DNA of 64,000 nucleotides from Pelagibacterales bacterium SAG-MED01 (GTDB taxonomy: Bacteria > Pseudomonadota > Alphaproteobacteria > Pelagibacterales > Pelagibacteraceae). The translations under genes and the position numbers were made by a program. The notes under the pieces are model-generated. The model was not told where the DNA came from. It ran no database searches and was given only the letters and a program-made list of their open reading frames with translations. The DNA is taken from assembly GCA_014654455.1 (NCBI GenBank), contig JACWCY010000005.1, positions 1-64,000 of the forward strand, read 5' to 3'. This document shows positions 1 to 64,000 of this stretch, piece after piece. Positions within the stretch are counted from its first letter, which is position 1; every line of letters begins with the position of its first letter.

Positions 1-93
1 CATCACTATTTATAATAACTTTTAAATTATTTCCGATCTTTGAATTATCAATCTCCACCATTGCTAGTGCTATGTTTTTTTTTAATCTAGGGG
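1..93. repeat. Left arm of a 93-base exact inverted repeat
   Basis: Bases 1-93 are the perfect reverse complement of bases 605-697, including the nine-base A/T run; pairing stops at base 94. On the plus strand this arm carries antisense GcvT-family coding sequence with an in-frame TAG at 88-90, and the true protein homology starts right after it (GPTSAEI from base 91). This is what a fold-back chimera at a contig end, or a foldback made during genome amplification, looks like. A real genomic inverted duplication is possible but less likely. Confidence 0.9.
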
Positions 94-762
94 CCTACAT
101 CAGCTGAAATAATGGTTAAATTGTTTGGTGAAGATATTAAAGATCTTAAATATTATTGGTTCAAAGAATTTAATTTAGATGGAATTCCGTTAGTTGTTTC
201 AAGAACTGGGTGGTCTAGTGAATTTGGATATGAATTATTTCTTAGAGATGGCTCAAAAGGTAATCAGCTTTATGAAAAAATAATGGAAGCAGGAAATGAA
301 CATGGTATTCAACCAGGTCATACATCGTCAATAAGAAGAATTGAAGGTGGAATGCTTTCTTATCATGCAGATGCAGATATAAATACAAATCCATTTGAAC
401 TAGGTTTAGATAGATTGGTTAACTTAGATAATGAGGTTAACTTTATAGGTAAAGAGGCTTTAAAAAAAATAAAACTGGATGGAATTAAAAGAAAACAAGT
501 TGGTTTAGAATTAGAATGTGAACCTTTAAAAGGACCAAACACCACTTTCTGGTTAGTATATAAAGACGATAAAAAAATTGGTAAAGTTACTTCAGCTGTA
601 TATTCCCCTAGATTAAAAAAAAACATAGCACTAGCAATGGTGGAGATTGATAATTCAAAGATCGGAAATAATTTAAAAGTTATTATAAATAGTGATGAAA
701 TTAATTCTAAAGTAATTGAAAAACCTTTTTACGATCCAAAGAAAAAAATTGCTTCCTCTTAA
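91..762 (+). CDS. DmdA-like / GcvT-family aminomethyltransferase, 5' end missing
   Basis: This is the C-terminal part of a folate-dependent demethylase of the GcvT fold, related to DMSP demethylase DmdA. The open frame begins GPTSAEIMVKLFGED, which matches the internal V-x-GP-x-S motif of the family and lies upstream of the first ATG at 112, so 112 is not the real start and over 100 residues are missing. Visible family features are SRTGWSSEFGYELFL, the ERIESG-like stretch RRIEGGMLSYHAD, the NPFELGLDRLV motif and the C-terminal barrel (VTSAVYSPRLKKNIALAMVE). The gene is cut by the inverted-repeat junction at about base 91-93. Its stop overlaps the stop of the convergent ABC permease. Substrate unknown; DMSP, methylated amines or betaines are possible. 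The family is clear, the exact role is not. Confidence 0.8.
   Translation, partial: GPTSAEIMVKLFGEDIKDLKYYWFKEFNLDGIPLVVSRTGWSSEFGYELFLRDGSKGNQLYEKIMEAGNEHGIQPGHTSSIRRIEGGMLSYHADADINTNPFELGLDRLVNLDNEVNFIGKEALKKIKLDGIKRKQVGLELECEPLKGPNTTFWLVYKDDKKIGKVTSAVYSPRLKKNIALAMVEIDNSKIGNNLKVIINSDEINSKVIEKPFYDPKKKIASS
605..697. repeat. Right arm of the 93-base exact inverted repeat
   Basis: This arm is the native copy. It lies inside the coding region of the GcvT-family gene in the correct frame and encodes part of the C-terminal barrel. The 511 bases between the arms would be the loop of a fold-back. Confidence 0.9.
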
Positions 763-1526
763 GATTTAATATTGTAGCCTTTTTTCAATAATATTGAGAC
801 TGCAATCACACATACCACTAAAAATGATACCATGGAAACTACGCTTATCCAAATATTAAAATCCGATATTCCATAAAATGAAAATCTTAATCCATCAATT
901 AAATAGACTACTGGATTAAAATAAGAAATAGTTTGCCAGATTGGTGGCAACATATCTAATGAATATAAGCTTCCTCCTAAAAAGACCATTGGTGTAATAA
1001 CCAATGATGGAATGATAGACATTTGTTCAAAGTTTTTACTTACAACTCCAATTAAAAAACCAAATAGTGCAAAAGTAAAAGAAACTAAAACTAATAGAAA
1101 TATCATTAACAATGGATACTCAACAGACACATCAGCAAAAAATGTAGCAGTAACATATATCACAGCACCAACAATTAAAGTTTTGGTAGCTCCTGCTCCA
1201 ACAAAAGCTAAAACTGTTTCAAGTGTTGAAATAGGTGCTGCTAAAATCTCGTTAATAGTTCCATTAAATTTTGGAAAAAAAATTCCAAAAGAAGTGTTAC
1301 TTATTGATTGAGTAAGTAATGTTAGCATTAACAAACCTGGGACAATATATGAACCATAGCTTACACCGTCAATTTTTTGTATATAACCACCAATCACTGA
1401 ACCAAAAACAACAAAATATAAAGATGTAGATATTAACGGTGAGAGAAGAGACTGGCCTACAGTTCTCAGAAACCTATTCATCTCATGAACATATATAGCT
1501 TTAAAACCGTAATAATTAAATTTCAT
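759..1526 (-). CDS. ABC-2 type transporter permease
   Basis: Integral membrane subunit of an ABC-2 exporter, 255 residues with about six hydrophobic segments. The C-terminal half carries the family pattern ([26 protein letters not shown] followed by a [13 protein letters not shown] motif) seen in DrrB/NodJ-type permeases. It overlaps the 3' end of the ATPase gene at 1516-2451 by 11 bases, so the two are translationally coupled and form one exporter. Its stop codon overlaps that of the convergent GcvT-family fragment. The exported substrate cannot be read from sequence. Confidence 0.88.
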
Positions 1527-2451
1527 TATTTTCCTTTACTAAATTAACAAATATTTTCTCTAGATTACTTTGTTCAGTTTTCAAATCTCTTAATTTTAAA
1601 CCAGTATCTTTTAAATCTTGTAACAAATCAGTAATACCAGTTTTTTCAGCTCCAACATTATAAGTATAGACTAAAGACATATGTTCATCATCAATTTCAA
1701 GATTATATTTAACTAATTCTTTGGGAATTTCTGTTATTTTTTTTTGCAATTCAATATTTAATTTTTTATGACCCATTTTCTTTATTAACTCTTTTTTATC
1801 GTCGACAACTATGATTTCACCTTGATTAATAACAGCAACACGATCAGCAATTGCTTCGGCCTCTTCAATATAATGAGTAGTTAAAATAATAGTGACACCT
1901 GTTTTTCTTAGTTCATCAACAACCATCCACATTTCTCTTCTAAGTTCAACATCTACCCCTGCTGTTGGTTCATCTAAAAATAATATTTTTGGTTCATGAG
2001 ATAAAGCTTTTGCAATTAAAACTCTTCTTTTCATTCCACCTGACAATTGTCTTAATCTTTGATCTTTTTTATCCCACAAACTTAAATCTTTTAAAATTTT
2101 TTCTATATGTTCTGGTTTTGGAGGTTTGCCATATAAACCTCTTGAATATGATACAGTGTCAAAAACTGTTTCAAAAGATTCTAAATTTAATTCTTGAGGA
2201 ACCATTCCTATTCTAGATCTAGTTTCACGATAATCTTTAATTATATCAAAACCATCAACAGCAACAGTCCCAGATGAGGGGGTAACAATCCCACAAATTA
2301 TACTAATTAAAGTTGTCTTTCCGGCACCATTTGGTCCAAGCATTGCAAGAATTTCACCTTGCTTAACTTTAAGACTAATTTTTTTTAGCGCATTAAAGCC
2401 ATTATCATAAACCTTTGAAAGATCATTAATAATTATTTGATTGTCTGTCAT
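1516..2451 (-). CDS. ABC-2 type transporter ATP-binding protein
   Basis: Nucleotide-binding subunit of the exporter encoded with the downstream permease. Walker A (GPNGAGKTT, about residue 39), signature LSGGMKRRV (about 137) and Walker [13 protein letters not shown] with H-loop TTHYIEEAE are all intact. The protein is 311 residues, with a C-terminal extension of about 90 residues typical of DrrA/CcmA-like ATPases. It starts 47 bases downstream of the thiV stop on the same strand, so read-through from the riboswitch-controlled transcript is possible. Confidence 0.9.
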
Positions 2452-2498
2452 TGAGACAGATATATAGCTATTAATTAATTTAATACAATCGAGTAATA

Positions 2499-3941
2499 TT
2501 AAAACTTTTTAGCTTTAAAAACTACTAGAGGTAAAAAAGTTGCAACTACAAAAGATAAAAATAATAATGATTGTGCTACAAAAGGTCCGAACAGTTCTTT
2601 AGGGATCAAAATCCCGACAAGTAAACTTTTTGAAAAATCAGGTGAAGGGAACATTAAAAAACCTCCAATCAATCCTACTAAAATCGAGATATATGCAGTT
2701 TTTTCATTAATATTTTTGTTATAAAAGCTGTAAAAAACAGTTAACACAAAAGCACAACAGAATAAGTCAGCCAATAAAAATAAATATAAAATATCAAATC
2801 CTTTAGATGCAATAATGAAAGTAATTAAAGATAAAAATAAGATTATATATTTAGAAAAATTTAAATAATTTGTTTTTTTGCTTAAACTAAAAGTTGCTTT
2901 ACCGTCTAGAATAATTAGGCTTGATATTGCATTTACTAAAGTATCAACTGTAGAAATTGTTAACGCTAAACCAAGTACAATAACAAACAAAGATAACAAC
3001 TCTGTTTGTTCTTTAAGTAATAATGTAAAAAATCCTAGATCAGGTCTAGTAGTTGGATCTATTGAAAAAGCAACCATTCCAGTAAACCCCATATAAAAAA
3101 CTACCGGTATAATTATAAAGAAAGATATAATTAAGCTTTTTCTTAAAGTTTCAAAATTTTTTGCTGCATACACTCTTTGCCAATTACCTTGATGAAATAA
3201 GTTTGTAGCAGCAACCGCAATAAAAAAAGTTAATCCAGCCGTATAGCTTGGTATATAGGATGGACTTAAAAGTTGGGGATTTTTTTCTTTTATAAATTCA
3301 AAGGAAAATTCAGATCCTGTAAAAGAATTTATATATACAAACGAAATCATTAAAAGAATTCCAATTACAACCATTTGTATATTGTCTGTGAATATCGAAG
3401 CTCTTAAACCTCCATACAAAGTATATGTGAGTGTTGATAGTAGTACAATCAAAGCAGTAATCCAAAGTTCAGTACCTGATATATAATTTATTAAGACAGC
3501 AATTGCTGTAACTTCAGCACATAAAAAAATGAACATATAAAAGATTGTCATTAATAAAATAAGTTTAAATAAACTTTTTCCAAATTTTTTTCTCATAAAC
3601 TCAATTAAAGAAGATCCTTTGGGAAATTCTTTTCTAATTTTTTTTCCTAAATATATTAAAAAAAACATCGGAAATGCTGTACCTAACGAATACCCTATAA
3701 TGGCACCAATTCCTCCCCACGTGGCTGCAGAAGCTGGGCCAAATAAAATCCATGCTCCTAAAGCTGAAGCAGTCAAACTTGTTGTTAAAGAAAATAATCC
3801 TATATTTCTATTTGCAGTTAAATAGTTGCTTAGTCCTTGATATTTTTTTGAATTATATAGGCCTAAAAAAACAAATATTAAACTTATAACAATTACTAAT
3901 ATTAATGATGTGGATTGACTTAAAAAATATGTTTTATCCAT
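2499..3941 (-). CDS. Sodium:solute symporter, probable thiamin-precursor (HMP) transporter ThiV
   Basis: An SSS-family symporter of 480 residues with about 13 transmembrane segments; the core pattern ([34 protein letters not shown]) is typical of the family. Upstream lies a TPP riboswitch whose 3' end merges with the Shine-Dalgarno sequence (AGGGAG four bases before ATG). In SAR11 a riboswitch-linked SSS gene of this kind was named thiV and proposed to import the pyrimidine precursor HMP, which these bacteria require. The family is certain from sequence; the substrate is inferred from the riboswitch and from SAR11 knowledge. Confidence 0.88.
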
Positions 3942-3944
3942 TAT

Positions 3945-4010
3945 TCTCCCTTTCTGAATTACCGGACAGGTTCTTAGGGTTTAATCTCAGTCTGTTAGGA
4001 CACCCCTTTA
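3945..4010 (-). promoter_or_regulatory. TPP riboswitch (thi box)
   Basis: Read on the minus strand, the element has the conserved thi-box blocks in order: GGGGTG, CTGAGA, ACCC, GAACCTG, CGGTAAT and AGGGA. It is compact: the variable P3 extension is nearly absent and the P5 arm is short with one apparent mismatch. The last block, AGGGAGA, doubles as the ribosome binding site of the symporter, so ligand binding would block translation directly. It lies between the stop of the 95-residue gene and the symporter start. Confidence 0.88.
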
Positions 4011-4015
4011 AATTT

Positions 4016-4042
4016 TTTATACTTTATTATCCATAATTTCAA
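4016..4042 (-). promoter_or_regulatory. Possible sigma-70 promoter for the riboswitch transcript
   Basis: On the minus strand TTGAAA (4037-4042) and TATAAA (4016-4021) lie 15 bases apart, just before the TPP riboswitch and inside the last codons of the 95-residue gene. The spacing is short, so this is only a candidate. Confidence 0.3.
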
Positions 4043-4304
4043 CCATACATTTAGTTGCGTACTCTCTCCACTCTGATGAATCTTTGCCTTTAAGGCTATT
4101 TAAATGATTTCTATTATTTTGAATATCTTCTTTATGTTTGACTTTATCTTTTTCATCCAAATTAGACTCCATATTTGATAAATTCGTTTCCATAGCTTTT
4201 ATCCAATTATTTCCAAGCTCAACACATTTTTGATCATCTTTTTCGTCACAAATTTGCTTAAAAAAATTGAAGATAACGTCATCTGTTTTTACTGAGTTGC
4301 TCAC
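4017..4304 (-). CDS. Hypothetical soluble protein, 95 residues
   Basis: No family recognised. The protein is highly charged and mostly helical by composition, with three cysteines (about residues 19, 27 and 87) and no signal peptide or membrane segment. The start is GTG, with an in-frame stop shortly upstream and no convincing Shine-Dalgarno sequence. It begins 11 bases after the stop of the 59-residue membrane protein, suggesting co-transcription. It ends seven bases before the riboswitch. Confidence 0.55.
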   Translation of the reverse strand: MSNSVKTDDVIFNFFKQICDEKDDQKCVELGNNWIKAMETNLSNMESNLDEKDKVKHKEDIQNNRNHLNSLKGKDSSEWREYATKCMVEIMDNKV

Positions 4305-4315
4305 TTTAGGAGGTG

Positions 4316-4495
4316 TTATTTATTAAAACAGTTATTAACTAAGATTGCCATTAAAATCCACATTACAAATACTTCACCATTGGAAAATGAATAATCTGCT
4401 CCTGCGAAACCTGCAACAAAATTAATTGTATAAATAATAATTGTTGAAACTATCAAGCTTATTATTAAATTGATTAAACCAGTTATATATTTCAT
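4316..4495 (-). CDS. Small membrane protein, 59 residues
   Basis: An ATG at 4495 opens a 59-codon frame starting MKYITGLINLIISLIVSTII, with a first hydrophobic span at about residues 5-25, a polar middle (AGADYSFSNGE) and a second span at about residues 43-54. A short two-helix membrane protein of this kind is plausible as a real gene: it fills an otherwise empty 200-base gap and is followed 11 bases later by another ORF on the same strand. No family recognised. Confidence 0.55.
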   Translation of the reverse strand: MKYITGLINLIISLIVSTIIIYTINFVAGFAGADYSFSNGEVFVMWILMAILVNNCFNK

Positions 4496-4537
4496 AATTA
4501 AAGCTTATATATATTTGTCACTAAAGCAATTTAAAAT

Positions 4538-4987
4538 TTAATGAGGTTTTCTAAATTTGCTGTGACATGCCTTACAATTAGCCCACATAAATTTTTGTAA
4601 GCTGGCTCTAACATCATCACTAGACTCTATTACTTTAGCTAGTTCAATCATGTCAGTAGAAGATTTTTTCATCAAATTATTAAACTCATCTTTATTTTCC
4701 CATATAGATGGTAAAGCTTCTGTTTTAAAACCCTCTTTTGTATTATCTGGAAAATATTCGAGTAAAGTTAAGTAATTTTCACTCATTTCTTTCATCAAGC
4801 TTGAAGCCTTAACAAAATCACCTTTACTGGCAAAAGTTTGAACCCTCTTAGCAGTAGTGTAATTTTTACTAAATAATGCTTTTCTGCCTTTAATAATTTC
4901 TTCTACAGTTTGAGCGTTGGTGGAAAAAGGAAAGATTAAGGAAAAAATAATTATAAATATTTTTATTATTTTTATTTTTTGTACCAT
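4538..4987 (-). CDS. Cytochrome c' / c556-type periplasmic cytochrome
   Basis: A 149-residue exported cytochrome. The N-terminus is a signal peptide (about residues 1-25, ending STNAQ), and the single haem site CKACH sits near the C-terminus, as in the four-helix cytochrome c' family (class II). The short mature chain and terminal haem motif fit this class. It would bind haem in the periplasm and may carry electrons or bind small gases. It follows the DUF411 gene by five bases on the same strand, and the two probably share a transcript. Confidence 0.85.
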   Translation of the reverse strand: MVQKIKIIKIFIIIFSLIFPFSTNAQTVEEIIKGRKALFSKNYTTAKRVQTFASKGDFVKASSLMKEMSENYLTLLEYFPDNTKEGFKTEALPSIWENKDEFNNLMKKSSTDMIELAKVIESSDDVRASLQKFMWANCKACHSKFRKPH

Positions 4988-4992
4988 AAACT

Positions 4993-5475
4993 TTATATTG
5001 TCATGAATACTGAGAATTTCCCGTCAATAAGTTGATAAATAACATAAGGCTCATCCTTATCACCTGGCATACCTGGTGTGCCAATTGGCATTCCGGGCAA
5101 TGCTATTCCATCAATATCAGGTTGCTCTTTTAATAATTTATTTATCGCTTCTAGCGGAACATGACCTTCAATAAAGTATTTGTCCATGATTGTAGTGTGA
5201 CAAGACTGCATTTCTAACGGAATATTAAATTTTTGTTTAATTGTATGAAGACTTCCCATATCTGTTTGTTTTACTTTGAATTTTTCTTTTTCTAAAAAAG
5301 AAACATATCCATTACAACATCCACAAGAGGGAGTTTTAAAAACTTCGACAGTCTGTTTATTGTTAATATTAGCCAAAGCATTTTTTTCATATGTTGCAAA
5401 ATTAATAATATAAAAGAATGATATTGTTAATATCATTAAGATAGCTAACCTAATCAAATTATTTTTTAATATCAT
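4993..5475 (-). CDS. DUF411 family metal-binding protein
   Basis: Exported or membrane-anchored protein of 160 residues with an N-terminal hydrophobic helix (about residues 8-28). The family hallmarks are the TPSCGCCNGY motif near residue 50, a QSCHT motif near 92, EGHVP near 105, and the glycine/proline-rich ALPGMPIGTPGMPG stretch. DUF411 proteins are thioredoxin-like and commonly occur with copper or other metal-resistance genes. Here it leads a two-gene unit with cytochrome c' and diverges from a cytochrome b561 gene. Confidence 0.85.
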   Translation of the reverse strand: MILKNNLIRLAILMILTISFFYIINFATYEKNALANINNKQTVEVFKTPSCGCCNGYVSFLEKEKFKVKQTDMGSLHTIKQKFNIPLEMQSCHTTIMDKYFIEGHVPLEAINKLLKEQPDIDGIALPGMPIGTPGMPGDKDEPYVIYQLIDGKFSVFMTI

Positions 5476-5612
5476 ATGAAATAATAATTAATTAAGGACC
5501 CTTATATCATCAATGAAATATGAGGTATATCATCCGAATTGCACAACTTGGTCACAGTTGTTTTCATAACACAGACTCCTTTAAAATTTTATTTATGATA
5601 TTCTTAAATCGT

Positions 5613-6140
5613 ATGAAACTAACAAATAACTCAAGAGAATATGGCTTTATTTCCAAAACATTTCATTGGTTAAGTGCCGCAGCATTAATTCTTCAAATAC
5701 CATTGGGTTTCTACTTGGTTGATCTTGATTTTAATGAAACAAGATTAACTATTGAGAGTATTCATGTTGTTGTTGGTCTTTCGATATTTTATTTAACTAT
5801 ATTGAGGTTAATCTATAAAATTTTCAATCCAACTCCATCTTTGGGTAACAGTATCTTTCCAGGACAAAGATTAATAGCAAAAATGAACCATGTATTTTTG
5901 TATATAACTATTTTGACTATTACTATTTCAGGTGCTTTAAAAAAATTATTTAATGGTGAAATACTTGACTTATTTTTCTTTAATCTAGAAATTAAAGATA
6001 ACTTCGAACTAGCAGAACTATTTTACGATATTCATATAATTGCAAATTATTGTCTGATTGCCTTAATCTCATTACATATTTTAGCAGTAATAGCACATAA
6101 AGTTTTATTCAAAGAAAACTTACTAAAAAGAATCTTATAA
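5613..6140 (+). CDS. Cytochrome b561 family protein
   Basis: Four-helix membrane haem-b protein. Candidate haem histidines are in KTFHWLSA, ESIHVVVGL, KMNHVFLY and the DIHIIANY/SLHILAVIAHK pair. The open frame reaches back to 5520, but the first 31 residues do not look like the family. Starting at the ATG at 5613 gives MKLTNNSREYGF and 175 residues, the usual length for bacterial b561, so that start is preferred. It would pass electrons between the quinone pool and a periplasmic partner; the divergent cytochrome c' is a plausible one, but this is inference. It overlaps the convergent methyltransferase by six bases. Confidence 0.82.
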   Translation: MKLTNNSREYGFISKTFHWLSAAALILQIPLGFYLVDLDFNETRLTIESIHVVVGLSIFYLTILRLIYKIFNPTPSLGNSIFPGQRLIAKMNHVFLYITILTITISGALKKLFNGEILDLFFFNLEIKDNFELAELFYDIHIIANYCLIALISLHILAVIAHKVLFKENLLKRIL

Positions 6141-6845
6141 AATAAAGCAATCCAGTTTATCTCTAAATTGAATGTAATTTTTGTATTTATAATTAATTTC
6201 TTCAATACCTTCTAAAATTTCATTTTTTGATAATGGTAATAAAATTGAGATATATCTATTCTCAATCATAGTAAGATATTTTTTTTTATTGATTTTAACT
6301 TTATAGATAAAGTTTTTTCTTTTTCGTTTAGGATAAAGTCTAGTGATGAGTTTTAAAACTTCGTTATCTCTTTTAAGAGATTTATTAAGTCTTAATTTCA
6401 TTTTTCTAAAGGTTGGTAATTCATTTCTTTTACCATCTAACGTTAAAATAAAAATTTTACCATTATTTTTCAAATTTTTCTTACAAAGAAATAATAATCT
6501 CTTTATTTTTTTAAAAGTTAACAAATGAATAGTTTGTTTAATTAAAATTAAATCAAATTTTTTCTTACTAGTTAAAAAGAAGGATGTGGCATCTGATTTT
6601 TTGAAATTTATCCTTTTATCTTTATCTTTGTGATTTATAATATCAATACCGGTAGGCTTAATTTTAAGTTTTAAACTTGATTTTATTGTTGCTAAGATTT
6701 TACCTCGACCACATCCAATATCTAATATTTCAGAATTTGGGTTTAATTTTATATTTTTGAATAAAAATTTATTAAATGACCTAATGTAATCATTGGAAGA
6801 AAGCCAAGTTTTATTATCCCAGTTTTTAATGACAGTTGATGCCAA
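6135..6845 (-). CDS. Class I SAM-dependent methyltransferase
   Basis: Soluble 236-residue protein with a Rossmann methyltransferase core: motif I ILDIGCGRGK near residue 41, an acidic residue at the end of strand 2 (GIDI), and the motif-IV-like FDLILIKQTIHLL. The C-terminal third is lysine-rich and carries no known substrate motif. It overlaps the end of the DUF4396 gene by 20 bases, suggesting coupled translation. The methyl acceptor is unknown. Confidence 0.75.
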   Translation of the reverse strand: MASTVIKNWDNKTWLSSNDYIRSFNKFLFKNIKLNPNSEILDIGCGRGKILATIKSSLKLKIKPTGIDIINHKDKDKRINFKKSDATSFFLTSKKKFDLILIKQTIHLLTFKKIKRLLFLCKKNLKNNGKIFILTLDGKRNELPTFRKMKLRLNKSLKRDNEVLKLITRLYPKRKRKNFIYKVKINKKKYLTMIENRYISILLPLSKNEILEGIEEINYKYKNYIQFRDKLDCFIL

Positions 6846-7263
6846 ATTTTTTAAGTCTCCAATAATTATAGGGCCATGGAGTTACAAAACCTACTCCAAG
6901 CATTAAAGGTATAACCCACCAAGTTAATATTGCTCCCCCAGTTAAAAGATAATCAGTTAAATTCATCGCAATTTCCATACTTACCATAGAAATAAAACTC
7001 ATACCTAAAGCTGTCTTTAATGCATTATTAAAACTTATATTTTGTCTAAGTAAAATAAAAGTTTCAAGCATTACGCTCGTTATTAAACCATTTATTATTG
7101 CTAGAGTCATTATTCCTAAAACTGGAAATGGTATTTCTGTTAATTGAAAAAATAAAATAGTACCAAAATCTCCTATGGCACAACCAAGCAAACACCATGC
7201 AGTATTTTTTGCACTTTGACTCCATGTTTTTTTACAAGACCAGTCAAATGTAGTGGTTTCCAT
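6826..7263 (-). CDS. DUF4396 family membrane protein
   Basis: A 145-residue membrane protein with four hydrophobic segments. It shows the DUF4396 pattern: a conserved pair in NTAWCLLGCAIGD near residue 20, a central SMEIAMNLTDYLL helix and a C-terminal aromatic motif PWPYNYWRLKKFG. The two cysteines in the first helix and the Met/Glu-rich middle suggest metal binding, but no function is established. It diverges from the persulfide-dioxygenase-like hydrolase. Confidence 0.72.
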   Translation of the reverse strand: METTTFDWSCKKTWSQSAKNTAWCLLGCAIGDFGTILFFQLTEIPFPVLGIMTLAIINGLITSVMLETFILLRQNISFNNALKTALGMSFISMVSMEIAMNLTDYLLTGGAILTWWVIPLMLGVGFVTPWPYNYWRLKKFGINCH

Positions 7264-7285
7264 ACTTATATGATAATAATTGTTA

Positions 7286-7966
7286 ATGATTTTTAAACAA
7301 GTTTTCGACCAAAAATCTAGTACTTACACATACTTAATTGCCTCAGCTGAGGGAAGAGAGGCTCTAATCATTGATCCAGTATTAGAAAATGTTGAGGATT
7401 ATATAAGATTACTAAATGAATTAAATTTGAAATTAGTAAAAGTCATAGATACTCACATACATGCAGACCATGTTACAGGTGCTGGTAAATTAAGAGATAA
7501 AACAAAATGTGTAACTATAATGGGAGAACATACACCAACAGATGCAGTAGAAGTTAAAGTTAAAGATGAGGAAATAATAAAACTTGACCAATTAAGAATC
7601 AAAGCTCTTTACACTCCGGGACATACATCTGATAGTTTTAGTTTTTTAATGGATAACTATTTATTTTCTGGTGATACCCTACTTATAAATGGTACTGGAA
7701 GAACAGATTTTCAAAATGGTAGTTCTACTGATGCATACAATTCAATATTTAATAGACTTCTCACACTTCCTGATGAGACACTTTTATATCCCGCACACGA
7801 TTATAAAGGTGAAAAAGTTAGTACGATTGGAAAAGAAAAAAAATTCAACCCAAGACTACAAGTAAAGAATGTTGATGAATACATTGATATTATGAACAAT
7901 CTTAATTTAAAAAAACCAGCTGCAATAGATTTTAATGTGGCTAGTAATTTAAGATTAGGAACTTAA
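7286..7966 (+). CDS. MBL-fold hydrolase, ETHE1-like persulfide dioxygenase
   Basis: Metallo-beta-lactamase-fold enzyme resembling ETHE1, which oxidises glutathione persulfide to sulfite using iron. Visible metal motifs are DTHIHADHVTGAG, PGHTSDS, FSGDTLLI, the ETHE1-type GRTDFQ and PAHDYKG. The frame can start at a TTG at 7280, but the ATG at 7286 (MIFKQVFDQ) fits the family better and gives 226 residues. It sits among thioredoxin and metal-related genes, consistent with handling of reduced sulfur. Confidence 0.85.
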   Translation: MIFKQVFDQKSSTYTYLIASAEGREALIIDPVLENVEDYIRLLNELNLKLVKVIDTHIHADHVTGAGKLRDKTKCVTIMGEHTPTDAVEVKVKDEEIIKLDQLRIKALYTPGHTSDSFSFLMDNYLFSGDTLLINGTGRTDFQNGSSTDAYNSIFNRLLTLPDETLLYPAHDYKGEKVSTIGKEKKFNPRLQVKNVDEYIDIMNNLNLKKPAAIDFNVASNLRLGT

Positions 7967-7968
7967 AC

Positions 7969-8331
7969 CTAAATAGAAGATTTTATAGCCTCGTAGATTA
8001 AATCTTTAGATGTTTCGCCAATACTTCTATAAATTTCCTCATTATCTTTAAAGATTAAAAGTGTAGTTTGATATTGTACATTAAATAATTTAGCGATTTC
8101 TTTATTATTTACATCAAATTTAAAATATTCAATATTGTCAAAATCATTTTTAGCTTTATCTAAAACTTTCATTTGACTTGCACACGATGAACAATATTTA
8201 GTCCAAGAGCTAACTACAACTATTTTACCCTCTGATTGAGCTTTATCAAACAATGCTTTATTGAAAGTTGTTTCTTTTGCATTTGCACAAAGTGTAAAAA
8301 TAAAAAAAATAAATATATAAACTTTTTTCAT
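7969..8331 (-). CDS. Exported thioredoxin-like protein
   Basis: A 120-residue protein with a signal peptide (about residues 1-18, ending CANAK) and a thioredoxin fold. The active site is CSSC (about residues 48-51), unlike the CGPC of cytoplasmic thioredoxins, and resembles DsbD C-terminal-like periplasmic reductases (VVVSSWTKYCSSCASQMK). The cis-proline region appears in YQTTLLIF without a clear Pro, which is unusual. It is the last gene of the iron/azl minus-strand run and converges on the ETHE1-like gene. Confidence 0.75.
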   Translation of the reverse strand: MKKVYIFIFFIFTLCANAKETTFNKALFDKAQSEGKIVVVSSWTKYCSSCASQMKVLDKAKNDFDNIEYFKFDVNNKEIAKLFNVQYQTTLLIFKDNEEIYRSIGETSKDLIYEAIKSSI

Positions 8332-8339
8332 AATTATAT

Positions 8340-8426
8340 TTAAACTCTTTTTTTTCCTTGAACAACCCTATCCAAGATTAATGCGACAAATAGAATGGCA
8401 ACACCAGCAAGAATACTATGAATATT
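8340..8426 (-). pseudogene. Fragment resembling the C-terminus of a ProW/OpuAB-type ABC permease
   Basis: Directly after the azlD stop the minus strand encodes NIHSILAGVAILFVALILD followed by RVVQGKKRV and a stop, with no start codon. The stretch AG-x-AIL-x-x-ALILDR is the usual last helix of glycine betaine/proline permeases. Only this final segment (about 28 codons) is left, so it looks like the remnant of a deleted osmolyte-transport gene. The stop is nine bases before the thioredoxin start. The match is by eye and short. Confidence 0.5.
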
Positions 8427-8428
8427 TT

Positions 8429-8740
8429 TTAAATAAAAATTATTGCCCAATATGAGGCTAAACCAGAAAAAATTGTCGCTAATACGTTTCTGCTAAAAAT
8501 ACCTACGCTCATTGCTATAATTGCGGCTAAAATTTTAGGATTATTCTCAAGTTGAATTAATCCATAATTATCTAAAAAAATAGCAGGGAAGATAATTGCT
8601 GGAAAAATTGCTGATGGAACATAAGATAAAACTTCTCTTATTCTATCATTAAACATCTCTTTTTTCAGAACAGCTATCATTGTAAACCTTGTTAAAAAAG
8701 TAATTAGTCCACAATAAATTATTAAAGCTAAGTTACTCAT
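8429..8740 (-). CDS. AzlD family branched-chain amino acid exporter small subunit
   Basis: A 103-residue, four-helix membrane protein of the AzlD family, with the typical FLTRFTM segment after the first helix, the VPSAIFPAIIFPAIF motif and a glycine/asparagine-containing third helix. It overlaps azlC by four bases and would form an AzlCD exporter for branched-chain amino acids or analogues. Confidence 0.87.
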   Translation of the reverse strand: MSNLALIIYCGLITFLTRFTMIAVLKKEMFNDRIREVLSYVPSAIFPAIIFPAIFLDNYGLIQLENNPKILAAIIAMSVGIFSRNVLATIFSGLASYWAIIFI

Positions 8741-9435
8741 GATTTTTTTTTCATAAATTTAGTTAATATAAACGCCACCGACAAACCTACTGATGCAGCA
8801 ACGATGACATATGCTTTAAATGGGATTATTTGATAACCTAAAGTCGCAATTGTACCAGAAACTATTATTACAATTACATTTATTAATTTTCTAAAATCAT
8901 TAACCAATAAAGCTAAAAATGTTAATGGAATAGCAAAAGTTAAACCTAGTTTTTCTGGAATTATCGAACCAAGATAAATTCCTATAATTGTTGTAACTTG
9001 CCAAATTGTCCAGCAATTTAAACCTCCTCCAATTAAGTGAAAATATTTATCTTTGTCTTTTTTATTTTTATTAAAATGATTATTTGAAACTGCAAATGCT
9101 TGATCAACTAAAAAGTATGAAACAATTATTTTCCAAGTTAAATTGAGATCGGAAAGATGTTCTGATAAGACAGTACCATATAATAAGTGTCTAGAATTAA
9201 CTGCACCTACGGAACTTAAAATTACTAATGAAGAAGCTCCTGCTGAAAACAATTGAAGAAAAATTATTTGAGAAGCACCACCAAAAATTATAATTGACAT
9301 TGCAATCGTGGTTAGCGGTGTTAAACCTAAATCAATAGCTAATACTCCAAAAATAATCCCAAATGGAACAACTGGAATCATCAATGGACTTGTATCTTTT
9401 ATACCTTTTAAAAAATTTTTTGATTTATTATTCAT
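8737..9435 (-). CDS. AzlC family branched-chain amino acid exporter
   Basis: A 232-residue membrane protein with AzlC signatures: an N-terminal PFGIIFGVLAIDLGL segment, GGASQIIFLQL and the SRHLLYG motif near residue 82. It is the large subunit of the AzlCD exporter. It starts 15 bases after the Fe(III) transporter ATPase gene, so it probably lies on the iron-controlled transcript, although no functional link to iron is known. Confidence 0.9.
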   Translation of the reverse strand: MNNKSKNFLKGIKDTSPLMIPVVPFGIIFGVLAIDLGLTPLTTIAMSIIIFGGASQIIFLQLFSAGASSLVILSSVGAVNSRHLLYGTVLSEHLSDLNLTWKIIVSYFLVDQAFAVSNNHFNKNKKDKDKYFHLIGGGLNCWTIWQVTTIIGIYLGSIIPEKLGLTFAIPLTFLALLVNDFRKLINVIVIIVSGTIATLGYQIIPFKAYVIVAASVGLSVAFILTKFMKKKS

Positions 9436-9450
9436 TTGAAAAAGCTTTTA

Positions 9451-10512
9451 TTAAAAGCAAACAATATGATCAATATGAATTGGTCTTTTTATTCCAAATT
9501 TTTCATCTACCTCGTGTTGATGAATATGATGTGAGTGTACGAATACTGGTATTAAGGTATTATTTGGTGTTTTAAGAGTATAAATAAAGTTAGTTCCTCT
9601 AAATTTTCTATCAACTACCTCTAATTTGAGATTACTTTTATCATCATGCTCTAAATCTTCTGGCTGAAGAAGTAATTGTACATTAGCACCTTCAGGATAA
9701 TTTTTAATAAAATTGCCTTCAATAGTTCCTAAATCCCAACTTTCTAAAGTATTTTTGCCTGTTACTTTTGCTGGAATTAGTATTCCTCTGTTTAAAAAAT
9801 TAACCACTTCTACTGAATTAGGGAAATGATAAACTTTATAAGGATCATCAAATTGTTTTAGTTCTTGATTAATGATTATCCCACATTTTGAACCTAAGTA
9901 GAAAGCCTCATAAGAGTCATGAGTAACAATAATTGTAGTAATCTTTAATTTATTTAATATTTTTTTTAATCTTACTTGGATTTCTTCCTTAAAACTTTGA
10001 TCAACATTAGACAATGGCTCATCTAATAAAAGAAGATCAGGTTGGGTTATTAAAGATCTTGCAAGTGAAGCTCTTTGAGCCTCTCCCGCACTAATTTGAT
10101 GAGGATATTTATTTAATATGTGAAAGATATCTAATAAATCAACTATTTCTTTTAAACCAATCTTTTTATCTTTTTTTCCCTTATTTCTCTCAGCTCCTAA
10201 TAATATATTTTTTTCAACAGTATAGTGTGGAAATAAACTATTATCCTGGAAGGCTAGAGATATATTTCTATTTTCTGGTTCTACATTAATTGTTTTTGAA
10301 GATAAAATTTTATTATTTAATTCAATTGATCCATTGTCTATCTTTTCTAATCCTGCAATAGTTCTTAATATTGTAGTTTTTCCAATGCCAGAAGGACCCA
10401 AAAGACATATAACGTCTCCTTCATTCTTTATAGAAAAGGATACATCTTTAACTTTAGTTTTGCCACTTACACTAAAATCAACATTTTTTACTTCAAAAAA
10501 ATTTTTAGTCAT
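9451..10512 (-). CDS. Fe(III) ABC transporter ATP-binding protein
   Basis: ATPase of a periplasmic-binding-protein iron importer (AfuC/FbpC/SfuC type), 353 residues. Walker A GPSGIGKTT (about residue 37), signature ISAGEAQRAS, Walker B LLLLDEPLSNVD and the switch histidine in VTHDSYEA are intact; the signature has A where many have G. A TOBE-like C-terminal domain follows from about residue 240. It overlaps the permease gene by eight bases. Confidence 0.88.
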   Translation of the reverse strand: MTKNFFEVKNVDFSVSGKTKVKDVSFSIKNEGDVICLLGPSGIGKTTILRTIAGLEKIDNGSIELNNKILSSKTINVEPENRNISLAFQDNSLFPHYTVEKNILLGAERNKGKKDKKIGLKEIVDLLDIFHILNKYPHQISAGEAQRASLARSLITQPDLLLLDEPLSNVDQSFKEEIQVRLKKILNKLKITTIIVTHDSYEAFYLGSKCGIIINQELKQFDDPYKVYHFPNSVEVVNFLNRGILIPAKVTGKNTLESWDLGTIEGNFIKNYPEGANVQLLLQPEDLEHDDKSNLKLEVVDRKFRGTNFIYTLKTPNNTLIPVFVHSHHIHQHEVDEKFGIKRPIHIDHIVCF

Positions 10513-12124
10513 TTGACTCTCTTAGTATATATTTTGATGTAATTATAATAAAGAAACTTGCAATTAAAATTAAAAATAATGAGGGCACTGCAGCAGCCTC
10601 TAATAAGTCCTCAGATGCGGAAATATATGCTGTAGTTGCAAAGGTTTCAAAATTAAAAGGTCTTAATATAAGAGTTATAGGTAATTCCCTTACAATTTCT
10701 AAAGATATTAAAATAATAATAAATAAAAGTGAATTTCTTAAAAAAGGAACATGTATATTCATAAAAGTTTTTCTTTTTGAAAAACCAAGAAGATATGCAC
10801 TTTCATCTACTGAAATATTAATTTTCTCATATCCAGATTTTATTCCATTAAAAGCTAAGGAATAGAATCTTACAAAATAGACCAAGACTAATCCAAGAAT
10901 TGAACCAATGAACAATTTTTTAATAGATAAAAAACCTAATGACTTGATTATATTTTCATCAAACCAGGCAATAAAAGTAATAAAAGCGATAGCCAAAATT
11001 ACTCCAGGAATCGCATAACCAGAAATCGATAAAGTGGATAAAATGTTTAAGGTTTTATTATTTGAAACCCTATTGCCATAGTTTGATACTAAAGAGAAAA
11101 TTATTAGTACTAAACTAGATAAAAAAACTAAATAAAGAGTATTTAATAAGAGATCAATTATTTGGAGATCAAACAAGTTTTCTGGAAATTTAATCGTCCA
11201 ATACAACATTTGGCTTAATGGAAATAAAAAACTCATGAAAAATACAAAAAAGCATCCTGCAAATGCTAAGGTTGCCTTATTGCCAGTAAGTTTTAATTTT
11301 TCTTTCTGTTTAAAACCACCTCTAGAATTAAAGTGATATTTTGCTTTTCGTCTAGATAAATTCTCAAGCACAAATAACGAAAATATAAATAGCAATAAGA
11401 AAAAAGATATTCTATTTGCAAAAGCTAAATCATCAAAAGTTATCCAAGAATTATAAATACCAGTAGTTAAAGTATTAATTGAAAAAAAATCTACTGCTCC
11501 AAATTCTGCCAAGGTTTCCATAGCAACCAAAGATAATCCAGCAACAATTGCAGGTCTGGCAGCAGGTAATATAATCTTATAAAATGATTTAAATTTTGAA
11601 AAACCGAGATTTTTGCCTAGGTCAATTAAATTTTGTGATTGATATAAAAAAGATGCTCTAACGAGAATATAAACATAAGCAAATAAAGAAAAGCTAATTG
11701 ATATTATTGCACCAAACATTCCATCAAATTTTGGAATATTTTTATTGTAATTTGCATCACCAAATAGGCTTTTTAAAATAGTAAAAGCAGTTCCATAGTT
11801 TTCAAAAAAAGCTGTTAAAGAGTAGGCATAAATATAAGGAGGAACTGCAAAAGATAAAATTAATGCCCATTTGAAAAAATTGCTACCTGGAAATTTATAA
11901 AAAGACACTAAGTAAGCTGTTCCAGTGCCTAATAAAAAAGTTAAAACCAATACAGAAATTAATAACGAAACTGAATTAAAAATATACTCTATTAAAAAAG
12001 TATTTTTTAAAATTTCATAATAATTTGATGTACTTTCAAAGAAACTTGTAAATACCGTAATAATTGGAATTAATACAAAAAAAGAAATTAAAAAAGAACT
12101 AAGATACCAGCTATTGAATTTCAT
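10505..12124 (-). CDS. Fe(III) ABC transporter permease, fused two-domain type
   Basis: Inner-membrane permease of the AfuB/FbpB/SfuB type with two tandem permease domains, each with an EAA-like loop (LIDLGKNLGFSKFKSFYKI about residue 180; VDESAYLLGFSKRKTFMNI near residue 440). The open frame extends to 12178, but those first 18 residues run into the intergenic hairpin and have no family look. The ATG at 12124 (MKFNSWYLSSF) gives 539 residues and is preferred. It moves Fe(III) delivered by the binding protein at 12378-13406. Confidence 0.87.
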   Translation of the reverse strand: MKFNSWYLSSFLISFFVLIPIITVFTSFFESTSNYYEILKNTFLIEYIFNSVSLLISVLVLTFLLGTGTAYLVSFYKFPGSNFFKWALILSFAVPPYIYAYSLTAFFENYGTAFTILKSLFGDANYNKNIPKFDGMFGAIISISFSLFAYVYILVRASFLYQSQNLIDLGKNLGFSKFKSFYKIILPAARPAIVAGLSLVAMETLAEFGAVDFFSINTLTTGIYNSWITFDDLAFANRISFFLLLFIFSLFVLENLSRRKAKYHFNSRGGFKQKEKLKLTGNKATLAFAGCFFVFFMSFLFPLSQMLYWTIKFPENLFDLQIIDLLLNTLYLVFLSSLVLIIFSLVSNYGNRVSNNKTLNILSTLSISGYAIPGVILAIAFITFIAWFDENIIKSLGFLSIKKLFIGSILGLVLVYFVRFYSLAFNGIKSGYEKINISVDESAYLLGFSKRKTFMNIHVPFLRNSLLFIIILISLEIVRELPITLILRPFNFETFATTAYISASEDLLEAAAVPSLFLILIASFFIIITSKYILRESND

Positions 12125-12156
12125 ATTATAATCCGCCTTATAAATGAAAAAAGTAA

Positions 12157-12192
12157 AGTGTCCACAATAAATCCCCATTCATTGCGGACACT
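12157..12192 (-). terminator. Strong hairpin between binding-protein and permease genes (partial terminator)
   Basis: On the minus-strand RNA, 16 bases on each side pair without a mismatch around a GGGG loop; two of the pairs are G-U. On the plus strand those two would be A-C mismatches, so the hairpin is made for minus-strand RNA. It is followed by a U-rich run (UUUACUUUUUUCAUUU). Such elements lower expression of permease genes relative to the binding protein or protect the upstream mRNA end. Confidence 0.75.
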
Positions 12193-12203
12193 ATTTAAGA
12201 AAA

Positions 12204-12353
12204 TCAAAAATTAAATACTTTTAGGATATGCGGAACCTCCTTAGTTTTAATTTGAGACATTTTTCTTTTATTTATTCTTTCATTGATTTTTTTACACTCT
12301 TGAATGCATGGGGAACATGCTCTAGGAGACTTATTTAAATCAACTTCGGACAT
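12204..12353 (-). CDS. Small Cys-rich protein, 49 residues, inside the iron-uptake operon
   Basis: An ATG at 12353 opens a 49-codon frame beginning MSEVDLNKSPRACSPCIQEC, continuing as a lysine-rich helix and ending KVFNF. The C-x2-C-x3-C cluster could bind iron, an Fe-S cluster or zinc. It starts 24 bases after the Fe(III)-binding-protein stop and ends before the hairpin, so it would be expressed at the high level of the binding protein. No clear Shine-Dalgarno sequence is visible. No family recognised. Confidence 0.55.
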   Translation of the reverse strand: MSEVDLNKSPRACSPCIQECKKINERINKRKMSQIKTKEVPHILKVFNF

Positions 12354-12377
12354 AAATTTTTTTTGTTTTTTCACTTG

Positions 12378-13406
12378 TTATTTCCAACCAGCAGCTGTCA
12401 TTACTTCTAATGCGGCAGCTTGATTTTTTCCATAAGAAGATAGTTTAGTTTTCATATCTTGTTGAAAATCTAATCCTAAATTATTTACTACTAAAGGACT
12501 TGGTGAAACACCGTCAATCATTGGAAACTCAAATGTATTGTTAGTGAAGTGCTCTTGAGATTGTGGAGTTAATAAAAACTCTACAAGTTTAACAGCATTA
12601 GCTTTATTAGGCGCTCCTTTTACTAAGGCTGCACAACTAACATTCATGTGCGTTCCTCTACCATTTTGATTAGGAAAGAAAGCTTTTACTTTTTTAGCAG
12701 CTGCTTGTTGTTCAGCACCTTTTTTACCAGATAACATTAGAGCTAAATAGTAAGTGTTAGCTACTGCAATATCAGCTTCTCCCGCTGCTACTGCCATGAT
12801 CTGAGCTCTATCATTTCCTTTGGAGTCTCTAGCCATGTTAGCAACAACTCCTTTGGCCCATTCAGCTGTAGCTTTTTTTCCATTATTTTCAATTAATGAA
12901 GCTACAAGAGATTTATTATATATGTTGCTAGATTTTCTTATTACTAATCTTCCTTTCCATTTAGGATCAGCTAGACCTTCATAAGACATTCCAGATAATT
13001 CAGCACCAGTAACTCTTTCAGGTGAATAATAAATTATTCTAGCTCTTTTTGCTATTCCAACCCATTTGCTTGTTCTAAAACTCTTTGGAACGGCAGCTTT
13101 TATAACTGCAGATGTTAACCCACCTTGAAGATGACCTTTTGCATCCATAGCACCACATCTTCCAGCATCAGCAGTGATATAAAGATCTGCAGAAGAGTCA
13201 GCGCCCTCTTCAATTATTCTTTTTTCTAAAGCACCTGATTTTCCATTTATCAGATTAACTTTAATTCCAGTCATGCTTGTAAACTTGGAATAAAGCTCTG
13301 CATCTGCTTTATAGTGCCTTGCATTAAATACATTAACTTCATTTGCAACAGCAATTGCTGATACAAATAAACATGTGATCAATGCTAATATTGTCACTCT
13401 TTTCAT
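12378..13406 (-). CDS. Periplasmic Fe(III)-binding protein
   Basis: Substrate-binding protein of an iron ABC importer (AfuA/FbpA/IdiA family), 342 residues with a signal peptide cleaved near residue 21 (AIAVANEV). The mature start VNVFNARHYKAD and the adjacent tyrosines in ANTYYLALM are typical iron-ligand features of the family. An AAGGA ribosome site precedes the ATG, and a near-perfect Fur box lies upstream. It is the first gene of the operon and expected to be strongly expressed under iron limitation. Confidence 0.93.
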   Translation of the reverse strand: MKRVTILALITCLFVSAIAVANEVNVFNARHYKADAELYSKFTSMTGIKVNLINGKSGALEKRIIEEGADSSADLYITADAGRCGAMDAKGHLQGGLTSAVIKAAVPKSFRTSKWVGIAKRARIIYYSPERVTGAELSGMSYEGLADPKWKGRLVIRKSSNIYNKSLVASLIENNGKKATAEWAKGVVANMARDSKGNDRAQIMAVAAGEADIAVANTYYLALMLSGKKGAEQQAAAKKVKAFFPNQNGRGTHMNVSCAALVKGAPNKANAVKLVEFLLTPQSQEHFTNNTFEFPMIDGVSPSPLVVNNLGLDFQQDMKTKLSSYGKNQAAALEVMTAAGWK

Positions 13407-13459
13407 TTATTATCCTTTTCTCCGCAGATGATTTATTTGAAAATGATAACTATTCGCAA

Positions 13460-13474
13460 TGATAATGATTATCA
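13460..13474 (-). promoter_or_regulatory. Fur-type operator upstream of the iron-uptake operon
   Basis: The sequence tgataatgattatca is a perfect 7-1-7 palindrome and matches the core of the Fur box (GATAATGATAATCATTATC). A further half-site-like gataac lies at 13445-13450. On the minus strand TTGATA within the palindrome can act as a -35 element 17 bases before TAGTTA, so a bound repressor would cover the promoter. Confidence 0.8.
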
Positions 13475-13520
13475 ATCGCAAGTTTGTCGCACCCTAAACC
13501 TTTGGTTGTGTTAAGGCTAT

Positions 13521-14411
13521 TTAAGCTTTCCAGTCGCCTATTTTGCTAAATAAGAAGTTTCTAAAAGCTTGAACTCTAGCGGTATTTTTTAATGATTGAG
13601 GATAAACGAAGTGAGCTTCAGTGATAGGACCCTCAGATTTAGGTAGTACTTTAATAACATTGGTTGAATTACTTACCAAATATTCAGGTAAAGCTGCAAG
13701 ACCAACTCCAGATTCTACTGCTAAAAGTAGCCCCATTACACTATTTACCTTCATTATAGTCTTTCTTTTTTTTCCATCATGCATGCCAAGTTTTAAAGCC
13801 CAGTCTGGATTATAAACTGGTGAGGGTGCACCCTTTCCAAAGGAAATAAATTTATGTTTGTTCAAATCACCTACAGTTTTAGGCATTCCATGTTTTTCTA
13901 AATACTTATTTGACCCATATATAAAGTAATTAATATCAACTAATTTTTTCTGAATATAATTAAGCTGCTTAGGTCTTCTCATAAAAATACCGATATCCGC
14001 TTGTCTCGTACTTAAATCAAGCTCTTTATCATCAAAAACCAGCTCAATCTCTATTTCTGGATTTAGACGCATAAATTCTTGAATTCTTGGTGTTAACCAG
14101 TGAGTTCCAAAGCTTCTAACTGTAGTAATGGTTAATTTTCCAGTAGGTTTGTTTTTTTGATCACCTAATGAAGTTTCAACTTCTTTTAATTTGCTAATTA
14201 CTTCGTGAGCGGTTTTAAATACATATTCTCCATTTTCGGTAAGTGTTAAACCTCTAGCGTGTCTTTCAAATAGTTGAACTTTTAAATCTTGCTCTAGTGA
14301 TTGAATTTGTCTACTGATTGCTGATTGACTAAGATTTAGATTGATTGTTGCATTAGTAAAGCTACCAGCTTCTGCGACTGCATGAAAAATTTTTAATTTG
14401 TCCCAATCCAT
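13521..14411 (-). CDS. LysR-family transcriptional regulator
   Basis: A 296-residue LysR regulator: N-terminal winged helix-turn-helix (residues 1-60, with AEAGSFTNATINLNLSQSAI) and a substrate-binding domain from about residue 90. Its start codon overlaps the acuI stop (TAATG), so it is the third gene of a folE-acuI-lysR run. It may control acuI or the adjacent iron operon; no target is shown by sequence. Confidence 0.9.
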   Translation of the reverse strand: MDWDKLKIFHAVAEAGSFTNATINLNLSQSAISRQIQSLEQDLKVQLFERHARGLTLTENGEYVFKTAHEVISKLKEVETSLGDQKNKPTGKLTITTVRSFGTHWLTPRIQEFMRLNPEIEIELVFDDKELDLSTRQADIGIFMRRPKQLNYIQKKLVDINYFIYGSNKYLEKHGMPKTVGDLNKHKFISFGKGAPSPVYNPDWALKLGMHDGKKRKTIMKVNSVMGLLLAVESGVGLAALPEYLVSNSTNVIKVLPKSEGPITEAHFVYPQSLKNTARVQAFRNFLFSKIGDWKA

Positions 14412-15412
14412 TATTTATTTAAATCAACTAAAACTCTTCCGGAAATTTCACCTTTTAATATTTTAGGATATGTTTCAATTAATTGCTCTAAGCTCACTGT
14501 TTGAATAGATTTTTCTAATAAACTAAAATCAATTAAATTTGCAGCTTCACCCCAAATAAATTCTCTTCTTTTGATGCTGCAGTTTGCAGAGTCTATTCCC
14601 CAAAGTTTTATTCCTCTTAACATAAATGGAATTACATTAGTATTTAGTTCGTTTGTGTTAACATTTCCACAAACCGCAATAATTCCATTAGGATTAGTTT
14701 GAACTATAGTATTTGCTAATATTTTTCCTCCAACAGTATCTACTACACCGTCCCATAATCCTTTATCAATAAGTCTTGGATCTTTGTCAAATTCAGCTCT
14801 ATTTACAACAGTTTTAGCACCTAAAGACTTAAGGTAATCTGCTTTAGAATCTTTTCCTGTGACTGCCGTCACATTATAACCCATCTTATTTAATACAATT
14901 ACTGCAACACTTCCCACTCCGCCAGTGGCCCCTGTTACTAAAACATTTTCTACTTTTTCACCTAATAAGATTTCTTCTCTTGCTTTAATTGCAAAAGCAC
15001 TCATCAAAGATGTAAATCCAGCAGTTCCAAGTATCATTGCTTGTTTACTAGTTAAATTTTTTGGTTTTTTTACTAAGAAGTCTCCATTAACTTTAGCTAT
15101 TTGAGAATAGCCTCCATAAAAAACTTCACCTACTCTAAATCCCGTTAAAATAATCTCATCACCTTCTTTAAATTTTGAATTTTGACTTTCAAGAACTGTT
15201 CCTGAAAAATCTATACCTGGAATATGAGGAAATTCTTTAACTAATCGTCCACCATTTTTTAAAATCATTCCATCTTTAAAATTAAGATCTGAATAATCAA
15301 CTTTAATTGTTACATCACCGTGCTTTAAAAAGCTTTTGTCTATTGATTTTACTTCTCTTGTAAACTCTTCACCTTTTTGATCTAAAATTAATGCTTTAAA
15401 TTGATCTGACAC
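14411..15412 (-). CDS. Acrylyl-CoA reductase AcuI-like MDR oxidoreductase
   Basis: A 333-residue medium-chain reductase of the YhdH/AcuI group, which reduces acryloyl-CoA to propionyl-CoA with NADPH. It has the group signatures YSDLNFKDGMILKNGG, HIPGIDFSGTV, the NADPH motif VTGATGGVGSVAV (about residue 158) and AVCGNVNTNELNTNVIPF near 245, and lacks the catalytic zinc ligands of alcohol dehydrogenases. The start codon is GTG, one base from the folE stop. In DMSP-using marine bacteria this enzyme removes acrylate-derived toxicity. Confidence 0.85.
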   Translation of the reverse strand: MSDQFKALILDQKGEEFTREVKSIDKSFLKHGDVTIKVDYSDLNFKDGMILKNGGRLVKEFPHIPGIDFSGTVLESQNSKFKEGDEIILTGFRVGEVFYGGYSQIAKVNGDFLVKKPKNLTSKQAMILGTAGFTSLMSAFAIKAREEILLGEKVENVLVTGATGGVGSVAVIVLNKMGYNVTAVTGKDSKADYLKSLGAKTVVNRAEFDKDPRLIDKGLWDGVVDTVGGKILANTIVQTNPNGIIAVCGNVNTNELNTNVIPFMLRGIKLWGIDSANCSIKRREFIWGEAANLIDFSLLEKSIQTVSLEQLIETYPKILKGEISGRVLVDLNK

Positions 15413-15413
15413 T

Positions 15414-16028
15414 TTAATCTTTTGCTATACTAATGAATCTTAAATATCTATTTTGATAACTTAGATCTTCTTTAAATTGACCTAAATAATAATTAGTAAC
15501 TGTAGTTGCTTGTTCTTTTTTTATTCCTCTCATAGTCATACATTGATGAGTTGAGTCAATTGTTACAGCTACACCTTTTGCATCTAAAGATTCCATAAGG
15601 GTATTCGCAATTTGCATAGTAAGTCTTTCTTGTGTCTGTAACCTTTTTGAAAAAACTTCTACTACTCTAGCTAGTTTACTAAGGCCAACAACTCTCTCCT
15701 TTGGAATATAAGCCACATGAGCTTTTCCAATTATAGGTGCCATATGATGCTCACAATGACTTTGTACTGAAATGTTTTTTTGAACAACCATGTCATCATA
15801 ACCCTCAACATCACCAAAGGTTTTATCTAGAATTTGCTTAGGATCCTCTTTGTATCCTTTGAAATATTCTTTAAAAGCTTTTACAACTCTTTTAGGAGTT
15901 TCGAGCAAACCTTCTCTTGCTGGGTCTTCTCCCATCCACGCTAAAATTGTTCTAAAAGCATCCTCAGCTTCTTTATCTGAGATTTTTTTAATTTCTCTTT
16001 CTGTATTTGAGTCTTTAACTAATTTCAT
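15414..16028 (-). CDS. GTP cyclohydrolase I
   Basis: First enzyme of tetrahydrofolate synthesis, converting GTP to dihydroneopterin triphosphate; 204 residues. The zinc and catalytic motifs SHCEHHMAPI and DSTHQCMTMRG are intact, as is the GLSKLARVVEVFSKRLQ helix. Folate supply fits a window rich in folate-dependent demethylases. It diverges from hisI with a gap of about 75 bases that must hold both promoters. Confidence 0.96.
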   Translation of the reverse strand: MKLVKDSNTEREIKKISDKEAEDAFRTILAWMGEDPAREGLLETPKRVVKAFKEYFKGYKEDPKQILDKTFGDVEGYDDMVVQKNISVQSHCEHHMAPIIGKAHVAYIPKERVVGLSKLARVVEVFSKRLQTQERLTMQIANTLMESLDAKGVAVTIDSTHQCMTMRGIKKEQATTVTNYYLGQFKEDLSYQNRYLRFISIAKD

Positions 16029-16104
16029 CGCAAGTTTTATACATATAATTTGATAATTTTAAAATATTTAAAATATACCTATATGTGCTACATAATCACT
16101 TATT

Positions 16105-16572
16105 ATGTTCAAAAAAAGAGAAAATGTGGTTGAAATTGAAGAAGGAAATCTTCTATCACCAAAATTTGATAATGATGGTCTTATCCCTGTTATTACAATG
16201 TGTTCTAAAACCAAGGAAATTTTAATGCATGGATATATGAATGTTGAAGCTTTAAAAAAAACTATTGAAACCAAAGAAGTTCACTATTTTAGTCGTTCAA
16301 AAAAATCAATCTGGCATAAAGGTAAAACAAGTGGCTTTACCCAAAAAGTTATAGAAATTAAAATTGATGACGACCAGGACTCTATTTGGTTAACAGTCGA
16401 TATTGGTGATGGGGCAAGCTGTCATGTTGGATATAGATCTTGTTTTTATAGATCAATACCTTTGGGGCCAATTGATAATGGCAGAAATGTAGAGATGACA
16501 TTTACAGAAAAAGAAAAAAAATTTGATCCTGAAAAAGTTTATAAAGGTCAACCAAATCCTACTAAAATATAA
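16105..16572 (+). CDS. Phosphoribosyl-AMP cyclohydrolase
   Basis: Third step of histidine synthesis (opening the adenine ring of PR-AMP). It is a stand-alone HisI domain of 155 residues, without the HisE domain. Characteristic motifs are ALKKTIETKEVHYFSRSKK, IWHKGKTSGFTQ and the metal-binding GDGASCHVGYRSCFYR. The following 2OG-oxygenase-like gene begins five bases after its stop, on the same strand. Confidence 0.95.
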   Translation: MFKKRENVVEIEEGNLLSPKFDNDGLIPVITMCSKTKEILMHGYMNVEALKKTIETKEVHYFSRSKKSIWHKGKTSGFTQKVIEIKIDDDQDSIWLTVDIGDGASCHVGYRSCFYRSIPLGPIDNGRNVEMTFTEKEKKFDPEKVYKGQPNPTKI

Positions 16573-16577
16573 ATCAT

Positions 16578-17186
16578 ATGAAAGTGTTAAGCCCATTTGG
16601 TCCCAAGATTGCTATAATTAAGATTCCTAAAAATATAATAAATAAAATTAATCAAGAAGTTGATGTAATTTTAGATAATAAAAAAAGATTAAAGAAGAGT
16701 GATTATTCAAATAAATTAGTTGGTCAGGTAAAACAAGAAATTGAATTAAGTTCAAAATTTATAAAAAAAAATCTTTTAAATTTTATTAATATTAACGTAA
16801 AAAAATATATTAAAAAATGTACAAAAAAGAATACAAAAAAAATAAGTTTACGAAATCTTTGGGTGGTTAGACAATTTAAAAATGAATATAATCCTATTCA
16901 TTTTCATAGTGGTAATATTTCAGGTGTAGGTTATTTAAAGATACCACAAAATATTACTCAAAGTCGTAAAAGACTTAAGACTAATGGAACAATAGATTTT
17001 ATACATGGATCTAAATCTTTTTTAAACAACAGTTTATTTAATCATAATCCTAAAGTTGGAGATATGATATTATTTCCAAATTACTTAATGCATACAGCCT
17101 ACCCTTTTAAAAGAGACGGTGAAAGAAGATCATTTTCATTTAATATAGATATAGATAAAAAAACATTTGATATATTCCATGGATAA
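16578..17186 (+). CDS. Putative 2-oxoglutarate/Fe(II) oxygenase
   Basis: A 202-residue soluble protein. The C-terminal half looks like a short jelly-roll dioxygenase: NPIHFHSGNISGVGYL carries the first metal-site His, GDMILFPNYLMHTAYPF the distal His, and RRSFSFNI the 2OG-binding Arg. It resembles the small family next to prolyl 4-hydroxylases often called putative 2OG-Fe(II) oxygenases. The N-terminal third is lysine-rich. The substrate is unknown. It overlaps the next gene by eight bases (ATGGATAA). Confidence 0.65.
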   Translation: MKVLSPFGPKIAIIKIPKNIINKINQEVDVILDNKKRLKKSDYSNKLVGQVKQEIELSSKFIKKNLLNFININVKKYIKKCTKKNTKKISLRNLWVVRQFKNEYNPIHFHSGNISGVGYLKIPQNITQSRKRLKTNGTIDFIHGSKSFLNNSLFNHNPKVGDMILFPNYLMHTAYPFKRDGERRSFSFNIDIDKKTFDIFHG

Positions 17187-17553
17187 AATTCAAAAAAATG
17201 TACTGGGAGAAGATTTAGAGCTATGTTCTAATAACCCTTTAACTGGATGGTATAGAGATGGTTGTTGTAATACTGATGATAATGATCGTGGTGTTCATAC
17301 AGTTTGTGCAAAAGTAACAACAGAATTTTTAGAATGGTGTAAGGAAGCAGGTAATGATTTGATTACTCCACATCCTGAATTTGGTTTTCCAGGTTTAAAA
17401 GACGGTGATGGGTGGTGTGTTTGTGCAAGTTGGTATGCAAGAGCAGTTGAGGAAGGCAAAGGTTGTCCTATTTTTTTAAAGAGCACTCATGAAAATACAT
17501 TAAAAATATTACCCATCGAAACCTTAAAAAAATTTGCAATAGATTTAAGTTAA
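17179..17553 (+). CDS. DUF2237 family protein
   Basis: A 124-residue soluble protein with the DUF2237 pattern: NVLGEDLELCSNNPLTGWYRDGCC at the N-terminus, HTVCAKVTTEFLEWCK, and GLKDGDGWCVCASWYARA. Many invariant cysteines (C-C, C-V-C) suggest metal or redox chemistry, but no function is established. The ATG at 17179 (MDKIQKNVLG) is chosen over one four codons earlier because it matches the family start and overlaps the upstream stop. Confidence 0.85.
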   Translation: MDKIQKNVLGEDLELCSNNPLTGWYRDGCCNTDDNDRGVHTVCAKVTTEFLEWCKEAGNDLITPHPEFGFPGLKDGDGWCVCASWYARAVEEGKGCPIFLKSTHENTLKILPIETLKKFAIDLS

Positions 17554-19173
17554 TTACATGTTTCCATATTTTGGGCCACCCCCACCTTCAGGTGTAACCC
17601 AAGTAATATTTTGCGATGGTTCTTTAATATCGCAAGTTTTACAGTGAATACAATTTTGAGAATTAATAACAAATTTATTTGAACCGTTTTCTTGTTGGAC
17701 TTCGTAAACACCTGCAGGACAATATCTTTGTGCAGGCTCATCAAATTTTTCTAAAGTATAATTGATTGGTAAAGTTGGATCTTTTAGTCGTAAATGTACT
17801 GGTTGATTGTCAGCATGATTGGTTCCTGTTAAATAAACAGAGCTAGTTTTATCAAATGTTATTATATTATCAGGTTTTGGATATTCAATTTTAGGCATTT
17901 CATTAGCTAATTTAAGTGTTTCATGATCAGCATGCTTATGTTTTAATGTAATAGGTAACTTTCCTCTAAATAATATTTGGTCAATGCCAGTAAATATAAT
18001 TCCTAAAATTAGTCCCCAACTAAAACTTGGTTTGACATTTCTTGCCTCGTAAAGCTCTTTATATAGCCAACTTTTTTTAAATTTTTCCTCAAAAACAGAT
18101 AAATCTTTATTTTCTTTAATATATTCATTAATTGTTTCTGCTGCAATCATTCCACTTTTCATTGCTGTATGTGATCCTTTAATTTTAGGCATGTTTAATG
18201 TTCCTGCATCACACCCAACGAGTAACGCTCCAGGCATAAACATTTTTGGCAAACTTTGAAATCCACCTTCAATTAAAGCTCTTGCACCGTAAGAAATTCT
18301 TTTTCCACCCTCAATTATTTTTTTGATTGTAGGATGGGTTTTGAATCGTTGAAACTCATCAAATGGAGATAGGTGTGGATTTTTGTAATCTAAACCTATC
18401 ACGTAACCTAAAAAAATTTGTTTATTTTCTGCATGATAAATAAAACTTCCACCATATGTATTATTATCTAAAGGCCATCCTGCTGTATGCATTACACAAC
18501 CTTCTTCATGATTTCTTTCATCTATTTCCCAAATTTCTTTAAACCCTATTCCATATTGTTGAGGATCTTTTCCTTTATCAAGTTCAAATTTTTTAATTAA
18601 TTGTTTTCCTAAATGACCTCTGCATCCTTCTGCAAATACTGTAACTTTTCCAATCAGTTCAATGCCAGGTTCAAAGCTCTCTTTTTTGTTTCCCTCTTTA
18701 TCGATACCCATATCTTGTGTGGCAACACCTTTAACTGATCCATCTTCATTAAATAAAATCTCACTTGCTGGGAATCCTGGAAAAATTTCAACACCTAAAC
18801 TTTCAGCTTGTTCAGCAAGCCATCTACATAAGTTTGCAAGACTAATGATATAATTTTTATGGTTTTGTTGTACAGCTGGTAATAGCCAAGTTGGCCAACT
18901 TAACGATTTAGTTTTTCCTAAAAATAAAAATTTTTCCTTAGATACTTTGGTTTTGATAGGGGAGTTTAATTCTTTCCAATTTGGAAGCAGTTCATCTAAT
19001 GCTCTTGTTTCAAAAACATTTCCACTTAAAATATGAGCACCTATTTCAGAAGCTTTTTCTAATACACATACATTTAAGTTTAAATCAAGTTGTTTTAATT
19101 TTATAGCCGTAGATAATCCAGATGGACCTCCACCTACAATAACAACATCATATTCCATTGTCTCTCTGGACAT
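17554..19173 (-). CDS. Electron-transfer flavoprotein-ubiquinone oxidoreductase
   Basis: Membrane-associated FAD and 4Fe-4S enzyme that passes electrons from ETF to ubiquinone; 539 residues, normal length. The FAD site VVIVGGGPSGLSTAIKL is at the N-terminus. The C-terminal iron-sulfur region contains RYCPAGVY and NCIHCKTCDIKEPSQ, giving the four cysteine ligands. It is the last gene of the run dimethylglycine dehydrogenase-etfB-etfA-ETF-QO. Confidence 0.95.
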   Translation of the reverse strand: MSRETMEYDVVIVGGGPSGLSTAIKLKQLDLNLNVCVLEKASEIGAHILSGNVFETRALDELLPNWKELNSPIKTKVSKEKFLFLGKTKSLSWPTWLLPAVQQNHKNYIISLANLCRWLAEQAESLGVEIFPGFPASEILFNEDGSVKGVATQDMGIDKEGNKKESFEPGIELIGKVTVFAEGCRGHLGKQLIKKFELDKGKDPQQYGIGFKEIWEIDERNHEEGCVMHTAGWPLDNNTYGGSFIYHAENKQIFLGYVIGLDYKNPHLSPFDEFQRFKTHPTIKKIIEGGKRISYGARALIEGGFQSLPKMFMPGALLVGCDAGTLNMPKIKGSHTAMKSGMIAAETINEYIKENKDLSVFEEKFKKSWLYKELYEARNVKPSFSWGLILGIIFTGIDQILFRGKLPITLKHKHADHETLKLANEMPKIEYPKPDNIITFDKTSSVYLTGTNHADNQPVHLRLKDPTLPINYTLEKFDEPAQRYCPAGVYEVQQENGSNKFVINSQNCIHCKTCDIKEPSQNITWVTPEGGGGPKYGNM

Positions 19174-19196
19174 AATCTAGTTTTTTACAGATTCTA

Positions 19197-20150
19197 TTAT
19201 TTTTGTATAGTGTTTAATTTGTTCAATTCTTCAACAAACTTAGGTAAAGCCTCAAAAAGATCTGCTTCCAAACCATAATCAGCAACACTAAAAATTGGTG
19301 CTTCTCCATCCTTATTAATGGCTACGATAACTTTACTTTCTTTCATTCCTGCTAAGTGCTGAATAGCACCTGAAATTCCAACAGCAATATATAAATCTGG
19401 AACTACTACCTTGCCTGTTTGACCAACTTGATGATCATTAGTTATATAACCTGCATCTACAGCAGCTCTTGATGCACCTATTGCGGCATTTAATTTATCT
19501 GCAACTGCAGTTATCAATTTAAAATTTTCTCCACTTTGCATGCCTCTTCCACCTGAAACTACAACTCTTGCAGTTCCTAATTCAGGCCTATCTGTTTTAA
19601 TTTCCTCTTTTTTGATAAATTTAGATAAGTCTGTTGCATCACCTGGCTCACCATTTTGAATTTCTGCTGAGCCTCCTGATGATGGTGCGGGATCAAATGA
19701 AGTAGGTCTTATTGTTACACATTTTATTTTATCGTTACTTTTAACTGTAGCAAATGCATTGCCTGCATAAATTGGTCTAATAAAAGTATCTTCAGAAATA
19801 ACTTTTGTTATATCGCTCACTTGAGAAACATCTAACAAAGCAGCAATTCTTGGCATCAGATTTTTACCAAAAGTATTTGCTGAACAGATAATATGCGAAT
19901 AATTTTCTGAAAGTTTGATAATAGCTGATGAATAATTTTCAGCTAAATAGTTTTCATATAGCTCATTATTTATGTGTATTACTTTTTTTACATTTGGACA
20001 TTCAGAAACAGATTTGGCTACACTATCTGAATTTGAACCTAATACTAAAACTTGAACATCTTCATTTATTTGAGATGCAGCAGAAATTGCATTTAAAGTA
20101 AAAGGTTTTAGATCTTTATTATTATGCTCTGCAATTAATAAAATTGACAT
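19197..20150 (-). CDS. Electron transfer flavoprotein alpha subunit
   Basis: FAD-binding subunit of ETF, 317 residues. The C-terminal FAD domain is clear: VVSGGRGMQSGENF, AAIGASRAAVDAGYI, QVGQTGKVVVPDLYIAVGIS and SGAIQHLAGMK. Its start overlaps the etfB stop by one base. It takes electrons from flavin dehydrogenases, here most likely the dimethylglycine-dehydrogenase-like enzyme upstream. Confidence 0.96.
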   Translation of the reverse strand: MSILLIAEHNNKDLKPFTLNAISAASQINEDVQVLVLGSNSDSVAKSVSECPNVKKVIHINNELYENYLAENYSSAIIKLSENYSHIICSANTFGKNLMPRIAALLDVSQVSDITKVISEDTFIRPIYAGNAFATVKSNDKIKCVTIRPTSFDPAPSSGGSAEIQNGEPGDATDLSKFIKKEEIKTDRPELGTARVVVSGGRGMQSGENFKLITAVADKLNAAIGASRAAVDAGYITNDHQVGQTGKVVVPDLYIAVGISGAIQHLAGMKESKVIVAINKDGEAPIFSVADYGLEADLFEALPKFVEELNKLNTIQK

Positions 20151-20899
20151 TATATTACTTTAGCCTCATTTTTTAGTTTTTGAACTAATTCTTCAACACT
20201 TGCGACCTTAATCCCCGCTTTTCTCTTTGGAGGTTCTTCAACTTTTATTTGATCAATCCTTGGTTTTGTATCAATACCTAAATCAGAGGCATTTATTTGC
20301 TCGATTGGTTTTTTTTTTGCTTTCATTATATTGGGTAAAGAAGCATATCTAGGTTCATTTAATCTTAAATCACATGTTACAATAGCAGGTACATTAACCT
20401 CAATAGTCTCTAGACCTTCATCAATTTCTCTTATTACTTCTAAAGATTTTTCTTTAACTTCTATTTTAGATGCAAATGTAGCTTGTGGCCAATTTAATAA
20501 TGCTGCTAGCATTTGACCAGTTTGATTACAATCATCATCAATTGCTTGTTTACCCATAAATACTAAATCGGGCTTTTCCTTTTCAACAATCTTTTGTAAA
20601 ATCTTAGAAACAGCTAAAGGTTCGGTTGCTCCATCAACTTTTACTAAGATGCCTCGGTCAGCACCTACAGCTAAAGCTTTTCTAACTGTTTCTTGAGCTT
20701 TTTCCTCACCAACACTTACAGCAACAACCTCTGTTGCTTTTCCAGCCTCTTTAATTTTTACCGCTTCCTCAATAGCGTTATCATCTGGTGGATTAGTTGA
20801 CATCTTAACATTGTCAGTAACAATACCAGAACCATCTTCTTTAACTCTAATTTGCACATTGTAGTCAATTACTCTTTTTACTGCGACTAAGATTTTCAT
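20150..20899 (-). CDS. Electron transfer flavoprotein beta subunit
   Basis: AMP-binding subunit of ETF, 249 residues, normal size. Family features are [20 protein letters not shown] at the start, the [16 protein letters not shown] segment, and the recognition loop region [20 protein letters not shown] near residue 178. Start and stop overlap the neighbours by single bases, so the run is translationally coupled. Confidence 0.96.
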
Positions 20900-23331
20900 T
20901 AAGCTCTCAATAATTTATTTTCAATATCATATGGACTTTCCTCTAAAATTGTAGCCTCATACATTTTCCCTAATATATCAACTTTAAGTTTTTCACCAAC
21001 ATTAGCTAAATCAGGTTTTATCATAGCTAAAGCAATTGATTTATCTAATCTAAAGCCATATTCACCGCCTGTAGCTCTTCCTACAACTTTATCATTTTTA
21101 TATATAGGATTATTTCCTAGTACATCAGAGTCCGTTGTATTGTGAACCTCAAGTGTTACTAATTTGTTATCAAAACCTTTTTCTCTCCATTTATTTAATG
21201 CTTCAAGTCCAATAAAGTTTCCTTTGTTTGGATGAATGAATCTATCTAAACCTGACTCATAAGGAGAGTATTCAATCGATAATTCAGTTCCAACTAGTTT
21301 GTAAGATTTTTCAACTCTCAGACTATTCATTGCTCTAATTCCAAATGGTTTAATGCCTAAATCTTTACCTGCCTCCATTAATTTATCAAATATATGATTT
21401 TGATATTCAATTGGATGGTGTAATTCCCAACCAAGTTCACCAACAAAGTTTACCCTCATTGCGTTTACTGGGGCATATCCTACATTAACATTTTTAGCAG
21501 TTAACCATTTGAAATTTTCATTTGAAAAATCATCAGTAGAAACTTTTTGTATTAATTCTCTCGCTTTTGGGCCAGCTATTACAAGTACTCCAGTGCTGTT
21601 TGTTAAATCTTCAAATATAACTGATCCGTCAGTTGGCATCCATTTTTGAATCCAGTCATGATCAAGTCTCAAGTTAGCACCAGCGGAAACTAGATAATAA
21701 CTATTTTCAGCTTCTTTCATAATTGTAAACTCTGAATGAACACCTCCTTTAGTATTAAGTGCATGACATAATCCAATTCTACCAATTTTTTTTGGTAACT
21801 TATTTGCTACCAAGTAATCTAAAAAATCTTCTGCTTTTGGTCCTTTAATTCTACATTTTGCGAATGCAGTCATATCTAAAAGACCAACGTTTTCTTTTAC
21901 ATTTTGACATTCTTTTTTTATTGCCTCGAACCATTTAGATCTTCTAAAAGACCAGTCATCTTTTTGTTCCATTCCATCTGTTGCAAAAAAGTTAGGTCTT
22001 TCCCAACCAAATTTTTGACCAAATACTGCACCAAGTTCTTTCATTCTCTCATAACATGGAGAAGTTCTCAAAGGTCTTGCGGCAGGTCTTTCTTCATCAG
22101 GATAATGTGTAATAAAAACATGACTGTAAGCTTCCTCATTTTTAGCTTTCAAATAAGATTTAGTTGCATAATTTCCATAACGTCTAGGTTCAACACCAAG
22201 CATATCTATTGTCGGTTCACCATCAACTATCCATTCTGCTAATTGCCAGCCAGCTCCTCCAGCCGCTGTAATTCCAAAACTATGTCCTTCATTGATCCAA
22301 AAATTTTTCAATCCCCAGGCTGGACCTACGATTGGATTACCATCTGGAGTATAACAAATTGCTCCATTATAAACTTTCTTTACACCAACTTCTCCAAAAG
22401 CAGGTACTCTATGTATTGCTCCTTCAATGTGTGGAGCAAGTCTATCTAGATCTTCTTGAAATAGTTCATACTCAGAATTTTTTGAAGGACCTTCTACATA
22501 GCAAGCAGGAGCTCCATCTTCATATGGACCTAAAATTAATCCCCCAGCTTCCTCTCTCATATACCATCTGCTATCACTATCTCTAAGAACTCCCATTTCA
22601 GGAAGACCATCTTTTTTTCTTTTTTGAATTTCTGGATGTGGTTCAGTAACAATGTATTGATGTTCAACAGGAATAACAGGTATATCTAATCCAACCATTT
22701 CTCCAGTTTGTCTAGCAAAATTTCCTGAACAAGAAATTATATGTTCACATTCAATAGGGCCTTTATCTGTTTCTACAATCCAGCCATCTTTAGTTTGTTT
22801 CATAGCTACGACGGTTGTATTTCGATAAATTTCTGCCCCCATATTCCTAGCACCTGTTGCGAGCGCTTGTGTAAGGTCTGCTGGTTGAATGTATCCATCT
22901 TCTGGGTGCTGAATGGCACCAACTAAATCATCTGTATGACATAAAGGCCAAATTTCTTTCACTTGTTGAGGTGTTAAAAATTTTACATCTACACCAATTG
23001 TTTTTGCCACACCGGCATATTGATGATACTCGTCCATTCTATCTTTGGTGCTTGCTAAACGAATATTTGAGACAACACTAAAGCCAACATTTTTTCCTGT
23101 TTCTTCCTCTAACTTTTTATAAAGATCAACAGCGTACTTATGAAGTTGTCCAACTGAATAACTCATATTAAATAATGGTAATAATCCAGCTGCGTGCCAA
23201 GTAGAACCAGAAGTTAATTCTTTTCTCTCAACAAGAACAACATCTGACCAACCTTTTTTTGCTAAATGATAAAGTGCACTTACTCCTACCACTCCACCAC
23301 CAACAACAACAACTTTTGCTTTAGATTTCAT
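20899..23331 (-). CDS. Dimethylglycine/sarcosine dehydrogenase-like FAD enzyme with GcvT domain
   Basis: An 810-residue fusion: an N-terminal DAO-type FAD domain (residues 1-390) and a C-terminal GcvT-fold folate domain (about 430-800). The FAD motif GGGVVG is at residue 11, and GSTWHAAG holds the histidine (residue 46) that carries covalent FAD in dimethylglycine and sarcosine dehydrogenases. The folate domain shows [25 protein letters not shown] and ESGLDRFI. It would demethylate dimethylglycine or sarcosine, passing the methyl group to tetrahydrofolate and electrons to the adjacent ETF. The exact substrate is inferred. Confidence 0.88.
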
Positions 23332-23387
23332 TTAGCGATTACTACTAAATTTTTATTCATAACGAAACAAAATTGTATATGTGGATA

Positions 23388-23861
23388 TCAAATTGAGCTT
23401 CCTAAAGGTATGGGGTTTGAAACCATAGTTGTTAACCAACAGCCTTTCAAAGGACCCTCCTCTCTGTATTTCTCAACTTGCCAATTGAATTTGTGATAAA
23501 TTTTTTCTTTATCCAATATTATAACTTCAAATTGAGCCCATTTATCACTATTTCCTACATTAGTAATCGTATGACTTAGATGATTTAAAAGCATTTTGTA
23601 AGAATTACCTTTAATCATTATTTTGAAATTAGATAATGGTCCAGTATTTTTTTTATTATTTGGATGCGCAAAATTCCATGTTTGTTCAATTCCACTATCT
23701 TCAAATTTTCTGTCATTATTCATTAAAGCAACTAATTGAATTTTTATTACTGCAGCTGGTAAAATTGAGTCATTTGGAGTTAATAAATCAGCTTTTAAAG
23801 ATGAAATATTACAGAAAAAAATAATAATTACACTAAATGTTAAGTGCAGTCTTTTTAACAT
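23388..23861 (-). CDS. DUF4864 family exported protein
   Basis: A 157-residue protein starting MLKRLHLTFSV with a signal peptide (about residues 1-24). The region LPAAVIKIQLVALMNND and the following W-x-FAHP pattern fit DUF4864, a small exported fold of unknown function. The longer frame from 23909 reads deep into the preceding gene, so the ATG at 23861, overlapping that gene by 29 bases, is preferred. It ends 56 bases before the dimethylglycine dehydrogenase start. Confidence 0.65.
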   Translation of the reverse strand: MLKRLHLTFSVIIIFFCNISSLKADLLTPNDSILPAAVIKIQLVALMNNDRKFEDSGIEQTWNFAHPNNKKNTGPLSNFKIMIKGNSYKMLLNHLSHTITNVGNSDKWAQFEVIILDKEKIYHKFNWQVEKYREEGPLKGCWLTTMVSNPIPLGSSI

Positions 23862-24402
23862 CTTTAAGGAATTCTTCTCTTTTTTTATCACTAACGAATG
23901 GTACTGCAAAATATCTTCTATAATTAATATTATAAATGCCGCACATATGGAAAACTCCTCTTTTCAATCTTCTAATTGGTAAATTTAGAAAAAAAGTAGT
24001 AATTGCTAATCTTGGAGAACCATAGGTACAAAAAATAATTGCTTTTTTATCATTAAGATTTCCAATTGGATATCCATAATTGCCCCACAATTGTTTAAAT
24101 CTAAATGCCCAAGGTGGTGCTAAGACTTTATCTATCCATCCTTCTACAATTGCTGGCATTCTAAAATTCCAAATAGGAGCAATTAAAACAATTATATCAC
24201 ATGCATTTATTCTTTTTCTATGATCTAAAACAATATCATCTGGTTTTTCACCCGCAAAAACTGGGTCAAATTTTTCTTTATAAAGATCTACTGAATCAAC
24301 TGAGTGACCTTTTTCTTTTGCTGTTTTGGTAAAAGTATCTCTTATAGCGGCATTAAATGATTGACTGTCATAGTGACCATAAATTAGAAATATTTTTTTC
24401 AT
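23833..24402 (-). CDS. NAD(P)H:quinone oxidoreductase-like flavoprotein
   Basis: A 189-residue flavodoxin-fold protein of the NQO1/MdaB/KefF group. The N-terminal FMN/FAD phosphate loop IYGHYDSQSFNAAI, the APIWNFRMPAIVEGWIDKV motif and the YGSPRLA segment are visible. It would carry out two-electron reduction of quinones. It is the first gene of a minus-strand run with DUF4864 and diverges from a 62-residue ORF. Confidence 0.82.
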   Translation of the reverse strand: MKKIFLIYGHYDSQSFNAAIRDTFTKTAKEKGHSVDSVDLYKEKFDPVFAGEKPDDIVLDHRKRINACDIIVLIAPIWNFRMPAIVEGWIDKVLAPPWAFRFKQLWGNYGYPIGNLNDKKAIIFCTYGSPRLAITTFFLNLPIRRLKRGVFHMCGIYNINYRRYFAVPFVSDKKREEFLKDVKKTALNI

Positions 24403-24465
24403 TTAAACCTCATAATACAAAAATGCCACATTTAAAACTATGAAATAATAATTATTTAAAAAATT

Positions 24466-24654
24466 ATGATTAACTACACAGTTATTGAAGGTTCTCACAA
24501 AAATCCTAATGAGATAAAAACCATCATTCAGAAAACTAAGAAAGAATATGGCCCATTTAATCAAAAAGATGATGCTGAAGCTTTAGCTAAATCTTTAATT
24601 CAAAAAAATATTGATGATTTTTATCATCGAGCTTGGGTAATAAAGAATAATTAA
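24466..24654 (+). CDS. Hypothetical small protein, 62 residues
   Basis: A short soluble protein (MINYTVIEGSHKNPNEIKTI...) with no recognised family. It has a compact alpha/beta look with an acidic/basic helix (NQKDDAEALAKSLIQKN) reminiscent of small proteins that relate an input field to amino-acid windows, but nothing specific. It is a lone plus-strand gene between two minus-strand runs, ending one base before the CoA-binding gene's stop. Confidence 0.6.
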   Translation: MINYTVIEGSHKNPNEIKTIIQKTKKEYGPFNQKDDAEALAKSLIQKNIDDFYHRAWVIKNN

Positions 24655-24655
24655 T

Positions 24656-25096
24656 CTAATTTTGGTTTTGTAGAACAGGAAATGCCTGACGCACTTTTAA
24701 GAAATGTTTTTGATATTCCATTTTAGTACATCTATCTTCAACATATTTAATTTTATTTTCTTCAACAATTTTTTTTGCTTCATCACTTTTAATTCCAAGT
24801 TGCAACCATAAAACTTTAGCCCCAATATTTACTGTATCTTTTGCAATATCTATTGCCTCTTTTGATGGTCTAAATACATCAACTATATCAATTTGTTTTT
24901 TTATATCGGTTATTTTTGAAAATACTTCTTCACCTAAAATTTTTTGCCCTTTAGCAGATGGATTAACTGGATAAACTTTAAAACCATATTTTTGCATATA
25001 TTTCATTACTATAGTAGATGCTTTTGTTGGATCGTTACTTACACCAATCATTGCTATAGATTTATATTTTGAAAGAATGTTTTTAATATCACTCAT
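24656..25096 (-). CDS. CoA-binding domain protein
   Basis: A 146-residue Rossmann-fold protein of the YccU type. MIGVSNDPTKAST near residue 17 is the nucleotide/CoA-binding loop, followed by GFKVYPVNPSAKGQKILGE, IDIVDVFRPSKEA and KVLWLQLGI. Members bind CoA-type ligands; their biological role is unclear. It overlaps the 62-residue membrane protein gene by one base and belongs to the run starting with the Rieske oxygenase gene. Confidence 0.85.
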   Translation of the reverse strand: MSDIKNILSKYKSIAMIGVSNDPTKASTIVMKYMQKYGFKVYPVNPSAKGQKILGEEVFSKITDIKKQIDIVDVFRPSKEAIDIAKDTVNIGAKVLWLQLGIKSDEAKKIVEENKIKYVEDRCTKMEYQKHFLKVRQAFPVLQNQN

Positions 25097-25284
25097 TACT
25101 TATCATTTTTTATTTGTTCTTCACAAAATTTTTTTGCTTCCTCTACTGTCATTGGTTGGTCTAATTTTTGACTTCCCGCCATACAAGCATCAGTAGCTCT
25201 TTTAAAATTATGATCTCTAAAATCTAAAACTACATAAAGACCAATAATTATAAAAATTACAATTAAAATATTTTTAATTGTCAT
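25096..25284 (-). CDS. Small single-pass membrane protein, 62 residues
   Basis: A short protein with one N-terminal transmembrane segment (about residues 4-20) and a polar tail containing two cysteines in ACMAGSQKLDQPMTVEEAKKFCEE. It overlaps both neighbours by one to four bases. The cysteine spacing suggests a disulfide in the exported tail. No family recognised. Confidence 0.65.
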   Translation of the reverse strand: MTIKNILIVIFIIIGLYVVLDFRDHNFKRATDACMAGSQKLDQPMTVEEAKKFCEEQIKNDK

Positions 25285-26051
25285 CTATTTTTCCAAATAG
25301 GTTTTCTTTTTTCAAGAAATGCTGAAATTCCTTCTTTAGCATCCATTGCCATCATATTAATTGTCATCATTTTACTTGTATAAGCATAAGCTTTTCTTAA
25401 TGGCATTTCTAACTGCCTATAAAAAGTTTGCTTACCAATTTTTATTGTAAGATTTGACTTTGATGCGATTTTTTTAGCAATTTTTAAAACTTCATTATTT
25501 AATTTTGATCTTGTAAAGCAATCATTAATTAAACCAATTTCTTTTGCGTAATTTGCTTTAATTGGTTCGCCAGTTAACAGCATCTTCATCATTGGTTTTC
25601 TATTTATCTTTCTACTTACCGCTACCATTGGCGTACTACAAAATAAACCTATATTAACTCCAGGCGTTGCAAATAAAGCATCTTTAGTACTATATGCCAA
25701 ATCACAACTTGCAACTAACTGGCATCCTGCAGCGTAAGCAGCTCCATGAACTTTAGCAATTACAGGTTTTTTTCCTTCAACTATTTGAAGCATCAATTTT
25801 GAACAAAGGTTAAATAATTTTTGATATTTTTCTTTTTTCTTTAAACCTCTTACTTCTTTTAAATTATGACCAGCACTAAATCCTTTACCAGCTCCTTCAA
25901 GAATAATTACTTTTATCTTTTTATCATTATCTAATATTTTAAAAACTTTAATTAAATCATTCAAATTTTTAAAAGATAAAGAGTTATAAGTTTTAGGTTC
26001 ATTAATAATGACCCTTGAAATATCTTTTTGATTAATAACTTTAATGTTCAT
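25281..26051 (-). CDS. Enoyl-CoA hydratase/isomerase family protein, atypical active site
   Basis: A 256-residue crotonase-fold protein most like the ECHDC3 group. The oxyanion-hole segments GAGKGFSAGHNLKEV and HGAAYAAGCQLVASCDLAY are present, but the two catalytic glutamates of true hydratases appear replaced: Q in GCQLV and G in TPGVNIG. It is therefore unlikely to be a standard enoyl-CoA hydratase. Its place in a Rieske-kinase-nucleotidyltransferase run hints at a side role, not assigned. Confidence 0.8.
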   Translation of the reverse strand: MNIKVINQKDISRVIINEPKTYNSLSFKNLNDLIKVFKILDNDKKIKVIILEGAGKGFSAGHNLKEVRGLKKKEKYQKLFNLCSKLMLQIVEGKKPVIAKVHGAAYAAGCQLVASCDLAYSTKDALFATPGVNIGLFCSTPMVAVSRKINRKPMMKMLLTGEPIKANYAKEIGLINDCFTRSKLNNEVLKIAKKIASKSNLTIKIGKQTFYRQLEMPLRKAYAYTSKMMTINMMAMDAKEGISAFLEKRKPIWKNR

Positions 26052-26057
26052 TAAAAA

Positions 26058-26432
26058 TTATTTGATTTTGCCTTCTTCTCTCATCTTTGCTCTAATTTTT
26101 GTAGCTGAGATTTCTTGAATTTCTTTTGAAAGTTCAATTTCCTCAATTTTATATCCTACTCCTCTGCCATAACAAATGTTTGTAATATTTGGTACCATCA
26201 TAATTTTAAAGCGCCCTTCAAATTCTGGATTTAATCTTTCTTCAATATTTTTTTTTACTGTATCGAAATCGAACGGATTATCATCAACTCCCTGAACATC
26301 CCTGATTTGAATGCAAACTTGACCTGTTTTTTTTATAATTTCTTTAAACAAAGTATAATGACCATCGTGAAATGGTTGCCATCTTCCAAGCATTTGTGCA
26401 GTTGGTTTTTTATTATCCCATTCATAAGCCAT
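26058..26432 (-). CDS. Nucleotidyltransferase of the cytidylyltransferase-like fold
   Basis: A 124-residue HIGH-superfamily nucleotidyltransferase: GRWQPFHDGHYTLFKEI near the N-terminus holds the HxGH motif, and EISATKIRAKMREEGKI at the end is the ISSTxIR-like signature. The ATG at 26432 (MAYEWDNKKPT) overlaps the stop of the kinase gene (TAATG), so it is preferred to the start at 26465. It would transfer AMP or CMP to a phosphorylated substrate, perhaps one made by the adjacent kinase. Substrate unknown. Confidence 0.75.
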   Translation of the reverse strand: MAYEWDNKKPTAQMLGRWQPFHDGHYTLFKEIIKKTGQVCIQIRDVQGVDDNPFDFDTVKKNIEERLNPEFEGRFKIMMVPNITNICYGRGVGYKIEEIELSKEIQEISATKIRAKMREEGKIK

Positions 26433-26839
26433 TATTTTATCTCCTTTAATATTTTTGGTGCCCAATTTTTAGCATCTTGTGTCGTAACATGAAAGTCATA
26501 GTTGACAGGTTTTACAAACATTTTGTTAGTATCATCAAATCTTCCTTCTTTAATTGTATCAACCCATATAACGAAATCTGCTGGAAACAATCTTCTTGCT
26601 TCAGGTGTTGGACATATAAAATCTGCAACAACATAGTTACCTTCTTCTTTTAATTTAATTGCAAAGTTTGCCATTCTTTTGGCTTGTCTTTTTCTTCCCT
26701 CTTCAGAAAAATCCCAATCATTTGCTTTTTTTCTTACTTCATCTGCATTCAATCTTTTTGCATTTAACATAGGCCCTAGCTCATTTGCTAAAGTTGTTTT
26801 TCCAGAACCAGGTAAGCCCATTATCAAGATTATTTTCAT
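26432..26839 (-). CDS. Small P-loop kinase, adenylylsulfate-kinase-like
   Basis: A 135-residue P-loop protein: MGLPGSGKTTLANELGPML (Walker A), LNADEVRKKANDWDFSEEGR resembling the APS-kinase DGDxxR region, and VVADFICPTPEARRLFP. It is shorter than CysC (about 200 residues) and lacks its C-terminal part, so a different small-molecule acceptor is likely. It is coupled to the nucleotidyltransferase gene; the pair resembles a two-step phosphorylate-then-nucleotidylate module. Confidence 0.72.
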   Translation of the reverse strand: MKIILIMGLPGSGKTTLANELGPMLNAKRLNADEVRKKANDWDFSEEGRKRQAKRMANFAIKLKEEGNYVVADFICPTPEARRLFPADFVIWVDTIKEGRFDDTNKMFVKPVNYDFHVTTQDAKNWAPKILKEIK

Positions 26840-28069
26840 TTAAATTAAATTTCTTGCTACCCATTTGTGAAACTGATGGGTAGGCTGATCCATTATAGGT
26901 GAAAAATTTCCTCCGTCATAAGCTGGGGAATTTCTTCCATTTTGCATTCCTTCAATTGCATCTATATCTTCTAACATAACATCTTTCCAAAACCTTGCAT
27001 TTTCTTTTCTTAAGTCTTTTAATTCTTCTCCATTCGCACTGTTGTTTCCAATGTAATACATTTGCATATGTTCTTTAGTCTTATTAAATGAAACTGGCTC
27101 TAGCCAAAAAACATAAAAATGATCAACATGTAACCCAATCATTACATTAGGAAATAAAGCAATATATTCTGAATTTTTTAACAAACTTTTTTCCCAATGA
27201 GGAAAAATATCAAATTTTTTATTTCCTTTAATTAATTGTTCGTATTTTTTACTTCCTTGCCCAGCAAACCTATTAGGTAAACCTTGAATATGATAATGAT
27301 CATTAATACTGGAAACTTTATTTAACTCTGGATGAATTGTTGGTAAATGATAACTTTCACAGTAGTTTTCAATGGCAAATTTCCAATTACAATTAACATC
27401 TAAATTAAAATTACCATAATCATTAGAATGAATTATCAATTGTTGATCTTTATGGTTTATGAATTTCGACCATCTTTCTTCGAGAGGTTTAATATATTTA
27501 TCAAAACTAATTTCATTTGAATTGATATTTACAAATATAATATCCATCCATATTTTAGTCTTAACTTCCTTTAGATGACTTTTAGTTTTATCAAATTTTT
27601 TAAACTGATGGTTATTCAAACCACCAATGTGAGGTGTTGCTAGAAGATTTCCCTCAAAGTCATAAGACCAAGAATGGTAGGGACATCTGATTACATTTTT
27701 TAAATTGCATGGTTTGTCTAATAGTTTAAAGCCTCTATGACTGCAGACATTATGAAAAACTCGAATCTTCCTGTCTTTGTCTCTAATTAAAATAAGAGGA
27801 ATCCCGAGTAGATTGTATGGTTTAGCGTCTCCAGGATTTGGAATTGAACTTCCAACTCCAACAACTGTCCACTTATTGCAAAAAATTCTCTCCTTTTCGT
27901 ACTCTAAGTAAGCTTCGCTTGTATAGCACTCATTTGGAAGGCCTTTTGCGGCCTCTATTGGCTTATCCACAGCCTCTATTTTTTTTATATCCAAGATGTC
28001 TCCAAGGGTTTTATTTTTGTAATTTTGATCCACAAAAAAAATTATCATGAGCATCATTTTTGGCAACAA
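26840..28069 (-). CDS. Rieske-type ring-hydroxylating / demethylating oxygenase, alpha subunit
   Basis: Rieske non-haem iron oxygenase, about 400 residues. Rieske ligands are CSHRG (about residue 108) and CPYHSW (about 128); the mononuclear iron site is NYCESYHLPTIHPE (about 238) with a distal acid in DIDAIEGMQNG. Relatives include choline monooxygenase, glycine-betaine monooxygenase (GbcA) and aromatic hydroxylases. No reductase gene lies nearby. The start is uncertain; a GTG at 28033 (VDQNYKNKTLGD) fits as well as the upstream ATGs. It diverges from the metF-like gene. Confidence 0.85.
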   Translation of the reverse strand: MLPKMMLMIIFFVDQNYKNKTLGDILDIKKIEAVDKPIEAAKGLPNECYTSEAYLEYEKERIFCNKWTVVGVGSSIPNPGDAKPYNLLGIPLILIRDKDRKIRVFHNVCSHRGFKLLDKPCNLKNVIRCPYHSWSYDFEGNLLATPHIGGLNNHQFKKFDKTKSHLKEVKTKIWMDIIFVNINSNEISFDKYIKPLEERWSKFINHKDQQLIIHSNDYGNFNLDVNCNWKFAIENYCESYHLPTIHPELNKVSSINDHYHIQGLPNRFAGQGSKKYEQLIKGNKKFDIFPHWEKSLLKNSEYIALFPNVMIGLHVDHFYVFWLEPVSFNKTKEHMQMYYIGNNSANGEELKDLRKENARFWKDVMLEDIDAIEGMQNGRNSPAYDGGNFSPIMDQPTHQFHKWVARNLI

Positions 28070-28136
28070 ATTTCGATCAAATCCATTTGTTGAATTTCTT
28101 TGACAGCTTTTTTAAAAAGGATAATGATCTGGAAAA

Positions 28137-28865
28137 ATGAAATTTTCATTAGAAATTGGTCCTAACACAGACCTTGAAACGGTACCACAAGTAAGTGATG
28201 TATATATTACTATGTTACCAGGTGGTGATTATAAAGAGACCGCTCAAAAAGCTATTGAGCTTGTTACAAAAGGATTTAATCCTGTTCCACATTTTCCTGC
28301 TAGATCTATTCAAGACGAAAAAGAATTAAAAGATTATGTATCAAGATGCAAAGATGGAGGTGTAAAACAAGCTTTAATAATTGGTGGTGGTCGAGAACCA
28401 GCAGGAAAATTTGACAGCTCGTTTCAACTTTTAGAAACAGGTTATTTTGAAAAAATGAAGATAGGAGTCGCTGGACACCCAGAAGGGAGTCCTGATATCT
28501 CCGAATCAGATTTAGAAAAAGCTATGATAGATAAAAAGCCTTATGCTGATTATATTGTAACTCAATGGTTACTCAATCCTCAGCCTATCATAGATTTTAT
28601 CTCTAAACAAAGCGTACCAGTGCATGTTGGAATTACTGGGCCTCTAAAAATATCTAGCTTAATTAAATTTGCTAATATTGTTGGTGCAAAAAATTCCCTA
28701 AATTTTCTTAAATCTAATTTTAGTAAGGCGTTAGATTTATTGAAACCTAAAGACCCTAATGATTTAATTGGGAAAGTTAAATCGCATACTGATTTCTTCC
28801 ACATTTATACATTCGGCGGCTTGAAGGAAACTAACAAGTGGTTGAAGGAGAATGGTTATGTCTAA
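28137..28865 (+). CDS. Methylenetetrahydrofolate reductase-like protein
   Basis: A 242-residue MetF-family TIM barrel, about 50 residues shorter than typical MetF. Visible features are SLEIGPNTDLETVP, ITMLPGGDYKETAQ, NPVPHFPARSI, ALIIGGG and GVAGHPEGSPD, the last being the conserved folate/FAD region. It overlaps the GcvT-fold gene, so the pair is coupled. In the LigM-MetF arrangement of Sphingobium, MetF recycles methyl-tetrahydrofolate made by a demethylase; the same role is inferred here. Confidence 0.82.
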   Translation: MKFSLEIGPNTDLETVPQVSDVYITMLPGGDYKETAQKAIELVTKGFNPVPHFPARSIQDEKELKDYVSRCKDGGVKQALIIGGGREPAGKFDSSFQLLETGYFEKMKIGVAGHPEGSPDISESDLEKAMIDKKPYADYIVTQWLLNPQPIIDFISKQSVPVHVGITGPLKISSLIKFANIVGAKNSLNFLKSNFSKALDLLKPKDPNDLIGKVKSHTDFFHIYTFGGLKETNKWLKENGYV

Positions 28866-30216
28866 AGAATTTGACTATACTAAACTAAAACATGTTACTT
28901 CAGTTGATCAATCAGATCGTGAAGTACCATACAATTTAAGACAAAGCGGACCAACAAAAGTTGAGATGCTAATATCAACGAGGGTAAGAAAATCACCTTA
29001 TTGGCATTTATCAATGCAGGCAGGTTGTTGGAGAGCGACAGTTTATAATCGTATTTATCATCCTAGAGGCTATGTAAAGCCAGAAGATGGTGGTGCGATG
29101 GTTGAATATGATGCAATTGTAAATCACGTTACTATGTGGAACGTAGCTGTTGAAAGACAAATAAGAGTAAAAGGTCCTGATGCAGAAAAATTTACTGATT
29201 ACGTAATAACAAGAGATGCAACTAAAATTTCACCTATGAGAGCTAGATATGTAATTTTATGTAATGCTTATGGTGGAGTGTTAAATGATCCTATTCTTTT
29301 AAGAATTTCAAAAGATGAATTTTGGTTTTCTTTATCAGACTCTGACATAGGTATGTATTTACAGGGTGTTAATGCTGATGGCAGATTCAATTGTACAATT
29401 GAAGAAATTGATGTCAGTCCTGTACAAATACAGGGACCAAAATCTAAAGCATTAATGAAAGACCTGTGTGGTGATCAAGTTGATTTTGACAACATGCCTT
29501 TCTATGGTTTAGCAGAAGTTAAAGTTGGGGGAAGAAGTTGTGTAATTTCTCAATCAGGTTTTTCTGGTGAAGCTGGGTATGAAATATATCTTAGAGACTC
29601 TACTTTATATGCTGAAGATATGTGGAATGCAGTTCTTGATGCAGGAAAAAAACATCAACTAATGGTTATTGCTCCTGCTCACCACAGAAGGATTCAAGCT
29701 GGAATTCTTTCATGGGGACAAGATATGGATGTTCAACATAACCCATTTCAGTGTAATTTAGGTTACCAAGTTTCATTATCTGGAAAAGGTGAATGGAATA
29801 AAAAAGCTGACTATGTTGGTAAAACAGCTTTAGAAAAAATGGGTAAAGAGCTTAAGGACGGTAAAAAACCTTATAAACTTCAGTTAGTTGGACTTGAACT
29901 AGGAGGAAAACCTATAGAAGAGTACGCCCCTGATTTTTGGTTAATATCAAATGAAGGTGGTGGAGATCCTGTCGGATTTATTACTTCTCCTTGGTATCAC
30001 CCAGAAAAAGGTCAAAACATAGCAATGGGATATGTGCCATTTGATGGAACTTTAAATGCAAATGGATTTCCAAAAGGTAAGGTTGGAACAAAGTATAAAG
30101 TTCATTTACCAGAAAAATACTCAGACAAGGCAGGTACACCTGTTGATGCTGTGGTAGTGGATATTCCATTTAAAGAGTCTTTCAACGCCAATACTAGAGA
30201 AGTTGTAAAAGGTTAA
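28858..30216 (+). CDS. Long GcvT-fold demethylase (DmdA/LigM-like)
   Basis: A 452-residue folate-dependent demethylase. STRVRKSPYWHLSMQAG and TVYNRIYHPRG match the start of the DmdA-like group, VAVERQIRVKGPDAEKF and SDSDIGMYLQGV continue it, and SGFSGEAGYEIYLRD and ILSWGQDMDVQHNPFQCNLG lie in the folate domain. It is some 80 residues longer than DmdA, close to the length of O-demethylase LigM. ATG 28858 is preferred (GGAGA nine bases upstream) over 28852. The methyl donor is unknown: DMSP, aromatic methoxyl, betaine and others are open. Confidence 0.82.
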   Translation: MSKEFDYTKLKHVTSVDQSDREVPYNLRQSGPTKVEMLISTRVRKSPYWHLSMQAGCWRATVYNRIYHPRGYVKPEDGGAMVEYDAIVNHVTMWNVAVERQIRVKGPDAEKFTDYVITRDATKISPMRARYVILCNAYGGVLNDPILLRISKDEFWFSLSDSDIGMYLQGVNADGRFNCTIEEIDVSPVQIQGPKSKALMKDLCGDQVDFDNMPFYGLAEVKVGGRSCVISQSGFSGEAGYEIYLRDSTLYAEDMWNAVLDAGKKHQLMVIAPAHHRRIQAGILSWGQDMDVQHNPFQCNLGYQVSLSGKGEWNKKADYVGKTALEKMGKELKDGKKPYKLQLVGLELGGKPIEEYAPDFWLISNEGGGDPVGFITSPWYHPEKGQNIAMGYVPFDGTLNANGFPKGKVGTKYKVHLPEKYSDKAGTPVDAVVVDIPFKESFNANTREVVKG

Positions 30217-30227
30217 TTTAATTTTTA

Positions 30228-30255
30228 GGGGGAGTTGTTTCTCCCCCCCCCCCCC
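30228..30255 (+). terminator. GC hairpin with a 13-base poly-C run
   Basis: GGGGGAG, a TTGTTT loop and CTCCCCC form a seven-base-pair hairpin eleven bases after the gene stop. Instead of a U-run, the right arm continues into an uninterrupted run of thirteen C (30243-30255), striking in so AT-rich a genome. It resembles the GC hairpin after tmoX, probably a terminator whose right arm has slipped or been miscounted in assembly. Confidence 0.6.
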
Positions 30256-30273
30256 ACTCTCTAAATATTCTAT

Positions 30274-30378
30274 ATGTCTAAAGGTTTTTTAATTGCGATT
30301 TGCATTATAATAGCTATTGCTTTAATATTATTTCCGTTAATTGTGTCTTATAAAGAACATAAAAATAAAAAAAAATAA
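30274..30378 (+). CDS. Small single-pass membrane peptide, 34 residues
   Basis: The frame reads MSKGFLIAICIIIAIALILF followed by a short tail PLIVSYKEHKNKKK: one transmembrane helix with a basic C-terminus. Its stop (30376-30378) abuts the ATG of the YIP1 gene at 30379, which suggests a joint transcript. No ribosome site is obvious and no family is recognised. Confidence 0.5.
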   Translation: MSKGFLIAICIIIAIALILFPLIVSYKEHKNKKK

Positions 30379-30921
30379 ATGTTTGGTGAATTTCTTAATA
30401 TAGTTTTTAAATCTATCAAATTAGATAGAACACTATACAGTGATAATAAAAATTTTGGTGAGGCTTCAATATATTTCGCAGGTCTTATTATGATTTTAGA
30501 TGGGATCGCAGGTGCAGTTGCAGCTAATACAGTGATTAAAACTGCTATTGCAATGTCTGGTCTTACAGCAATTTTAACTTGGTTTGTTTGGTCAACACTA
30601 ATATTTGTAATAGGTGTAAAGTTATTTCCTGATAAAAATACAAAAATTCCCTTTAAAAAAGTATTAACTGCAATCGGATTTGCTCACGCTCCTGGTCTAT
30701 TAAGATTTTTTGCAATAACTCCAGAATTGATGGTACCTATAATATTTTTAACTCAATTTTGGATTTTTGCTGCTTTAATAATTTCGACAAAACAAATTTT
30801 AAATCTTAAATCTAATCTTAAATCTTTTGGAATTGTATTTTTATCCTTTTTAATTATAGCTTTTTTATCAATCTCTTTTGTTATGAGTAGAATGGATATG
30901 TTGCCAGTTAATAATATTTAA
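30379..30921 (+). CDS. YIP1-family membrane protein
   Basis: A 180-residue protein with five hydrophobic segments and the YIP1 pattern: an N-terminal amphipathic stretch (VFKSIKLDRTLYSDNK), then FKKVLTAIGFAHAPGLLRF, the usual Yip1 helix with A-x-PGLL. Function in bacteria is unknown. It converges on the small Zn-ribbon gene, their stop codons overlapping by four bases. Confidence 0.75.
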   Translation: MFGEFLNIVFKSIKLDRTLYSDNKNFGEASIYFAGLIMILDGIAGAVAANTVIKTAIAMSGLTAILTWFVWSTLIFVIGVKLFPDKNTKIPFKKVLTAIGFAHAPGLLRFFAITPELMVPIIFLTQFWIFAALIISTKQILNLKSNLKSFGIVFLSFLIIAFLSISFVMSRMDMLPVNNI

Positions 30922-31070
30922 ATTGGAAAAATTGTCTTTGATATTCTACAAGATTTACAAATTTTAAAGTTTGTAAGAATTAAATTCTGGGAAACACTTT
31001 CATCTTCTTTTTTGCACTCTTCGCATATGTTATCTAAATCTTTTTCTTTTAACTCTTTATCTTCAATCAT
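30918..31070 (-). CDS. Small Zn-ribbon-like protein, 50 residues
   Basis: An ATG at 31070 opens a 50-codon frame, MIEDKELKEKDLDNICEECK and onward. Two cysteine pairs, CEEC (about residues 16-19) and CKSC (about 38-41), are arranged as in a small zinc ribbon. It overlaps the end of the DUF3726-like gene by eight bases, so it is probably the fourth gene of that operon. No family recognised. Confidence 0.6.
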   Translation of the reverse strand: MIEDKELKEKDLDNICEECKKEDESVSQNLILTNFKICKSCRISKTIFPI

Positions 31071-31674
31071 TATCCGTAAGTCCAGCTCCTGCAGCTCCTT
31101 GTTTTAAGCTATCTGTTTCCTCAACAAAAGTATTTTCAGATAATTTATATAGATTTTTCCATTCTTTTTCAGAGAAAAAGTCTTTATTTTCCAAAAAAAT
31201 AACTTCAACTTTTTTTGCAATTGAAGGGAACTCATTTTTTATAAATTTGGATAAAATATTTACATTAAAGTTTAATAAAAGAGTATTTTTTTCAAATTTT
31301 AGTAATATTCTTTTTCCAACTATTTCTGAACTTCTGCTCAAAAAAGGTAAAAATAATATTGGATGAGCTATTTTATAAAAAGTAATCTTTTTTAAAGATT
31401 CAAGTGTTTTGATTTGATCTAAAAAACGAACCCCTAAATCAACGGGACAAAGAGATGACTTATTAGATTTATTATTTTTCTTGATAATTGTTAATTTTTC
31501 AAATTTTTTTTTGTTTATAAGTTTATAATATTGACTTAAATTCTTTATTCCTGGAAAACCAAATAATTCTAGTTGTCTAACACCTTTTGCTATTTCCTCA
31601 GCTACGCCCCAAGAAAATCCAACTGCACGACTAGCCCTTTTTGATGTTGTCTCAATTTCACTTAAAGATTTCAT
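31063..31674 (-). CDS. DUF3726-like protein
   Basis: A 203-residue soluble protein. The N-terminus SLSEIETTSKRASRAVGFSW followed by GVAEEIAKGVRQLE matches the start of DUF3726 proteins (Ala/Gly-rich helix with G-x-SWG-x-AEE). It ends in a Gly/Ala-rich tail (QGAAGAGLTDND). The family has no described function. It starts three bases after the stop of the 553-residue gene and is coupled to it and to the Zn-ribbon ORF. Confidence 0.62.
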   Translation of the reverse strand: MKSLSEIETTSKRASRAVGFSWGVAEEIAKGVRQLELFGFPGIKNLSQYYKLINKKKFEKLTIIKKNNKSNKSSLCPVDLGVRFLDQIKTLESLKKITFYKIAHPILFLPFLSRSSEIVGKRILLKFEKNTLLLNFNVNILSKFIKNEFPSIAKKVEVIFLENKDFFSEKEWKNLYKLSENTFVEETDSLKQGAAGAGLTDND

Positions 31675-31677
31675 AAG

Positions 31678-33339
31678 TTAATTATGTGATTTATAAACCC
31701 ATTGTTCATCATAATTTTTTAGTTCATTTGGAAGCGGAGCACCTTGGAACATACATATTCTAAGCCACTTATCAGATCTTGGATCAAACTTTAATGCACC
31801 AAAAAAAGACAGTTTTAATCTTAACATATCGATTGGGATAATATTTTCACTAATTGTATTATCCTGAATTTCTGAGTATGGAAATTTTTCAATGATAAAC
31901 GCTCTTCTGATTACATGTCTCAAATCATCATGATCAATTAAAAAATGACCTATCTTTAATTTTTTTTTAGATGTTAACAATCTATCGTATAATTTTTTTA
32001 TATCTCTCGCGATAGCGAGAGGTTGTTCTAGATCTGAACCTTGTTCTTTAAAACGATCAGCAATTCTAGGTTCCTCTTTATTTTTTGAAATAAACCAAAA
32101 TTTTTTATGATTTTCTTTTTTTTCAAAATCTATAGTAAGAATATTTGGGTATTTTTTTTCTAAAATAGCTTTTAAATCTTCTATAGTTCTATCGGTTGGA
32201 ATATTGAAATATTTTTCCTCATCTGAGCTCATTTTTTTGATAAGGGGTTGTGTAATTTTAGCAAATGGTTCCATCATAATAGATACAATATACTCAATAC
32301 ATTCTTCACAAGTTTCTTTTTCTAGCCATAAGTAAATCTCATTGAAGGGATAATCCTTTTGAAAATTAAATTGTTTCTCTAAGTAATTTAGGAATTTTTC
32401 TACATCTTCAAGTAACAGCTTAATCTTATTAAGTTGGTACTCACTCTCAGTATTCCAACTAGTAATATTTTTAATAGAGTTTCTGACACAATTTATGAAT
32501 AAATCGCTATCTTCAGCTTTAACATTTTTTAACTCTCTAATTTTTTTTAAAGCTGTTTCTCTACAAAGTATCCAATTATTCAACAAAGTTGGATGATTAA
32601 CAATAAAAGGTGCCATACCTAAACCTGTTGAATTTCCGATTCCAAGATTTTTACAAATTTTTGGATCCAGCTTAACTGCAATCTTTGGATTTCTATGTTT
32701 TGCAACATGATTTACTTGATCAAAAGTAAACTGTCTAACTAAATAAACTAACATCATTTCTAATCTAAAAGGACCATTTATTTCTTCTCTATTCTTAATT
32801 CTAAAACGATCTGCTAGTCCAAATTTACCTGATCCATAAACAGCTGTTGTTCTATATAGATAACCTACTTTTTCTAGTAAATCCAAATCTGGCTGAATTC
32901 CTTTACTTAAATTTTCAACAACATGATCAAAAACTCGTACTGATTTATTGGCTCTAGATAAAGTTAATTCTTTATAAGACAATCTTCCAACTTCTTGTTT
33001 TGGAACTTCATTTTTTAATCTTTCAACATCTTTTTTAAGAGGCACACCGTCATGAAGAGTAAATGCAGCATCCCACTTAGTTGCTATTACCCTATCTGAT
33101 CTTTCATCTTCATTAATTTTATTTGCGAAACAAACTAGTGAATAAACCCGGTCATTTTTTTTAAAAGAATAAATTGCTGTACCATATCCTTTTTCGTCTA
33201 AATCAAATAAGTCTCTTTTATAATCCCAATCTTTAAATTCATTTAAAAAACTTCGTAAAAAAGATAATCTAGATTGATGAAAAGAACCAAGTCTTGAAAG
33301 CTTCATTATAATGTTTGGATCTCGTAATTTTATATTCAT
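31678..33339 (-). CDS. Large uncharacterised soluble protein, 553 residues
   Basis: No family recognised. The protein is soluble and charged, with no signal peptide or membrane helix. It contains conserved-looking blocks: SRLGSFHQSRLSFLRSF at the start, a central QFTFDQVNHVAKHRNP, GNSTGLGMAPFIVNHPTL near residue 236, ETCEECIEYI, IDHDDLRHVIRRAF and the terminal MFQGAPLPNE. The His/Asp-rich and Gly-rich motifs give it an enzyme look. It lies two bases after the M19 dipeptidase gene, so a joint pathway is likely. Confidence 0.75.
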   Translation of the reverse strand: MNIKLRDPNIIMKLSRLGSFHQSRLSFLRSFLNEFKDWDYKRDLFDLDEKGYGTAIYSFKKNDRVYSLVCFANKINEDERSDRVIATKWDAAFTLHDGVPLKKDVERLKNEVPKQEVGRLSYKELTLSRANKSVRVFDHVVENLSKGIQPDLDLLEKVGYLYRTTAVYGSGKFGLADRFRIKNREEINGPFRLEMMLVYLVRQFTFDQVNHVAKHRNPKIAVKLDPKICKNLGIGNSTGLGMAPFIVNHPTLLNNWILCRETALKKIRELKNVKAEDSDLFINCVRNSIKNITSWNTESEYQLNKIKLLLEDVEKFLNYLEKQFNFQKDYPFNEIYLWLEKETCEECIEYIVSIMMEPFAKITQPLIKKMSSDEEKYFNIPTDRTIEDLKAILEKKYPNILTIDFEKKENHKKFWFISKNKEEPRIADRFKEQGSDLEQPLAIARDIKKLYDRLLTSKKKLKIGHFLIDHDDLRHVIRRAFIIEKFPYSEIQDNTISENIIPIDMLRLKLSFFGALKFDPRSDKWLRICMFQGAPLPNELKNYDEQWVYKSHN

Positions 33340-33341
33340 GC

Positions 33342-34307
33342 TTAAATAGTTTTATAAAAATTATACCAATTATTTCCAAGTATCCCATTGGTCTCAGTGT
33401 CTGAAAAACCAACTTTATTTAATCCTTTTTCTAAATTTTTAAAACCTCTAGCATCTTCAAACCACTTAGGCTGTTTTGGAAAACCAGGTTTATTTTTTGA
33501 ACCCTCACCATAGTTTTTACTTTTTGACCATGTGCCATTTCTCATCCATTCAACAACTTCATCAGGTTGATTTAGACAAAGATCAGATCCAATACCAATA
33601 TTATTAACGTTCATTATTTCAGCAGTTCTTGCAGCCATTTCACAAAAACTATCAATAGAACAATTCGTATTATCTTTTAGATGATGGGGATAAAGTGATA
33701 ATCCTAAAATACCACCACTATCACTTAAAGTTTTAAGTAATTCAGAAGATTTATTTCTTTTTGCTGCATGCCAAAATGATGGATTAGCATGAGTAATTGC
33801 TATAGGCTTTTCACTTATCTCTATTGCATCAAATGTACTTTTTTCTGCAGAGTGAGACATGTCAACAACTATACCGACTCTATTCATCTCTTTAATTACT
33901 TCACGACCAAAATTAGTTACACCACTATCGATTTTTTCATAACAACCAGTGGCTAACAAAGACTGATTATTATATGTCAGTTGCATAAATTTGCATCCGA
34001 GCTGATGTACTTTTTCAACTAAATTAATATCATCCTCTATAGGAGAACAGTTTTGAAAACCAAAAAAAATAGCTGTTTTATTTTCTTTGTCTGCTTTTTC
34101 AATATCTTTATAACTTCTTCCTAAAAAAATTAAATCTGAATTGTCTTTAAACAATTTTTCCCACTTTTGAATTTCAATTAAAAGTTCATCAAAATCCTCG
34201 TGATATACGATTGTTACATGAACTGCATCTAGACCAGCTTCTTGATTAATTTCAAAAATTTTTCTTGACCAATTACAGTACTGGAGGTTGTCTATTTTAA
34301 ATTTCAT
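33342..34307 (-). CDS. M19 family membrane-dipeptidase-like amidohydrolase
   Basis: A 321-residue TIM-barrel hydrolase of the renal dipeptidase family. Zinc-site features include MSHSAEKST (about residue 150), ITHANPSFWH and GIGSDLCLNQPDEV; the usual HxD pair near the N-terminus is missing (VHVTIVYHEDFDE lies there instead). M19 members cleave dipeptides or cyclic imides/amides. It heads the run M19-553aa-DUF3726-Zn ribbon, so its substrate may be an unusual amide of that pathway. Confidence 0.85.
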   Translation of the reverse strand: MKFKIDNLQYCNWSRKIFEINQEAGLDAVHVTIVYHEDFDELLIEIQKWEKLFKDNSDLIFLGRSYKDIEKADKENKTAIFFGFQNCSPIEDDINLVEKVHQLGCKFMQLTYNNQSLLATGCYEKIDSGVTNFGREVIKEMNRVGIVVDMSHSAEKSTFDAIEISEKPIAITHANPSFWHAAKRNKSSELLKTLSDSGGILGLSLYPHHLKDNTNCSIDSFCEMAARTAEIMNVNNIGIGSDLCLNQPDEVVEWMRNGTWSKSKNYGEGSKNKPGFPKQPKWFEDARGFKNLEKGLNKVGFSDTETNGILGNNWYNFYKTI

Positions 34308-34410
34308 TTTGGTAAATAATTATAAACCATACCAATATGTTTTTTTAAATTCTATTTATTTTATTGAAATTTTGATTTAATTTTGAAATAAAGATTGTGC
34401 TTACAAAATC

Positions 34411-34902
34411 ATGAAAAATAATAAAGATCTTAAAGTCGCAATAGTAATGGGTAGTCAATCTGACTATAAAACTATGCAGTTATCAGCCAAAATACTTAAG
34501 AAAATGGGAATAAAATTTGAGACTAAGATAATTTCAGCTCATCGCACTCCAGAAAGAATGTATAGATTTGCCAGTTCGGCTTCAAAAAACAATATTGGAG
34601 TAATAATTGCTGGTGCAGGTGGCTCAGCACATTTACCGGGTATGATTTCAGCATTAACATCTATTCCTGTGTTAGGTGTGCCGATAGAGAGTAAAAAATT
34701 AAAAGGATTAGATAGTTTATTATCAATTGCTCAAATGCCTAAAGGAGTTCCTGTAGGAACTTTAGCTATTGGAGAGGATGGAGCTATAAATGCTGCATTA
34801 TTAGCTGCCTCTATAATAGCGAATAATAATCCATATATTAAAAAAAAACTAAATAATTGGCGACACTCACAAACAAAGTCTGTAAAAAAAAATCCTAAAT
34901 AA
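34411..34902 (+). CDS. N5-carboxyaminoimidazole ribonucleotide mutase
   Basis: PurE of class I, 163 residues, moving the carboxyl group from N5-CAIR to CAIR in purine synthesis. The signature GSQSDYKTM, ISAHRTPERMYRFA with the catalytic His, and AGAGGSAHLPGMISA are intact. It is followed three bases later by purK, the usual pair. Confidence 0.96.
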   Translation: MKNNKDLKVAIVMGSQSDYKTMQLSAKILKKMGIKFETKIISAHRTPERMYRFASSASKNNIGVIIAGAGGSAHLPGMISALTSIPVLGVPIESKKLKGLDSLLSIAQMPKGVPVGTLAIGEDGAINAALLAASIIANNNPYIKKKLNNWRHSQTKSVKKNPK

Positions 34903-34904
34903 AA

Positions 34905-35951
34905 ATGCCAGAAATTAATTTGGGAATTATTGGTGGAGGTCAGCTTGGAAGTCTGCTGTCAGTTGCAGCAAAAAAACTTAATATTAAAACAACAATTTAC
35001 TGTAACGATATTGAGGCTCCAGCTCAAAATTTTTGTGATGAATTTATATTTGGTGAATATGATAATAAGGAAAAAATTCTTGAATTTGTAAAAAAAGTTG
35101 ACGTAATAACTTACGAATTTGAAAATATACCTTATGAAACTCTCAATGAAATGAATAAGTTAAAATCTGTTTTGCCAAAACCATCTATAAATCGACTTAT
35201 TCAACATAGGCTAGCAGAAAAAGATTTTGTGAATAAATTAAATATTAGAACAACAAGATATGTTTCTATAGAAAAAAAATCTGAAATCGAAACTTTAAAA
35301 GATTACCTACCAGGGATTCTAAAAACTACAACCATGGGTTATGATGGTAAAGGTCAATATCCAATAGAAAAAATTGAAGACTTAAATTTATTGAACATAG
35401 ATTTTTCAAAAGGTTATATATTAGAAAAATTAGTAAAACTTAAAAAAGAAATCTCGGTAATCATAACAAGATTTGGTAATAACAATTTTACAATATATGA
35501 ACCAATAGAAAATACTCATGAAGATCAAATACTTAAACACTCTAAAATTCCAGCAGAAATAAATGAAAAAATATTAGATCAATCAAAAAATTGGGCCACT
35601 TTAATTTCAGAAGAATTAAAATATATTGGTACTCTCTGTGTTGAATTTTTTATAGATAGAAATGATAATTTATATGTAAATGAAATTGCTCCAAGAGTTC
35701 ATAATTCAGGACACTTAACAATTAACGCGTACAATATAAGTCAATTTGAAAATCATGTGAGAGCTGTATGTTCTCTTGAAAAAGTTCCATTAAAAAAATT
35801 ATCTAATGCAAAAATGATTAATTTAATTGGAAAACAAATAGAGCCTTTTAGACAAAAACTTAAATTAAATAAAAATGAATTTTTCTTTGATTATCTGAAG
35901 AAAGAGATAAAAGAAAAAAGAAAAATGGGTCATATAACTACTTTAATATAA
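34905..35951 (+). CDS. N5-carboxyaminoimidazole ribonucleotide synthase
   Basis: PurK, an ATP-grasp enzyme of 348 residues that makes N5-CAIR from AIR, bicarbonate and ATP. It shows GIIGGGQLGSLLSVAAKKL at the start, TTTMGYDGKGQY in the ATP-grasp domain and VEFFIDRNDNLYVNEIAPRVHNSGH at the metal site. It partners with the upstream purE. Its stop overlaps the next start (TAATG). Confidence 0.96.
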   Translation: MPEINLGIIGGGQLGSLLSVAAKKLNIKTTIYCNDIEAPAQNFCDEFIFGEYDNKEKILEFVKKVDVITYEFENIPYETLNEMNKLKSVLPKPSINRLIQHRLAEKDFVNKLNIRTTRYVSIEKKSEIETLKDYLPGILKTTTMGYDGKGQYPIEKIEDLNLLNIDFSKGYILEKLVKLKKEISVIITRFGNNNFTIYEPIENTHEDQILKHSKIPAEINEKILDQSKNWATLISEELKYIGTLCVEFFIDRNDNLYVNEIAPRVHNSGHLTINAYNISQFENHVRAVCSLEKVPLKKLSNAKMINLIGKQIEPFRQKLKLNKNEFFFDYLKKEIKEKRKMGHITTLI

Positions 35952-36418
35952 TGTTAAAATCAATCGAGGGAAATTTTGATCACCCTGAAGTTAATGAGCT
36001 TCTAATAAAACATTTTATTGAATTGAGGACAGCCTCCCCTGAAGGAAGTACGCATGTATTAGATATTCCAGGTTTAAAAATTTCATCAATAAAATTTTGG
36101 AGTTTATGGAAAAATGATGAATTATTGGGTTGTGGTGCATTAAAATTTTTAGAAAAAGAACATGGTGAATTTAAATCAATTAGAGTTCATGATAAATTTA
36201 GAAATAAAGGTAATGGTATTAAAGTTGTTCAACACTTAATAGGGGAAGCTAAAAAATTACATATTAAGAGACTAAGTATCGAAACTGGTGCGGGCAATTT
36301 TTTTGAACCAGCCAGAAAATTGTTCAAAAGATGTAATTTTGAAGCCTGCAAACCTTTTGCGCATTATAAAGAGGACATAAATTCAATTTACTTAACAAAA
36401 CTCATAAACAACGAATAG
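35951..36418 (+). CDS. GNAT family N-acetyltransferase
   Basis: A 155-residue acetyltransferase. The acetyl-CoA loop is in FKSIRVHDKFRNKGNGIKVVQHLI (R-x-x-G-x-G), with the downstream SIETGAGNFFEPARKLFKRCNF motif found in PhnO/ElaA-like GNATs (YpeA-like group). It is coupled to purK by TAATG, but the acceptor substrate is unknown. Confidence 0.88.
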   Translation: MLKSIEGNFDHPEVNELLIKHFIELRTASPEGSTHVLDIPGLKISSIKFWSLWKNDELLGCGALKFLEKEHGEFKSIRVHDKFRNKGNGIKVVQHLIGEAKKLHIKRLSIETGAGNFFEPARKLFKRCNFEACKPFAHYKEDINSIYLTKLINNE

Positions 36419-36483
36419 AATAAAAAGGTCGTTAAAACATCAATTTAGTTGACAAAACCTTCCAAATTATAAACAAAGTCAAA

Positions 36484-36503
36484 ATTACTTAATTATAAGT
36501 AAT
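36484..36503 (+). promoter_or_regulatory. Hairpin in the cspA leader
   Basis: ATTACTTA-ATTA-TAAGTAAT is a perfect 8-4-8 palindrome 33 bases before the cspA start. A TTGACA lies at 36449-36454, but no good -10 is visible at the right distance. It could shape cold-induced mRNA folding. Weak evidence. Confidence 0.35.
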
Positions 36504-36535
36504 AAATTAATATAACAAAAAGTAAGAAGATAAAT

Positions 36536-36742
36536 ATGAGTCTACAAGGAAAAGTAAAATGGTTCAATCCAACCAAAGGTTTTGGTTTTATTGAAAGAGA
36601 AGATAAAGAAAAAGATGTGTTTGTACATGTTTCAGCAGTAAGAGATGCTGGTATGAACGGTTTAGATGAGGGTCAAGCTTTGACTTTCGATGTTGAAGAT
36701 GGTCCTAAAGGTCCTTCAGCAGTTAACTTAAAAACTGCATAA
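36536..36742 (+). CDS. Cold-shock protein
   Basis: A 68-residue CspA-type RNA chaperone. RNP motifs KGFGFIE and VFVHVSA and the QGKVKWFN start are intact. It binds single-stranded nucleic acid and prevents structure at low temperature. It stands alone, with a 117-base leader and its own 3' hairpin. Confidence 0.95.
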
Positions 36743-36756
36743 TTTTCACACTATTT

Positions 36757-36814
36757 ATTGGCTGTAAATTATTTCATTTCTTAAACTAAGAATTGATTTA
36801 TTTTTACAGCCAAT
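36757..36814 (+). terminator. Nested long hairpin after cspA
   Basis: A 12-base perfect outer stem, ATTGGCTGTAAA (36757-36768) with TTTACAGCCAAT (36803-36814), encloses an inner TTCTTA-AAC-TAAGAA hairpin. A weak T-rich tail (TTCTTTTATTTT) follows. It is probably the cspA terminator or an mRNA-stabilising end. Confidence 0.6.
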
Positions 36815-36832
36815 GATCTATTCTTTTATTTT

Positions 36833-36940
36833 ATGGATAAGAGAAAAATAACAAAAATAAACAATCTTAAATTTAAACCTTTCAATAAATATGGTCAAAC
36901 AATTATGAGAGGACACAATAATATTATAAATAATAAATAA
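36833..36940 (+). CDS. Possible small basic protein, 35 residues
   Basis: An ATG at 36833 opens a 35-codon frame starting MDKRKITKINNLKFKPFNKY. It is rich in lysine and asparagine and ends seven bases before the racemase gene. The position fits a short upstream gene, but composition alone cannot exclude a chance frame. No family recognised. Confidence 0.35.
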   Translation: MDKRKITKINNLKFKPFNKYGQTIMRGHNNIINNK

Positions 36941-36947
36941 TTAAATT

Positions 36948-37694
36948 ATGATTGGCATTTTAGGAGGCATGGGAACACAAGCTGGATTAGACTTTTGTAA
37001 TAAACTTGCAATTTTATATAGAGGAAAAATTGATCAAGAGTATCCACTGTTCATGCTATATAATAAATCAAATATTCCTGGTAGACCCGAGTCAATTGGT
37101 ACTCAAACAAAAAATTTATCAAACAGATTTGCAAATAAAAAAAGTAAAAAAAAATATCTTTCAGTTTTAAAAAGTTTATTGAAAGGCTGTAAATTGCTAG
37201 AAAAAAGTAATTGCAAATATATTGTTATTCCATGTAACACAGCCCATTATTGGTATGACGATCTAAAAAAAAAAATTTCAATTCCAATAATTAATATGCC
37301 TAAAGAGGTTTTTATTTATACAAAAAAAAAATGTATTAAAAATTCATCTATTGGATTACTAGCAACAGAAGGTACAATACAAACTGGTATTTATAATAAA
37401 TTTTTTGATAATACATACAATCTAATCTGTCCAAATAATCTTCTTCAAAATAATTCTGTTAATAAGGCAATCAAACTTGTTAAAATGGGAAATGTAAAAT
37501 CTGCAAATAAAATTATAAAACCAGCAATAGATTATTTGTTAAAAAAAAAGTGTAAAAAAATAATTCTTGGATGTACAGAATTACCAATAGCAATTTTTGC
37601 CTTCAAATCATTTAAAAAAGTTAAGTCATCTAAAATTTTTTTAGATCCTAACTTGATATTAGCTAATGCTGCTATGAAAAAATATAAAAGATAA
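36948..37694 (+). CDS. Aspartate/glutamate racemase family protein
   Basis: A 248-residue cofactor-free racemase of the Asp/Glu/hydantoin group. The two active-site cysteines lie in IPCNTAHYWYDDL (about residue 99) and ILGCTELP (about 205), with GILGGMGTQAGLDF at the N-terminus. It interconverts D- and L-aspartate or related amino acids. The following 147-residue gene starts three bases after its stop. Confidence 0.9.
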   Translation: MIGILGGMGTQAGLDFCNKLAILYRGKIDQEYPLFMLYNKSNIPGRPESIGTQTKNLSNRFANKKSKKKYLSVLKSLLKGCKLLEKSNCKYIVIPCNTAHYWYDDLKKKISIPIINMPKEVFIYTKKKCIKNSSIGLLATEGTIQTGIYNKFFDNTYNLICPNNLLQNNSVNKAIKLVKMGNVKSANKIIKPAIDYLLKKKCKKIILGCTELPIAIFAFKSFKKVKSSKIFLDPNLILANAAMKKYKR

Positions 37695-37697
37695 GCA

Positions 37698-38141
37698 ATG
37701 TCATCTAAAGACAAGCCTTATGTTTTATACGTTGCCGAATTAATCTATTTGGAAATTTGTAAAATTAAAAAAGAAAATCCAAGTTTTTCTAACATAGATG
37801 CTGTTGATGGATTTATTGGTACTGAAATTTATAAAAAAATTGCTAGCGGTAAATTTCATGAAAACTGGTTTATGGAATTAAAAAAAAATAATTTTATTGA
37901 TTATAAAACTAAAAAAAAAATTCCTGATGAAACTATTAAATTATTGAAGATTCAAAAAGAAATGATGGAGAAACAATTAATCCAATTTCCAGATTTATAT
38001 TACGCTAAAAGTCATTTTCCACTTGAACTATCACAGAGAGCTTTTGATCATTTATGGAGAATGTGTGAAAGTTATGAACTATGGTGTAAAGAAACAAATC
38101 AAACTAATTTATTAATTCTGAATATTATTCTTGAAAATTAA
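37698..38141 (+). CDS. Hypothetical protein, 147 residues
   Basis: No family recognised. A soluble, mostly helical protein with a recurring pattern of aromatic and acidic residues (YAKSHFPLELSQRAFDHLWR near the C-terminus). It is coupled to the racemase gene upstream and overlaps the convergent lipoprotein gene by 17 bases. Confidence 0.6.
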   Translation: MSSKDKPYVLYVAELIYLEICKIKKENPSFSNIDAVDGFIGTEIYKKIASGKFHENWFMELKKNNFIDYKTKKKIPDETIKLLKIQKEMMEKQLIQFPDLYYAKSHFPLELSQRAFDHLWRMCESYELWCKETNQTNLLILNIILEN

Positions 38142-38436
38142 CTATTTTTCTAGTTTTTTTGATATTACTTTCTACGAAATCATAAAAATCTTTACTCTCA
38201 AGTGCTGCTTTCATGATGTTCTTTTCTTTTTTCTCAGTAATTTTTTTTATATTTTCAATTGGTGTTTTGCCCGTGTATTTCGTAATCATTTCATTTGAAC
38301 TATAAGTGAAACCTGTTTGATAGATATTTCCTGTTGATGAAAATGTGTAAGCTGGCCCCAACATAGCCGTAGGAGATGAGCAAGCACCTAAAAAGCAAGT
38401 TATAAATAAACCCAAAATTATTTTTCTATTAATCAT
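38125..38436 (-). CDS. Putative lipoprotein, 103 residues
   Basis: The N-terminus MINRKIILGLFITCFLGAC has a lipobox (LGAC) with predicted lipidation at Cys 19. The rest is small and polar with a Thr/Ser-rich middle (YTFSSTGNIYQTGFTYSS). No family recognised; it would be anchored in the inner or outer membrane. Convergent with the preceding gene. Confidence 0.65.
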   Translation of the reverse strand: MINRKIILGLFITCFLGACSSPTAMLGPAYTFSSTGNIYQTGFTYSSNEMITKYTGKTPIENIKKITEKKEKNIMKAALESKDFYDFVESNIKKTRKIVNFQE

Positions 38437-38563
38437 GGTTTTTTACGAATCATATACATTTTGAGATACAACTCAAGGTAGATCCAAGAAGGTTAATTTT
38501 CATATATAAATTAAACTAAATTTTAGCATCTATAGTAAGAATAAATGATCTATAAAACCTGAA

Positions 38564-39412
38564 ATGACCAGAATTTTTCCATTTATATTTATATTGCTCT
38601 GGTCTTCTGCTTTTATAACCACAAAGCCAATTATAGATAACAGTGACCCTTTTGCAGCTCTGGCTTTTAGATTTTTTTTTGTAGCAATAGGTTTCTATCT
38701 ATTTTCTATTTATTTAAAGCAATCGATAATTGTTAAACAAAAAAATTTAATTGAGTCTGTATTTAGTGGAGTTCTTTTTCATGGATTTTATTTAGGAGGG
38801 GTTTTTTATTCTATTTCAATTGGAATGCCAACCGGCATAGCTGCTTTAATAGTTACACTTCAACCAATATTAACCAATGCTCTTAGTGGACCTATACTGA
38901 GTGAAAAAGTAACTATTAAACAGTGGGTTGGAGTTTTGCTTGGTTTTATAGGCGCCACATTGGTTTTGGGTTTAGATGTGGGTACAAATATACCTTTGTT
39001 AGGATTGATTGCTACGATAGTCGCATTAATTGCAATTACAACATCAACAATTTGGCAAAAAAAATTAAGTAATAATTTACCTTTATCAGTAAGTAATTTT
39101 TATCAAGCGCTTGGTGGTTGCTTGTTTCATACTTTGATAATAATATTTTTTGCTGAACCTTACATTAATTTTTCACAAACATTTATAATTGCAATGAGTC
39201 ATCAAATTTTTTTAGTATCATTTGGTGCTTTTACAATCTTGATGTATCTAATTAAAAATAACTCTGCTAGTAAAACTGTTTCAATATTTTTTTTAATACC
39301 TGCCACATCAGCATTTATGGCTTGGCTTTTTTTAAACGAAAGTTTAACCAACTTAGATCTTATAGGTTTTTTAATAACTACGATAGGAGTTTATATTGCT
39401 ACACAAGATTGA
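38564..39412 (+). CDS. EamA/DMT-family permease
   Basis: Drug/metabolite transporter family protein, 282 residues with ten predicted helices in two EamA repeats. The pattern LLWSSAFITTKPIIDNSDPF and PTGIAALIVTLQPILT near residues 12 and 92 are typical of the family. Substrate unknown; DMT proteins often export amino acids or small metabolites. Convergent with soxG. Confidence 0.9.
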   Translation: MTRIFPFIFILLWSSAFITTKPIIDNSDPFAALAFRFFFVAIGFYLFSIYLKQSIIVKQKNLIESVFSGVLFHGFYLGGVFYSISIGMPTGIAALIVTLQPILTNALSGPILSEKVTIKQWVGVLLGFIGATLVLGLDVGTNIPLLGLIATIVALIAITTSTIWQKKLSNNLPLSVSNFYQALGGCLFHTLIIIFFAEPYINFSQTFIIAMSHQIFLVSFGAFTILMYLIKNNSASKTVSIFFLIPATSAFMAWLFLNESLTNLDLIGFLITTIGVYIATQD

Positions 39413-39422
39413 TTTTTTTTGA

Positions 39423-40010
39423 TTATAAAGATTTAAAACCAAACTCCAAAGATGCATCTGTAATAGAGTGATAAAAAGACTCGCCAAAACTTCTTAAAGC
39501 AAATAATCTTACTTTATCAGGGTTATTATCCAGCATATCGACTGTGAAAGCTATTCCATTATAAATAGAATTTATTGAATTGTTTTTTTCTAAGATATTA
39601 AAATTAAATGGACACCCTTTTTTTAAAACCTCTTTAACATCTTGTCCTTCTATTTCAATAATAGCTTTCGAATGAGATAAATTAGTTACTGCAAAATCTG
39701 TATCATTTAAATTTTGTGAAATATTTTTTAGTAAATCTTTTTTTGTTGAAACCAAAAGCCAATTTTTCGGTCCATTCCATAAAATTCTTGTATCATTATT
39801 ATTTATTACAGTTAATGGCTTATCATTTAATTTTAAACCATCAACATCAATACTTTCAATTGAAACTGTAGAATTTTTATACTGAACTATTTGAACTATT
39901 AATAAATTTTTTATCTCAGAGATTTTTAAGAGATTGTTTTCATTTTTGTCTTCATAGTCACCAAACTGACCTATTGAATGAACATTTGCTAAAGCTGATA
40001 TCAAACTCAT
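39423..40010 (-). CDS. Heterotetrameric sarcosine oxidase gamma subunit (SoxG-like)
   Basis: A 195-residue GcvT-fold-like subunit, the last gene of the soxBDAG run. The stretch [26 protein letters not shown] is typical of SoxG, as is the C-terminal [18 protein letters not shown]. It overlaps soxA by four bases. In N-methylglutamate dehydrogenases the homologous subunit is MgdD, so either assignment is possible. Confidence 0.85.
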
Positions 40011-43003
40011 GATCTTACCCTTTCACCTTTTGGATCAACATAATGTGAAGAAACTATCTCAACTGGAATTACTTTATTTTTAAGCGGAGACATTACAAAT
40101 AACTTTTCTCCAATCATGTTTTTTCCATCTTTTAATATTGCTAAAGAAAATGGATTATCATACTCAACACTCCAACACGAAGCTGAAATATAACCTAATT
40201 TTGGATTTGGCAATGGTGCATTCGAATCTTTAACTAAATGTGACCCTTCTGGAATACTTGTTTTTTTATCTAAGGGTACAACTCCAACAACTTTTTGTCT
40301 ATCTTCAGCTATAAATGCTTCTCTAGTTAAAGATCTTTTACCAATAAAATCTTTCTTTTTACTTAATAAACCTTCAAGAGAATTATCATAAGAGATAGTT
40401 CTTCCATCTAGCTCAGATCCTGCAACGTGACCCATTTCAATTCTAAGAGTTGATAATGCCTCAGTTCCGTATGGCTCTATTTTAAATTCTTGGCCAACCT
40501 CCATAATTTTTTCCCACATAAAGTTCCCATTATCAGATTCAACATTTACTTCATATGCAAGCTCGCCTGAGAAAGAAATTCTAAAAATTCTAGCTTTTAC
40601 ACCAAACAAGTCTCCTTCAATGTAGCCCATAAAAGGTAACCCTTCGTTTGAAACATCAGATTTTGGGAATAGTTTTTGCAATAAATCTCTAGATTTAGGC
40701 CCTGCAATTGCTGCACCTGCCCATTGTTCTGTAGTTGAAACTACATTTACATTTAATTCAGGCCAAACTAATTGCAAATAATATTCTAAATGTGAAAGAA
40801 CGTTTGCAGCTTGTGCGGTAGTAGTTGTCATATGATAATGATTTTCTGAAATTCTTGTAGTTGTTCCATCATCCATAACAATTCCATCTTCTCTTAACAT
40901 TACCCCGTATCTTGCTTTACCTACAGGTAACTTTAACCATGCATTTGTATAAACTCTATTAAGTAGTTCTGCTGCATCAGGTCCTTTAATGTCTATTTTA
41001 CCTAATGTAGTCACATCACATACACCTACATTTGTTCTCACATTTTTTGCCTCCCTTTTTGATCCTTCAAATAAATTTTCGTTCCCTTGTTTATAGTATC
41101 TAGGTCTCAACCAAACACCTGCATCTACAAATATCGCATTATTTTTTTCGTGCCATGTATGCATTGGAGATTTTCTTGTTGGTTTTGAATGTTTACCTAC
41201 TTCCCTTCCAACAATTGCACCAATAGAAACTGGTGTGTATGGAGGTCTAAAAGTAGTGTGACCAACATTTGGTACTATTTTATTTTCAATATTAGATACT
41301 AATTGTAAACCATTTAAATTGCTCGTTTTACCTTGATCAGTTGCCATTCCAAGAGTGGTATATCTTTTAACATGTTCAATTGATCGATAACCCTCCTTTA
41401 ATGCTATTTCTACGTCAGAAACCGCAACATCATTTTGAAAATCTAAAAATCTTTTGTAATTCTTTCCCTTAGGTAATGGCACACACCAAAATTTATCATG
41501 TGTTGTTGATTTTTTTTCAACAATATTTGGTAAAGAAACTTTATTGTCATTATTAGTGATTTTTTTTGATAGCTCATAAGCAGTTTCAAAAGAACTTTTT
41601 AAAGTCCTATCTAAAGTATAAGATCCATTTGCTGCACCTAATGTTGTTTCATTTTGCTTTGATGTTCCTGGAACAAATGCATCAATGTCTTCGTTGAACT
41701 TTGTTTTATTTCCTGATTGTGAAGCTAAGTGAATTGTTGGTGTCCAAAAACCAGAAACACAAATGCAGTCACACTTAATATTTTCTACTGATCCAAGTTG
41801 CTCTTTATTATTTGAAATCTTTGCAATATCAGCTGATTTTACTTTTTTATAACCTTGAGCAGCTACTACTACATAAGAAAACTTAATGTTTATTCCTAAA
41901 TTTTTTGCTTCCTCAACTATTTCAGATTGAGGATCTTTTCTTGTATCTAAGATAATTGGATCAATACCATTTTTCTTAAATTCAATTGCTGTTTCATAGC
42001 CGCTATCATTGTTGGTAAATATTAAAGGATTTCTTCCAACTAATACTCCATAAACTTTTAAGTATTCTTTTGCTGCTGATGAAAGCATTACCCCTGGAGT
42101 ATCGTTATTGCCAAAAACTATTGGTCTTTCAATTGATCCTGAAGAAATTAAAACTTCTTTTGCTCTAATGTACCAAAGTCTTTGTTTTGGGTGAAACTTT
42201 TTTGTTTTTGGTAAATGATCGCTTATTCTTTCAGACATCACTAACATATTGTGATCATAATAACCAAAAACTTGTGATCTATTTTTAACTGTCACATTAG
42301 GCATTTCTTTAAGTTCAGAAATAATCCCCTCAGCCCATTCTTTGCCTGTTTGGTTTCCTATATTTACATCGCTTGTTAATAAGGTTCCCCCAAATCTAGA
42401 TTTATCTTCAGCTAAAATTACTCGTGCTCCATTTTTAGCAGCAGCATAAGCACTTGCTAAGCCTGATGGGCCTGAACCAGCAATTAACAAATCACAATAT
42501 TCGTATTTATGCTCATATCTTTCTTTATCATGTTTTGTTGATGCAACTCCTAGTCCTGCTGCTCTTCGAATAAATGGCTCATAAACTTTATACCAAAAGC
42601 TCTTTGGCCACATAAATGTTTTGTAATAAAATCCAGCTGGAAGAAATATTTTTAAAAAGTTATTTATTGCTCCAATATCAAAGTTAACACTTGGCCAGCA
42701 ATTTACACTCGTAGCCTCTAAACCTTCAAAAAGCTCCTGTTCTGTGGCTTTAATGTTTGGTTCAGTTTCACCATTTCTATATAGTTGAACTATTGCATAT
42801 GGCTCATCAACTCCAGCACCAAAAAAGCCTCTTGGTCTATGATATTTAAAACTTCTACCAATTAGATGAACACCATTAGCTATTAAAGCTGAAGCTAATG
42901 TATCTCCTTCATAACCATAATAAGTTTTACTATTAAACTTAAATGATAGTTTCTTATCTCTATTTATTAAACCACCATCTGATAATCGAAAATTTTGATC
43001 CAT
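40007..43003 (-). CDS. Heterotetrameric sarcosine oxidase alpha subunit (SoxA-like)
   Basis: A 998-residue subunit in three parts: an N-terminal 2Fe-2S-ferredoxin-like domain ([14 protein letters not shown], no ferredoxin cysteines as in known SoxA), an NAD-binding Rossmann part ([18 protein letters not shown] near residue 172) and a GcvT folate domain from about residue 640 ([35 protein letters not shown]). It oxidatively demethylates sarcosine with transfer to tetrahydrofolate. It could be MgdC of an N-methylglutamate dehydrogenase instead. Confidence 0.9.
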
Positions 43004-43272
43004 TACGAATTATCCTCATTAGCTTTAAATGTTCTAAATATTTCATGAGTGGCAGTATCTCTCTCAACTTTTATCCATTGTCTACATCCTGATAAATGTT
43101 GCCATAATTCCAAATGCTTTCCTCTTAAACTTTTTCTATTGTAGACAAAATTATTCCAGTCTTGATCGGATACTTCTTTGTTTAATTCTGGTCTTTTAAC
43201 AGTTGCATCACCTCCATAAGAAAATTCATTTTGTGATCTCATTCCACAATGTGGACATTTAATATGAAGCAT
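43003..43272 (-). CDS. Sarcosine oxidase delta subunit (SoxD-like)
   Basis: An 89-residue zinc-binding subunit with CPHCGMRSQNEFSYGGDA and a further HLSGCRQWIKVERD motif, the hallmark of SoxD. It overlaps soxA by one base and is separated from soxB by none, so order soxB-D-A-G is intact. MgdB is its counterpart in N-methylglutamate dehydrogenases. Confidence 0.92.
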   Translation of the reverse strand: MLHIKCPHCGMRSQNEFSYGGDATVKRPELNKEVSDQDWNNFVYNRKSLRGKHLELWQHLSGCRQWIKVERDTATHEIFRTFKANEDNS

Positions 43273-44529
43273 TTAAGAAATCCAAGTTTTTGTACCAAGT
43301 CCCTTTTCATCAAGTAAGTGACCTGTATTAAATCTATTTAAGTTATATCCTGCGTTTAATTCATGAACTCTATCTTGAGCAATAGTATGTGCAAATGTCC
43401 AACCAGATGCTGGTGTAGCTTTGAATCCACCATAACACCATCCACAATTCAAATACAAACCTTCAATATGAGTTTTGTCGATAATAGGTGAACCGTCCAT
43501 GGACATATCCATAATTCCACCCCAAGTCCTAAGCATTTTTAATTTACTTAAGAATGGCATCATTGCTATTCCTTCCGTAAGTACATGTTGAAGAGTTGGC
43601 AGATTTCCTCTTTGAGCATAACTATTATATCCATCTAAATCTCCGCCCATAACCATCTCACCTTTGTCTGATTGGCTTATGTAAAAATGTCCAGCACCAA
43701 AAGTAACAACTCTATCTAAAACTGGTTTGACTGGTTCTGAAACACATGCTTGAAGAAGATGAGTTTCAACAGGTAAAGTCATATTAAGCTTATCTGCTAA
43801 AATATTAGTACTACCTGCAACACATAATCCAATTTTTTTAACTTTAATATTTCCCCGAGAAGTTCGAACACCTTCTACTTTTCCACTTGAAATATCAAAA
43901 CCTGTTACTTCACAATTTTGAATTATATCGACACCCATAGAGTCTGCTTGTCTAGCATAACCCCATGCTACCGCATCATGTCTCGCTGTTCCTGCACTAG
44001 GCTGCATAAGTCCTCCAAAAATTGGAAATCTGACATTCTCAGAAAAGTCAGCCATAGGAATAATTTCTCTTACTTGTTCTCTGTTTAATAATTCTGCATC
44101 AATACCGTTCAACCGCATTGAATTTCCTCGTCTTGCATAAACATTCATTTGTGCATCTGAATGAGCTAAGTTGATAATTCCTCTTGGAGAAAACATTACA
44201 TTGTAATTTAAATCTTGGCTCATCCTTCTCCATAAATCCATTCCAAATTCACTAAATAACGCATTATCATCATGCATATAATTTGATCTTATTATCGTTG
44301 TATTACGACCAACATTTCCACCACCAATCCATCCTTTTTCAATTATAGCTACATTGGTTATATTATGCTCTTTTGCTAGATAATATGCAGTTGCTAAACC
44401 GTGCCCGCCACCCCCGATAATAACAACGTCATACTCTTTTTTGGGAGTTGGGTCTTTCCAGGCTAAATCCCAATTTTTATGATTAGAAAAAGCATTTTTA
44501 ACAAGACTAAATATTGAATATTTTTGCAT
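43273..44529 (-). CDS. Sarcosine oxidase beta subunit (SoxB-like)
   Basis: A 418-residue DAO-type FAD subunit with GGGGHGLATAYYLAKEH (about residue 38), EKGWIGGGNVGRNTTIIRS with the flavin-binding region, and GWCYGGFKATPASGWTFAH near the C-terminus. It carries out amine oxidation in the heterotetramer. First gene of the soxBDAG operon, diverging from fhs with a 128-base gap that must hold both promoters. Confidence 0.93.
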   Translation of the reverse strand: MQKYSIFSLVKNAFSNHKNWDLAWKDPTPKKEYDVVIIGGGGHGLATAYYLAKEHNITNVAIIEKGWIGGGNVGRNTTIIRSNYMHDDNALFSEFGMDLWRRMSQDLNYNVMFSPRGIINLAHSDAQMNVYARRGNSMRLNGIDAELLNREQVREIIPMADFSENVRFPIFGGLMQPSAGTARHDAVAWGYARQADSMGVDIIQNCEVTGFDISSGKVEGVRTSRGNIKVKKIGLCVAGSTNILADKLNMTLPVETHLLQACVSEPVKPVLDRVVTFGAGHFYISQSDKGEMVMGGDLDGYNSYAQRGNLPTLQHVLTEGIAMMPFLSKLKMLRTWGGIMDMSMDGSPIIDKTHIEGLYLNCGWCYGGFKATPASGWTFAHTIAQDRVHELNAGYNLNRFNTGHLLDEKGLGTKTWIS

Positions 44530-44657
44530 ATGTAAATTTTATAATAATGAATATAAATAGTTCATATTTTTTTTATATATAATTTTTAGATATTTCCAAA
44601 GGCTCTAAAAAGAGATACTAATCGTCCAACTTTTTAAATTTTTATAAAGGACCGTTA

Positions 44658-46340
44658 ATGAGCGAAGTAAAATCAGACATTCAGATAGCAAGAGAGGCTA
44701 AAATGGAACCTATTAAGGACATATTAGCTAAAATAAATGTACCTGATGAAAGTTCAGCTTTCAGCCCAATGGGCAGACATATTGCAAAAATAAATTTAGA
44801 ATATTTAAATACTCTCAAAAAAAAAGATGGAAATTTAATTTTAGTAACTGCAATTACTCCAACTCCTGCAGGTGAAGGTAAAACCACAACCTCTGTAGGG
44901 TTAAATGATGGCTTAAATAAAATTGGAAAAAAATCAATTGTATGTCTTCGAGAACCTAGCTTAGGACCCTCTTTTGGAATGAAAGGTGGTGCTGCTGGTG
45001 GTGGGTATGCTCAAGTTGTTCCTATGGAGCAAATTAATTTACATTTTACTGGAGACTTCCATGCAATTACTTCAGCTCATAATTTACTGTCAGCTTTAAT
45101 TGATAATCATATTTATTGGGGTAACAAACTTAATATAGATGTAAGAAGAATTTCTTGGAGAAGAGTTATGGATATGAATGATAGATCTTTAAGGTCAATC
45201 ATTGTAGATCTTGGAGGAGTAGCAAATGGTTATCCAAGACAAGATAGCTTTGATATTACTGTTGCTTCTGAGCTAATGGCAATATTTTGTTTATCAACTG
45301 ATCTTAAAGATTTAGAAAATAGAATAGCAAATATAACTATTGGATATACAAGAGAGAAAAAGCCAGTTCTTGCCAAAGATTTAAACGCTCAAGGACCAAT
45401 GACGGTATTGTTAAAGGATGCAATAAGACCAAACGTTACTCAAACATTAGAAAACAACCCTGCGATTATTCATGGTGGTCCCTTTGCGAATATAGCTCAT
45501 GGATGTAATTCTGTAATAGCTACTAAAGCAGGACTTAAACTAGCCGACTATGTTGTAACCGAAGCAGGGTTTGGTGCAGACCTAGGTGCAGAAAAATTTT
45601 TAGATATTAAATGTAGAAAATCAGGAATTAAACCTGATTGTGTAGTTATCGTAGCAACCATCAGAGCTTTAAAAATGCATGGTGGAGTTTCAAAAGAAAA
45701 TTTAAAAAAAGAAAATATTGATGCTTTAAAAAAAGGTTTAGTTAATTTGGAGAGACATATTAATAATACAAGAAAGTTTGGTCTCCCAGTAACTATAGCT
45801 GTTAATCATTTTATAACAGATACAGATCAAGAGATGAATACTCTTCTTGATTTTTGTAAAACTCAAGGAGTTAAAGCCTCAAAATGTACACACTGGTCTA
45901 ATGGAAGTGAAGGTACTAAAGAATTAGCACAAAATGTAGCTGAAATCTGTGAGGATAAAAAAAATACTTTTAAATATCTATATGAAGACAGTTTACCTTT
46001 GTTCAAAAAAATTGAAAAAATAGCACAAGAAATTTACCATGCGAAAGAAGTTGTTGCAGATACAAAGGTTAGACAACAATTAAAAGATTTTGAGGAAAAA
46101 GGATATGGAAAACTTCCAGTCTGTATTGCAAAGACACAATATAGTTTCTCAACAGACCCGAATTTAAAGGGTGCGCCTACTGGACATGTTCTTCCTGTAA
46201 GGGAAGTTAAATTATCCTCTGGAGCAGAATTTATTGTTGTTGTTTGTGGAGAAATAATGACAATGCCAGGATTACCAAGAGTTCCAGCAGCAGACTCGAT
46301 TAAGCTAAATAAAGAAGGTGAAATAGAAGGTTTATTTTAA
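44658..46340 (+). CDS. Formate-tetrahydrofolate ligase
   Basis: A 560-residue enzyme joining formate and tetrahydrofolate with ATP. Motifs [16 protein letters not shown] (P-loop, about residue 67), [22 protein letters not shown] and [15 protein letters not shown] are intact. Working in reverse it would recover ATP from formyl-tetrahydrofolate made by demethylation, which fits its place opposite soxBDAG. RBS-like AAAGGACCG precedes the start. Confidence 0.96.
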
Positions 46341-47299
46341 ACTTTAATTTTAAGTTTTTTGTTACTTATTATCGTTCTTAATAAATTTATCATTAATGGG
46401 ATTTTTTCTTTATCAATTTTTTTAAATATAAAAGGTGCAATTTCTCTTGCAAGCTGTTCTCCTTCCACAGTGTCATTAGGCATAAATCTTTTTTTTGCTG
46501 TTTTAAAAGTAAATCCTTTACCTAAATAACTACCCATTTTACTGTTTCTTCCTCCAGCTGCACTGACATATAAGTCACCAACTCCAGCAAGACCCAAAGT
46601 TGTTTCCTCTCTGCCTTTAAAATATTTGGTCAAATATCTCATTTCTATAACCGATTTTTGAAATAAATTTGATGAAGCGTTCAAACTTTGGCCGGCCCCA
46701 ATAATCATTGAATATATATTTTTTATGGCTGAGCAAACTTCCACCCCTTTAATATCCCTAGAAAATTCTGTTAAATAGTATTTGGTAGAGATCATTTTAC
46801 CAATCTTTTTAGCTGTATTAATATTTTTACTTGCAACAATTACACTTGTTTGATTTTTCCTTGCTAGTTCCTTAGCTAAACATGGTCCTTTTAGAATAGA
46901 AATGTTAGATACATTATAATTTTTTTTAAGCTGTTCTGAAATTGTCAAAATTCTCTTAGTTTTTTTTTCATATTTTAGTCCTTTGGTTAAAACTAAAACT
47001 GGAGTTTTGACATTAAGGCTTTTTAATTGACTCCCAATAAAATTAATTCCTGAAAGACTTAAAGCAATCACAATTAAATCAAACTTTTCTCTCAATAAAT
47101 CATTAGAAAATTTTCTAAATTTTAATTTTTTTGGAAGATTTATTTTTAAAGCTGAGTGAAATTTATTATTTGATAATAGGTTTCTAATAAATACTTTGCT
47201 GTATGGTTCTGTAATTGTAACGCTATTATTATTTTCTAAACATGGAATCGTAAATGCAGAGCCCATAGCTCCTCCACCAATTACTAAAATTTTTTTCAT
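46337..47299 (-). CDS. NAD(P)-dependent glycerol-3-phosphate dehydrogenase
   Basis: A 320-residue GpsA-type enzyme reducing dihydroxyacetone phosphate. The NAD loop [35 protein letters not shown], and [18 protein letters not shown] are typical; [21 protein letters not shown] is the substrate region. It supplies glycerol-3-phosphate for lipids. Convergent overlap with fhs of four bases. Confidence 0.9.
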
Positions 47300-47381
47300 A
47301 ATAAATTATTAATTTATTGCTATTTTCATCATTTTGTTAGTAAAATACAGATATAAATTTATTTCGAATGGAGATTACTTT

Positions 47382-48713
47382 ATGACAAAAGTAGCAATTA
47401 TTGGTGCTGGACCTTGTGGTTTGTCTATGTTGAGATCTTTCGAACATGCTGAAAAAAAAGGTGAAAAAATTCCTGAAATAGTTTGCTTTGAAAAACAAGA
47501 AGATTGGGGTGGTTTATGGAACTATAGTTGGAGAACTGGTTCAGATCAATATGGTGACCCTGTTCCAAATAGTATGTATCGATATCTTTGGTCAAACGGA
47601 CCTAAAGAGTGCTTAGAGTTTGCTGACTATTCTTTTGACGAACATTTTGGAAAACCAATTCCATCGTTTCCTCCTAGAGAAGTCTTATATGATTATATTA
47701 TTGGTAGATTAAGTAAGGGAAATTTTAAAGACAAAATAAAGTTTAATACAAGAGTAATTAATACAATATTTAAAAATGAAAAATTCGAAATTAGTTATCA
47801 AGACAAGATTAATAATAAAGTTTTAAAAGATAATTTTGATTATATAGTTGTTTCAACTGGTCATTTCTCTGTCCCGTTCATTCCTGAATACAAAGGTATG
47901 AAATCTTTTCCTGGAAGAATTATGCATTCACATGACTTTAGAGATGCTGAAGAATTTAGAGATAAAAATGTAATAGTTTTAGGAAGCAGCTATTCTGCAG
48001 AAGATGTTGCGCTTCAATGTAATAAATATGGAGCAAAAAGCGTAACTATAGGTTATAGACACAATCCTATGGGATTTAAATGGCCTAAAGGAATGAAAGA
48101 AGTGCATTATCTAGATAAGTTAAAAGGTAAAAAAGCAATTTTTAAAGATGGCACAGAACAAGATGCAGACGTTATAATTTTATGCACTGGGTATTTACAT
48201 CATTTCCCATTTTTAGAAGAAAACTTACAATTAAAAACTAATAACAGGCTTTATCCACCAAAGTTATATAAAGGAGTGGTATGGCAAGATAATCAAAAAC
48301 TTTTATATCTTGGTATGCAAGATCAGTTTCATACATTTAATATGTTCGACTGTCAGGCTTGGTATGCACGGGACGTAATAATGAGCAAAATTAAAATGCC
48401 AAATAAAATGGAAATTGAGAATGATATTAACAAATGGGTATCAATGGAGGAAAAGTTAGAAAATCCAGATCAAATGATCGATTTTCAAACTGAATATACA
48501 AAAGAACTTCATGAAATGTCAGATTATCCCGAAATAGATTTTGAATTAATTAGAAAACATTTTAAAGAATGGGAGCACCATAAAATTGAAGATATAATGA
48601 CTTATAGAAATAAATCTTTTTCCTCTCCTGTTACTGGCTCTGTTGCGCCAATCCATCATACGCCATGGGCTAGTGCTATGGATGACTCACTTAAAACTTT
48701 TTTAGATAAATAA
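47382..48713 (+). CDS. Trimethylamine monooxygenase
   Basis: Flavin monooxygenase of the bacterial Tmm group, 443 residues, converting TMA to TMAO with NADPH and O2. FAD motif GAGPCGLSMLR, the FMO signature FPGRIMHSHDF, NADP motif VLGSSYSAEDVALQ and the LCTGYLHHFPF segment are present. ATG 47382 (MTKVAIIGAG) with GGAG nine bases upstream is preferred to the TTG-like early frame from 47334. It sits beside the TMAO transporter and tdm, supporting the substrate. Confidence 0.94.
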   Translation: MTKVAIIGAGPCGLSMLRSFEHAEKKGEKIPEIVCFEKQEDWGGLWNYSWRTGSDQYGDPVPNSMYRYLWSNGPKECLEFADYSFDEHFGKPIPSFPPREVLYDYIIGRLSKGNFKDKIKFNTRVINTIFKNEKFEISYQDKINNKVLKDNFDYIVVSTGHFSVPFIPEYKGMKSFPGRIMHSHDFRDAEEFRDKNVIVLGSSYSAEDVALQCNKYGAKSVTIGYRHNPMGFKWPKGMKEVHYLDKLKGKKAIFKDGTEQDADVIILCTGYLHHFPFLEENLQLKTNNRLYPPKLYKGVVWQDNQKLLYLGMQDQFHTFNMFDCQAWYARDVIMSKIKMPNKMEIENDINKWVSMEEKLENPDQMIDFQTEYTKELHEMSDYPEIDFELIRKHFKEWEHHKIEDIMTYRNKSFSSPVTGSVAPIHHTPWASAMDDSLKTFLDK

Positions 48714-48721
48714 TTTAAAAA

Positions 48722-50875
48722 TTAAGCTATACCAAGATGTTGTTTTCTTTTTTCAACCCAAGTTCTAATCAAATTATCAAATATTAGACCAATAAACGCA
48801 ACACAAATACCAAGTGTTAGTCCAATTCCTGCGCCATTTTTATCTGACAGTGCTTTTAGAATATATTGTCCTAAATCCTCAGTTCCAATAAACGCTCCAA
48901 TAATAACCATAAATAATGCAAACACGATTGTTTGATTTAAACCTAGCATCATATGTGGAAATGCTAGAGGAAATTCTATTTTAGTTAATCTTTGAAATTT
49001 ATTAACACCAGACATTGTTGCTGCATCATGTAAAGCAGTTGGAACACTTCTAAGTCCCTCAATCGTATATCTTGTTGCTGGTATTGTTGCATAAACAATA
49101 ACAGCTATTAATACTGATGTATCAGTAATACCGAAAAGCATCATTACTGGAATTAAATAAACAAAAGATGGAAATGTTTGAAAAATATCACAAACACCCA
49201 ACATAAAGCTTGTTGAATGTTTGTTTTGAAAACATAAAGTTCCAACAGTAAATCCAATTATACAAGAAACTATTACACCAAACGTTGCCATATAAGTCGT
49301 GACCAAAGCTCTGTCCCACCAAGGACTTAGGGCTATAAATAATGTTAATCCACAAACAACTAAAGCTGAACGAACTCCTCCAATTAAATATCCTGCTCCT
49401 ACAACTAAAACTAAAGTGGCAACAGCTGGCATTCTTAAATATAAAGCTCTCATTGGTTGAAGGACTTCTACAATCAACCATGTATTAAAAGCTTTTATAT
49501 AAACAAAAAAAGTATCAAAAATCCAATCTACTCCTTTGTTCCAAAAGTCAGCTGTTGATATTCCTTTATTATGTGGAACTTCAAATAAATAATTAAATCC
49601 CTGTTTAAAATAAAAAGACCCTAAATAAGCCAGTACAATTCCAATAAAAACTGCAATACCAAAATATATTGCATTTTTGTTTCGCTCATAAAAAGTTAGA
49701 TTACCAAAATAATCTACCTGCTTATTTGCCCATGCAAGAGACATTTTATCTAATAAAATTGCAATTAAACTTATGCAAAGACCTGCTTCTAATGCTAATC
49801 CAATATTTAACTGATTTAAAGCTAACAATAAATTAAACCCTAAACCTTTTGCACCAATAAAGGCTGATATAACTGCCATTGAAAAACAAACCATAATTAC
49901 TTGGTTTACCCCAATTAAAATATCTCTTCTTGCTGTTGGAATTAATACCTTAAACATTAATTGCCAATTATTACATCCACTCATTCTCCCAGCTTCAATA
50001 ACTTCTGGTGGCACAGCTCTTAAACCTAGAAGTGTCAATAATATCATTGGAGGAACAGCGACAATCATAGTTATGATTACGGCTGCATGATCACCAACTC
50101 CAAATAGAACAAGTGCTGGCACTAAGACAGCATATTGAGGCATTGTCTGCATAACCAATAGTATTGGATATAAAGCCTTCTCTACACGTTTATTTTTAAA
50201 TGCTGCAATCCCTAAGCCTAAACCAAAAACAAATGATAGTGGTGCAGCTACTAATATAAAAGAGAGTGTTTGCATTGAAGGTTTCCATTGACCAAATATA
50301 GAAATATAAACCATTACTAAACTTGCAAATAGAGCCAAACCTTTTCCATTTAATTGATATGCCAATATAGCTGCTCCGGCTGCAACTATTGTCCAAGGAA
50401 GACCAGGCATTTTTGCCCAAGAATTAGAACCAACGAAATCCCAACTTGTAAATGCTACGATAGTTTTAAGACCTCCTAATAAAATATCTCTAATTAATTC
50501 AATCAAAAAAGTCATGACTGAAGTTATTTCTCTTGTTATCTGAAGAACTAAAGGTCGAGTTTTATACGATTGAGTATCTTCATTCCAAAACTCTATGGGT
50601 ATCCATTCATTCATTAAAAAAAATAATGAGTCGTTTATCCAAATAGGTAGCCACCCAAGTAATGGGGGCAATCTCCAAAAGACATCGAAAGGATAATATC
50701 TTACTTCTTTACCTAAAAAAATATAGAAACTTTGATTAGGATCTTTTACAAACTCTGCTTGACCACGTATAAATTTATATGTTTCTGGAACTTCGATTGC
50801 AAAACATAATCCAAAAAAAATAATTAACAAAAGCAACCATTGAAATGCTTTTGGATATTTTTTTATAAATTCCAT
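48722..50875 (-). CDS. TMAO / betaine ABC transporter permease, tandem type (TmoW-like)
   Basis: A 717-residue permease with two complete permease domains in one chain. Each has an EAA loop: EAGRMSGCNNWQLMFKVLIP (near residue 295) and ALHDAATMSGVNKFQRL (near 620). A long N-terminal stretch is typical of the TMAO-type permease. Its ATPase partner is encoded four bases upstream and its binding protein (tmoX) about 2.6 kb upstream on the same strand. Confidence 0.85.
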   Translation of the reverse strand: MEFIKKYPKAFQWLLLLIIFFGLCFAIEVPETYKFIRGQAEFVKDPNQSFYIFLGKEVRYYPFDVFWRLPPLLGWLPIWINDSLFFLMNEWIPIEFWNEDTQSYKTRPLVLQITREITSVMTFLIELIRDILLGGLKTIVAFTSWDFVGSNSWAKMPGLPWTIVAAGAAILAYQLNGKGLALFASLVMVYISIFGQWKPSMQTLSFILVAAPLSFVFGLGLGIAAFKNKRVEKALYPILLVMQTMPQYAVLVPALVLFGVGDHAAVIITMIVAVPPMILLTLLGLRAVPPEVIEAGRMSGCNNWQLMFKVLIPTARRDILIGVNQVIMVCFSMAVISAFIGAKGLGFNLLLALNQLNIGLALEAGLCISLIAILLDKMSLAWANKQVDYFGNLTFYERNKNAIYFGIAVFIGIVLAYLGSFYFKQGFNYLFEVPHNKGISTADFWNKGVDWIFDTFFVYIKAFNTWLIVEVLQPMRALYLRMPAVATLVLVVGAGYLIGGVRSALVVCGLTLFIALSPWWDRALVTTYMATFGVIVSCIIGFTVGTLCFQNKHSTSFMLGVCDIFQTFPSFVYLIPVMMLFGITDTSVLIAVIVYATIPATRYTIEGLRSVPTALHDAATMSGVNKFQRLTKIEFPLAFPHMMLGLNQTIVFALFMVIIGAFIGTEDLGQYILKALSDKNGAGIGLTLGICVAFIGLIFDNLIRTWVEKRKQHLGIA

Positions 50876-50878
50876 AAT

Positions 50879-51910
50879 TTAATTATTATTTTTTCTTCCC
50901 CCAAAAACTGTATTAATTATCTTTGTTGGATTAATAGAGCCAATAATTTTATTGTTACTATCTATAACAGCTACTGATTTATCTTGAGAAAGTATTTTTT
51001 CAGCAACATTCTCTATAGTTTCATCTTTTGAAACTTTAAGTTCACTTAGATCTTTAGTCTCTGATTTATCCATTACATCCTTAATTAATAAAACTTTTTC
51101 TCTAGGTACTTCTTCAGTGAATTTTCTCACATACTCTGTTGCTGGGTTTAAAACAATATTAGCTGGCGTATCTAATTGCTCAATAATACCGTCCTTCATA
51201 ATTGCAATTCGGTCAGCAAGCTTTAAAGCTTCATCAAAATCGTGTGTTATAAACATAATCGTTTTTTGTAGTTTTTCTTGAAGTCTTAAGAATTCATCTT
51301 GCATTTCTTTACGAATTAAAGGGTCTAAAGCAGAGAAAGGCTCATCTAGAAACCATATGTCTGGCTCAACGGCTAATGATCTTGCTATTCCTACTCTTTG
51401 TTGTTGTCCACCTGAAAGTTCTCTTGGAAAATAATTTTCTCTCCCCTCAAGACCAACTAATTTTACCATGTCCATAGCCTTAGAAATACTGTCTTCAATT
51501 TCTATTCCTTTAATTTGAAGTGGAAAAGCAATATTTTCCACAACTGTTTTGTGAGGTAATAAAGCAAAACTTTGGAAAACCATCCCCATTTTATTTCTTC
51601 TTAGATCAATCAGTTCTTTGTTCTTTAATTCTAATAAATCTTGACCTTCAATATAAATTTTTCCACCTGTAGCATCTGTTAATCTTGAAATACATCTAAG
51701 CAACGTAGATTTACCTGAGCCAGATAAACCCATCACAACCAACATTTCTCCTTTTGCAACTTCAAATGAAGCGTTGTTCACACCTACGATGCATCCATTT
51801 TCTTGAAAAGTTTTAGCATCAACATTGCCATTAGAGTCTTGCAGCATTTTTTTGGCATTTGCTCCAAAAATTTTGAAAACATTTTCGCATTTAATTACTG
51901 AGTTAGACAT
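50879..51910 (-). CDS. TMAO / betaine ABC transporter ATPase (TmoV-like)
   Basis: A 343-residue ATPase of the ProV/OpuAA group. Walker A GLSGSGKSTLLRC (about residue 61), LSGGQQQRVGIARSLA, Walker B DIWFLDEPFSALD and H-loop ITHDFDEA are intact. The C-terminal 70 residues form a CBS-like regulatory region (VAEKILSQDKSVAVIDSNN). It is followed by the tandem permease and works with TmoX. Confidence 0.88.
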   Translation of the reverse strand: MSNSVIKCENVFKIFGANAKKMLQDSNGNVDAKTFQENGCIVGVNNASFEVAKGEMLVVMGLSGSGKSTLLRCISRLTDATGGKIYIEGQDLLELKNKELIDLRRNKMGMVFQSFALLPHKTVVENIAFPLQIKGIEIEDSISKAMDMVKLVGLEGRENYFPRELSGGQQQRVGIARSLAVEPDIWFLDEPFSALDPLIRKEMQDEFLRLQEKLQKTIMFITHDFDEALKLADRIAIMKDGIIEQLDTPANIVLNPATEYVRKFTEEVPREKVLLIKDVMDKSETKDLSELKVSKDETIENVAEKILSQDKSVAVIDSNNKIIGSINPTKIINTVFGGRKNNN

Positions 51911-51971
51911 AAATTATAATAACGTTATATGATATTAAGATAAAATTAAATCTATATAATTATTTTCCTTC

Positions 51972-52523
51972 TTAAAAATTTTTAATAAAATATACTCTTG
52001 TATCAATTCCTGTACTCAAGAAACTCAATGCTTCACCACTAACGGTAATTGATTCATTAACCCCAACATTTTTTCCGCTAACTGTAAAACCTGCAAAACA
52101 CTTGTTTTTTTCAGTGTTCCACTCAACAAATGTATCACTAATTTTATTACCATTAATTGTATAAATTTCATGTGCTCTAAAATTTAAAAAGTTTGCCCCC
52201 ATTATTGCTCTTTGGGGAATAAGTTTTGTAGCTTTACAAACTTGTTCATATATCTCATCCGTTAATCTATAATGATCTGTGCCATCAAAAGTTACTAGTA
52301 TTCCTGAAGGAAGTTTTGATATTAGTTGACTTAATTTCTTTTCTTGAGCTTTTCTTTCTTCCTCTAATTTCATTTTTTTAACCAATTCATCACCTTCTCC
52401 AAACATAATATTTAAAACAAAAAAAGATGAAATTATAATTAAGATAAGAACAATCAAACCACCAGTTTGTTTTACAAACTCTGGTAATTCTTTAATTTTA
52501 TTCAAATAATTTTCCTTCAACAT
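51972..52523 (-). CDS. Hypothetical membrane-anchored protein, 183 residues
   Basis: A single N-terminal transmembrane helix (about residues 22-41, LIVLILIIISSFFVLNIMFG) precedes a charged coiled-coil-like segment and a beta-rich domain with two cysteines (QVCKATKL, NKCFAGFTV). No family recognised. The start at 52523 overlaps the MORN gene stop (TAATG) and gives a better start than 52550. Second of three non-transport genes between tmoX and tmoV. Confidence 0.6.
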   Translation of the reverse strand: MLKENYLNKIKELPEFVKQTGGLIVLILIIISSFFVLNIMFGEGDELVKKMKLEEERKAQEKKLSQLISKLPSGILVTFDGTDHYRLTDEIYEQVCKATKLIPQRAIMGANFLNFRAHEIYTINGNKISDTFVEWNTEKNKCFAGFTVSGKNVGVNESITVSGEALSFLSTGIDTRVYFIKNF

Positions 52524-52900
52524 TACTCTTGCAACTTTCCATTTTTCCAAGTCCCAGTTTTTTGTGATCCATCAGAAGAAGTAAAAGTTCCTGATCCATT
52601 CATAAAACCTTTGGCCCATTCTCCATCATATGTTGATCCGTCGGGAAAAGTTAAAATACCTTTGCCGCTCCATTCACTGTTATTGAATTCACCTTTGTAA
52701 ATATATCCATTAGGCCAAGTTTCTATACCTTGACCGTTTTTTTTAGTTCCTACCCACTCACCTTCATAAGTAGTTTTATCTGTATAAACCCATTTACCAT
52801 AACCATTTTCACAATTACCTTCTTTACATCCAGTGCTACGCGCTAAAGCAGCAGAAACAAATAATAAACTTACAATTAAACTAATAAAAAATTTTTTCAT
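52523..52900 (-). CDS. Exported MORN-repeat protein
   Basis: A 125-residue protein with a signal peptide (about residues 1-20) followed by about four MORN repeats: YEGEWVGTKKNGQGIETWPN, YKGEFNNSEWSGKG, YDGEWAKGFMNGSGTF and TGTWKNGK. MORN repeats form a beta-hairpin rod, often binding lipid or protein. Coupled to the next gene by overlapping codons. Role in TMAO region not known. Confidence 0.85.
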   Translation of the reverse strand: MKKFFISLIVSLLFVSAALARSTGCKEGNCENGYGKWVYTDKTTYEGEWVGTKKNGQGIETWPNGYIYKGEFNNSEWSGKGILTFPDGSTYDGEWAKGFMNGSGTFTSSDGSQKTGTWKNGKLQE

Positions 52901-52934
52901 ATTTATATCTTACACAAATTGATCAAAAAAAAAA

Positions 52935-53393
52935 TCAGACATTTTCCTTCTTGTTACAAGAGTAAAAAGTAATATCTTTTTCAGAATTTTCGCTTTTTAT
53001 ATTTTTTGTTATTTCATGAACTAATTCCCCTGTTTTTCTATCAATTATACCTGACTCTGAATAACTGGAGTTATTATCAATTGCTTTGAATAAAACTATA
53101 TCTTTATTAACAACTTTAACACTTAGTTTTATAGATTTTGACAGAAATGATGATAAACCATTTATATTAAGTGTTTCGGGTTGTTGTGATTTGATTTCAA
53201 ATTTATTCAAATATTTTTTATCAAGATCTTTGGCTAAAAAAACCTGATAGTTATACTTGGAATTCTTTATTATTTTTTTTTCTAATTCACATTTAAAAGT
53301 AAGATTTATATTTTCTAGTATATTAATATTTTTTGCTAATGTCTGATTAAAGAATAATAAACTTATTAATAGACCTAAATAATATTTAAGCAT
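52935..53393 (-). CDS. Hypothetical exported protein, 152 residues
   Basis: Signal peptide at about residues 1-20 (LLFFNQTLAKN). The mature part is beta-rich with two cysteines (TFKCELEKK and YSCNKKEN) that could form a disulfide. No family recognised. It is the first gene after the tmoX terminator on the minus strand. Confidence 0.6.
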   Translation of the reverse strand: MLKYYLGLLISLLFFNQTLAKNINILENINLTFKCELEKKIIKNSKYNYQVFLAKDLDKKYLNKFEIKSQQPETLNINGLSSFLSKSIKLSVKVVNKDIVLFKAIDNNSSYSESGIIDRKTGELVHEITKNIKSENSEKDITFYSCNKKENV

Positions 53394-53405
53394 GAAATCT
53401 TAATT

Positions 53406-53441
53406 AAAAAAAATCTCCCCCAACTTTGTTGGGGGAGATTT
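53406..53441 (-). terminator. Rho-independent terminator after tmoX
   Basis: AAATCTCCCCCAAC, a short loop, then TTGGGGGAGATTT form a perfect 13-pair hairpin, 22 bases beyond the tmoX stop on the minus strand, followed by TTTTAATT. It ends the tmoX message before the three small genes and tmoVW. Confidence 0.92.
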
Positions 53442-53463
53442 ATAAATTTAATTTTTATTTACC

Positions 53464-54432
53464 TTATTTAATAAATGGTTTCCAAACTGACTCATTATCA
53501 GCTAACCACTTTTTGGCAGCATCTTCATGAGTCATTTTATCAACATCAACTAAAGCAGCCATTGCTCCAATATGACTTGTAGTAAATGACATTTTTTTGA
53601 AAGCTGCAGCTGCACCTGGATGAGTTTTTGGAAAATCCTCATGCACTGCTTTTTTCAAATAACCATCTGGAGAACCACATTTTCCATCTCCACCATCTTC
53701 TGGTCTGCAACCTGCTGTGTAAGGAGGAAAGTCAATAAATGTAAAACCAGCACCATCAGTAAAGTTTGGTGTCCAGTTAAATATAATAGTTCCTCTTCCT
53801 TCTTTTTCAGCTGCTACTAATTCAGCCCAAAGTGCATCCGCACTTCCAGCGAACTTAACCATCCAAAGATCACCTAATCCTAAAGCATCTACTCTTTGAG
53901 GAATTAGATCACCATGCCAAGTTTGTGGACCTTCTAACATACGTCCTTTTCCGCCTGAGTCAGGTGTTACAAAGTTTTTAGCACAGTCTGGGTTTTTTAA
54001 AGCTGTCCAGTCTGGTAGACCTGGGCATAATCCTTTATCAACAACCCAATTAGGATAACCCATATCCTCAAGTGTTCTTGCCTCGTGATCACCCCAATCT
54101 AACAATCCACCTTTATCCAAAGCAGTTGTGAATGATTTACCGAATGCAGACTCCCATACCTCGTGAGAAATAGTTACGTCTCCAATTCTAATTGACTCAT
54201 AAACAGCTTGTGAGTCAGCATTGACATAACTCACGTTGTTTCCCATACTTTCAAAAATTCCACCAATAACGTAAGCCATTACAATTTGGCTCGACCAGTT
54301 GTGTGTTGGAATTACTATAGGGGCGCTGCTATCGCCTGATTTCTTAGCAGTTTTATCTCCTCCACCCATGAAGAAAACAAGACCCGCAATAACAACTATT
54401 GCACCGATTAATAACGGTAATTTGTTTTTCAT
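53464..54432 (-). CDS. TMAO / betaine ABC transporter substrate-binding protein (TmoX-like)
   Basis: A 322-residue periplasmic binding protein of the OpuAC/ProX family with an N-terminal membrane anchor or signal (residues 5-22). Ligand aromatic residues are likely in PTHNWSSQIVMAYV, HEVWESAFGK, GPQTWHGDLI and WTPNFTDGAG. The position next to tdm and tmm supports TMAO as ligand. The RBS AGGAGG is four bases before the ATG and a good promoter lies upstream, so it is probably very highly expressed. Confidence 0.88.
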   Translation of the reverse strand: MKNKLPLLIGAIVVIAGLVFFMGGGDKTAKKSGDSSAPIVIPTHNWSSQIVMAYVIGGIFESMGNNVSYVNADSQAVYESIRIGDVTISHEVWESAFGKSFTTALDKGGLLDWGDHEARTLEDMGYPNWVVDKGLCPGLPDWTALKNPDCAKNFVTPDSGGKGRMLEGPQTWHGDLIPQRVDALGLGDLWMVKFAGSADALWAELVAAEKEGRGTIIFNWTPNFTDGAGFTFIDFPPYTAGCRPEDGGDGKCGSPDGYLKKAVHEDFPKTHPGAAAAFKKMSFTTSHIGAMAALVDVDKMTHEDAAKKWLADNESVWKPFIK

Positions 54433-54462
54433 TTTTCCTCCTAGTACTAGTTTAATGCTTAT

Positions 54463-54491
54463 AGTATGTGCTTTACTTATAGGATAGTCAA
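54463..54491 (-). promoter_or_regulatory. Sigma-70 promoter of tmoX
   Basis: On the minus strand TTGACT (54486-54491) and CATACT (54463-54468) lie exactly 17 bases apart, about 30 bases before the tmoX start and its AGGAGG ribosome site. It is in the tmoX-tdm divergent gap. Confidence 0.7.
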
Positions 54492-54531
54492 CACATAGAT
54501 ATTTATATATTATAAAAACAAAATTTAAAAA

Positions 54532-56871
54532 ATGGCCCTAACTACTTTAGATATTAAAGAGCCTGGATTAAACGTACTACCACCTGGAGTTGAAAGATAC
54601 ATTGTTGAAGGTGGAGGTTTAACAGGAATTCAAATTTTACCAGATGACGAAATAGAAATAATTAATGATGAAGGTAATCAAATTTGTGAAATTTCAGTAT
54701 TTAATAAAGATGGTAAATCTGAACTTGATATTTTAGGTTTAAAAGAAATCAAAGATAATTCAGAGATAAAAAAAATTCTTTTTAAAAAGGATGAAACATC
54801 TTTACAAGCTTTGCTTCAATTAAAAAAACGAAATCTAAATATAGAAAAATCAAAATCATCTCTGGTTTTTGATAAAGAAACAAAAGCTGGTGAGAGTATT
54901 AAACTAAAATCAAAAGATAAATGTTATTGCATTATTGCTGCCCCAGGGAAAAAAATGTTAATTCAGGAACAAAATCCATCAACTGATCTTACAATAGTAG
55001 TTAAAAGATCAGTAATAAAAAAAGACAAAGAATTTTCTATAATTCCTGATCCTGTTTATGATCCTTCTAATGAAATTAATATTAATAGAACAACTGCAAA
55101 TTCTTACCAAGTAAAAGAAGGTGATTATATTCAAGTAATTACTCCTACAGGACGACAGTGTTCTGATTTTGTAGCTTATGATACTTCTAAATTAGACAAA
55201 GGAAAAGAAAATGGATTGGATTGGCAAACGACAAGAACTTTTATGGGACATACTTTTCCTGGACCAGGATTATTTTCAAAATTTTATGATGTAGATCACG
55301 AACCACTTGTTGAGGTTGTTAGAGATACGGTAGGTATTCATGATACATTTAATCTGGCTTGTACTTCTAAATATTATGAAGATGCGGGATATTTTGGTCA
55401 TAAAAATTGTTCTGATAATTTAAATGAAGTAATGGAAAAATATGGTGTCCAAAAAAAAAAAGGTTGGCATGCTATAAACTTATTTTTTAATACTTCTGCT
55501 GGGGGCCAAAATTCAGTGTTATCTGATGAGTCTTTTGCAAGACCTGGCGATTATGTAATTTTTAGAGCATTAAAAGATTTAACATGTGGTACAACCGCTT
55601 GTCCAAGCGATATTGATAGCTGTAATGGATGGAATCCAACAGATATATTTGTTAGAACTTATGACAAAAAAAAAGAATTTACTAAATCTTTTGCTTTTAG
55701 AATGAAAACAGACTCAGAAAAAAAACTTACAAGAAATACCGGCTTCTATGAAAGAACTTCAAAGTTAACAAGAAATTTTGTTGATGCTCGAGGATTTTGG
55801 TTGCCTAATGATTACACAAAACATGGTGTTGTTAATGAATATACCGCTTGTAGAGAAAAAGCTGTTGTTATCGATTTATCTTCATTGAGAAAATTTGAAA
55901 TTTTAGGACCAGATGCTGAAGAGTTAATGAACTATACTTTAACAAGAAACATTAAAAAACTTTCTGTTGGACAAATTGTTTATTCAGCGATGTGTTATGA
56001 AAACGGCACTATGTTTGATGATGGAACCTTATTAAAATTAAGTGAAACAGGATTTAGATGGGTTTGTGGAGATGAGTATGCTGGAGAATGGCTAAAGGAG
56101 CAAGCTAAGAAAAAAAATCTTAAAGTTGTAATTAAAAATTCAACAGATCAAATTAATAATCTTTCTGTACAAGGGCCAAATAGTAGAAAAATTTTAGAAA
56201 AAATAATCTTTACTCCACCAACCCAACCAACAATTTCTGAATTACAATGGTTTAGATTTACTATTTGTAGATTAGAGGAATTAAATGGAATTCCCTTAAT
56301 TGTATCAAGGACGGGTTATACAGGTGAACTTGGTTATGAAGTTTGGTGTCATCCTGATCATGCATCTCAAGTTTGGGATAAAATAATGGAAGCAGGGAAA
56401 AATGAAGATTTAATACCAGCAGGATTTGGTGCTTTAGATTTATTAAGAATAGAAGCTGGGTTAGTTTTATTTGGTAATGAGTTTGATGGACAACAAGACC
56501 CATTTGAAGCTGGTATAGGTTTTGCTGTTCCACTTAAAACAAAAACTGATAATTTTATTGGAAAAGAAAATTTAATTAAAAGAAAAGAAAATCCACAAAA
56601 AAAATTAGTTGGTCTTGAATTGATTGGTAAAGAAAAAGCTAATCATGGAGATTGCGTTCACATCGGTAGAGCTCAGGTTGGCATCATAACTAGTGCATGC
56701 TTGTCCCCTTCTTTAGGAAAAAATATAGCTTTATGTAGAATTGATATTGGGCATTCAGAAATAGGTACTGATGTTGAAATTGGAAAAATTGATGGGCATC
56801 AAAAAAGAATTCCAGCCAAAATAGTTGGTTTTCCTCACTACGATCCACAAAAAACTCGTGTTAGATCATAA
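54532..56871 (+). CDS. Trimethylamine-N-oxide demethylase
   Basis: Tdm, 779 residues: an N-terminal region and DUF1989-like zinc domain (about 165-390) and a GcvT-fold folate domain from about residue 420. Cys-rich zinc segments include RQCSDFVAYD, LACTSKYYED and CGTTACPSDIDSC. In the C-terminal part VVIDLSSLRKFEILGPDAEE and SRTGYTGELGYEVWCH are typical. It splits TMAO to dimethylamine and formaldehyde, which the folate domain captures. It diverges from tmoX. Confidence 0.94.
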   Translation: MALTTLDIKEPGLNVLPPGVERYIVEGGGLTGIQILPDDEIEIINDEGNQICEISVFNKDGKSELDILGLKEIKDNSEIKKILFKKDETSLQALLQLKKRNLNIEKSKSSLVFDKETKAGESIKLKSKDKCYCIIAAPGKKMLIQEQNPSTDLTIVVKRSVIKKDKEFSIIPDPVYDPSNEININRTTANSYQVKEGDYIQVITPTGRQCSDFVAYDTSKLDKGKENGLDWQTTRTFMGHTFPGPGLFSKFYDVDHEPLVEVVRDTVGIHDTFNLACTSKYYEDAGYFGHKNCSDNLNEVMEKYGVQKKKGWHAINLFFNTSAGGQNSVLSDESFARPGDYVIFRALKDLTCGTTACPSDIDSCNGWNPTDIFVRTYDKKKEFTKSFAFRMKTDSEKKLTRNTGFYERTSKLTRNFVDARGFWLPNDYTKHGVVNEYTACREKAVVIDLSSLRKFEILGPDAEELMNYTLTRNIKKLSVGQIVYSAMCYENGTMFDDGTLLKLSETGFRWVCGDEYAGEWLKEQAKKKNLKVVIKNSTDQINNLSVQGPNSRKILEKIIFTPPTQPTISELQWFRFTICRLEELNGIPLIVSRTGYTGELGYEVWCHPDHASQVWDKIMEAGKNEDLIPAGFGALDLLRIEAGLVLFGNEFDGQQDPFEAGIGFAVPLKTKTDNFIGKENLIKRKENPQKKLVGLELIGKEKANHGDCVHIGRAQVGIITSACLSPSLGKNIALCRIDIGHSEIGTDVEIGKIDGHQKRIPAKIVGFPHYDPQKTRVRS

Positions 56872-57221
56872 TGGCTAAAACCACAAAAGATTTGTTAGAG
56901 TTTTGGGAAGATCAGATGAAGCTTTCTCACATGTCGAGTAATTATTTTTTTAGAAAATCACCTTCTCATTATCACATGATGCTTTTAGTGATGCATGCAT
57001 TTAAGTATGAGGAAAATTTAACTGTAGAGGAGCTAAAAACTAAACTATTTAAAACTTCAAGACCAAAATCAGCTTTGATGATTAATGAAGCTTGTGAAAA
57101 AGGGTTCTTTTTTCTCGAAAAAACATCAGGTGACCAGAGAAAAAAGCATATAAAACCAAGTCAGTCTTTTATTACAGAATTCAATCAATATCTTGAAACA
57201 CTTAAAAATCTAAGTTTTTAA
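56871..57221 (+). CDS. MarR-like winged-helix protein, 116 residues
   Basis: A short protein with a winged-helix layout: LLVMHAFKYEENLTVEELK leads into the recognition-helix candidate SRPKSALMINEACEKGFF, then a basic wing SGDQRKKHIKPS. It looks like a small regulator of the MarR/PadR sort. It is coupled to tdm by overlapping codons (TAATG). It may control tdm, tmoX or the methylamine genes. Confidence 0.65.
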   Translation: MAKTTKDLLEFWEDQMKLSHMSSNYFFRKSPSHYHMMLLVMHAFKYEENLTVEELKTKLFKTSRPKSALMINEACEKGFFFLEKTSGDQRKKHIKPSQSFITEFNQYLETLKNLSF

Positions 57222-57223
57222 GT

Positions 57224-57270
57224 TATATAATTTTTTACTTATAATTTTTATATATATAAAAAATTATATA
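57224..57270. repeat. 13-base AT-only inverted repeat
   Basis: TATATAATTTTTT (57224-57236) is the exact reverse complement of AAAAAATTATATA (57258-57270), with 21 AT-rich bases between. It lies between the winged-helix gene and the FAD-oxidoreductase gene and could be a terminator, an operator for the regulator, or both. Confidence 0.6.
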
Positions 57271-57301
57271 TTTAAGTTGCACGAAAAATAAAGTTAATAA
57301 T

Positions 57302-58627
57302 ATGTCATTACCGACAAAAGCAAAAGTAGTAATTATTGGTGGAGGTATCCATGGTTTAAGTACTGCTTGGAAATTATCAGAGACATATAAAAATCCAGGT
57401 GACATTGTTGTTTTAGAAAAAAAAGGTATTGCTGCAGGAGCAAGTGGAATAGCTTGTGGTGTTGTGAGAAATAATTATTTCCAGCCAGCAATGAGAGAAT
57501 TGATGGCTCATTCAGTTTCAGTTTGGGAAAGTGATCCAAAAGCTTTTAAATACAATGCTGTTGGTTACTTACAAATATCACCAGAGGTAATGCATAAAGA
57601 TGTAGCAACAATTTATGAGCAACAAAAAGCTATTGGTTATGACTCAGAATTTATTGAAGGTGAAAAAGATTGTATGAAATACATGAAAGGCATGTTTGAT
57701 GATTGGCAAGCCCAGGGAATTACATCGGTACTTCATGAAAAAAAAGGTGGATATGCATTCAACAAAGATTCTATTAAGGCTCTTGAAAACAAATCTACTT
57801 CAAACGGTGTTCAAGTTATAAAAGGTGTAAAAGTTAATGGATTTAAAAGAGGTAGCAATAGTAAAGCTGTAACAGGTGTTGAGACTAATCAAGGTACTAT
57901 TGATTGTGAACAAGTAGTTATTGGGGCAGGTCCTTGGGCTAGAGATTTCTGGAATATGTTAGAGCTTCCAAAAACTGCTAACATTAAAGGTAAGGATGGT
58001 AAAATGCACACAACTGATATGTGGACATATTGGATGTTGCAAGAAGGTGTAATTGGTGTTGAACCAGACTTTTTAAAAATGAACAATGGTGAACAACCAC
58101 CAGTAATACATGTCGATTCTACTGCGCCATTATATTCTGATAAAACAAAAAAATTAATAACTGATAAAATTTGGGGAATTTATTATAAGCCAGATATTGA
58201 GGGTTTAGGTGTTCAAGGTGGGACTTCTCCTTACATTGTAGACAAACATTTTGATGAAGTAAAAGTTGATCCATATGGAATTGAGTCTCCAGAATATCAA
58301 ACAACTGAAGCTTTTAATGACATGTGGTGTTCAGCTCTAGCTCATTGTCAAAAAAGATTTGAGGGAAAGTCTGATCTTTATAGAAAAGGTCCATCAGGTG
58401 GTCTTGGATGTATGACGCCAGACTCATTTCCAATCTTTGATAGATTTTTAGAAAATGTTTATATGATTGCTGATGCTAATCACGGTTACAAAATGATTGG
58501 TGTTGGTGAACTAGTAGCAAAAGAAATTTTAGGACAAGAAAGTGACTTACTAAAACCATTTAGATTCAACCGATACGAGAAGGGTGAACTTCACCCTACT
58601 TCGAACAGTCCGTTTCCTTGGAGTTAG
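57302..58627 (+). CDS. DAO-type FAD-dependent oxidoreductase of the methylamine cluster
   Basis: A 441-residue monomeric-type flavoenzyme of the SoxB/DMGDH superfamily without a GcvT domain. FAD motif GGGIHGLSTAWKL (about residue 13), EKKGIAAGASGIACGVVRNN, VVIGAGPWARDF and NHGYKMIGVGELVA near the C-terminus are visible. It lies between the TMAO demethylase/regulator and gmaS. It may oxidise dimethylamine or N-methylglutamate; neither is shown. Confidence 0.82.
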   Translation: MSLPTKAKVVIIGGGIHGLSTAWKLSETYKNPGDIVVLEKKGIAAGASGIACGVVRNNYFQPAMRELMAHSVSVWESDPKAFKYNAVGYLQISPEVMHKDVATIYEQQKAIGYDSEFIEGEKDCMKYMKGMFDDWQAQGITSVLHEKKGGYAFNKDSIKALENKSTSNGVQVIKGVKVNGFKRGSNSKAVTGVETNQGTIDCEQVVIGAGPWARDFWNMLELPKTANIKGKDGKMHTTDMWTYWMLQEGVIGVEPDFLKMNNGEQPPVIHVDSTAPLYSDKTKKLITDKIWGIYYKPDIEGLGVQGGTSPYIVDKHFDEVKVDPYGIESPEYQTTEAFNDMWCSALAHCQKRFEGKSDLYRKGPSGGLGCMTPDSFPIFDRFLENVYMIADANHGYKMIGVGELVAKEILGQESDLLKPFRFNRYEKGELHPTSNSPFPWS

Positions 58628-58697
58628 TTTATCTAAGTAGACAGATGTTTTTTTTTCAGTTACCTTTTTGATCTAAAAATTCTTAACAGAGGGGACT

Positions 58698-60167
58698 ATG
58701 ACTGATCTAGAAAAACACGTAAAAAAACCAGGTAGAGATAAACTTGTAAAACAAGTTAGAGCTAAAATAAATGAACTAGGTGTTGAGTATATTTTTTTTC
58801 AATTTATATCCGTTACAGGAAGAGTTGTTGGTAAAGGTATTCCATCTGACCACTGGGAGAGAACTTGTGAAAAAGGATTTCAGTTAGTTTATGGTGCTAC
58901 TGCAAACTTATTTTTAGATAGACATAACAATTACATTGGGTATGGACCTGAAGCTAAAGAGCTTGTTGGAATTCCTGATCCTGAAACTTTTTGTCAGTTA
59001 CCTTGGGATAAAAAAGTAGCAAGAGTGTTTGTTACTTGTTTTAGAAATAGAGAAGAAAGAGAAAATCCAGGTGGACATTTAACATCTGATTGTAGAGGAA
59101 ATTTAAGAATAATTGCTGAAGAATTTAAGAAAAAACATGGTTACCAACTAAGAGTTGGTACAGAACCTGAAATGATGTGGTTAACAAAAAATCCAGATGG
59201 AACACCAACGGGTAAAGGTTTTTCTAAACCTTATTGTTATCACATTGATCAATTTGAGTCGTTAAGACCAGTATTTATGAAAGTTATGGAATACGCTAGA
59301 GCAATGGGTTTTGATATGATTCAAGGAGATCATGAGGATGCTCCAGGACAGTTAGAATTAAACTGGATGTATGATGATGTCCTAAGAAATGCAGACAGAC
59401 TATCAACTTATAGACAAATCTGTGCACAAGTAGCAAGAGAATTTAATTTAATTGCTTGTTTTATGACAAAACCATTTATGGGTGTTTCTGCAAGTGGTTG
59501 TCACACAAATATGTCTTTATGGACAGGTGGAAAGGATAAATTAAACAAACTAGGTCATAAATCTATTCCAGGAATGGATGAGGTTTTTAGTTATGTTGAA
59601 GGGGGCACAAATACATTCATGCCTGATACTAAAGATGTTCAATTACCTGGAAAAATAGGTCTAAAATCTATTGGTGGTGTTATGAAACATCTTCCAGCAT
59701 TAACAGCAATTGGATCTTCTACCGTAAATTCATACAGAAGATTATGGGATCAAGGTTTTTGGGCACCAGTGTACGCAGACTGGGGTTATCAAAATAGAAC
59801 TTGTGGATTAAGAGTTTCTGCTCCAGGAAGATTTGAATATAGATCGGTAGACTCTATGCACAATCCTTATTTAATGGGATCCGCATTGTTAAAAGCGTTT
59901 GATGATGGTCTAACAAATAATATCGACCCAGGAAAACCGGAGTCTAGAAATATTTATGAAGCTCAAAAAGCTGGAAAAGATGTAAAAAAATTACCTTTAA
60001 GTTTAGGTGAGGCGCTTGAAAGACTTTCTGAAGATAAAGTTATTCAATCGGCTATGCCAGATGAAATGTATAAAATATTTCATTGGTATAAAAACGATGA
60101 ATGGGAAAAGTTTTTAGGTGCAACAACTCAATGGGATCTAGATACTTATCTGGATTGTCTACCATAG
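58698..60167 (+). CDS. Gamma-glutamylmethylamide synthetase
   Basis: A glutamine-synthetase-fold ligase of 489 residues of the type III-like GmaS group, joining methylamine and glutamate with ATP. GTEPEMMWL, GDHEDAPGQLELNW, ASGCHTNMSLW and NRTCGLRVSAPGRFEYRS are the active-site segments. It is followed by mgsABC, the classic order of the N-methylglutamate pathway, which supports GmaS over true glutamine synthetase. Confidence 0.92.
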   Translation: MTDLEKHVKKPGRDKLVKQVRAKINELGVEYIFFQFISVTGRVVGKGIPSDHWERTCEKGFQLVYGATANLFLDRHNNYIGYGPEAKELVGIPDPETFCQLPWDKKVARVFVTCFRNREERENPGGHLTSDCRGNLRIIAEEFKKKHGYQLRVGTEPEMMWLTKNPDGTPTGKGFSKPYCYHIDQFESLRPVFMKVMEYARAMGFDMIQGDHEDAPGQLELNWMYDDVLRNADRLSTYRQICAQVAREFNLIACFMTKPFMGVSASGCHTNMSLWTGGKDKLNKLGHKSIPGMDEVFSYVEGGTNTFMPDTKDVQLPGKIGLKSIGGVMKHLPALTAIGSSTVNSYRRLWDQGFWAPVYADWGYQNRTCGLRVSAPGRFEYRSVDSMHNPYLMGSALLKAFDDGLTNNIDPGKPESRNIYEAQKAGKDVKKLPLSLGEALERLSEDKVIQSAMPDEMYKIFHWYKNDEWEKFLGATTQWDLDTYLDCLP

Positions 60168-60194
60168 ACTTTTAAATTAAAGAGAGGAAAAGAT

Positions 60195-61139
60195 ATGTGC
60201 GGAATAGCGGGATTAATACATAGAGGCAAATCATCAAAAGTTGGTCATGAATTGCAAGGAATGCTGCAAGCATTAAAACATAGAGGAGAAGACTCTACAG
60301 GTTACGCTTTATACGGTGACACTGAAGGTAAAAATTTTATCATGAGAGTAAAAGTAGGTGAAAACGTTGGTGAAGGAAGCTCATCAATTGCTGAAGATGT
60401 GTCAGTTTATGATGAAAGAAAAAAAAATGTTGAAAGTTATCTTTCCGAATTAGGTGCAAAAATAGTTAAAGAAGAAAGAGTGCTACCCTATTCTCTTAGG
60501 TATGAAGTTGAATATAATAAAAAGGATTTACTAGAATTTTCACAAAAAATTGAAAGTATTCCTGGAGTTGAAATACTTTCTATGGGTAAATCTTTAGAGG
60601 TAATTAAAGATTTAGGAAATGCTAAAATGGTTTGTGACAGATACAACTTAGATAAGGTAGTTGGAACCCACGCTATTGGTCATGCAAGAATGGCAACAGA
60701 GTCTGGGGTAGATATTAAATCTGCTCACCCATTTTGGGGTTATCCTTTTAGTGATGTATCTGTTGTTCATAATGGACAACTAACAAATTATTGGAACAAT
60801 AGAAGAGCTTTGGAGAGTAAAGGAATGAGATTTATGTCTGAGTGTGACTCAGAATTAATCGCTGTTTATATAGCTGAAAAAATGAGAGACGGCGCATCAT
60901 TAGAAGAGGGAATGAAAGAGTCTCTTACAGGATTAGATGGTGTATTTACATATTTTGTAGCAACGAAAGATTCCTTAGGTATGGCAAAAGATACGATGGC
61001 TGCAAAACCTTTGGTTCTTTATGAGTCAGATGACTTGGTAGCAATGGGATCAGAAGAAATAGCAATAAGATCAATTTTACCACAAGAGATTGATACTTAT
61101 GATCCATTTGATGGAGAGGTTAAAGTATGGCAAATTTAA
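60195..61139 (+). CDS. N-methylglutamate synthase subunit A (class II glutamine amidotransferase)
   Basis: A 314-residue Ntn-type amidotransferase. MCGIAGLIHRGK has the N-terminal catalytic Cys, and GTHAIGHARMATESG, SAHPFWGYPF, VVHNGQLTNYW and MSECDSELIA are typical. It would hydrolyse gamma-glutamylmethylamide and channel methylamine to MgsC. AGAGAGGAAAAG RBS lies before the start; the start of mgsB overlaps its stop by 13 bases. Confidence 0.92.
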   Translation: MCGIAGLIHRGKSSKVGHELQGMLQALKHRGEDSTGYALYGDTEGKNFIMRVKVGENVGEGSSSIAEDVSVYDERKKNVESYLSELGAKIVKEERVLPYSLRYEVEYNKKDLLEFSQKIESIPGVEILSMGKSLEVIKDLGNAKMVCDRYNLDKVVGTHAIGHARMATESGVDIKSAHPFWGYPFSDVSVVHNGQLTNYWNNRRALESKGMRFMSECDSELIAVYIAEKMRDGASLEEGMKESLTGLDGVFTYFVATKDSLGMAKDTMAAKPLVLYESDDLVAMGSEEIAIRSILPQEIDTYDPFDGEVKVWQI

Positions 61140-61981
61140 AGGACACTGAGAAAAAAACTAAATCCCAAGCAATGGGTATGCATACTGAAGTTCTAACAGG
61201 TAGAACCCAGCAAAAGTTTTTTAACCCTGATGAAGCTGAAAATTTTTATTATTTTGGAACCTATGATGTGGACTTTAATAAAAGAACAGATCTTGATGTT
61301 AAAGATATGACTGCAGCAGATGCTAATAAAAAAATAGATAGCTTAATGAGTGAAGGTTATGGAACAATCGTAATTAAAAACCCTCAAGGTAAACATAGTC
61401 TTGGTGTAGGAATTTTAAATAAATTAAACTTAATTTTTGAAGGTAGCTTAGGTTATTTTGGAATGGGTTCGTGTGATGGTCCTATTGTAAGAATCAATGG
61501 AAGAGTTGGTTGGTCTTGTGCTGAAAATTTAATGGCAGGAAAAGTAGTAATTGAGAAAAATGCTGGTTCTTGTTTTGGAGCAGCTATAAGAGGTGGTGAT
61601 TTAATTTGTAAAGGTAGTGTTGGTGCTAGAACTGGTATCGATATGAAAGGTGGAACTATAATTATTGGTGGAGATGCTGGAGCATTTACAGGTTTCATGA
61701 TGCAAAGAGGTAGAATAATTATTTTAGGTGATGTTGGTATTAATTTGGGTGACTCTATGTACGATGGGACAATTTTCGTAGGTGGAGAAATTGGTTCATA
61801 TGGTAGTGATGCTGTAGACGCTGAACTTACAAAAAGTGACCAAGATTGGCTTAAAAGAAAATTAAAAGTTGCTGAGATTGGTGAAAATTTTGATGTTAGT
61901 AAAATGAAAAAAATAGTAGCTGGTAAAAAACTTTGGAATTATGACAATTTAGAACCTACTGAGAAAAAAGGAGCAATCTAA
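61127..61981 (+). CDS. N-methylglutamate synthase subunit B (GXGXG domain)
   Basis: A 284-residue GltB C-terminal-like beta-helix protein with repeated glycine motifs (GMGSCDGPIVRINGRVG, AGSCFGAAIRGGD, GGTIIIGGDAGAFTGFM, GDSMYDGTIFVGGEIG). It supports channeling in the MgsABC complex. Start overlaps mgsA and stop overlaps mgsC by one base, so the three subunits are co-translated. Confidence 0.9.
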   Translation: MANLKDTEKKTKSQAMGMHTEVLTGRTQQKFFNPDEAENFYYFGTYDVDFNKRTDLDVKDMTAADANKKIDSLMSEGYGTIVIKNPQGKHSLGVGILNKLNLIFEGSLGYFGMGSCDGPIVRINGRVGWSCAENLMAGKVVIEKNAGSCFGAAIRGGDLICKGSVGARTGIDMKGGTIIIGGDAGAFTGFMMQRGRIIILGDVGINLGDSMYDGTIFVGGEIGSYGSDAVDAELTKSDQDWLKRKLKVAEIGENFDVSKMKKIVAGKKLWNYDNLEPTEKKGAI

Positions 61982-63390
61982 TGGCAAAAAGAAAAATAAA
62001 AAAGAAATCAAATGGAAAAGGTGTTGGTGGAAAAGCAGATGTTCATGCACACGAAGAAGGTAAAAGAAATAAAAGCTTACTTGGACATAATGCTATTTTT
62101 ACCCCTGAAGTAATAGACGATATTCATATTAAAGCACAATTAGGAAGATACAGAATGCGTGGAATGGCGTTGATGAAAAAAATTCCTACTTTTGATGATT
62201 TGGTTTTCTTACCCGGTACACTTACGAGGTTTGTGATTGAAGGATATAGAGAAAAGTGTGAAACAAAAACTGTAATTGGTCCTAGATGTGAAAACCCTAT
62301 TGAACTTGATATTCCTGTTTATATCACTGGTATGAGTTTTGGTGCGCTGTCTTATGAAGCTAAAACTGCTTTAGCAAGAGGAGCAACAATGGCTGGGAGC
62401 GCAACATGTTCAGGTGAAGGTGGAATGATACCAGATGAAAGAAGATATTCTGAAAAATGGTACTACCAATGTATTCAATCTAGATATGGATTTAATCCAC
62501 ATCATGCTCAATTAGCTGATGGTATTGAGGTATTTATTGGTCAAGGACAAAAGGTTGGAATGGGTGGACACTTAATGGGTCAAAAAGTAACTGATCAAGT
62601 TGCTGAAATGAGATCTTTACCTTCTGGTATTGATCAAAGGTCGCCTGCAAGACATCCTGACTGGCTGGGTCCAGATGATTTAGCTTTGAAAGTTGAAGAA
62701 TTAAGACAACTAACAAAAAACAAAGTTCCTATTCAGTTAAAACTAGGAGCATCAAAAGTTTACGATGATGTTCGTATGGCTGCAAAATGTGATCCGGATT
62801 CTATTTATCTAGATGGTATGGAAGGATCTACTGGAGCAGGTCCACACATCGCTGCTGCAAACACTGGAATTCCAGGAATTGCTGCAATAAGAGAGGCTAG
62901 AAGAGCGATTGATGATGTTGGTAAAACTGGAAAAGTTACTTTGATTTATGCTGGTGGAGTAAGAGATGGGGCAGATATGGCAAAAGCTTTAGCATTAGGT
63001 GCTGATGCTATTGCAATTGGCACTGGATCAATGATTGCACTAAACTGTAATAAAGATATCCCAGAAGCAAATTTTGAAAAAGAAATGGGTGTTAAAGCTG
63101 GTGAGTGTTATCACTGTCATACTGGAAGATGTCCAGTTGGTGTTGCAACACAAGATCCAAAATTAAGAGCAAGATTAAATCCTGATGATGCAGCTTTAAG
63201 AGTATATAATTATTTACACTCAATGACTTTAGAAGCACAACTTCTGGCAAGAGCTTGTGGTAAAACTAATATTCACTCTTTAGAGCCTGAAGATTTAGCT
63301 GCACTAACATCAGAAGCATCTGCTTTAGCTAAAGTTCCTCTAGCAGGAACTAATTACACCGTTGGTGTAGATAACTTTCATAAAATATAG
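61981..63390 (+). CDS. N-methylglutamate synthase subunit C (FMN / 3Fe-4S synthase)
   Basis: A 469-residue GltB synthase-domain protein combining 2-oxoglutarate with methylamine. FMN-barrel motifs include YITGMSFGALSYEAKTALA, GGEGMIPDER-like SGEGGMIPDE, QLKLGASKVYDD and YAGGVRDGADMAKALALGAD. The iron-sulfur ligands are in GECYHCHTGRCPVGVA. The lysine-rich first 30 residues are unusual. It is followed eight bases later by the 138-residue gene. Confidence 0.93.
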   Translation: MAKRKIKKKSNGKGVGGKADVHAHEEGKRNKSLLGHNAIFTPEVIDDIHIKAQLGRYRMRGMALMKKIPTFDDLVFLPGTLTRFVIEGYREKCETKTVIGPRCENPIELDIPVYITGMSFGALSYEAKTALARGATMAGSATCSGEGGMIPDERRYSEKWYYQCIQSRYGFNPHHAQLADGIEVFIGQGQKVGMGGHLMGQKVTDQVAEMRSLPSGIDQRSPARHPDWLGPDDLALKVEELRQLTKNKVPIQLKLGASKVYDDVRMAAKCDPDSIYLDGMEGSTGAGPHIAAANTGIPGIAAIREARRAIDDVGKTGKVTLIYAGGVRDGADMAKALALGADAIAIGTGSMIALNCNKDIPEANFEKEMGVKAGECYHCHTGRCPVGVATQDPKLRARLNPDDAALRVYNYLHSMTLEAQLLARACGKTNIHSLEPEDLAALTSEASALAKVPLAGTNYTVGVDNFHKI

Positions 63391-63398
63391 AGGTAATA

Positions 63399-63815
63399 AT
63401 GGCTAAGAAAAAAAGCAAAAAAATTAAAAGTAAACCAAAAAAAGGAAAAAAAATGAAACTTGGAACTTTTAAAGAAACTGCTAGAGAAAAACTAATTGGT
63501 CAACATATTGGTTATAGATATGACGTTAATTTACTTCCTGATTATAAAAAAATTACACCTTTCCTTAAAAAGTATGTAGAGGCTATGGGCTGGGATGATT
63601 TAAATTGGTTAGAAGATGTTCATATGGGTTATGAAGAAGGAAGACCAGCTGTATTTTGTAGAAATGCAAATGGCTGGGTAACAATTCCAAAATCTTTCAA
63701 ACTGCCTGAAAACCAACAGGATAGGGATATGATAGCAAGAGAACTACTGGTTAAGTTTCAAATGTCTCCAAAACATCCTCTTGTTGATTTAAAAAAAGCT
63801 TACTTAAAATTTTAG
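63399..63815 (+). CDS. Uncharacterised protein after mgsC, 138 residues
   Basis: A lysine-rich N-terminus (MAKKKSKKIKSKPKKGKKMK) is followed by a compact acidic/aromatic domain: IGYRYDVNLLPDYKKI, LEDVHMGYEEGRPAVFCR and the C-terminal KFQMSPKHPLVDLKKAY. No family recognised. It begins eight bases after mgsC with a basic start resembling that of MgsC, so it could be an extra subunit or assembly factor. Confidence 0.72.
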   Translation: MAKKKSKKIKSKPKKGKKMKLGTFKETAREKLIGQHIGYRYDVNLLPDYKKITPFLKKYVEAMGWDDLNWLEDVHMGYEEGRPAVFCRNANGWVTIPKSFKLPENQQDRDMIARELLVKFQMSPKHPLVDLKKAYLKF

Positions 63816-63941
63816 TTACACAATCTAAAGTTGATTTTATTTTCAAAACTTATTGTCTATACTGGGTTTTAGATAATTGTTTCATTTGTCACACCCTTCC
63901 TAATTTTGTAGGCTTTTGAAAACTAATATGGAGATGACAAA

Positions 63942-64000
63942 ATGACTGATCAGTTAGGTGCTCTCACTACCATATTTACAGAATTTTACTACTGGGTAAC
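63942..64000 (+). CDS. Ammonium transporter, N-terminal fragment (runs off the window)
   Basis: ATG at 63942, preceded by GGAGATGACAAA, opens MTDQLGALTTIFTEFYYWV. This is the start typical of Amt family transporters of SAR11-type bacteria; only the first helix begins before the window ends. An Amt gene next to gmaS/mgsABC fits, because methylamine degradation releases ammonium and Amt proteins can also carry methylammonium. Identification rests on few residues. Confidence 0.6.
   Translation, partial: MTDQLGALTTIFTEFYYWV

Follow-up and report, generated by a model that had tools for sequence, protein, structure and literature searches.

A conserved M19, 553-residue and DUF3726 gene module in a SAR11 genome as a probable core of homarine catabolism

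Algae make homarine, an osmolyte with a nitrogen-containing ring. Ruegeria pomeroyi DSS-3 takes it up, and a homarine operon of five genes plus a regulator has reportedly been described. N-methylglutamate dehydrogenase (Mgd) is said, in the accessible part of PMC13390433, to take part in homarine catabolism, and the same text cites Ferrer-Gonzalez et al. (2026, Nat Microbiol 11:1531) for homarine catabolism in environmental bacteria. Beyond that citation, our literature searches returned no gene-level account of homarine use and nothing for homABCDER; they also returned nothing on DUF3726 and nothing on trigonelline degradation in Acinetobacter. Two soxBDAG operons are present in HTCC1062, a strain of SAR11; which of them encodes N-methylglutamate dehydrogenase 'is unclear' according to what is accessible of a 2011 paper (PMC3160333). 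A preliminary description of the locus discussed here called its operon undescribed. With a homarine pathway in environmental bacteria published in 2026, as far as the accessible citing text tells, that is doubtful.

The locus lies in a window of 64,000 nucleotides (the whole stretch of DNA that we analysed) from a SAR11-type genome. Four minus-strand open reading frames stand head to tail at 30918-34307, separated by gaps of 2 and 3 bases, with an overlap of 8 bases between the DUF3726 and 50-residue frames; the tight unit of the preliminary description is thus confirmed.

33342-34307, minus strand: M19-family amidohydrolase, 321 residues, assigned by Pfam match; would hydrolyse an N-formyl (amide) intermediate after ring opening
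31678-33339, minus strand: 553-residue protein, without a family in the searches made; putative catalytic subunit of the ring-opening step
31063-31674, minus strand: DUF3726 protein, 203 residues, related to the Ldh_2 dehydrogenase fold but shortened, its C-terminal tail being conserved; putative partner subunit of the 553-residue protein
30918-31070, minus strand: peptide of 50 residues with two CxxC pairs, accessory and found in close relatives only, from the reading frame and locus comparison

The genes for the M19, 553-residue and DUF3726 proteins are a conserved module. Their order is retained in SAR11 relatives. Elsewhere in the phylum, 28 further genomes hold 32 places with a relative of the 553-residue protein; a DUF3726-like gene adjoins it at 31 of them and an M19 gene is near by at 29, the neighbours having been labelled by profile or nearest reference. 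The neighbourhood of DUF3726 with M19 is conserved, and because gene order is conserved the three can be taken as one functional unit. The CxxC peptide, with both pairs, is present in 75 of the 81 loci examined (the window included) and in none of 17 loci from other genera of the family, two of which (L021 and L030) end before its place. It looks like a genus-level addition and not a part of the core. Since the order of the three is kept in SAR11 relatives and the peptide recurs so often, the four-gene arrangement is not due to chance.

The M19 protein is a clear member of its family by sequence (PF01244, E 6e-70, 236 bits against a cut-off of 26). The binuclear metal site of M19 enzymes, as in the ligand set of human renal dipeptidase, is made of an HxD motif, a bridging Glu, two His and an Asp. 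In the window His152, His173 and Asp242 are retained, the N-terminal HxD is absent and the bridging Glu is Gln85, so the alteration goes further than the change in the N-terminal motif that had been described. Read from the alignment, all 12 M19 proteins aligned from such clusters carry Gln in place of the bridging Glu, and HxD is absent in all 11 that reach that region. The closest solved relative, 2i5g (aligned to residues 5-317 of the 321 with E 7e-58), which we take to be gene PA5396 of Pseudomonas aeruginosa, is alike in both respects, having lost HxD and exchanged the bridging Glu for Gln.

That the 553-residue protein fits no known family is supported by the searches made, in agreement with the preliminary description. 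The best Pfam match had E 0.02, far from any cut-off; there were no NCBIfam matches at E up to 1, no PDB sequence matches at E up to 10 (phmmer) and no family placement when its profile was compared with PDB sequences. No cofactor-binding family was matched in Pfam or NCBIfam, and a Pfam scan of 16 relatives gave only scattered single-member matches. None of 60 pattern matches on viral contigs encodes a relative. The AlphaFold2 model, for which the alignment was shallow (39 sequences, relatives 70-85% identical), has a mean pLDDT of 67.5, and Foldseek and VIA-align left it unplaced (best VIA-align row Z 5.4 over 86 residues); with so weak a model the fold cannot be called new. Across 16 sequences, with identity down to 24%, 36 positions are invariant. 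Arg, Gly, Asn, Ser, Pro, Tyr and Trp make up 27 of them, with one Asp and no His, which differs from the conserved-looking His/Asp blocks of the preliminary description. Half of the invariant positions (18) sit in low-confidence loops of the model, which is no more than a hint of loops that a partner or cofactor might order. If our reading is right, the protein would represent an enzyme family without any solved or named relative in these searches.

The DUF3726 protein scores well above the Pfam gathering score of its own family (PF12525, 79.2 bits against 22.1) and has no Pfam Ldh_2 row at E up to 1. Two of five other proteins at the same position match Ldh_2 just below the cut-off, at 36 bits against 38.8. 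When its predicted structure was compared by VIA-align, the top 15 entries, which going by their names we take all to be Ldh_2 dehydrogenases, had Z of 8.9-10.6 over 156-182 residues (rmsd 3.4-9.4), and the row after them had Z 5.4. Foldseek by itself gave no E under 0.001. Profile-profile comparison with hhalign gave E 2.8e-6, from an alignment that includes one archaeal member itself matching Ldh_2; SAR11 members alone gave E 0.0011 (probability 21%), and one Ldh_2 sequence taken alone gave no match (E 0.07). With 203 residues against 312-361 in the targets, and aligned ranges that span nearly the whole targets, the protein lacks the middle domain of the dehydrogenases, presumably the NAD(P)-binding one. 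Judging from its model, DUF3726 is related to the Ldh_2 dehydrogenases and is a shortened form of their fold.

No transporter or regulator had been noticed with the operon. This holds beside the window's operon and fails elsewhere: many module clusters also carry genes for an aldehyde dehydrogenase, for a LysR regulator and for a betaine transporter, together with either an Ldh_2 reductase or RidA. Of the 32 places mentioned above, 19 have an aldehyde dehydrogenase, 18 a LysR regulator and 16 a BCCT transporter; glycine-betaine ABC transporters also occur in clusters. Clusters with either RidA or Ldh_2 retain both the 553-residue and DUF3726 proteins. For the aldehyde dehydrogenases of two non-SAR11 clusters the nearest NCBIfam models are those of 2,5-dioxovalerate dehydrogenase and alpha-ketoglutaric semialdehyde dehydrogenase, pointing to the C5 product expected of the pathway proposed below; the scores of 473-489 bits do not reach the cut-offs of 750-770. 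In the window genome no aldehyde dehydrogenase, Ldh_2 or betaine transporter adjoins the operon; an aldehyde dehydrogenase ortholog (75% identity) lies on the same contig at 77426. The aldehyde dehydrogenase of SAR11 clusters belongs to another subfamily, and its expected orthology with that of Roseobacter clusters was not found. A second, diverged subtype of the cluster combines IclR, the 553-residue protein and M19 with other types of transporter and with a protein where DUF3726 would stand; in one such locus (L040) that protein has no Pfam match to DUF3726 or to Ldh_2. Hydantoinase/oxoprolinase genes are found close to one archaeal cluster.

Some 9 kb from the operon the window holds a second group of genes, in the order of a heterotetrameric soxBDAG operon.

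43273-44529, minus strand: soxB-like beta subunit, MgdA-like, of N-methylglutamate dehydrogenase type by its tree
43003-43272, minus strand: soxD-like delta subunit, 89 residues, by sequence comparison
40007-43003, minus strand: soxA-like alpha subunit, 998 residues, by sequence comparison and tree
39423-40010, minus strand: soxG-like gamma subunit, 195 residues, by a weak similarity (17% identity, E 1e-9)

In trees whose references were labelled by neighbour genes, with functions assumed from those neighbours, the window copy groups with mgs-adjacent copies and not with those next to glyA or serine ammonia-lyase. The beta subunit joins mgs-linked Mgd at 100/100, the alpha subunit at 89/98 only, unstarred. 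By these trees the operon is of N-methylglutamate dehydrogenase type. The window alpha subunit is 46% identical to the Phaeobacter copy and would itself fail the 52% that we used as Mgd-level identity, so its kinship with Mgd rests on the trees. By that cut, such an alpha subunit occurs, in the phylum sample, in all 19 other genomes that have the 553-residue protein and belong to the same class as the window. It occurs in 29 of the 369 genomes, whatever their class, that lack this protein, and in none of nine genomes of other classes that have it, where RidA may account for its absence. Within the SAR11 family two types of soxA-like gene are each found in 26 of 30 genomes with the 553-residue protein and in 7 and 8, respectively, of 69 without it (neither type-3 rows, at about 41-42%, nor the G056 and G067 fragments are counted), so co-occurrence does not separate them. 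Type 1 lies less than 12 kb from the 553-residue gene in 19 of the 26 genomes with both; type 2 never does, with eight copies sharing its contig. Only physical linkage and the trees tell the two apart. Of 16 stretches from other SAR11 genera, four (L222, L224, L228 and L231) have soxBDAG-like genes next to the module, and the same is seen in Phaeobacter. In Phaeobacter inhibens DSM 17395, plasmid NC_018291 has two places with the 553-residue gene. The module is linked to Mgd-type genes, as would be expected of a homarine catabolic operon. Since methylamine use draws on Mgd and mgs genes too, the linkage could be plain one-carbon gene clustering.

We propose, with a probability of about 0.65, that the operon supplies the core enzymes for degrading a cyclic N-methyl betaine by way of N-methylglutamate to glutamate, homarine (N-methylpicolinate) being the most likely substrate. 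The scheme that we infer, from the substrate through every reaction, would run as follows. The 553-residue protein, acting with its DUF3726 partner as one enzyme, would reduce the pyridinium ring and open it oxidatively between C5 and C6. M19 would take off the N-formyl group left by ring opening. The 2-methylimino intermediate would be reduced in the Ldh_2 branch or hydrolysed to methylamine in the RidA branch, and the C5 aldehyde would be oxidised by the aldehyde dehydrogenase. Finally, the soxBDAG-like N-methylglutamate dehydrogenase would strip the methyl group as a one-carbon unit. Against the proposal stands a search of the R. pomeroyi DSS-3 megaplasmid, made without a positive control, that gave no match.

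What else might the operon do? The same enzymology could turn another cyclic or quaternary N-methyl compound (e.g. trigonelline, pipecolate betaine or proline betaine) into glutamate or 2-oxoglutarate. The diverged IclR subtype does suggest more than one substrate for the core, and transporter types vary between clusters. However, an Mgd-type operon together with an aldehyde dehydrogenase like those for C5 semialdehydes fits the C2-C5 carbons of homarine best, and for proline-type betaines demethylation alone would suffice; we consider another betaine doubtful. If the 553-residue and DUF3726 proteins were a chaperone or regulatory pair and not the ring opener, M19 would be the sole catalyst of the unit. 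Such a pair would suit the failure of both to match a cofactor-binding family and the missing middle domain of DUF3726, and is rendered improbable by the invariant positions of so divergent a protein and by the retention of both partners in RidA and Ldh_2 clusters alike.

The preliminary description was broadly right to expect a pathway for an unusual amide or cyclic compound, which fits the neighbours. The substrates that it named (hydantoins, imides and dipeptides) fare worse. M19 is a dipeptidase family, and the archaeal cluster has its hydantoinase/oxoprolinase neighbours, but the M19 proteins here are without HxD and the bridging Glu, and the partners elsewhere are betaine transporters, aldehyde dehydrogenase and Mgd-type genes. 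Dipeptide or hydantoin hydrolysis by this operon is unlikely, and we give a hydrolytic pathway for any of these compounds hardly any credence.

If the homarine reading is correct, a small ocean-bacterium genome would feed an algal osmolyte into glutamate, and the operon would tell which SAR11 genomes can use homarine. A bolder suggestion, which we make tentatively, is that the 553-residue and DUF3726 proteins form a new ring-opening enzyme: an unrecognised fold joined to a descendant of an Ldh_2 imine/keto-acid reductase that has shed its NAD(P) domain, with the conserved C-terminal tail as part of the active site. In Alphaproteobacteria, other Pseudomonadota and haloarchaea the same core might then handle several N-heterocyclic compounds.

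Several known systems resemble parts of this one. Trigonelline degradation in Acinetobacter takes an N-methylpyridinium carboxylate through an N-formyl intermediate, amide hydrolysis and semialdehyde oxidation, much like the proposed route; it uses a two-component flavin monooxygenase, and none was seen beside the module. The Ldh_2 dehydrogenases (type II malate/lactate, ureidoglycolate and delta1-piperideine-2-carboxylate reductase) share the predicted fold of DUF3726, which is shorter than they are. The published homarine pathway is said, in what is accessible of the citing paper, to involve N-methylglutamate dehydrogenase, and the module here is linked to genes of that type. As to the question left by HTCC1062, the soxBDAG copy near the operon in the window is, by the trees, the Mgd-type one. 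With the N-methylglutamate pathway (gmaS, mgsABC, mgdABCD) the window shares a soxBDAG-like operon of the same type and mgsABC-like genes, and it differs from that pathway in that its Mgd-type operon is linked to the M19-553-DUF3726 module.

We regard the M19 hydrolase, the 553-residue protein (553) and the DUF3726 protein as the core of catabolism of a cyclic N-methyl betaine, homarine most likely, to N-methylglutamate and glutamate; the probability of this reading is about 0.65. The tightly spaced four-gene unit put forward in the preliminary description is indeed present in a genome of 1.17 Mb (19 contigs); the first three genes lie 2 and 3 bases apart, and the last two overlap by 8:

within 30918-34307, minus strand, M19 hydrolase, 321 aa
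within 30918-34307, minus strand, 553-residue protein, 553 aa
within 30918-34307, minus strand, DUF3726 protein, 203 aa
within 30918-34307, minus strand, peptide with two CxxC pairs, 50 aa

The peptide is accessory to the unit, because it is present at 75 of 81 Pelagibacterales loci but at none of 17 loci of other genera (two of these 17 end early).

A public genome scan, which may omit records of the window's own genome, gave 580 relatives; the best 80 of them all carry the name Pelagibacter, Pelagibacteraceae or Pelagibacterales, which marks the window's genome as SAR11-type. Counting the window's genome, 553 is encoded in 30 of 99 genomes of a family sample and in 29 of 398 of a phylum sample; it also matches 168 plasmid records, including a haloarchaeal one. 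Outside the window, 553 has 32 places in 28 genomes of the phylum sample, and the neighbourhood of each was retrieved. Conservation of the DUF3726 and M19 neighbourhood, suggested earlier as a check, holds: a DUF3726-like gene adjoins 553 at 31 of 32 places, and M19 lies within 7 kb at 29. At the sole place scored without a DUF3726-like gene (L164), such an ORF is visible and was dropped by the overlap filter, while at another (L171) an M19 beyond those 29 is visible. Other neighbours are ALDH (19/32), LysR (18/32), BCCT (16/32), RidA (10/32) and Ldh_2 (7/32); the first four labels are those of the nearest reference, so a handful of unrelated family members may be counted in.

The cluster of Phaeobacter inhibens DSM 17395 reads RidA, LysR, ALDH, M19, 553, DUF3726, and that of Sulfitobacter has BCCT inserted after M19. 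Pararhizobium and Aminobacter have LysR, ALDH, M19, 553, DUF3726, Ldh_2 and a glycine-betaine ABC transporter. Among SAR11 relatives outside the genus, 16 stretches were compared: ProX-ProW(-ProV) or another ABC transporter mostly precedes the module, and an ALDH of a single subfamily occurs in seven. The recurring transporters beside the module are betaine transporters, though other kinds occur. On Sinorhizobium pSymB and in Alloyangia, among others (L040, L042, L166), a diverged subtype of the module comes with IclR and an ABC transporter of a different kind; this subtype probably serves another substrate. On Neorhizobium galegae pNgVX the M19 match is split into two pieces in different frames (L039, 11377-12323), either a broken gene or a sequencing error. 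A Mesorhizobium ciceri plasmid (L043) has a distant 553-like gene, with neither M19 nor a DUF3726-like gene found beside it.

On the same strand as the module is a sox-like operon:

39423-44529, minus strand, soxB-, soxD-, soxA- and soxG-like genes

Which SAR11 soxBDAG operon encodes N-methylglutamate dehydrogenase (Mgd) was left undecided in 2011, according to PMC3160333. In one genome (G013) the genes run soxB, soxD-sized ORF, soxA, soxG, M19, 553, DUF3726; in three further stretches of the 16, soxA-soxG lie directly upstream of transporter and module; in Phaeobacter (P10) soxBDAG adjoins LysR-ALDH-M19-BCCT-553. Of the 26 genomes in the SAR11 family sample that have both 553 and the window-type alpha subunit (soxA-like), 19 carry the two within 12 kb of each other. 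The second SAR11 copy is that close in 0 of 26 and shares the contig in 8.

Tree references were labelled by their neighbours, mgs genes meaning Mgd (L240, L244 and L245; for L245 the list shows mgsB- and mgsC-like genes alone) and glyA or serine ammonia-lyase meaning sarcosine oxidase (L241, L242, L247, L248). With support of 100/100, the window's beta subunit joins the Mgd group; the second and third SAR11 kinds fall opposite, with the sarcosine-oxidase group. The alpha-subunit tree concurs (89/98 for the window's kind) and places the Phaeobacter cluster copy inside the Mgd group, sister to the Aminobacter copy (100/99). The window's genome has a second soxA-like gene (G000:C16:88487-91483), 47% identical to the window's copy; its adjoining beta subunit groups apart from Mgd.

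For co-occurrence in the phylum sample, an alpha subunit was called Mgd-type at 52% or more identity to the Phaeobacter copy (labelled Mgd references give 55-56%, sarcosine-oxidase references 44.6-46.2%). Such a subunit is found in 19 of the 28 other genomes with 553 versus 29 of 369 without it, kinship being uncorrected and the 369 being of any class; among 553 genomes it is in 19/19 of the window's class and 0/9 of other classes. The window's own alpha subunit, at 46%, is below this cut. For typing it the trees count; its falling below the cut slightly lowers our confidence in the betaine reading. Nine places belong to other classes: by direct reading of the stretches, eight of them have a RidA-like gene (the ninth stretch begins at a contig end) and none has Ldh_2; the remaining 23 have Ldh_2 at eight and RidA at four. 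This split fits two putative exits from one imine, reduction to an N-methylamino acid versus hydrolysis freeing methylamine.

The altered N-terminal metal motif noticed earlier in M19 is real: HxD is absent and the bridging Glu is Gln85, likewise in 2i5g, while His152, His173 and Asp242 are retained. A mononuclear or metal-poor amidohydrolase is expected. For the ALDHs in the Phaeobacter and Pararhizobium clusters, the closest models are those of alpha-ketoglutaric semialdehyde and 2,5-dioxovalerate dehydrogenases, with scores under the cut-offs; that of SAR11 comes closest to different models, and an ortholog of it lies elsewhere on the window's contig. Two Ldh_2 genes are on other contigs of the window's genome.

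The predicted DUF3726 model is good (pLDDT 84.5). Its top 15 VIA rows (Z 8.9-10.6; next row 5.4) are without exception dehydrogenases with the Ldh_2 fold, and Foldseek gives that fold E values of at least 0.02 with probabilities up to 1.00. Of five other proteins at this position, two match Ldh_2 (E 5e-9 and 6e-9, slightly below cut-off), one of them matching DUF3726 too; of the other three, two match just DUF3726 and the third matches neither family. The most likely origin of DUF3726 is thus an Ldh_2 relative that was shortened and lacks the NAD(P) domain. The C-terminal tail of DUF3726, near-invariant in SAR11, modelled with low confidence and partly retained in distant members, looks like a segment that docks into a partner. 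A haloarchaeal cluster (L036) holds ALDH, a 553-like gene, BCCT and, at the DUF3726 position, a 317-aa protein weakly like Ldh_2, which may show the state preceding the shortening. In line with the preliminary description, 553 stays unplaced in sequence-family, PDB and fold searches.

Our proposed homarine scheme is modelled on N-methylpyridinium degradation in the trigonelline pathway. C2-C5 and the carboxylate would become the five-carbon glutamate skeleton, with C6 lost as formate. Homarine would be reduced to a 1,4-dihydropyridine, and O2 would then cleave C5=C6, giving an N-formyl-N-methyl enamine bearing the C5 aldehyde. Deformylation would fall to M19, resolution of the imine to Ldh_2 or RidA, formation of the second carboxylate to ALDH and demethylation to Mgd. 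We assign the first step to 553 and DUF3726, if the scheme is right, because every neighbour already has a use and this step is left over.

The window also carries a formate-tetrahydrofolate ligase at 44658-46340 and a methylamine and one-carbon island at 47334-63390:

47334-48713, trimethylamine monooxygenase
53464-54432, OpuAC-type binding protein
54532-56871, TMAO demethylase
58698-60167, glutamine-synthetase-like gene
60195-63390, mgsABC-like genes

At 26840-30216 are a Rieske oxygenase, a distant methylenetetrahydrofolate reductase-like protein and a GcvT/DmdA-like protein (228 bits, well below the DMSP demethylase cut-off of 410); the latter two genes are paired in 10 of 12 same-genus stretches.

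A homarine operon, reportedly named homABCDER and made up of five genes and a regulator, would suit ALDH, M19, 553, DUF3726, Ldh_2 and LysR; the name found no match in the literature search. PMC13390433 cites a 2026 paper for a conserved pathway of homarine breakdown and names Mgd as a participant. According to PMC12817926, homarine is rapidly depleted by R. pomeroyi DSS-3, on whose megaplasmid 553 has no match. At the protein level, the present analysis adds the probable origin of DUF3726, the unplaced standing of 553 and the assignment of the sox operon.
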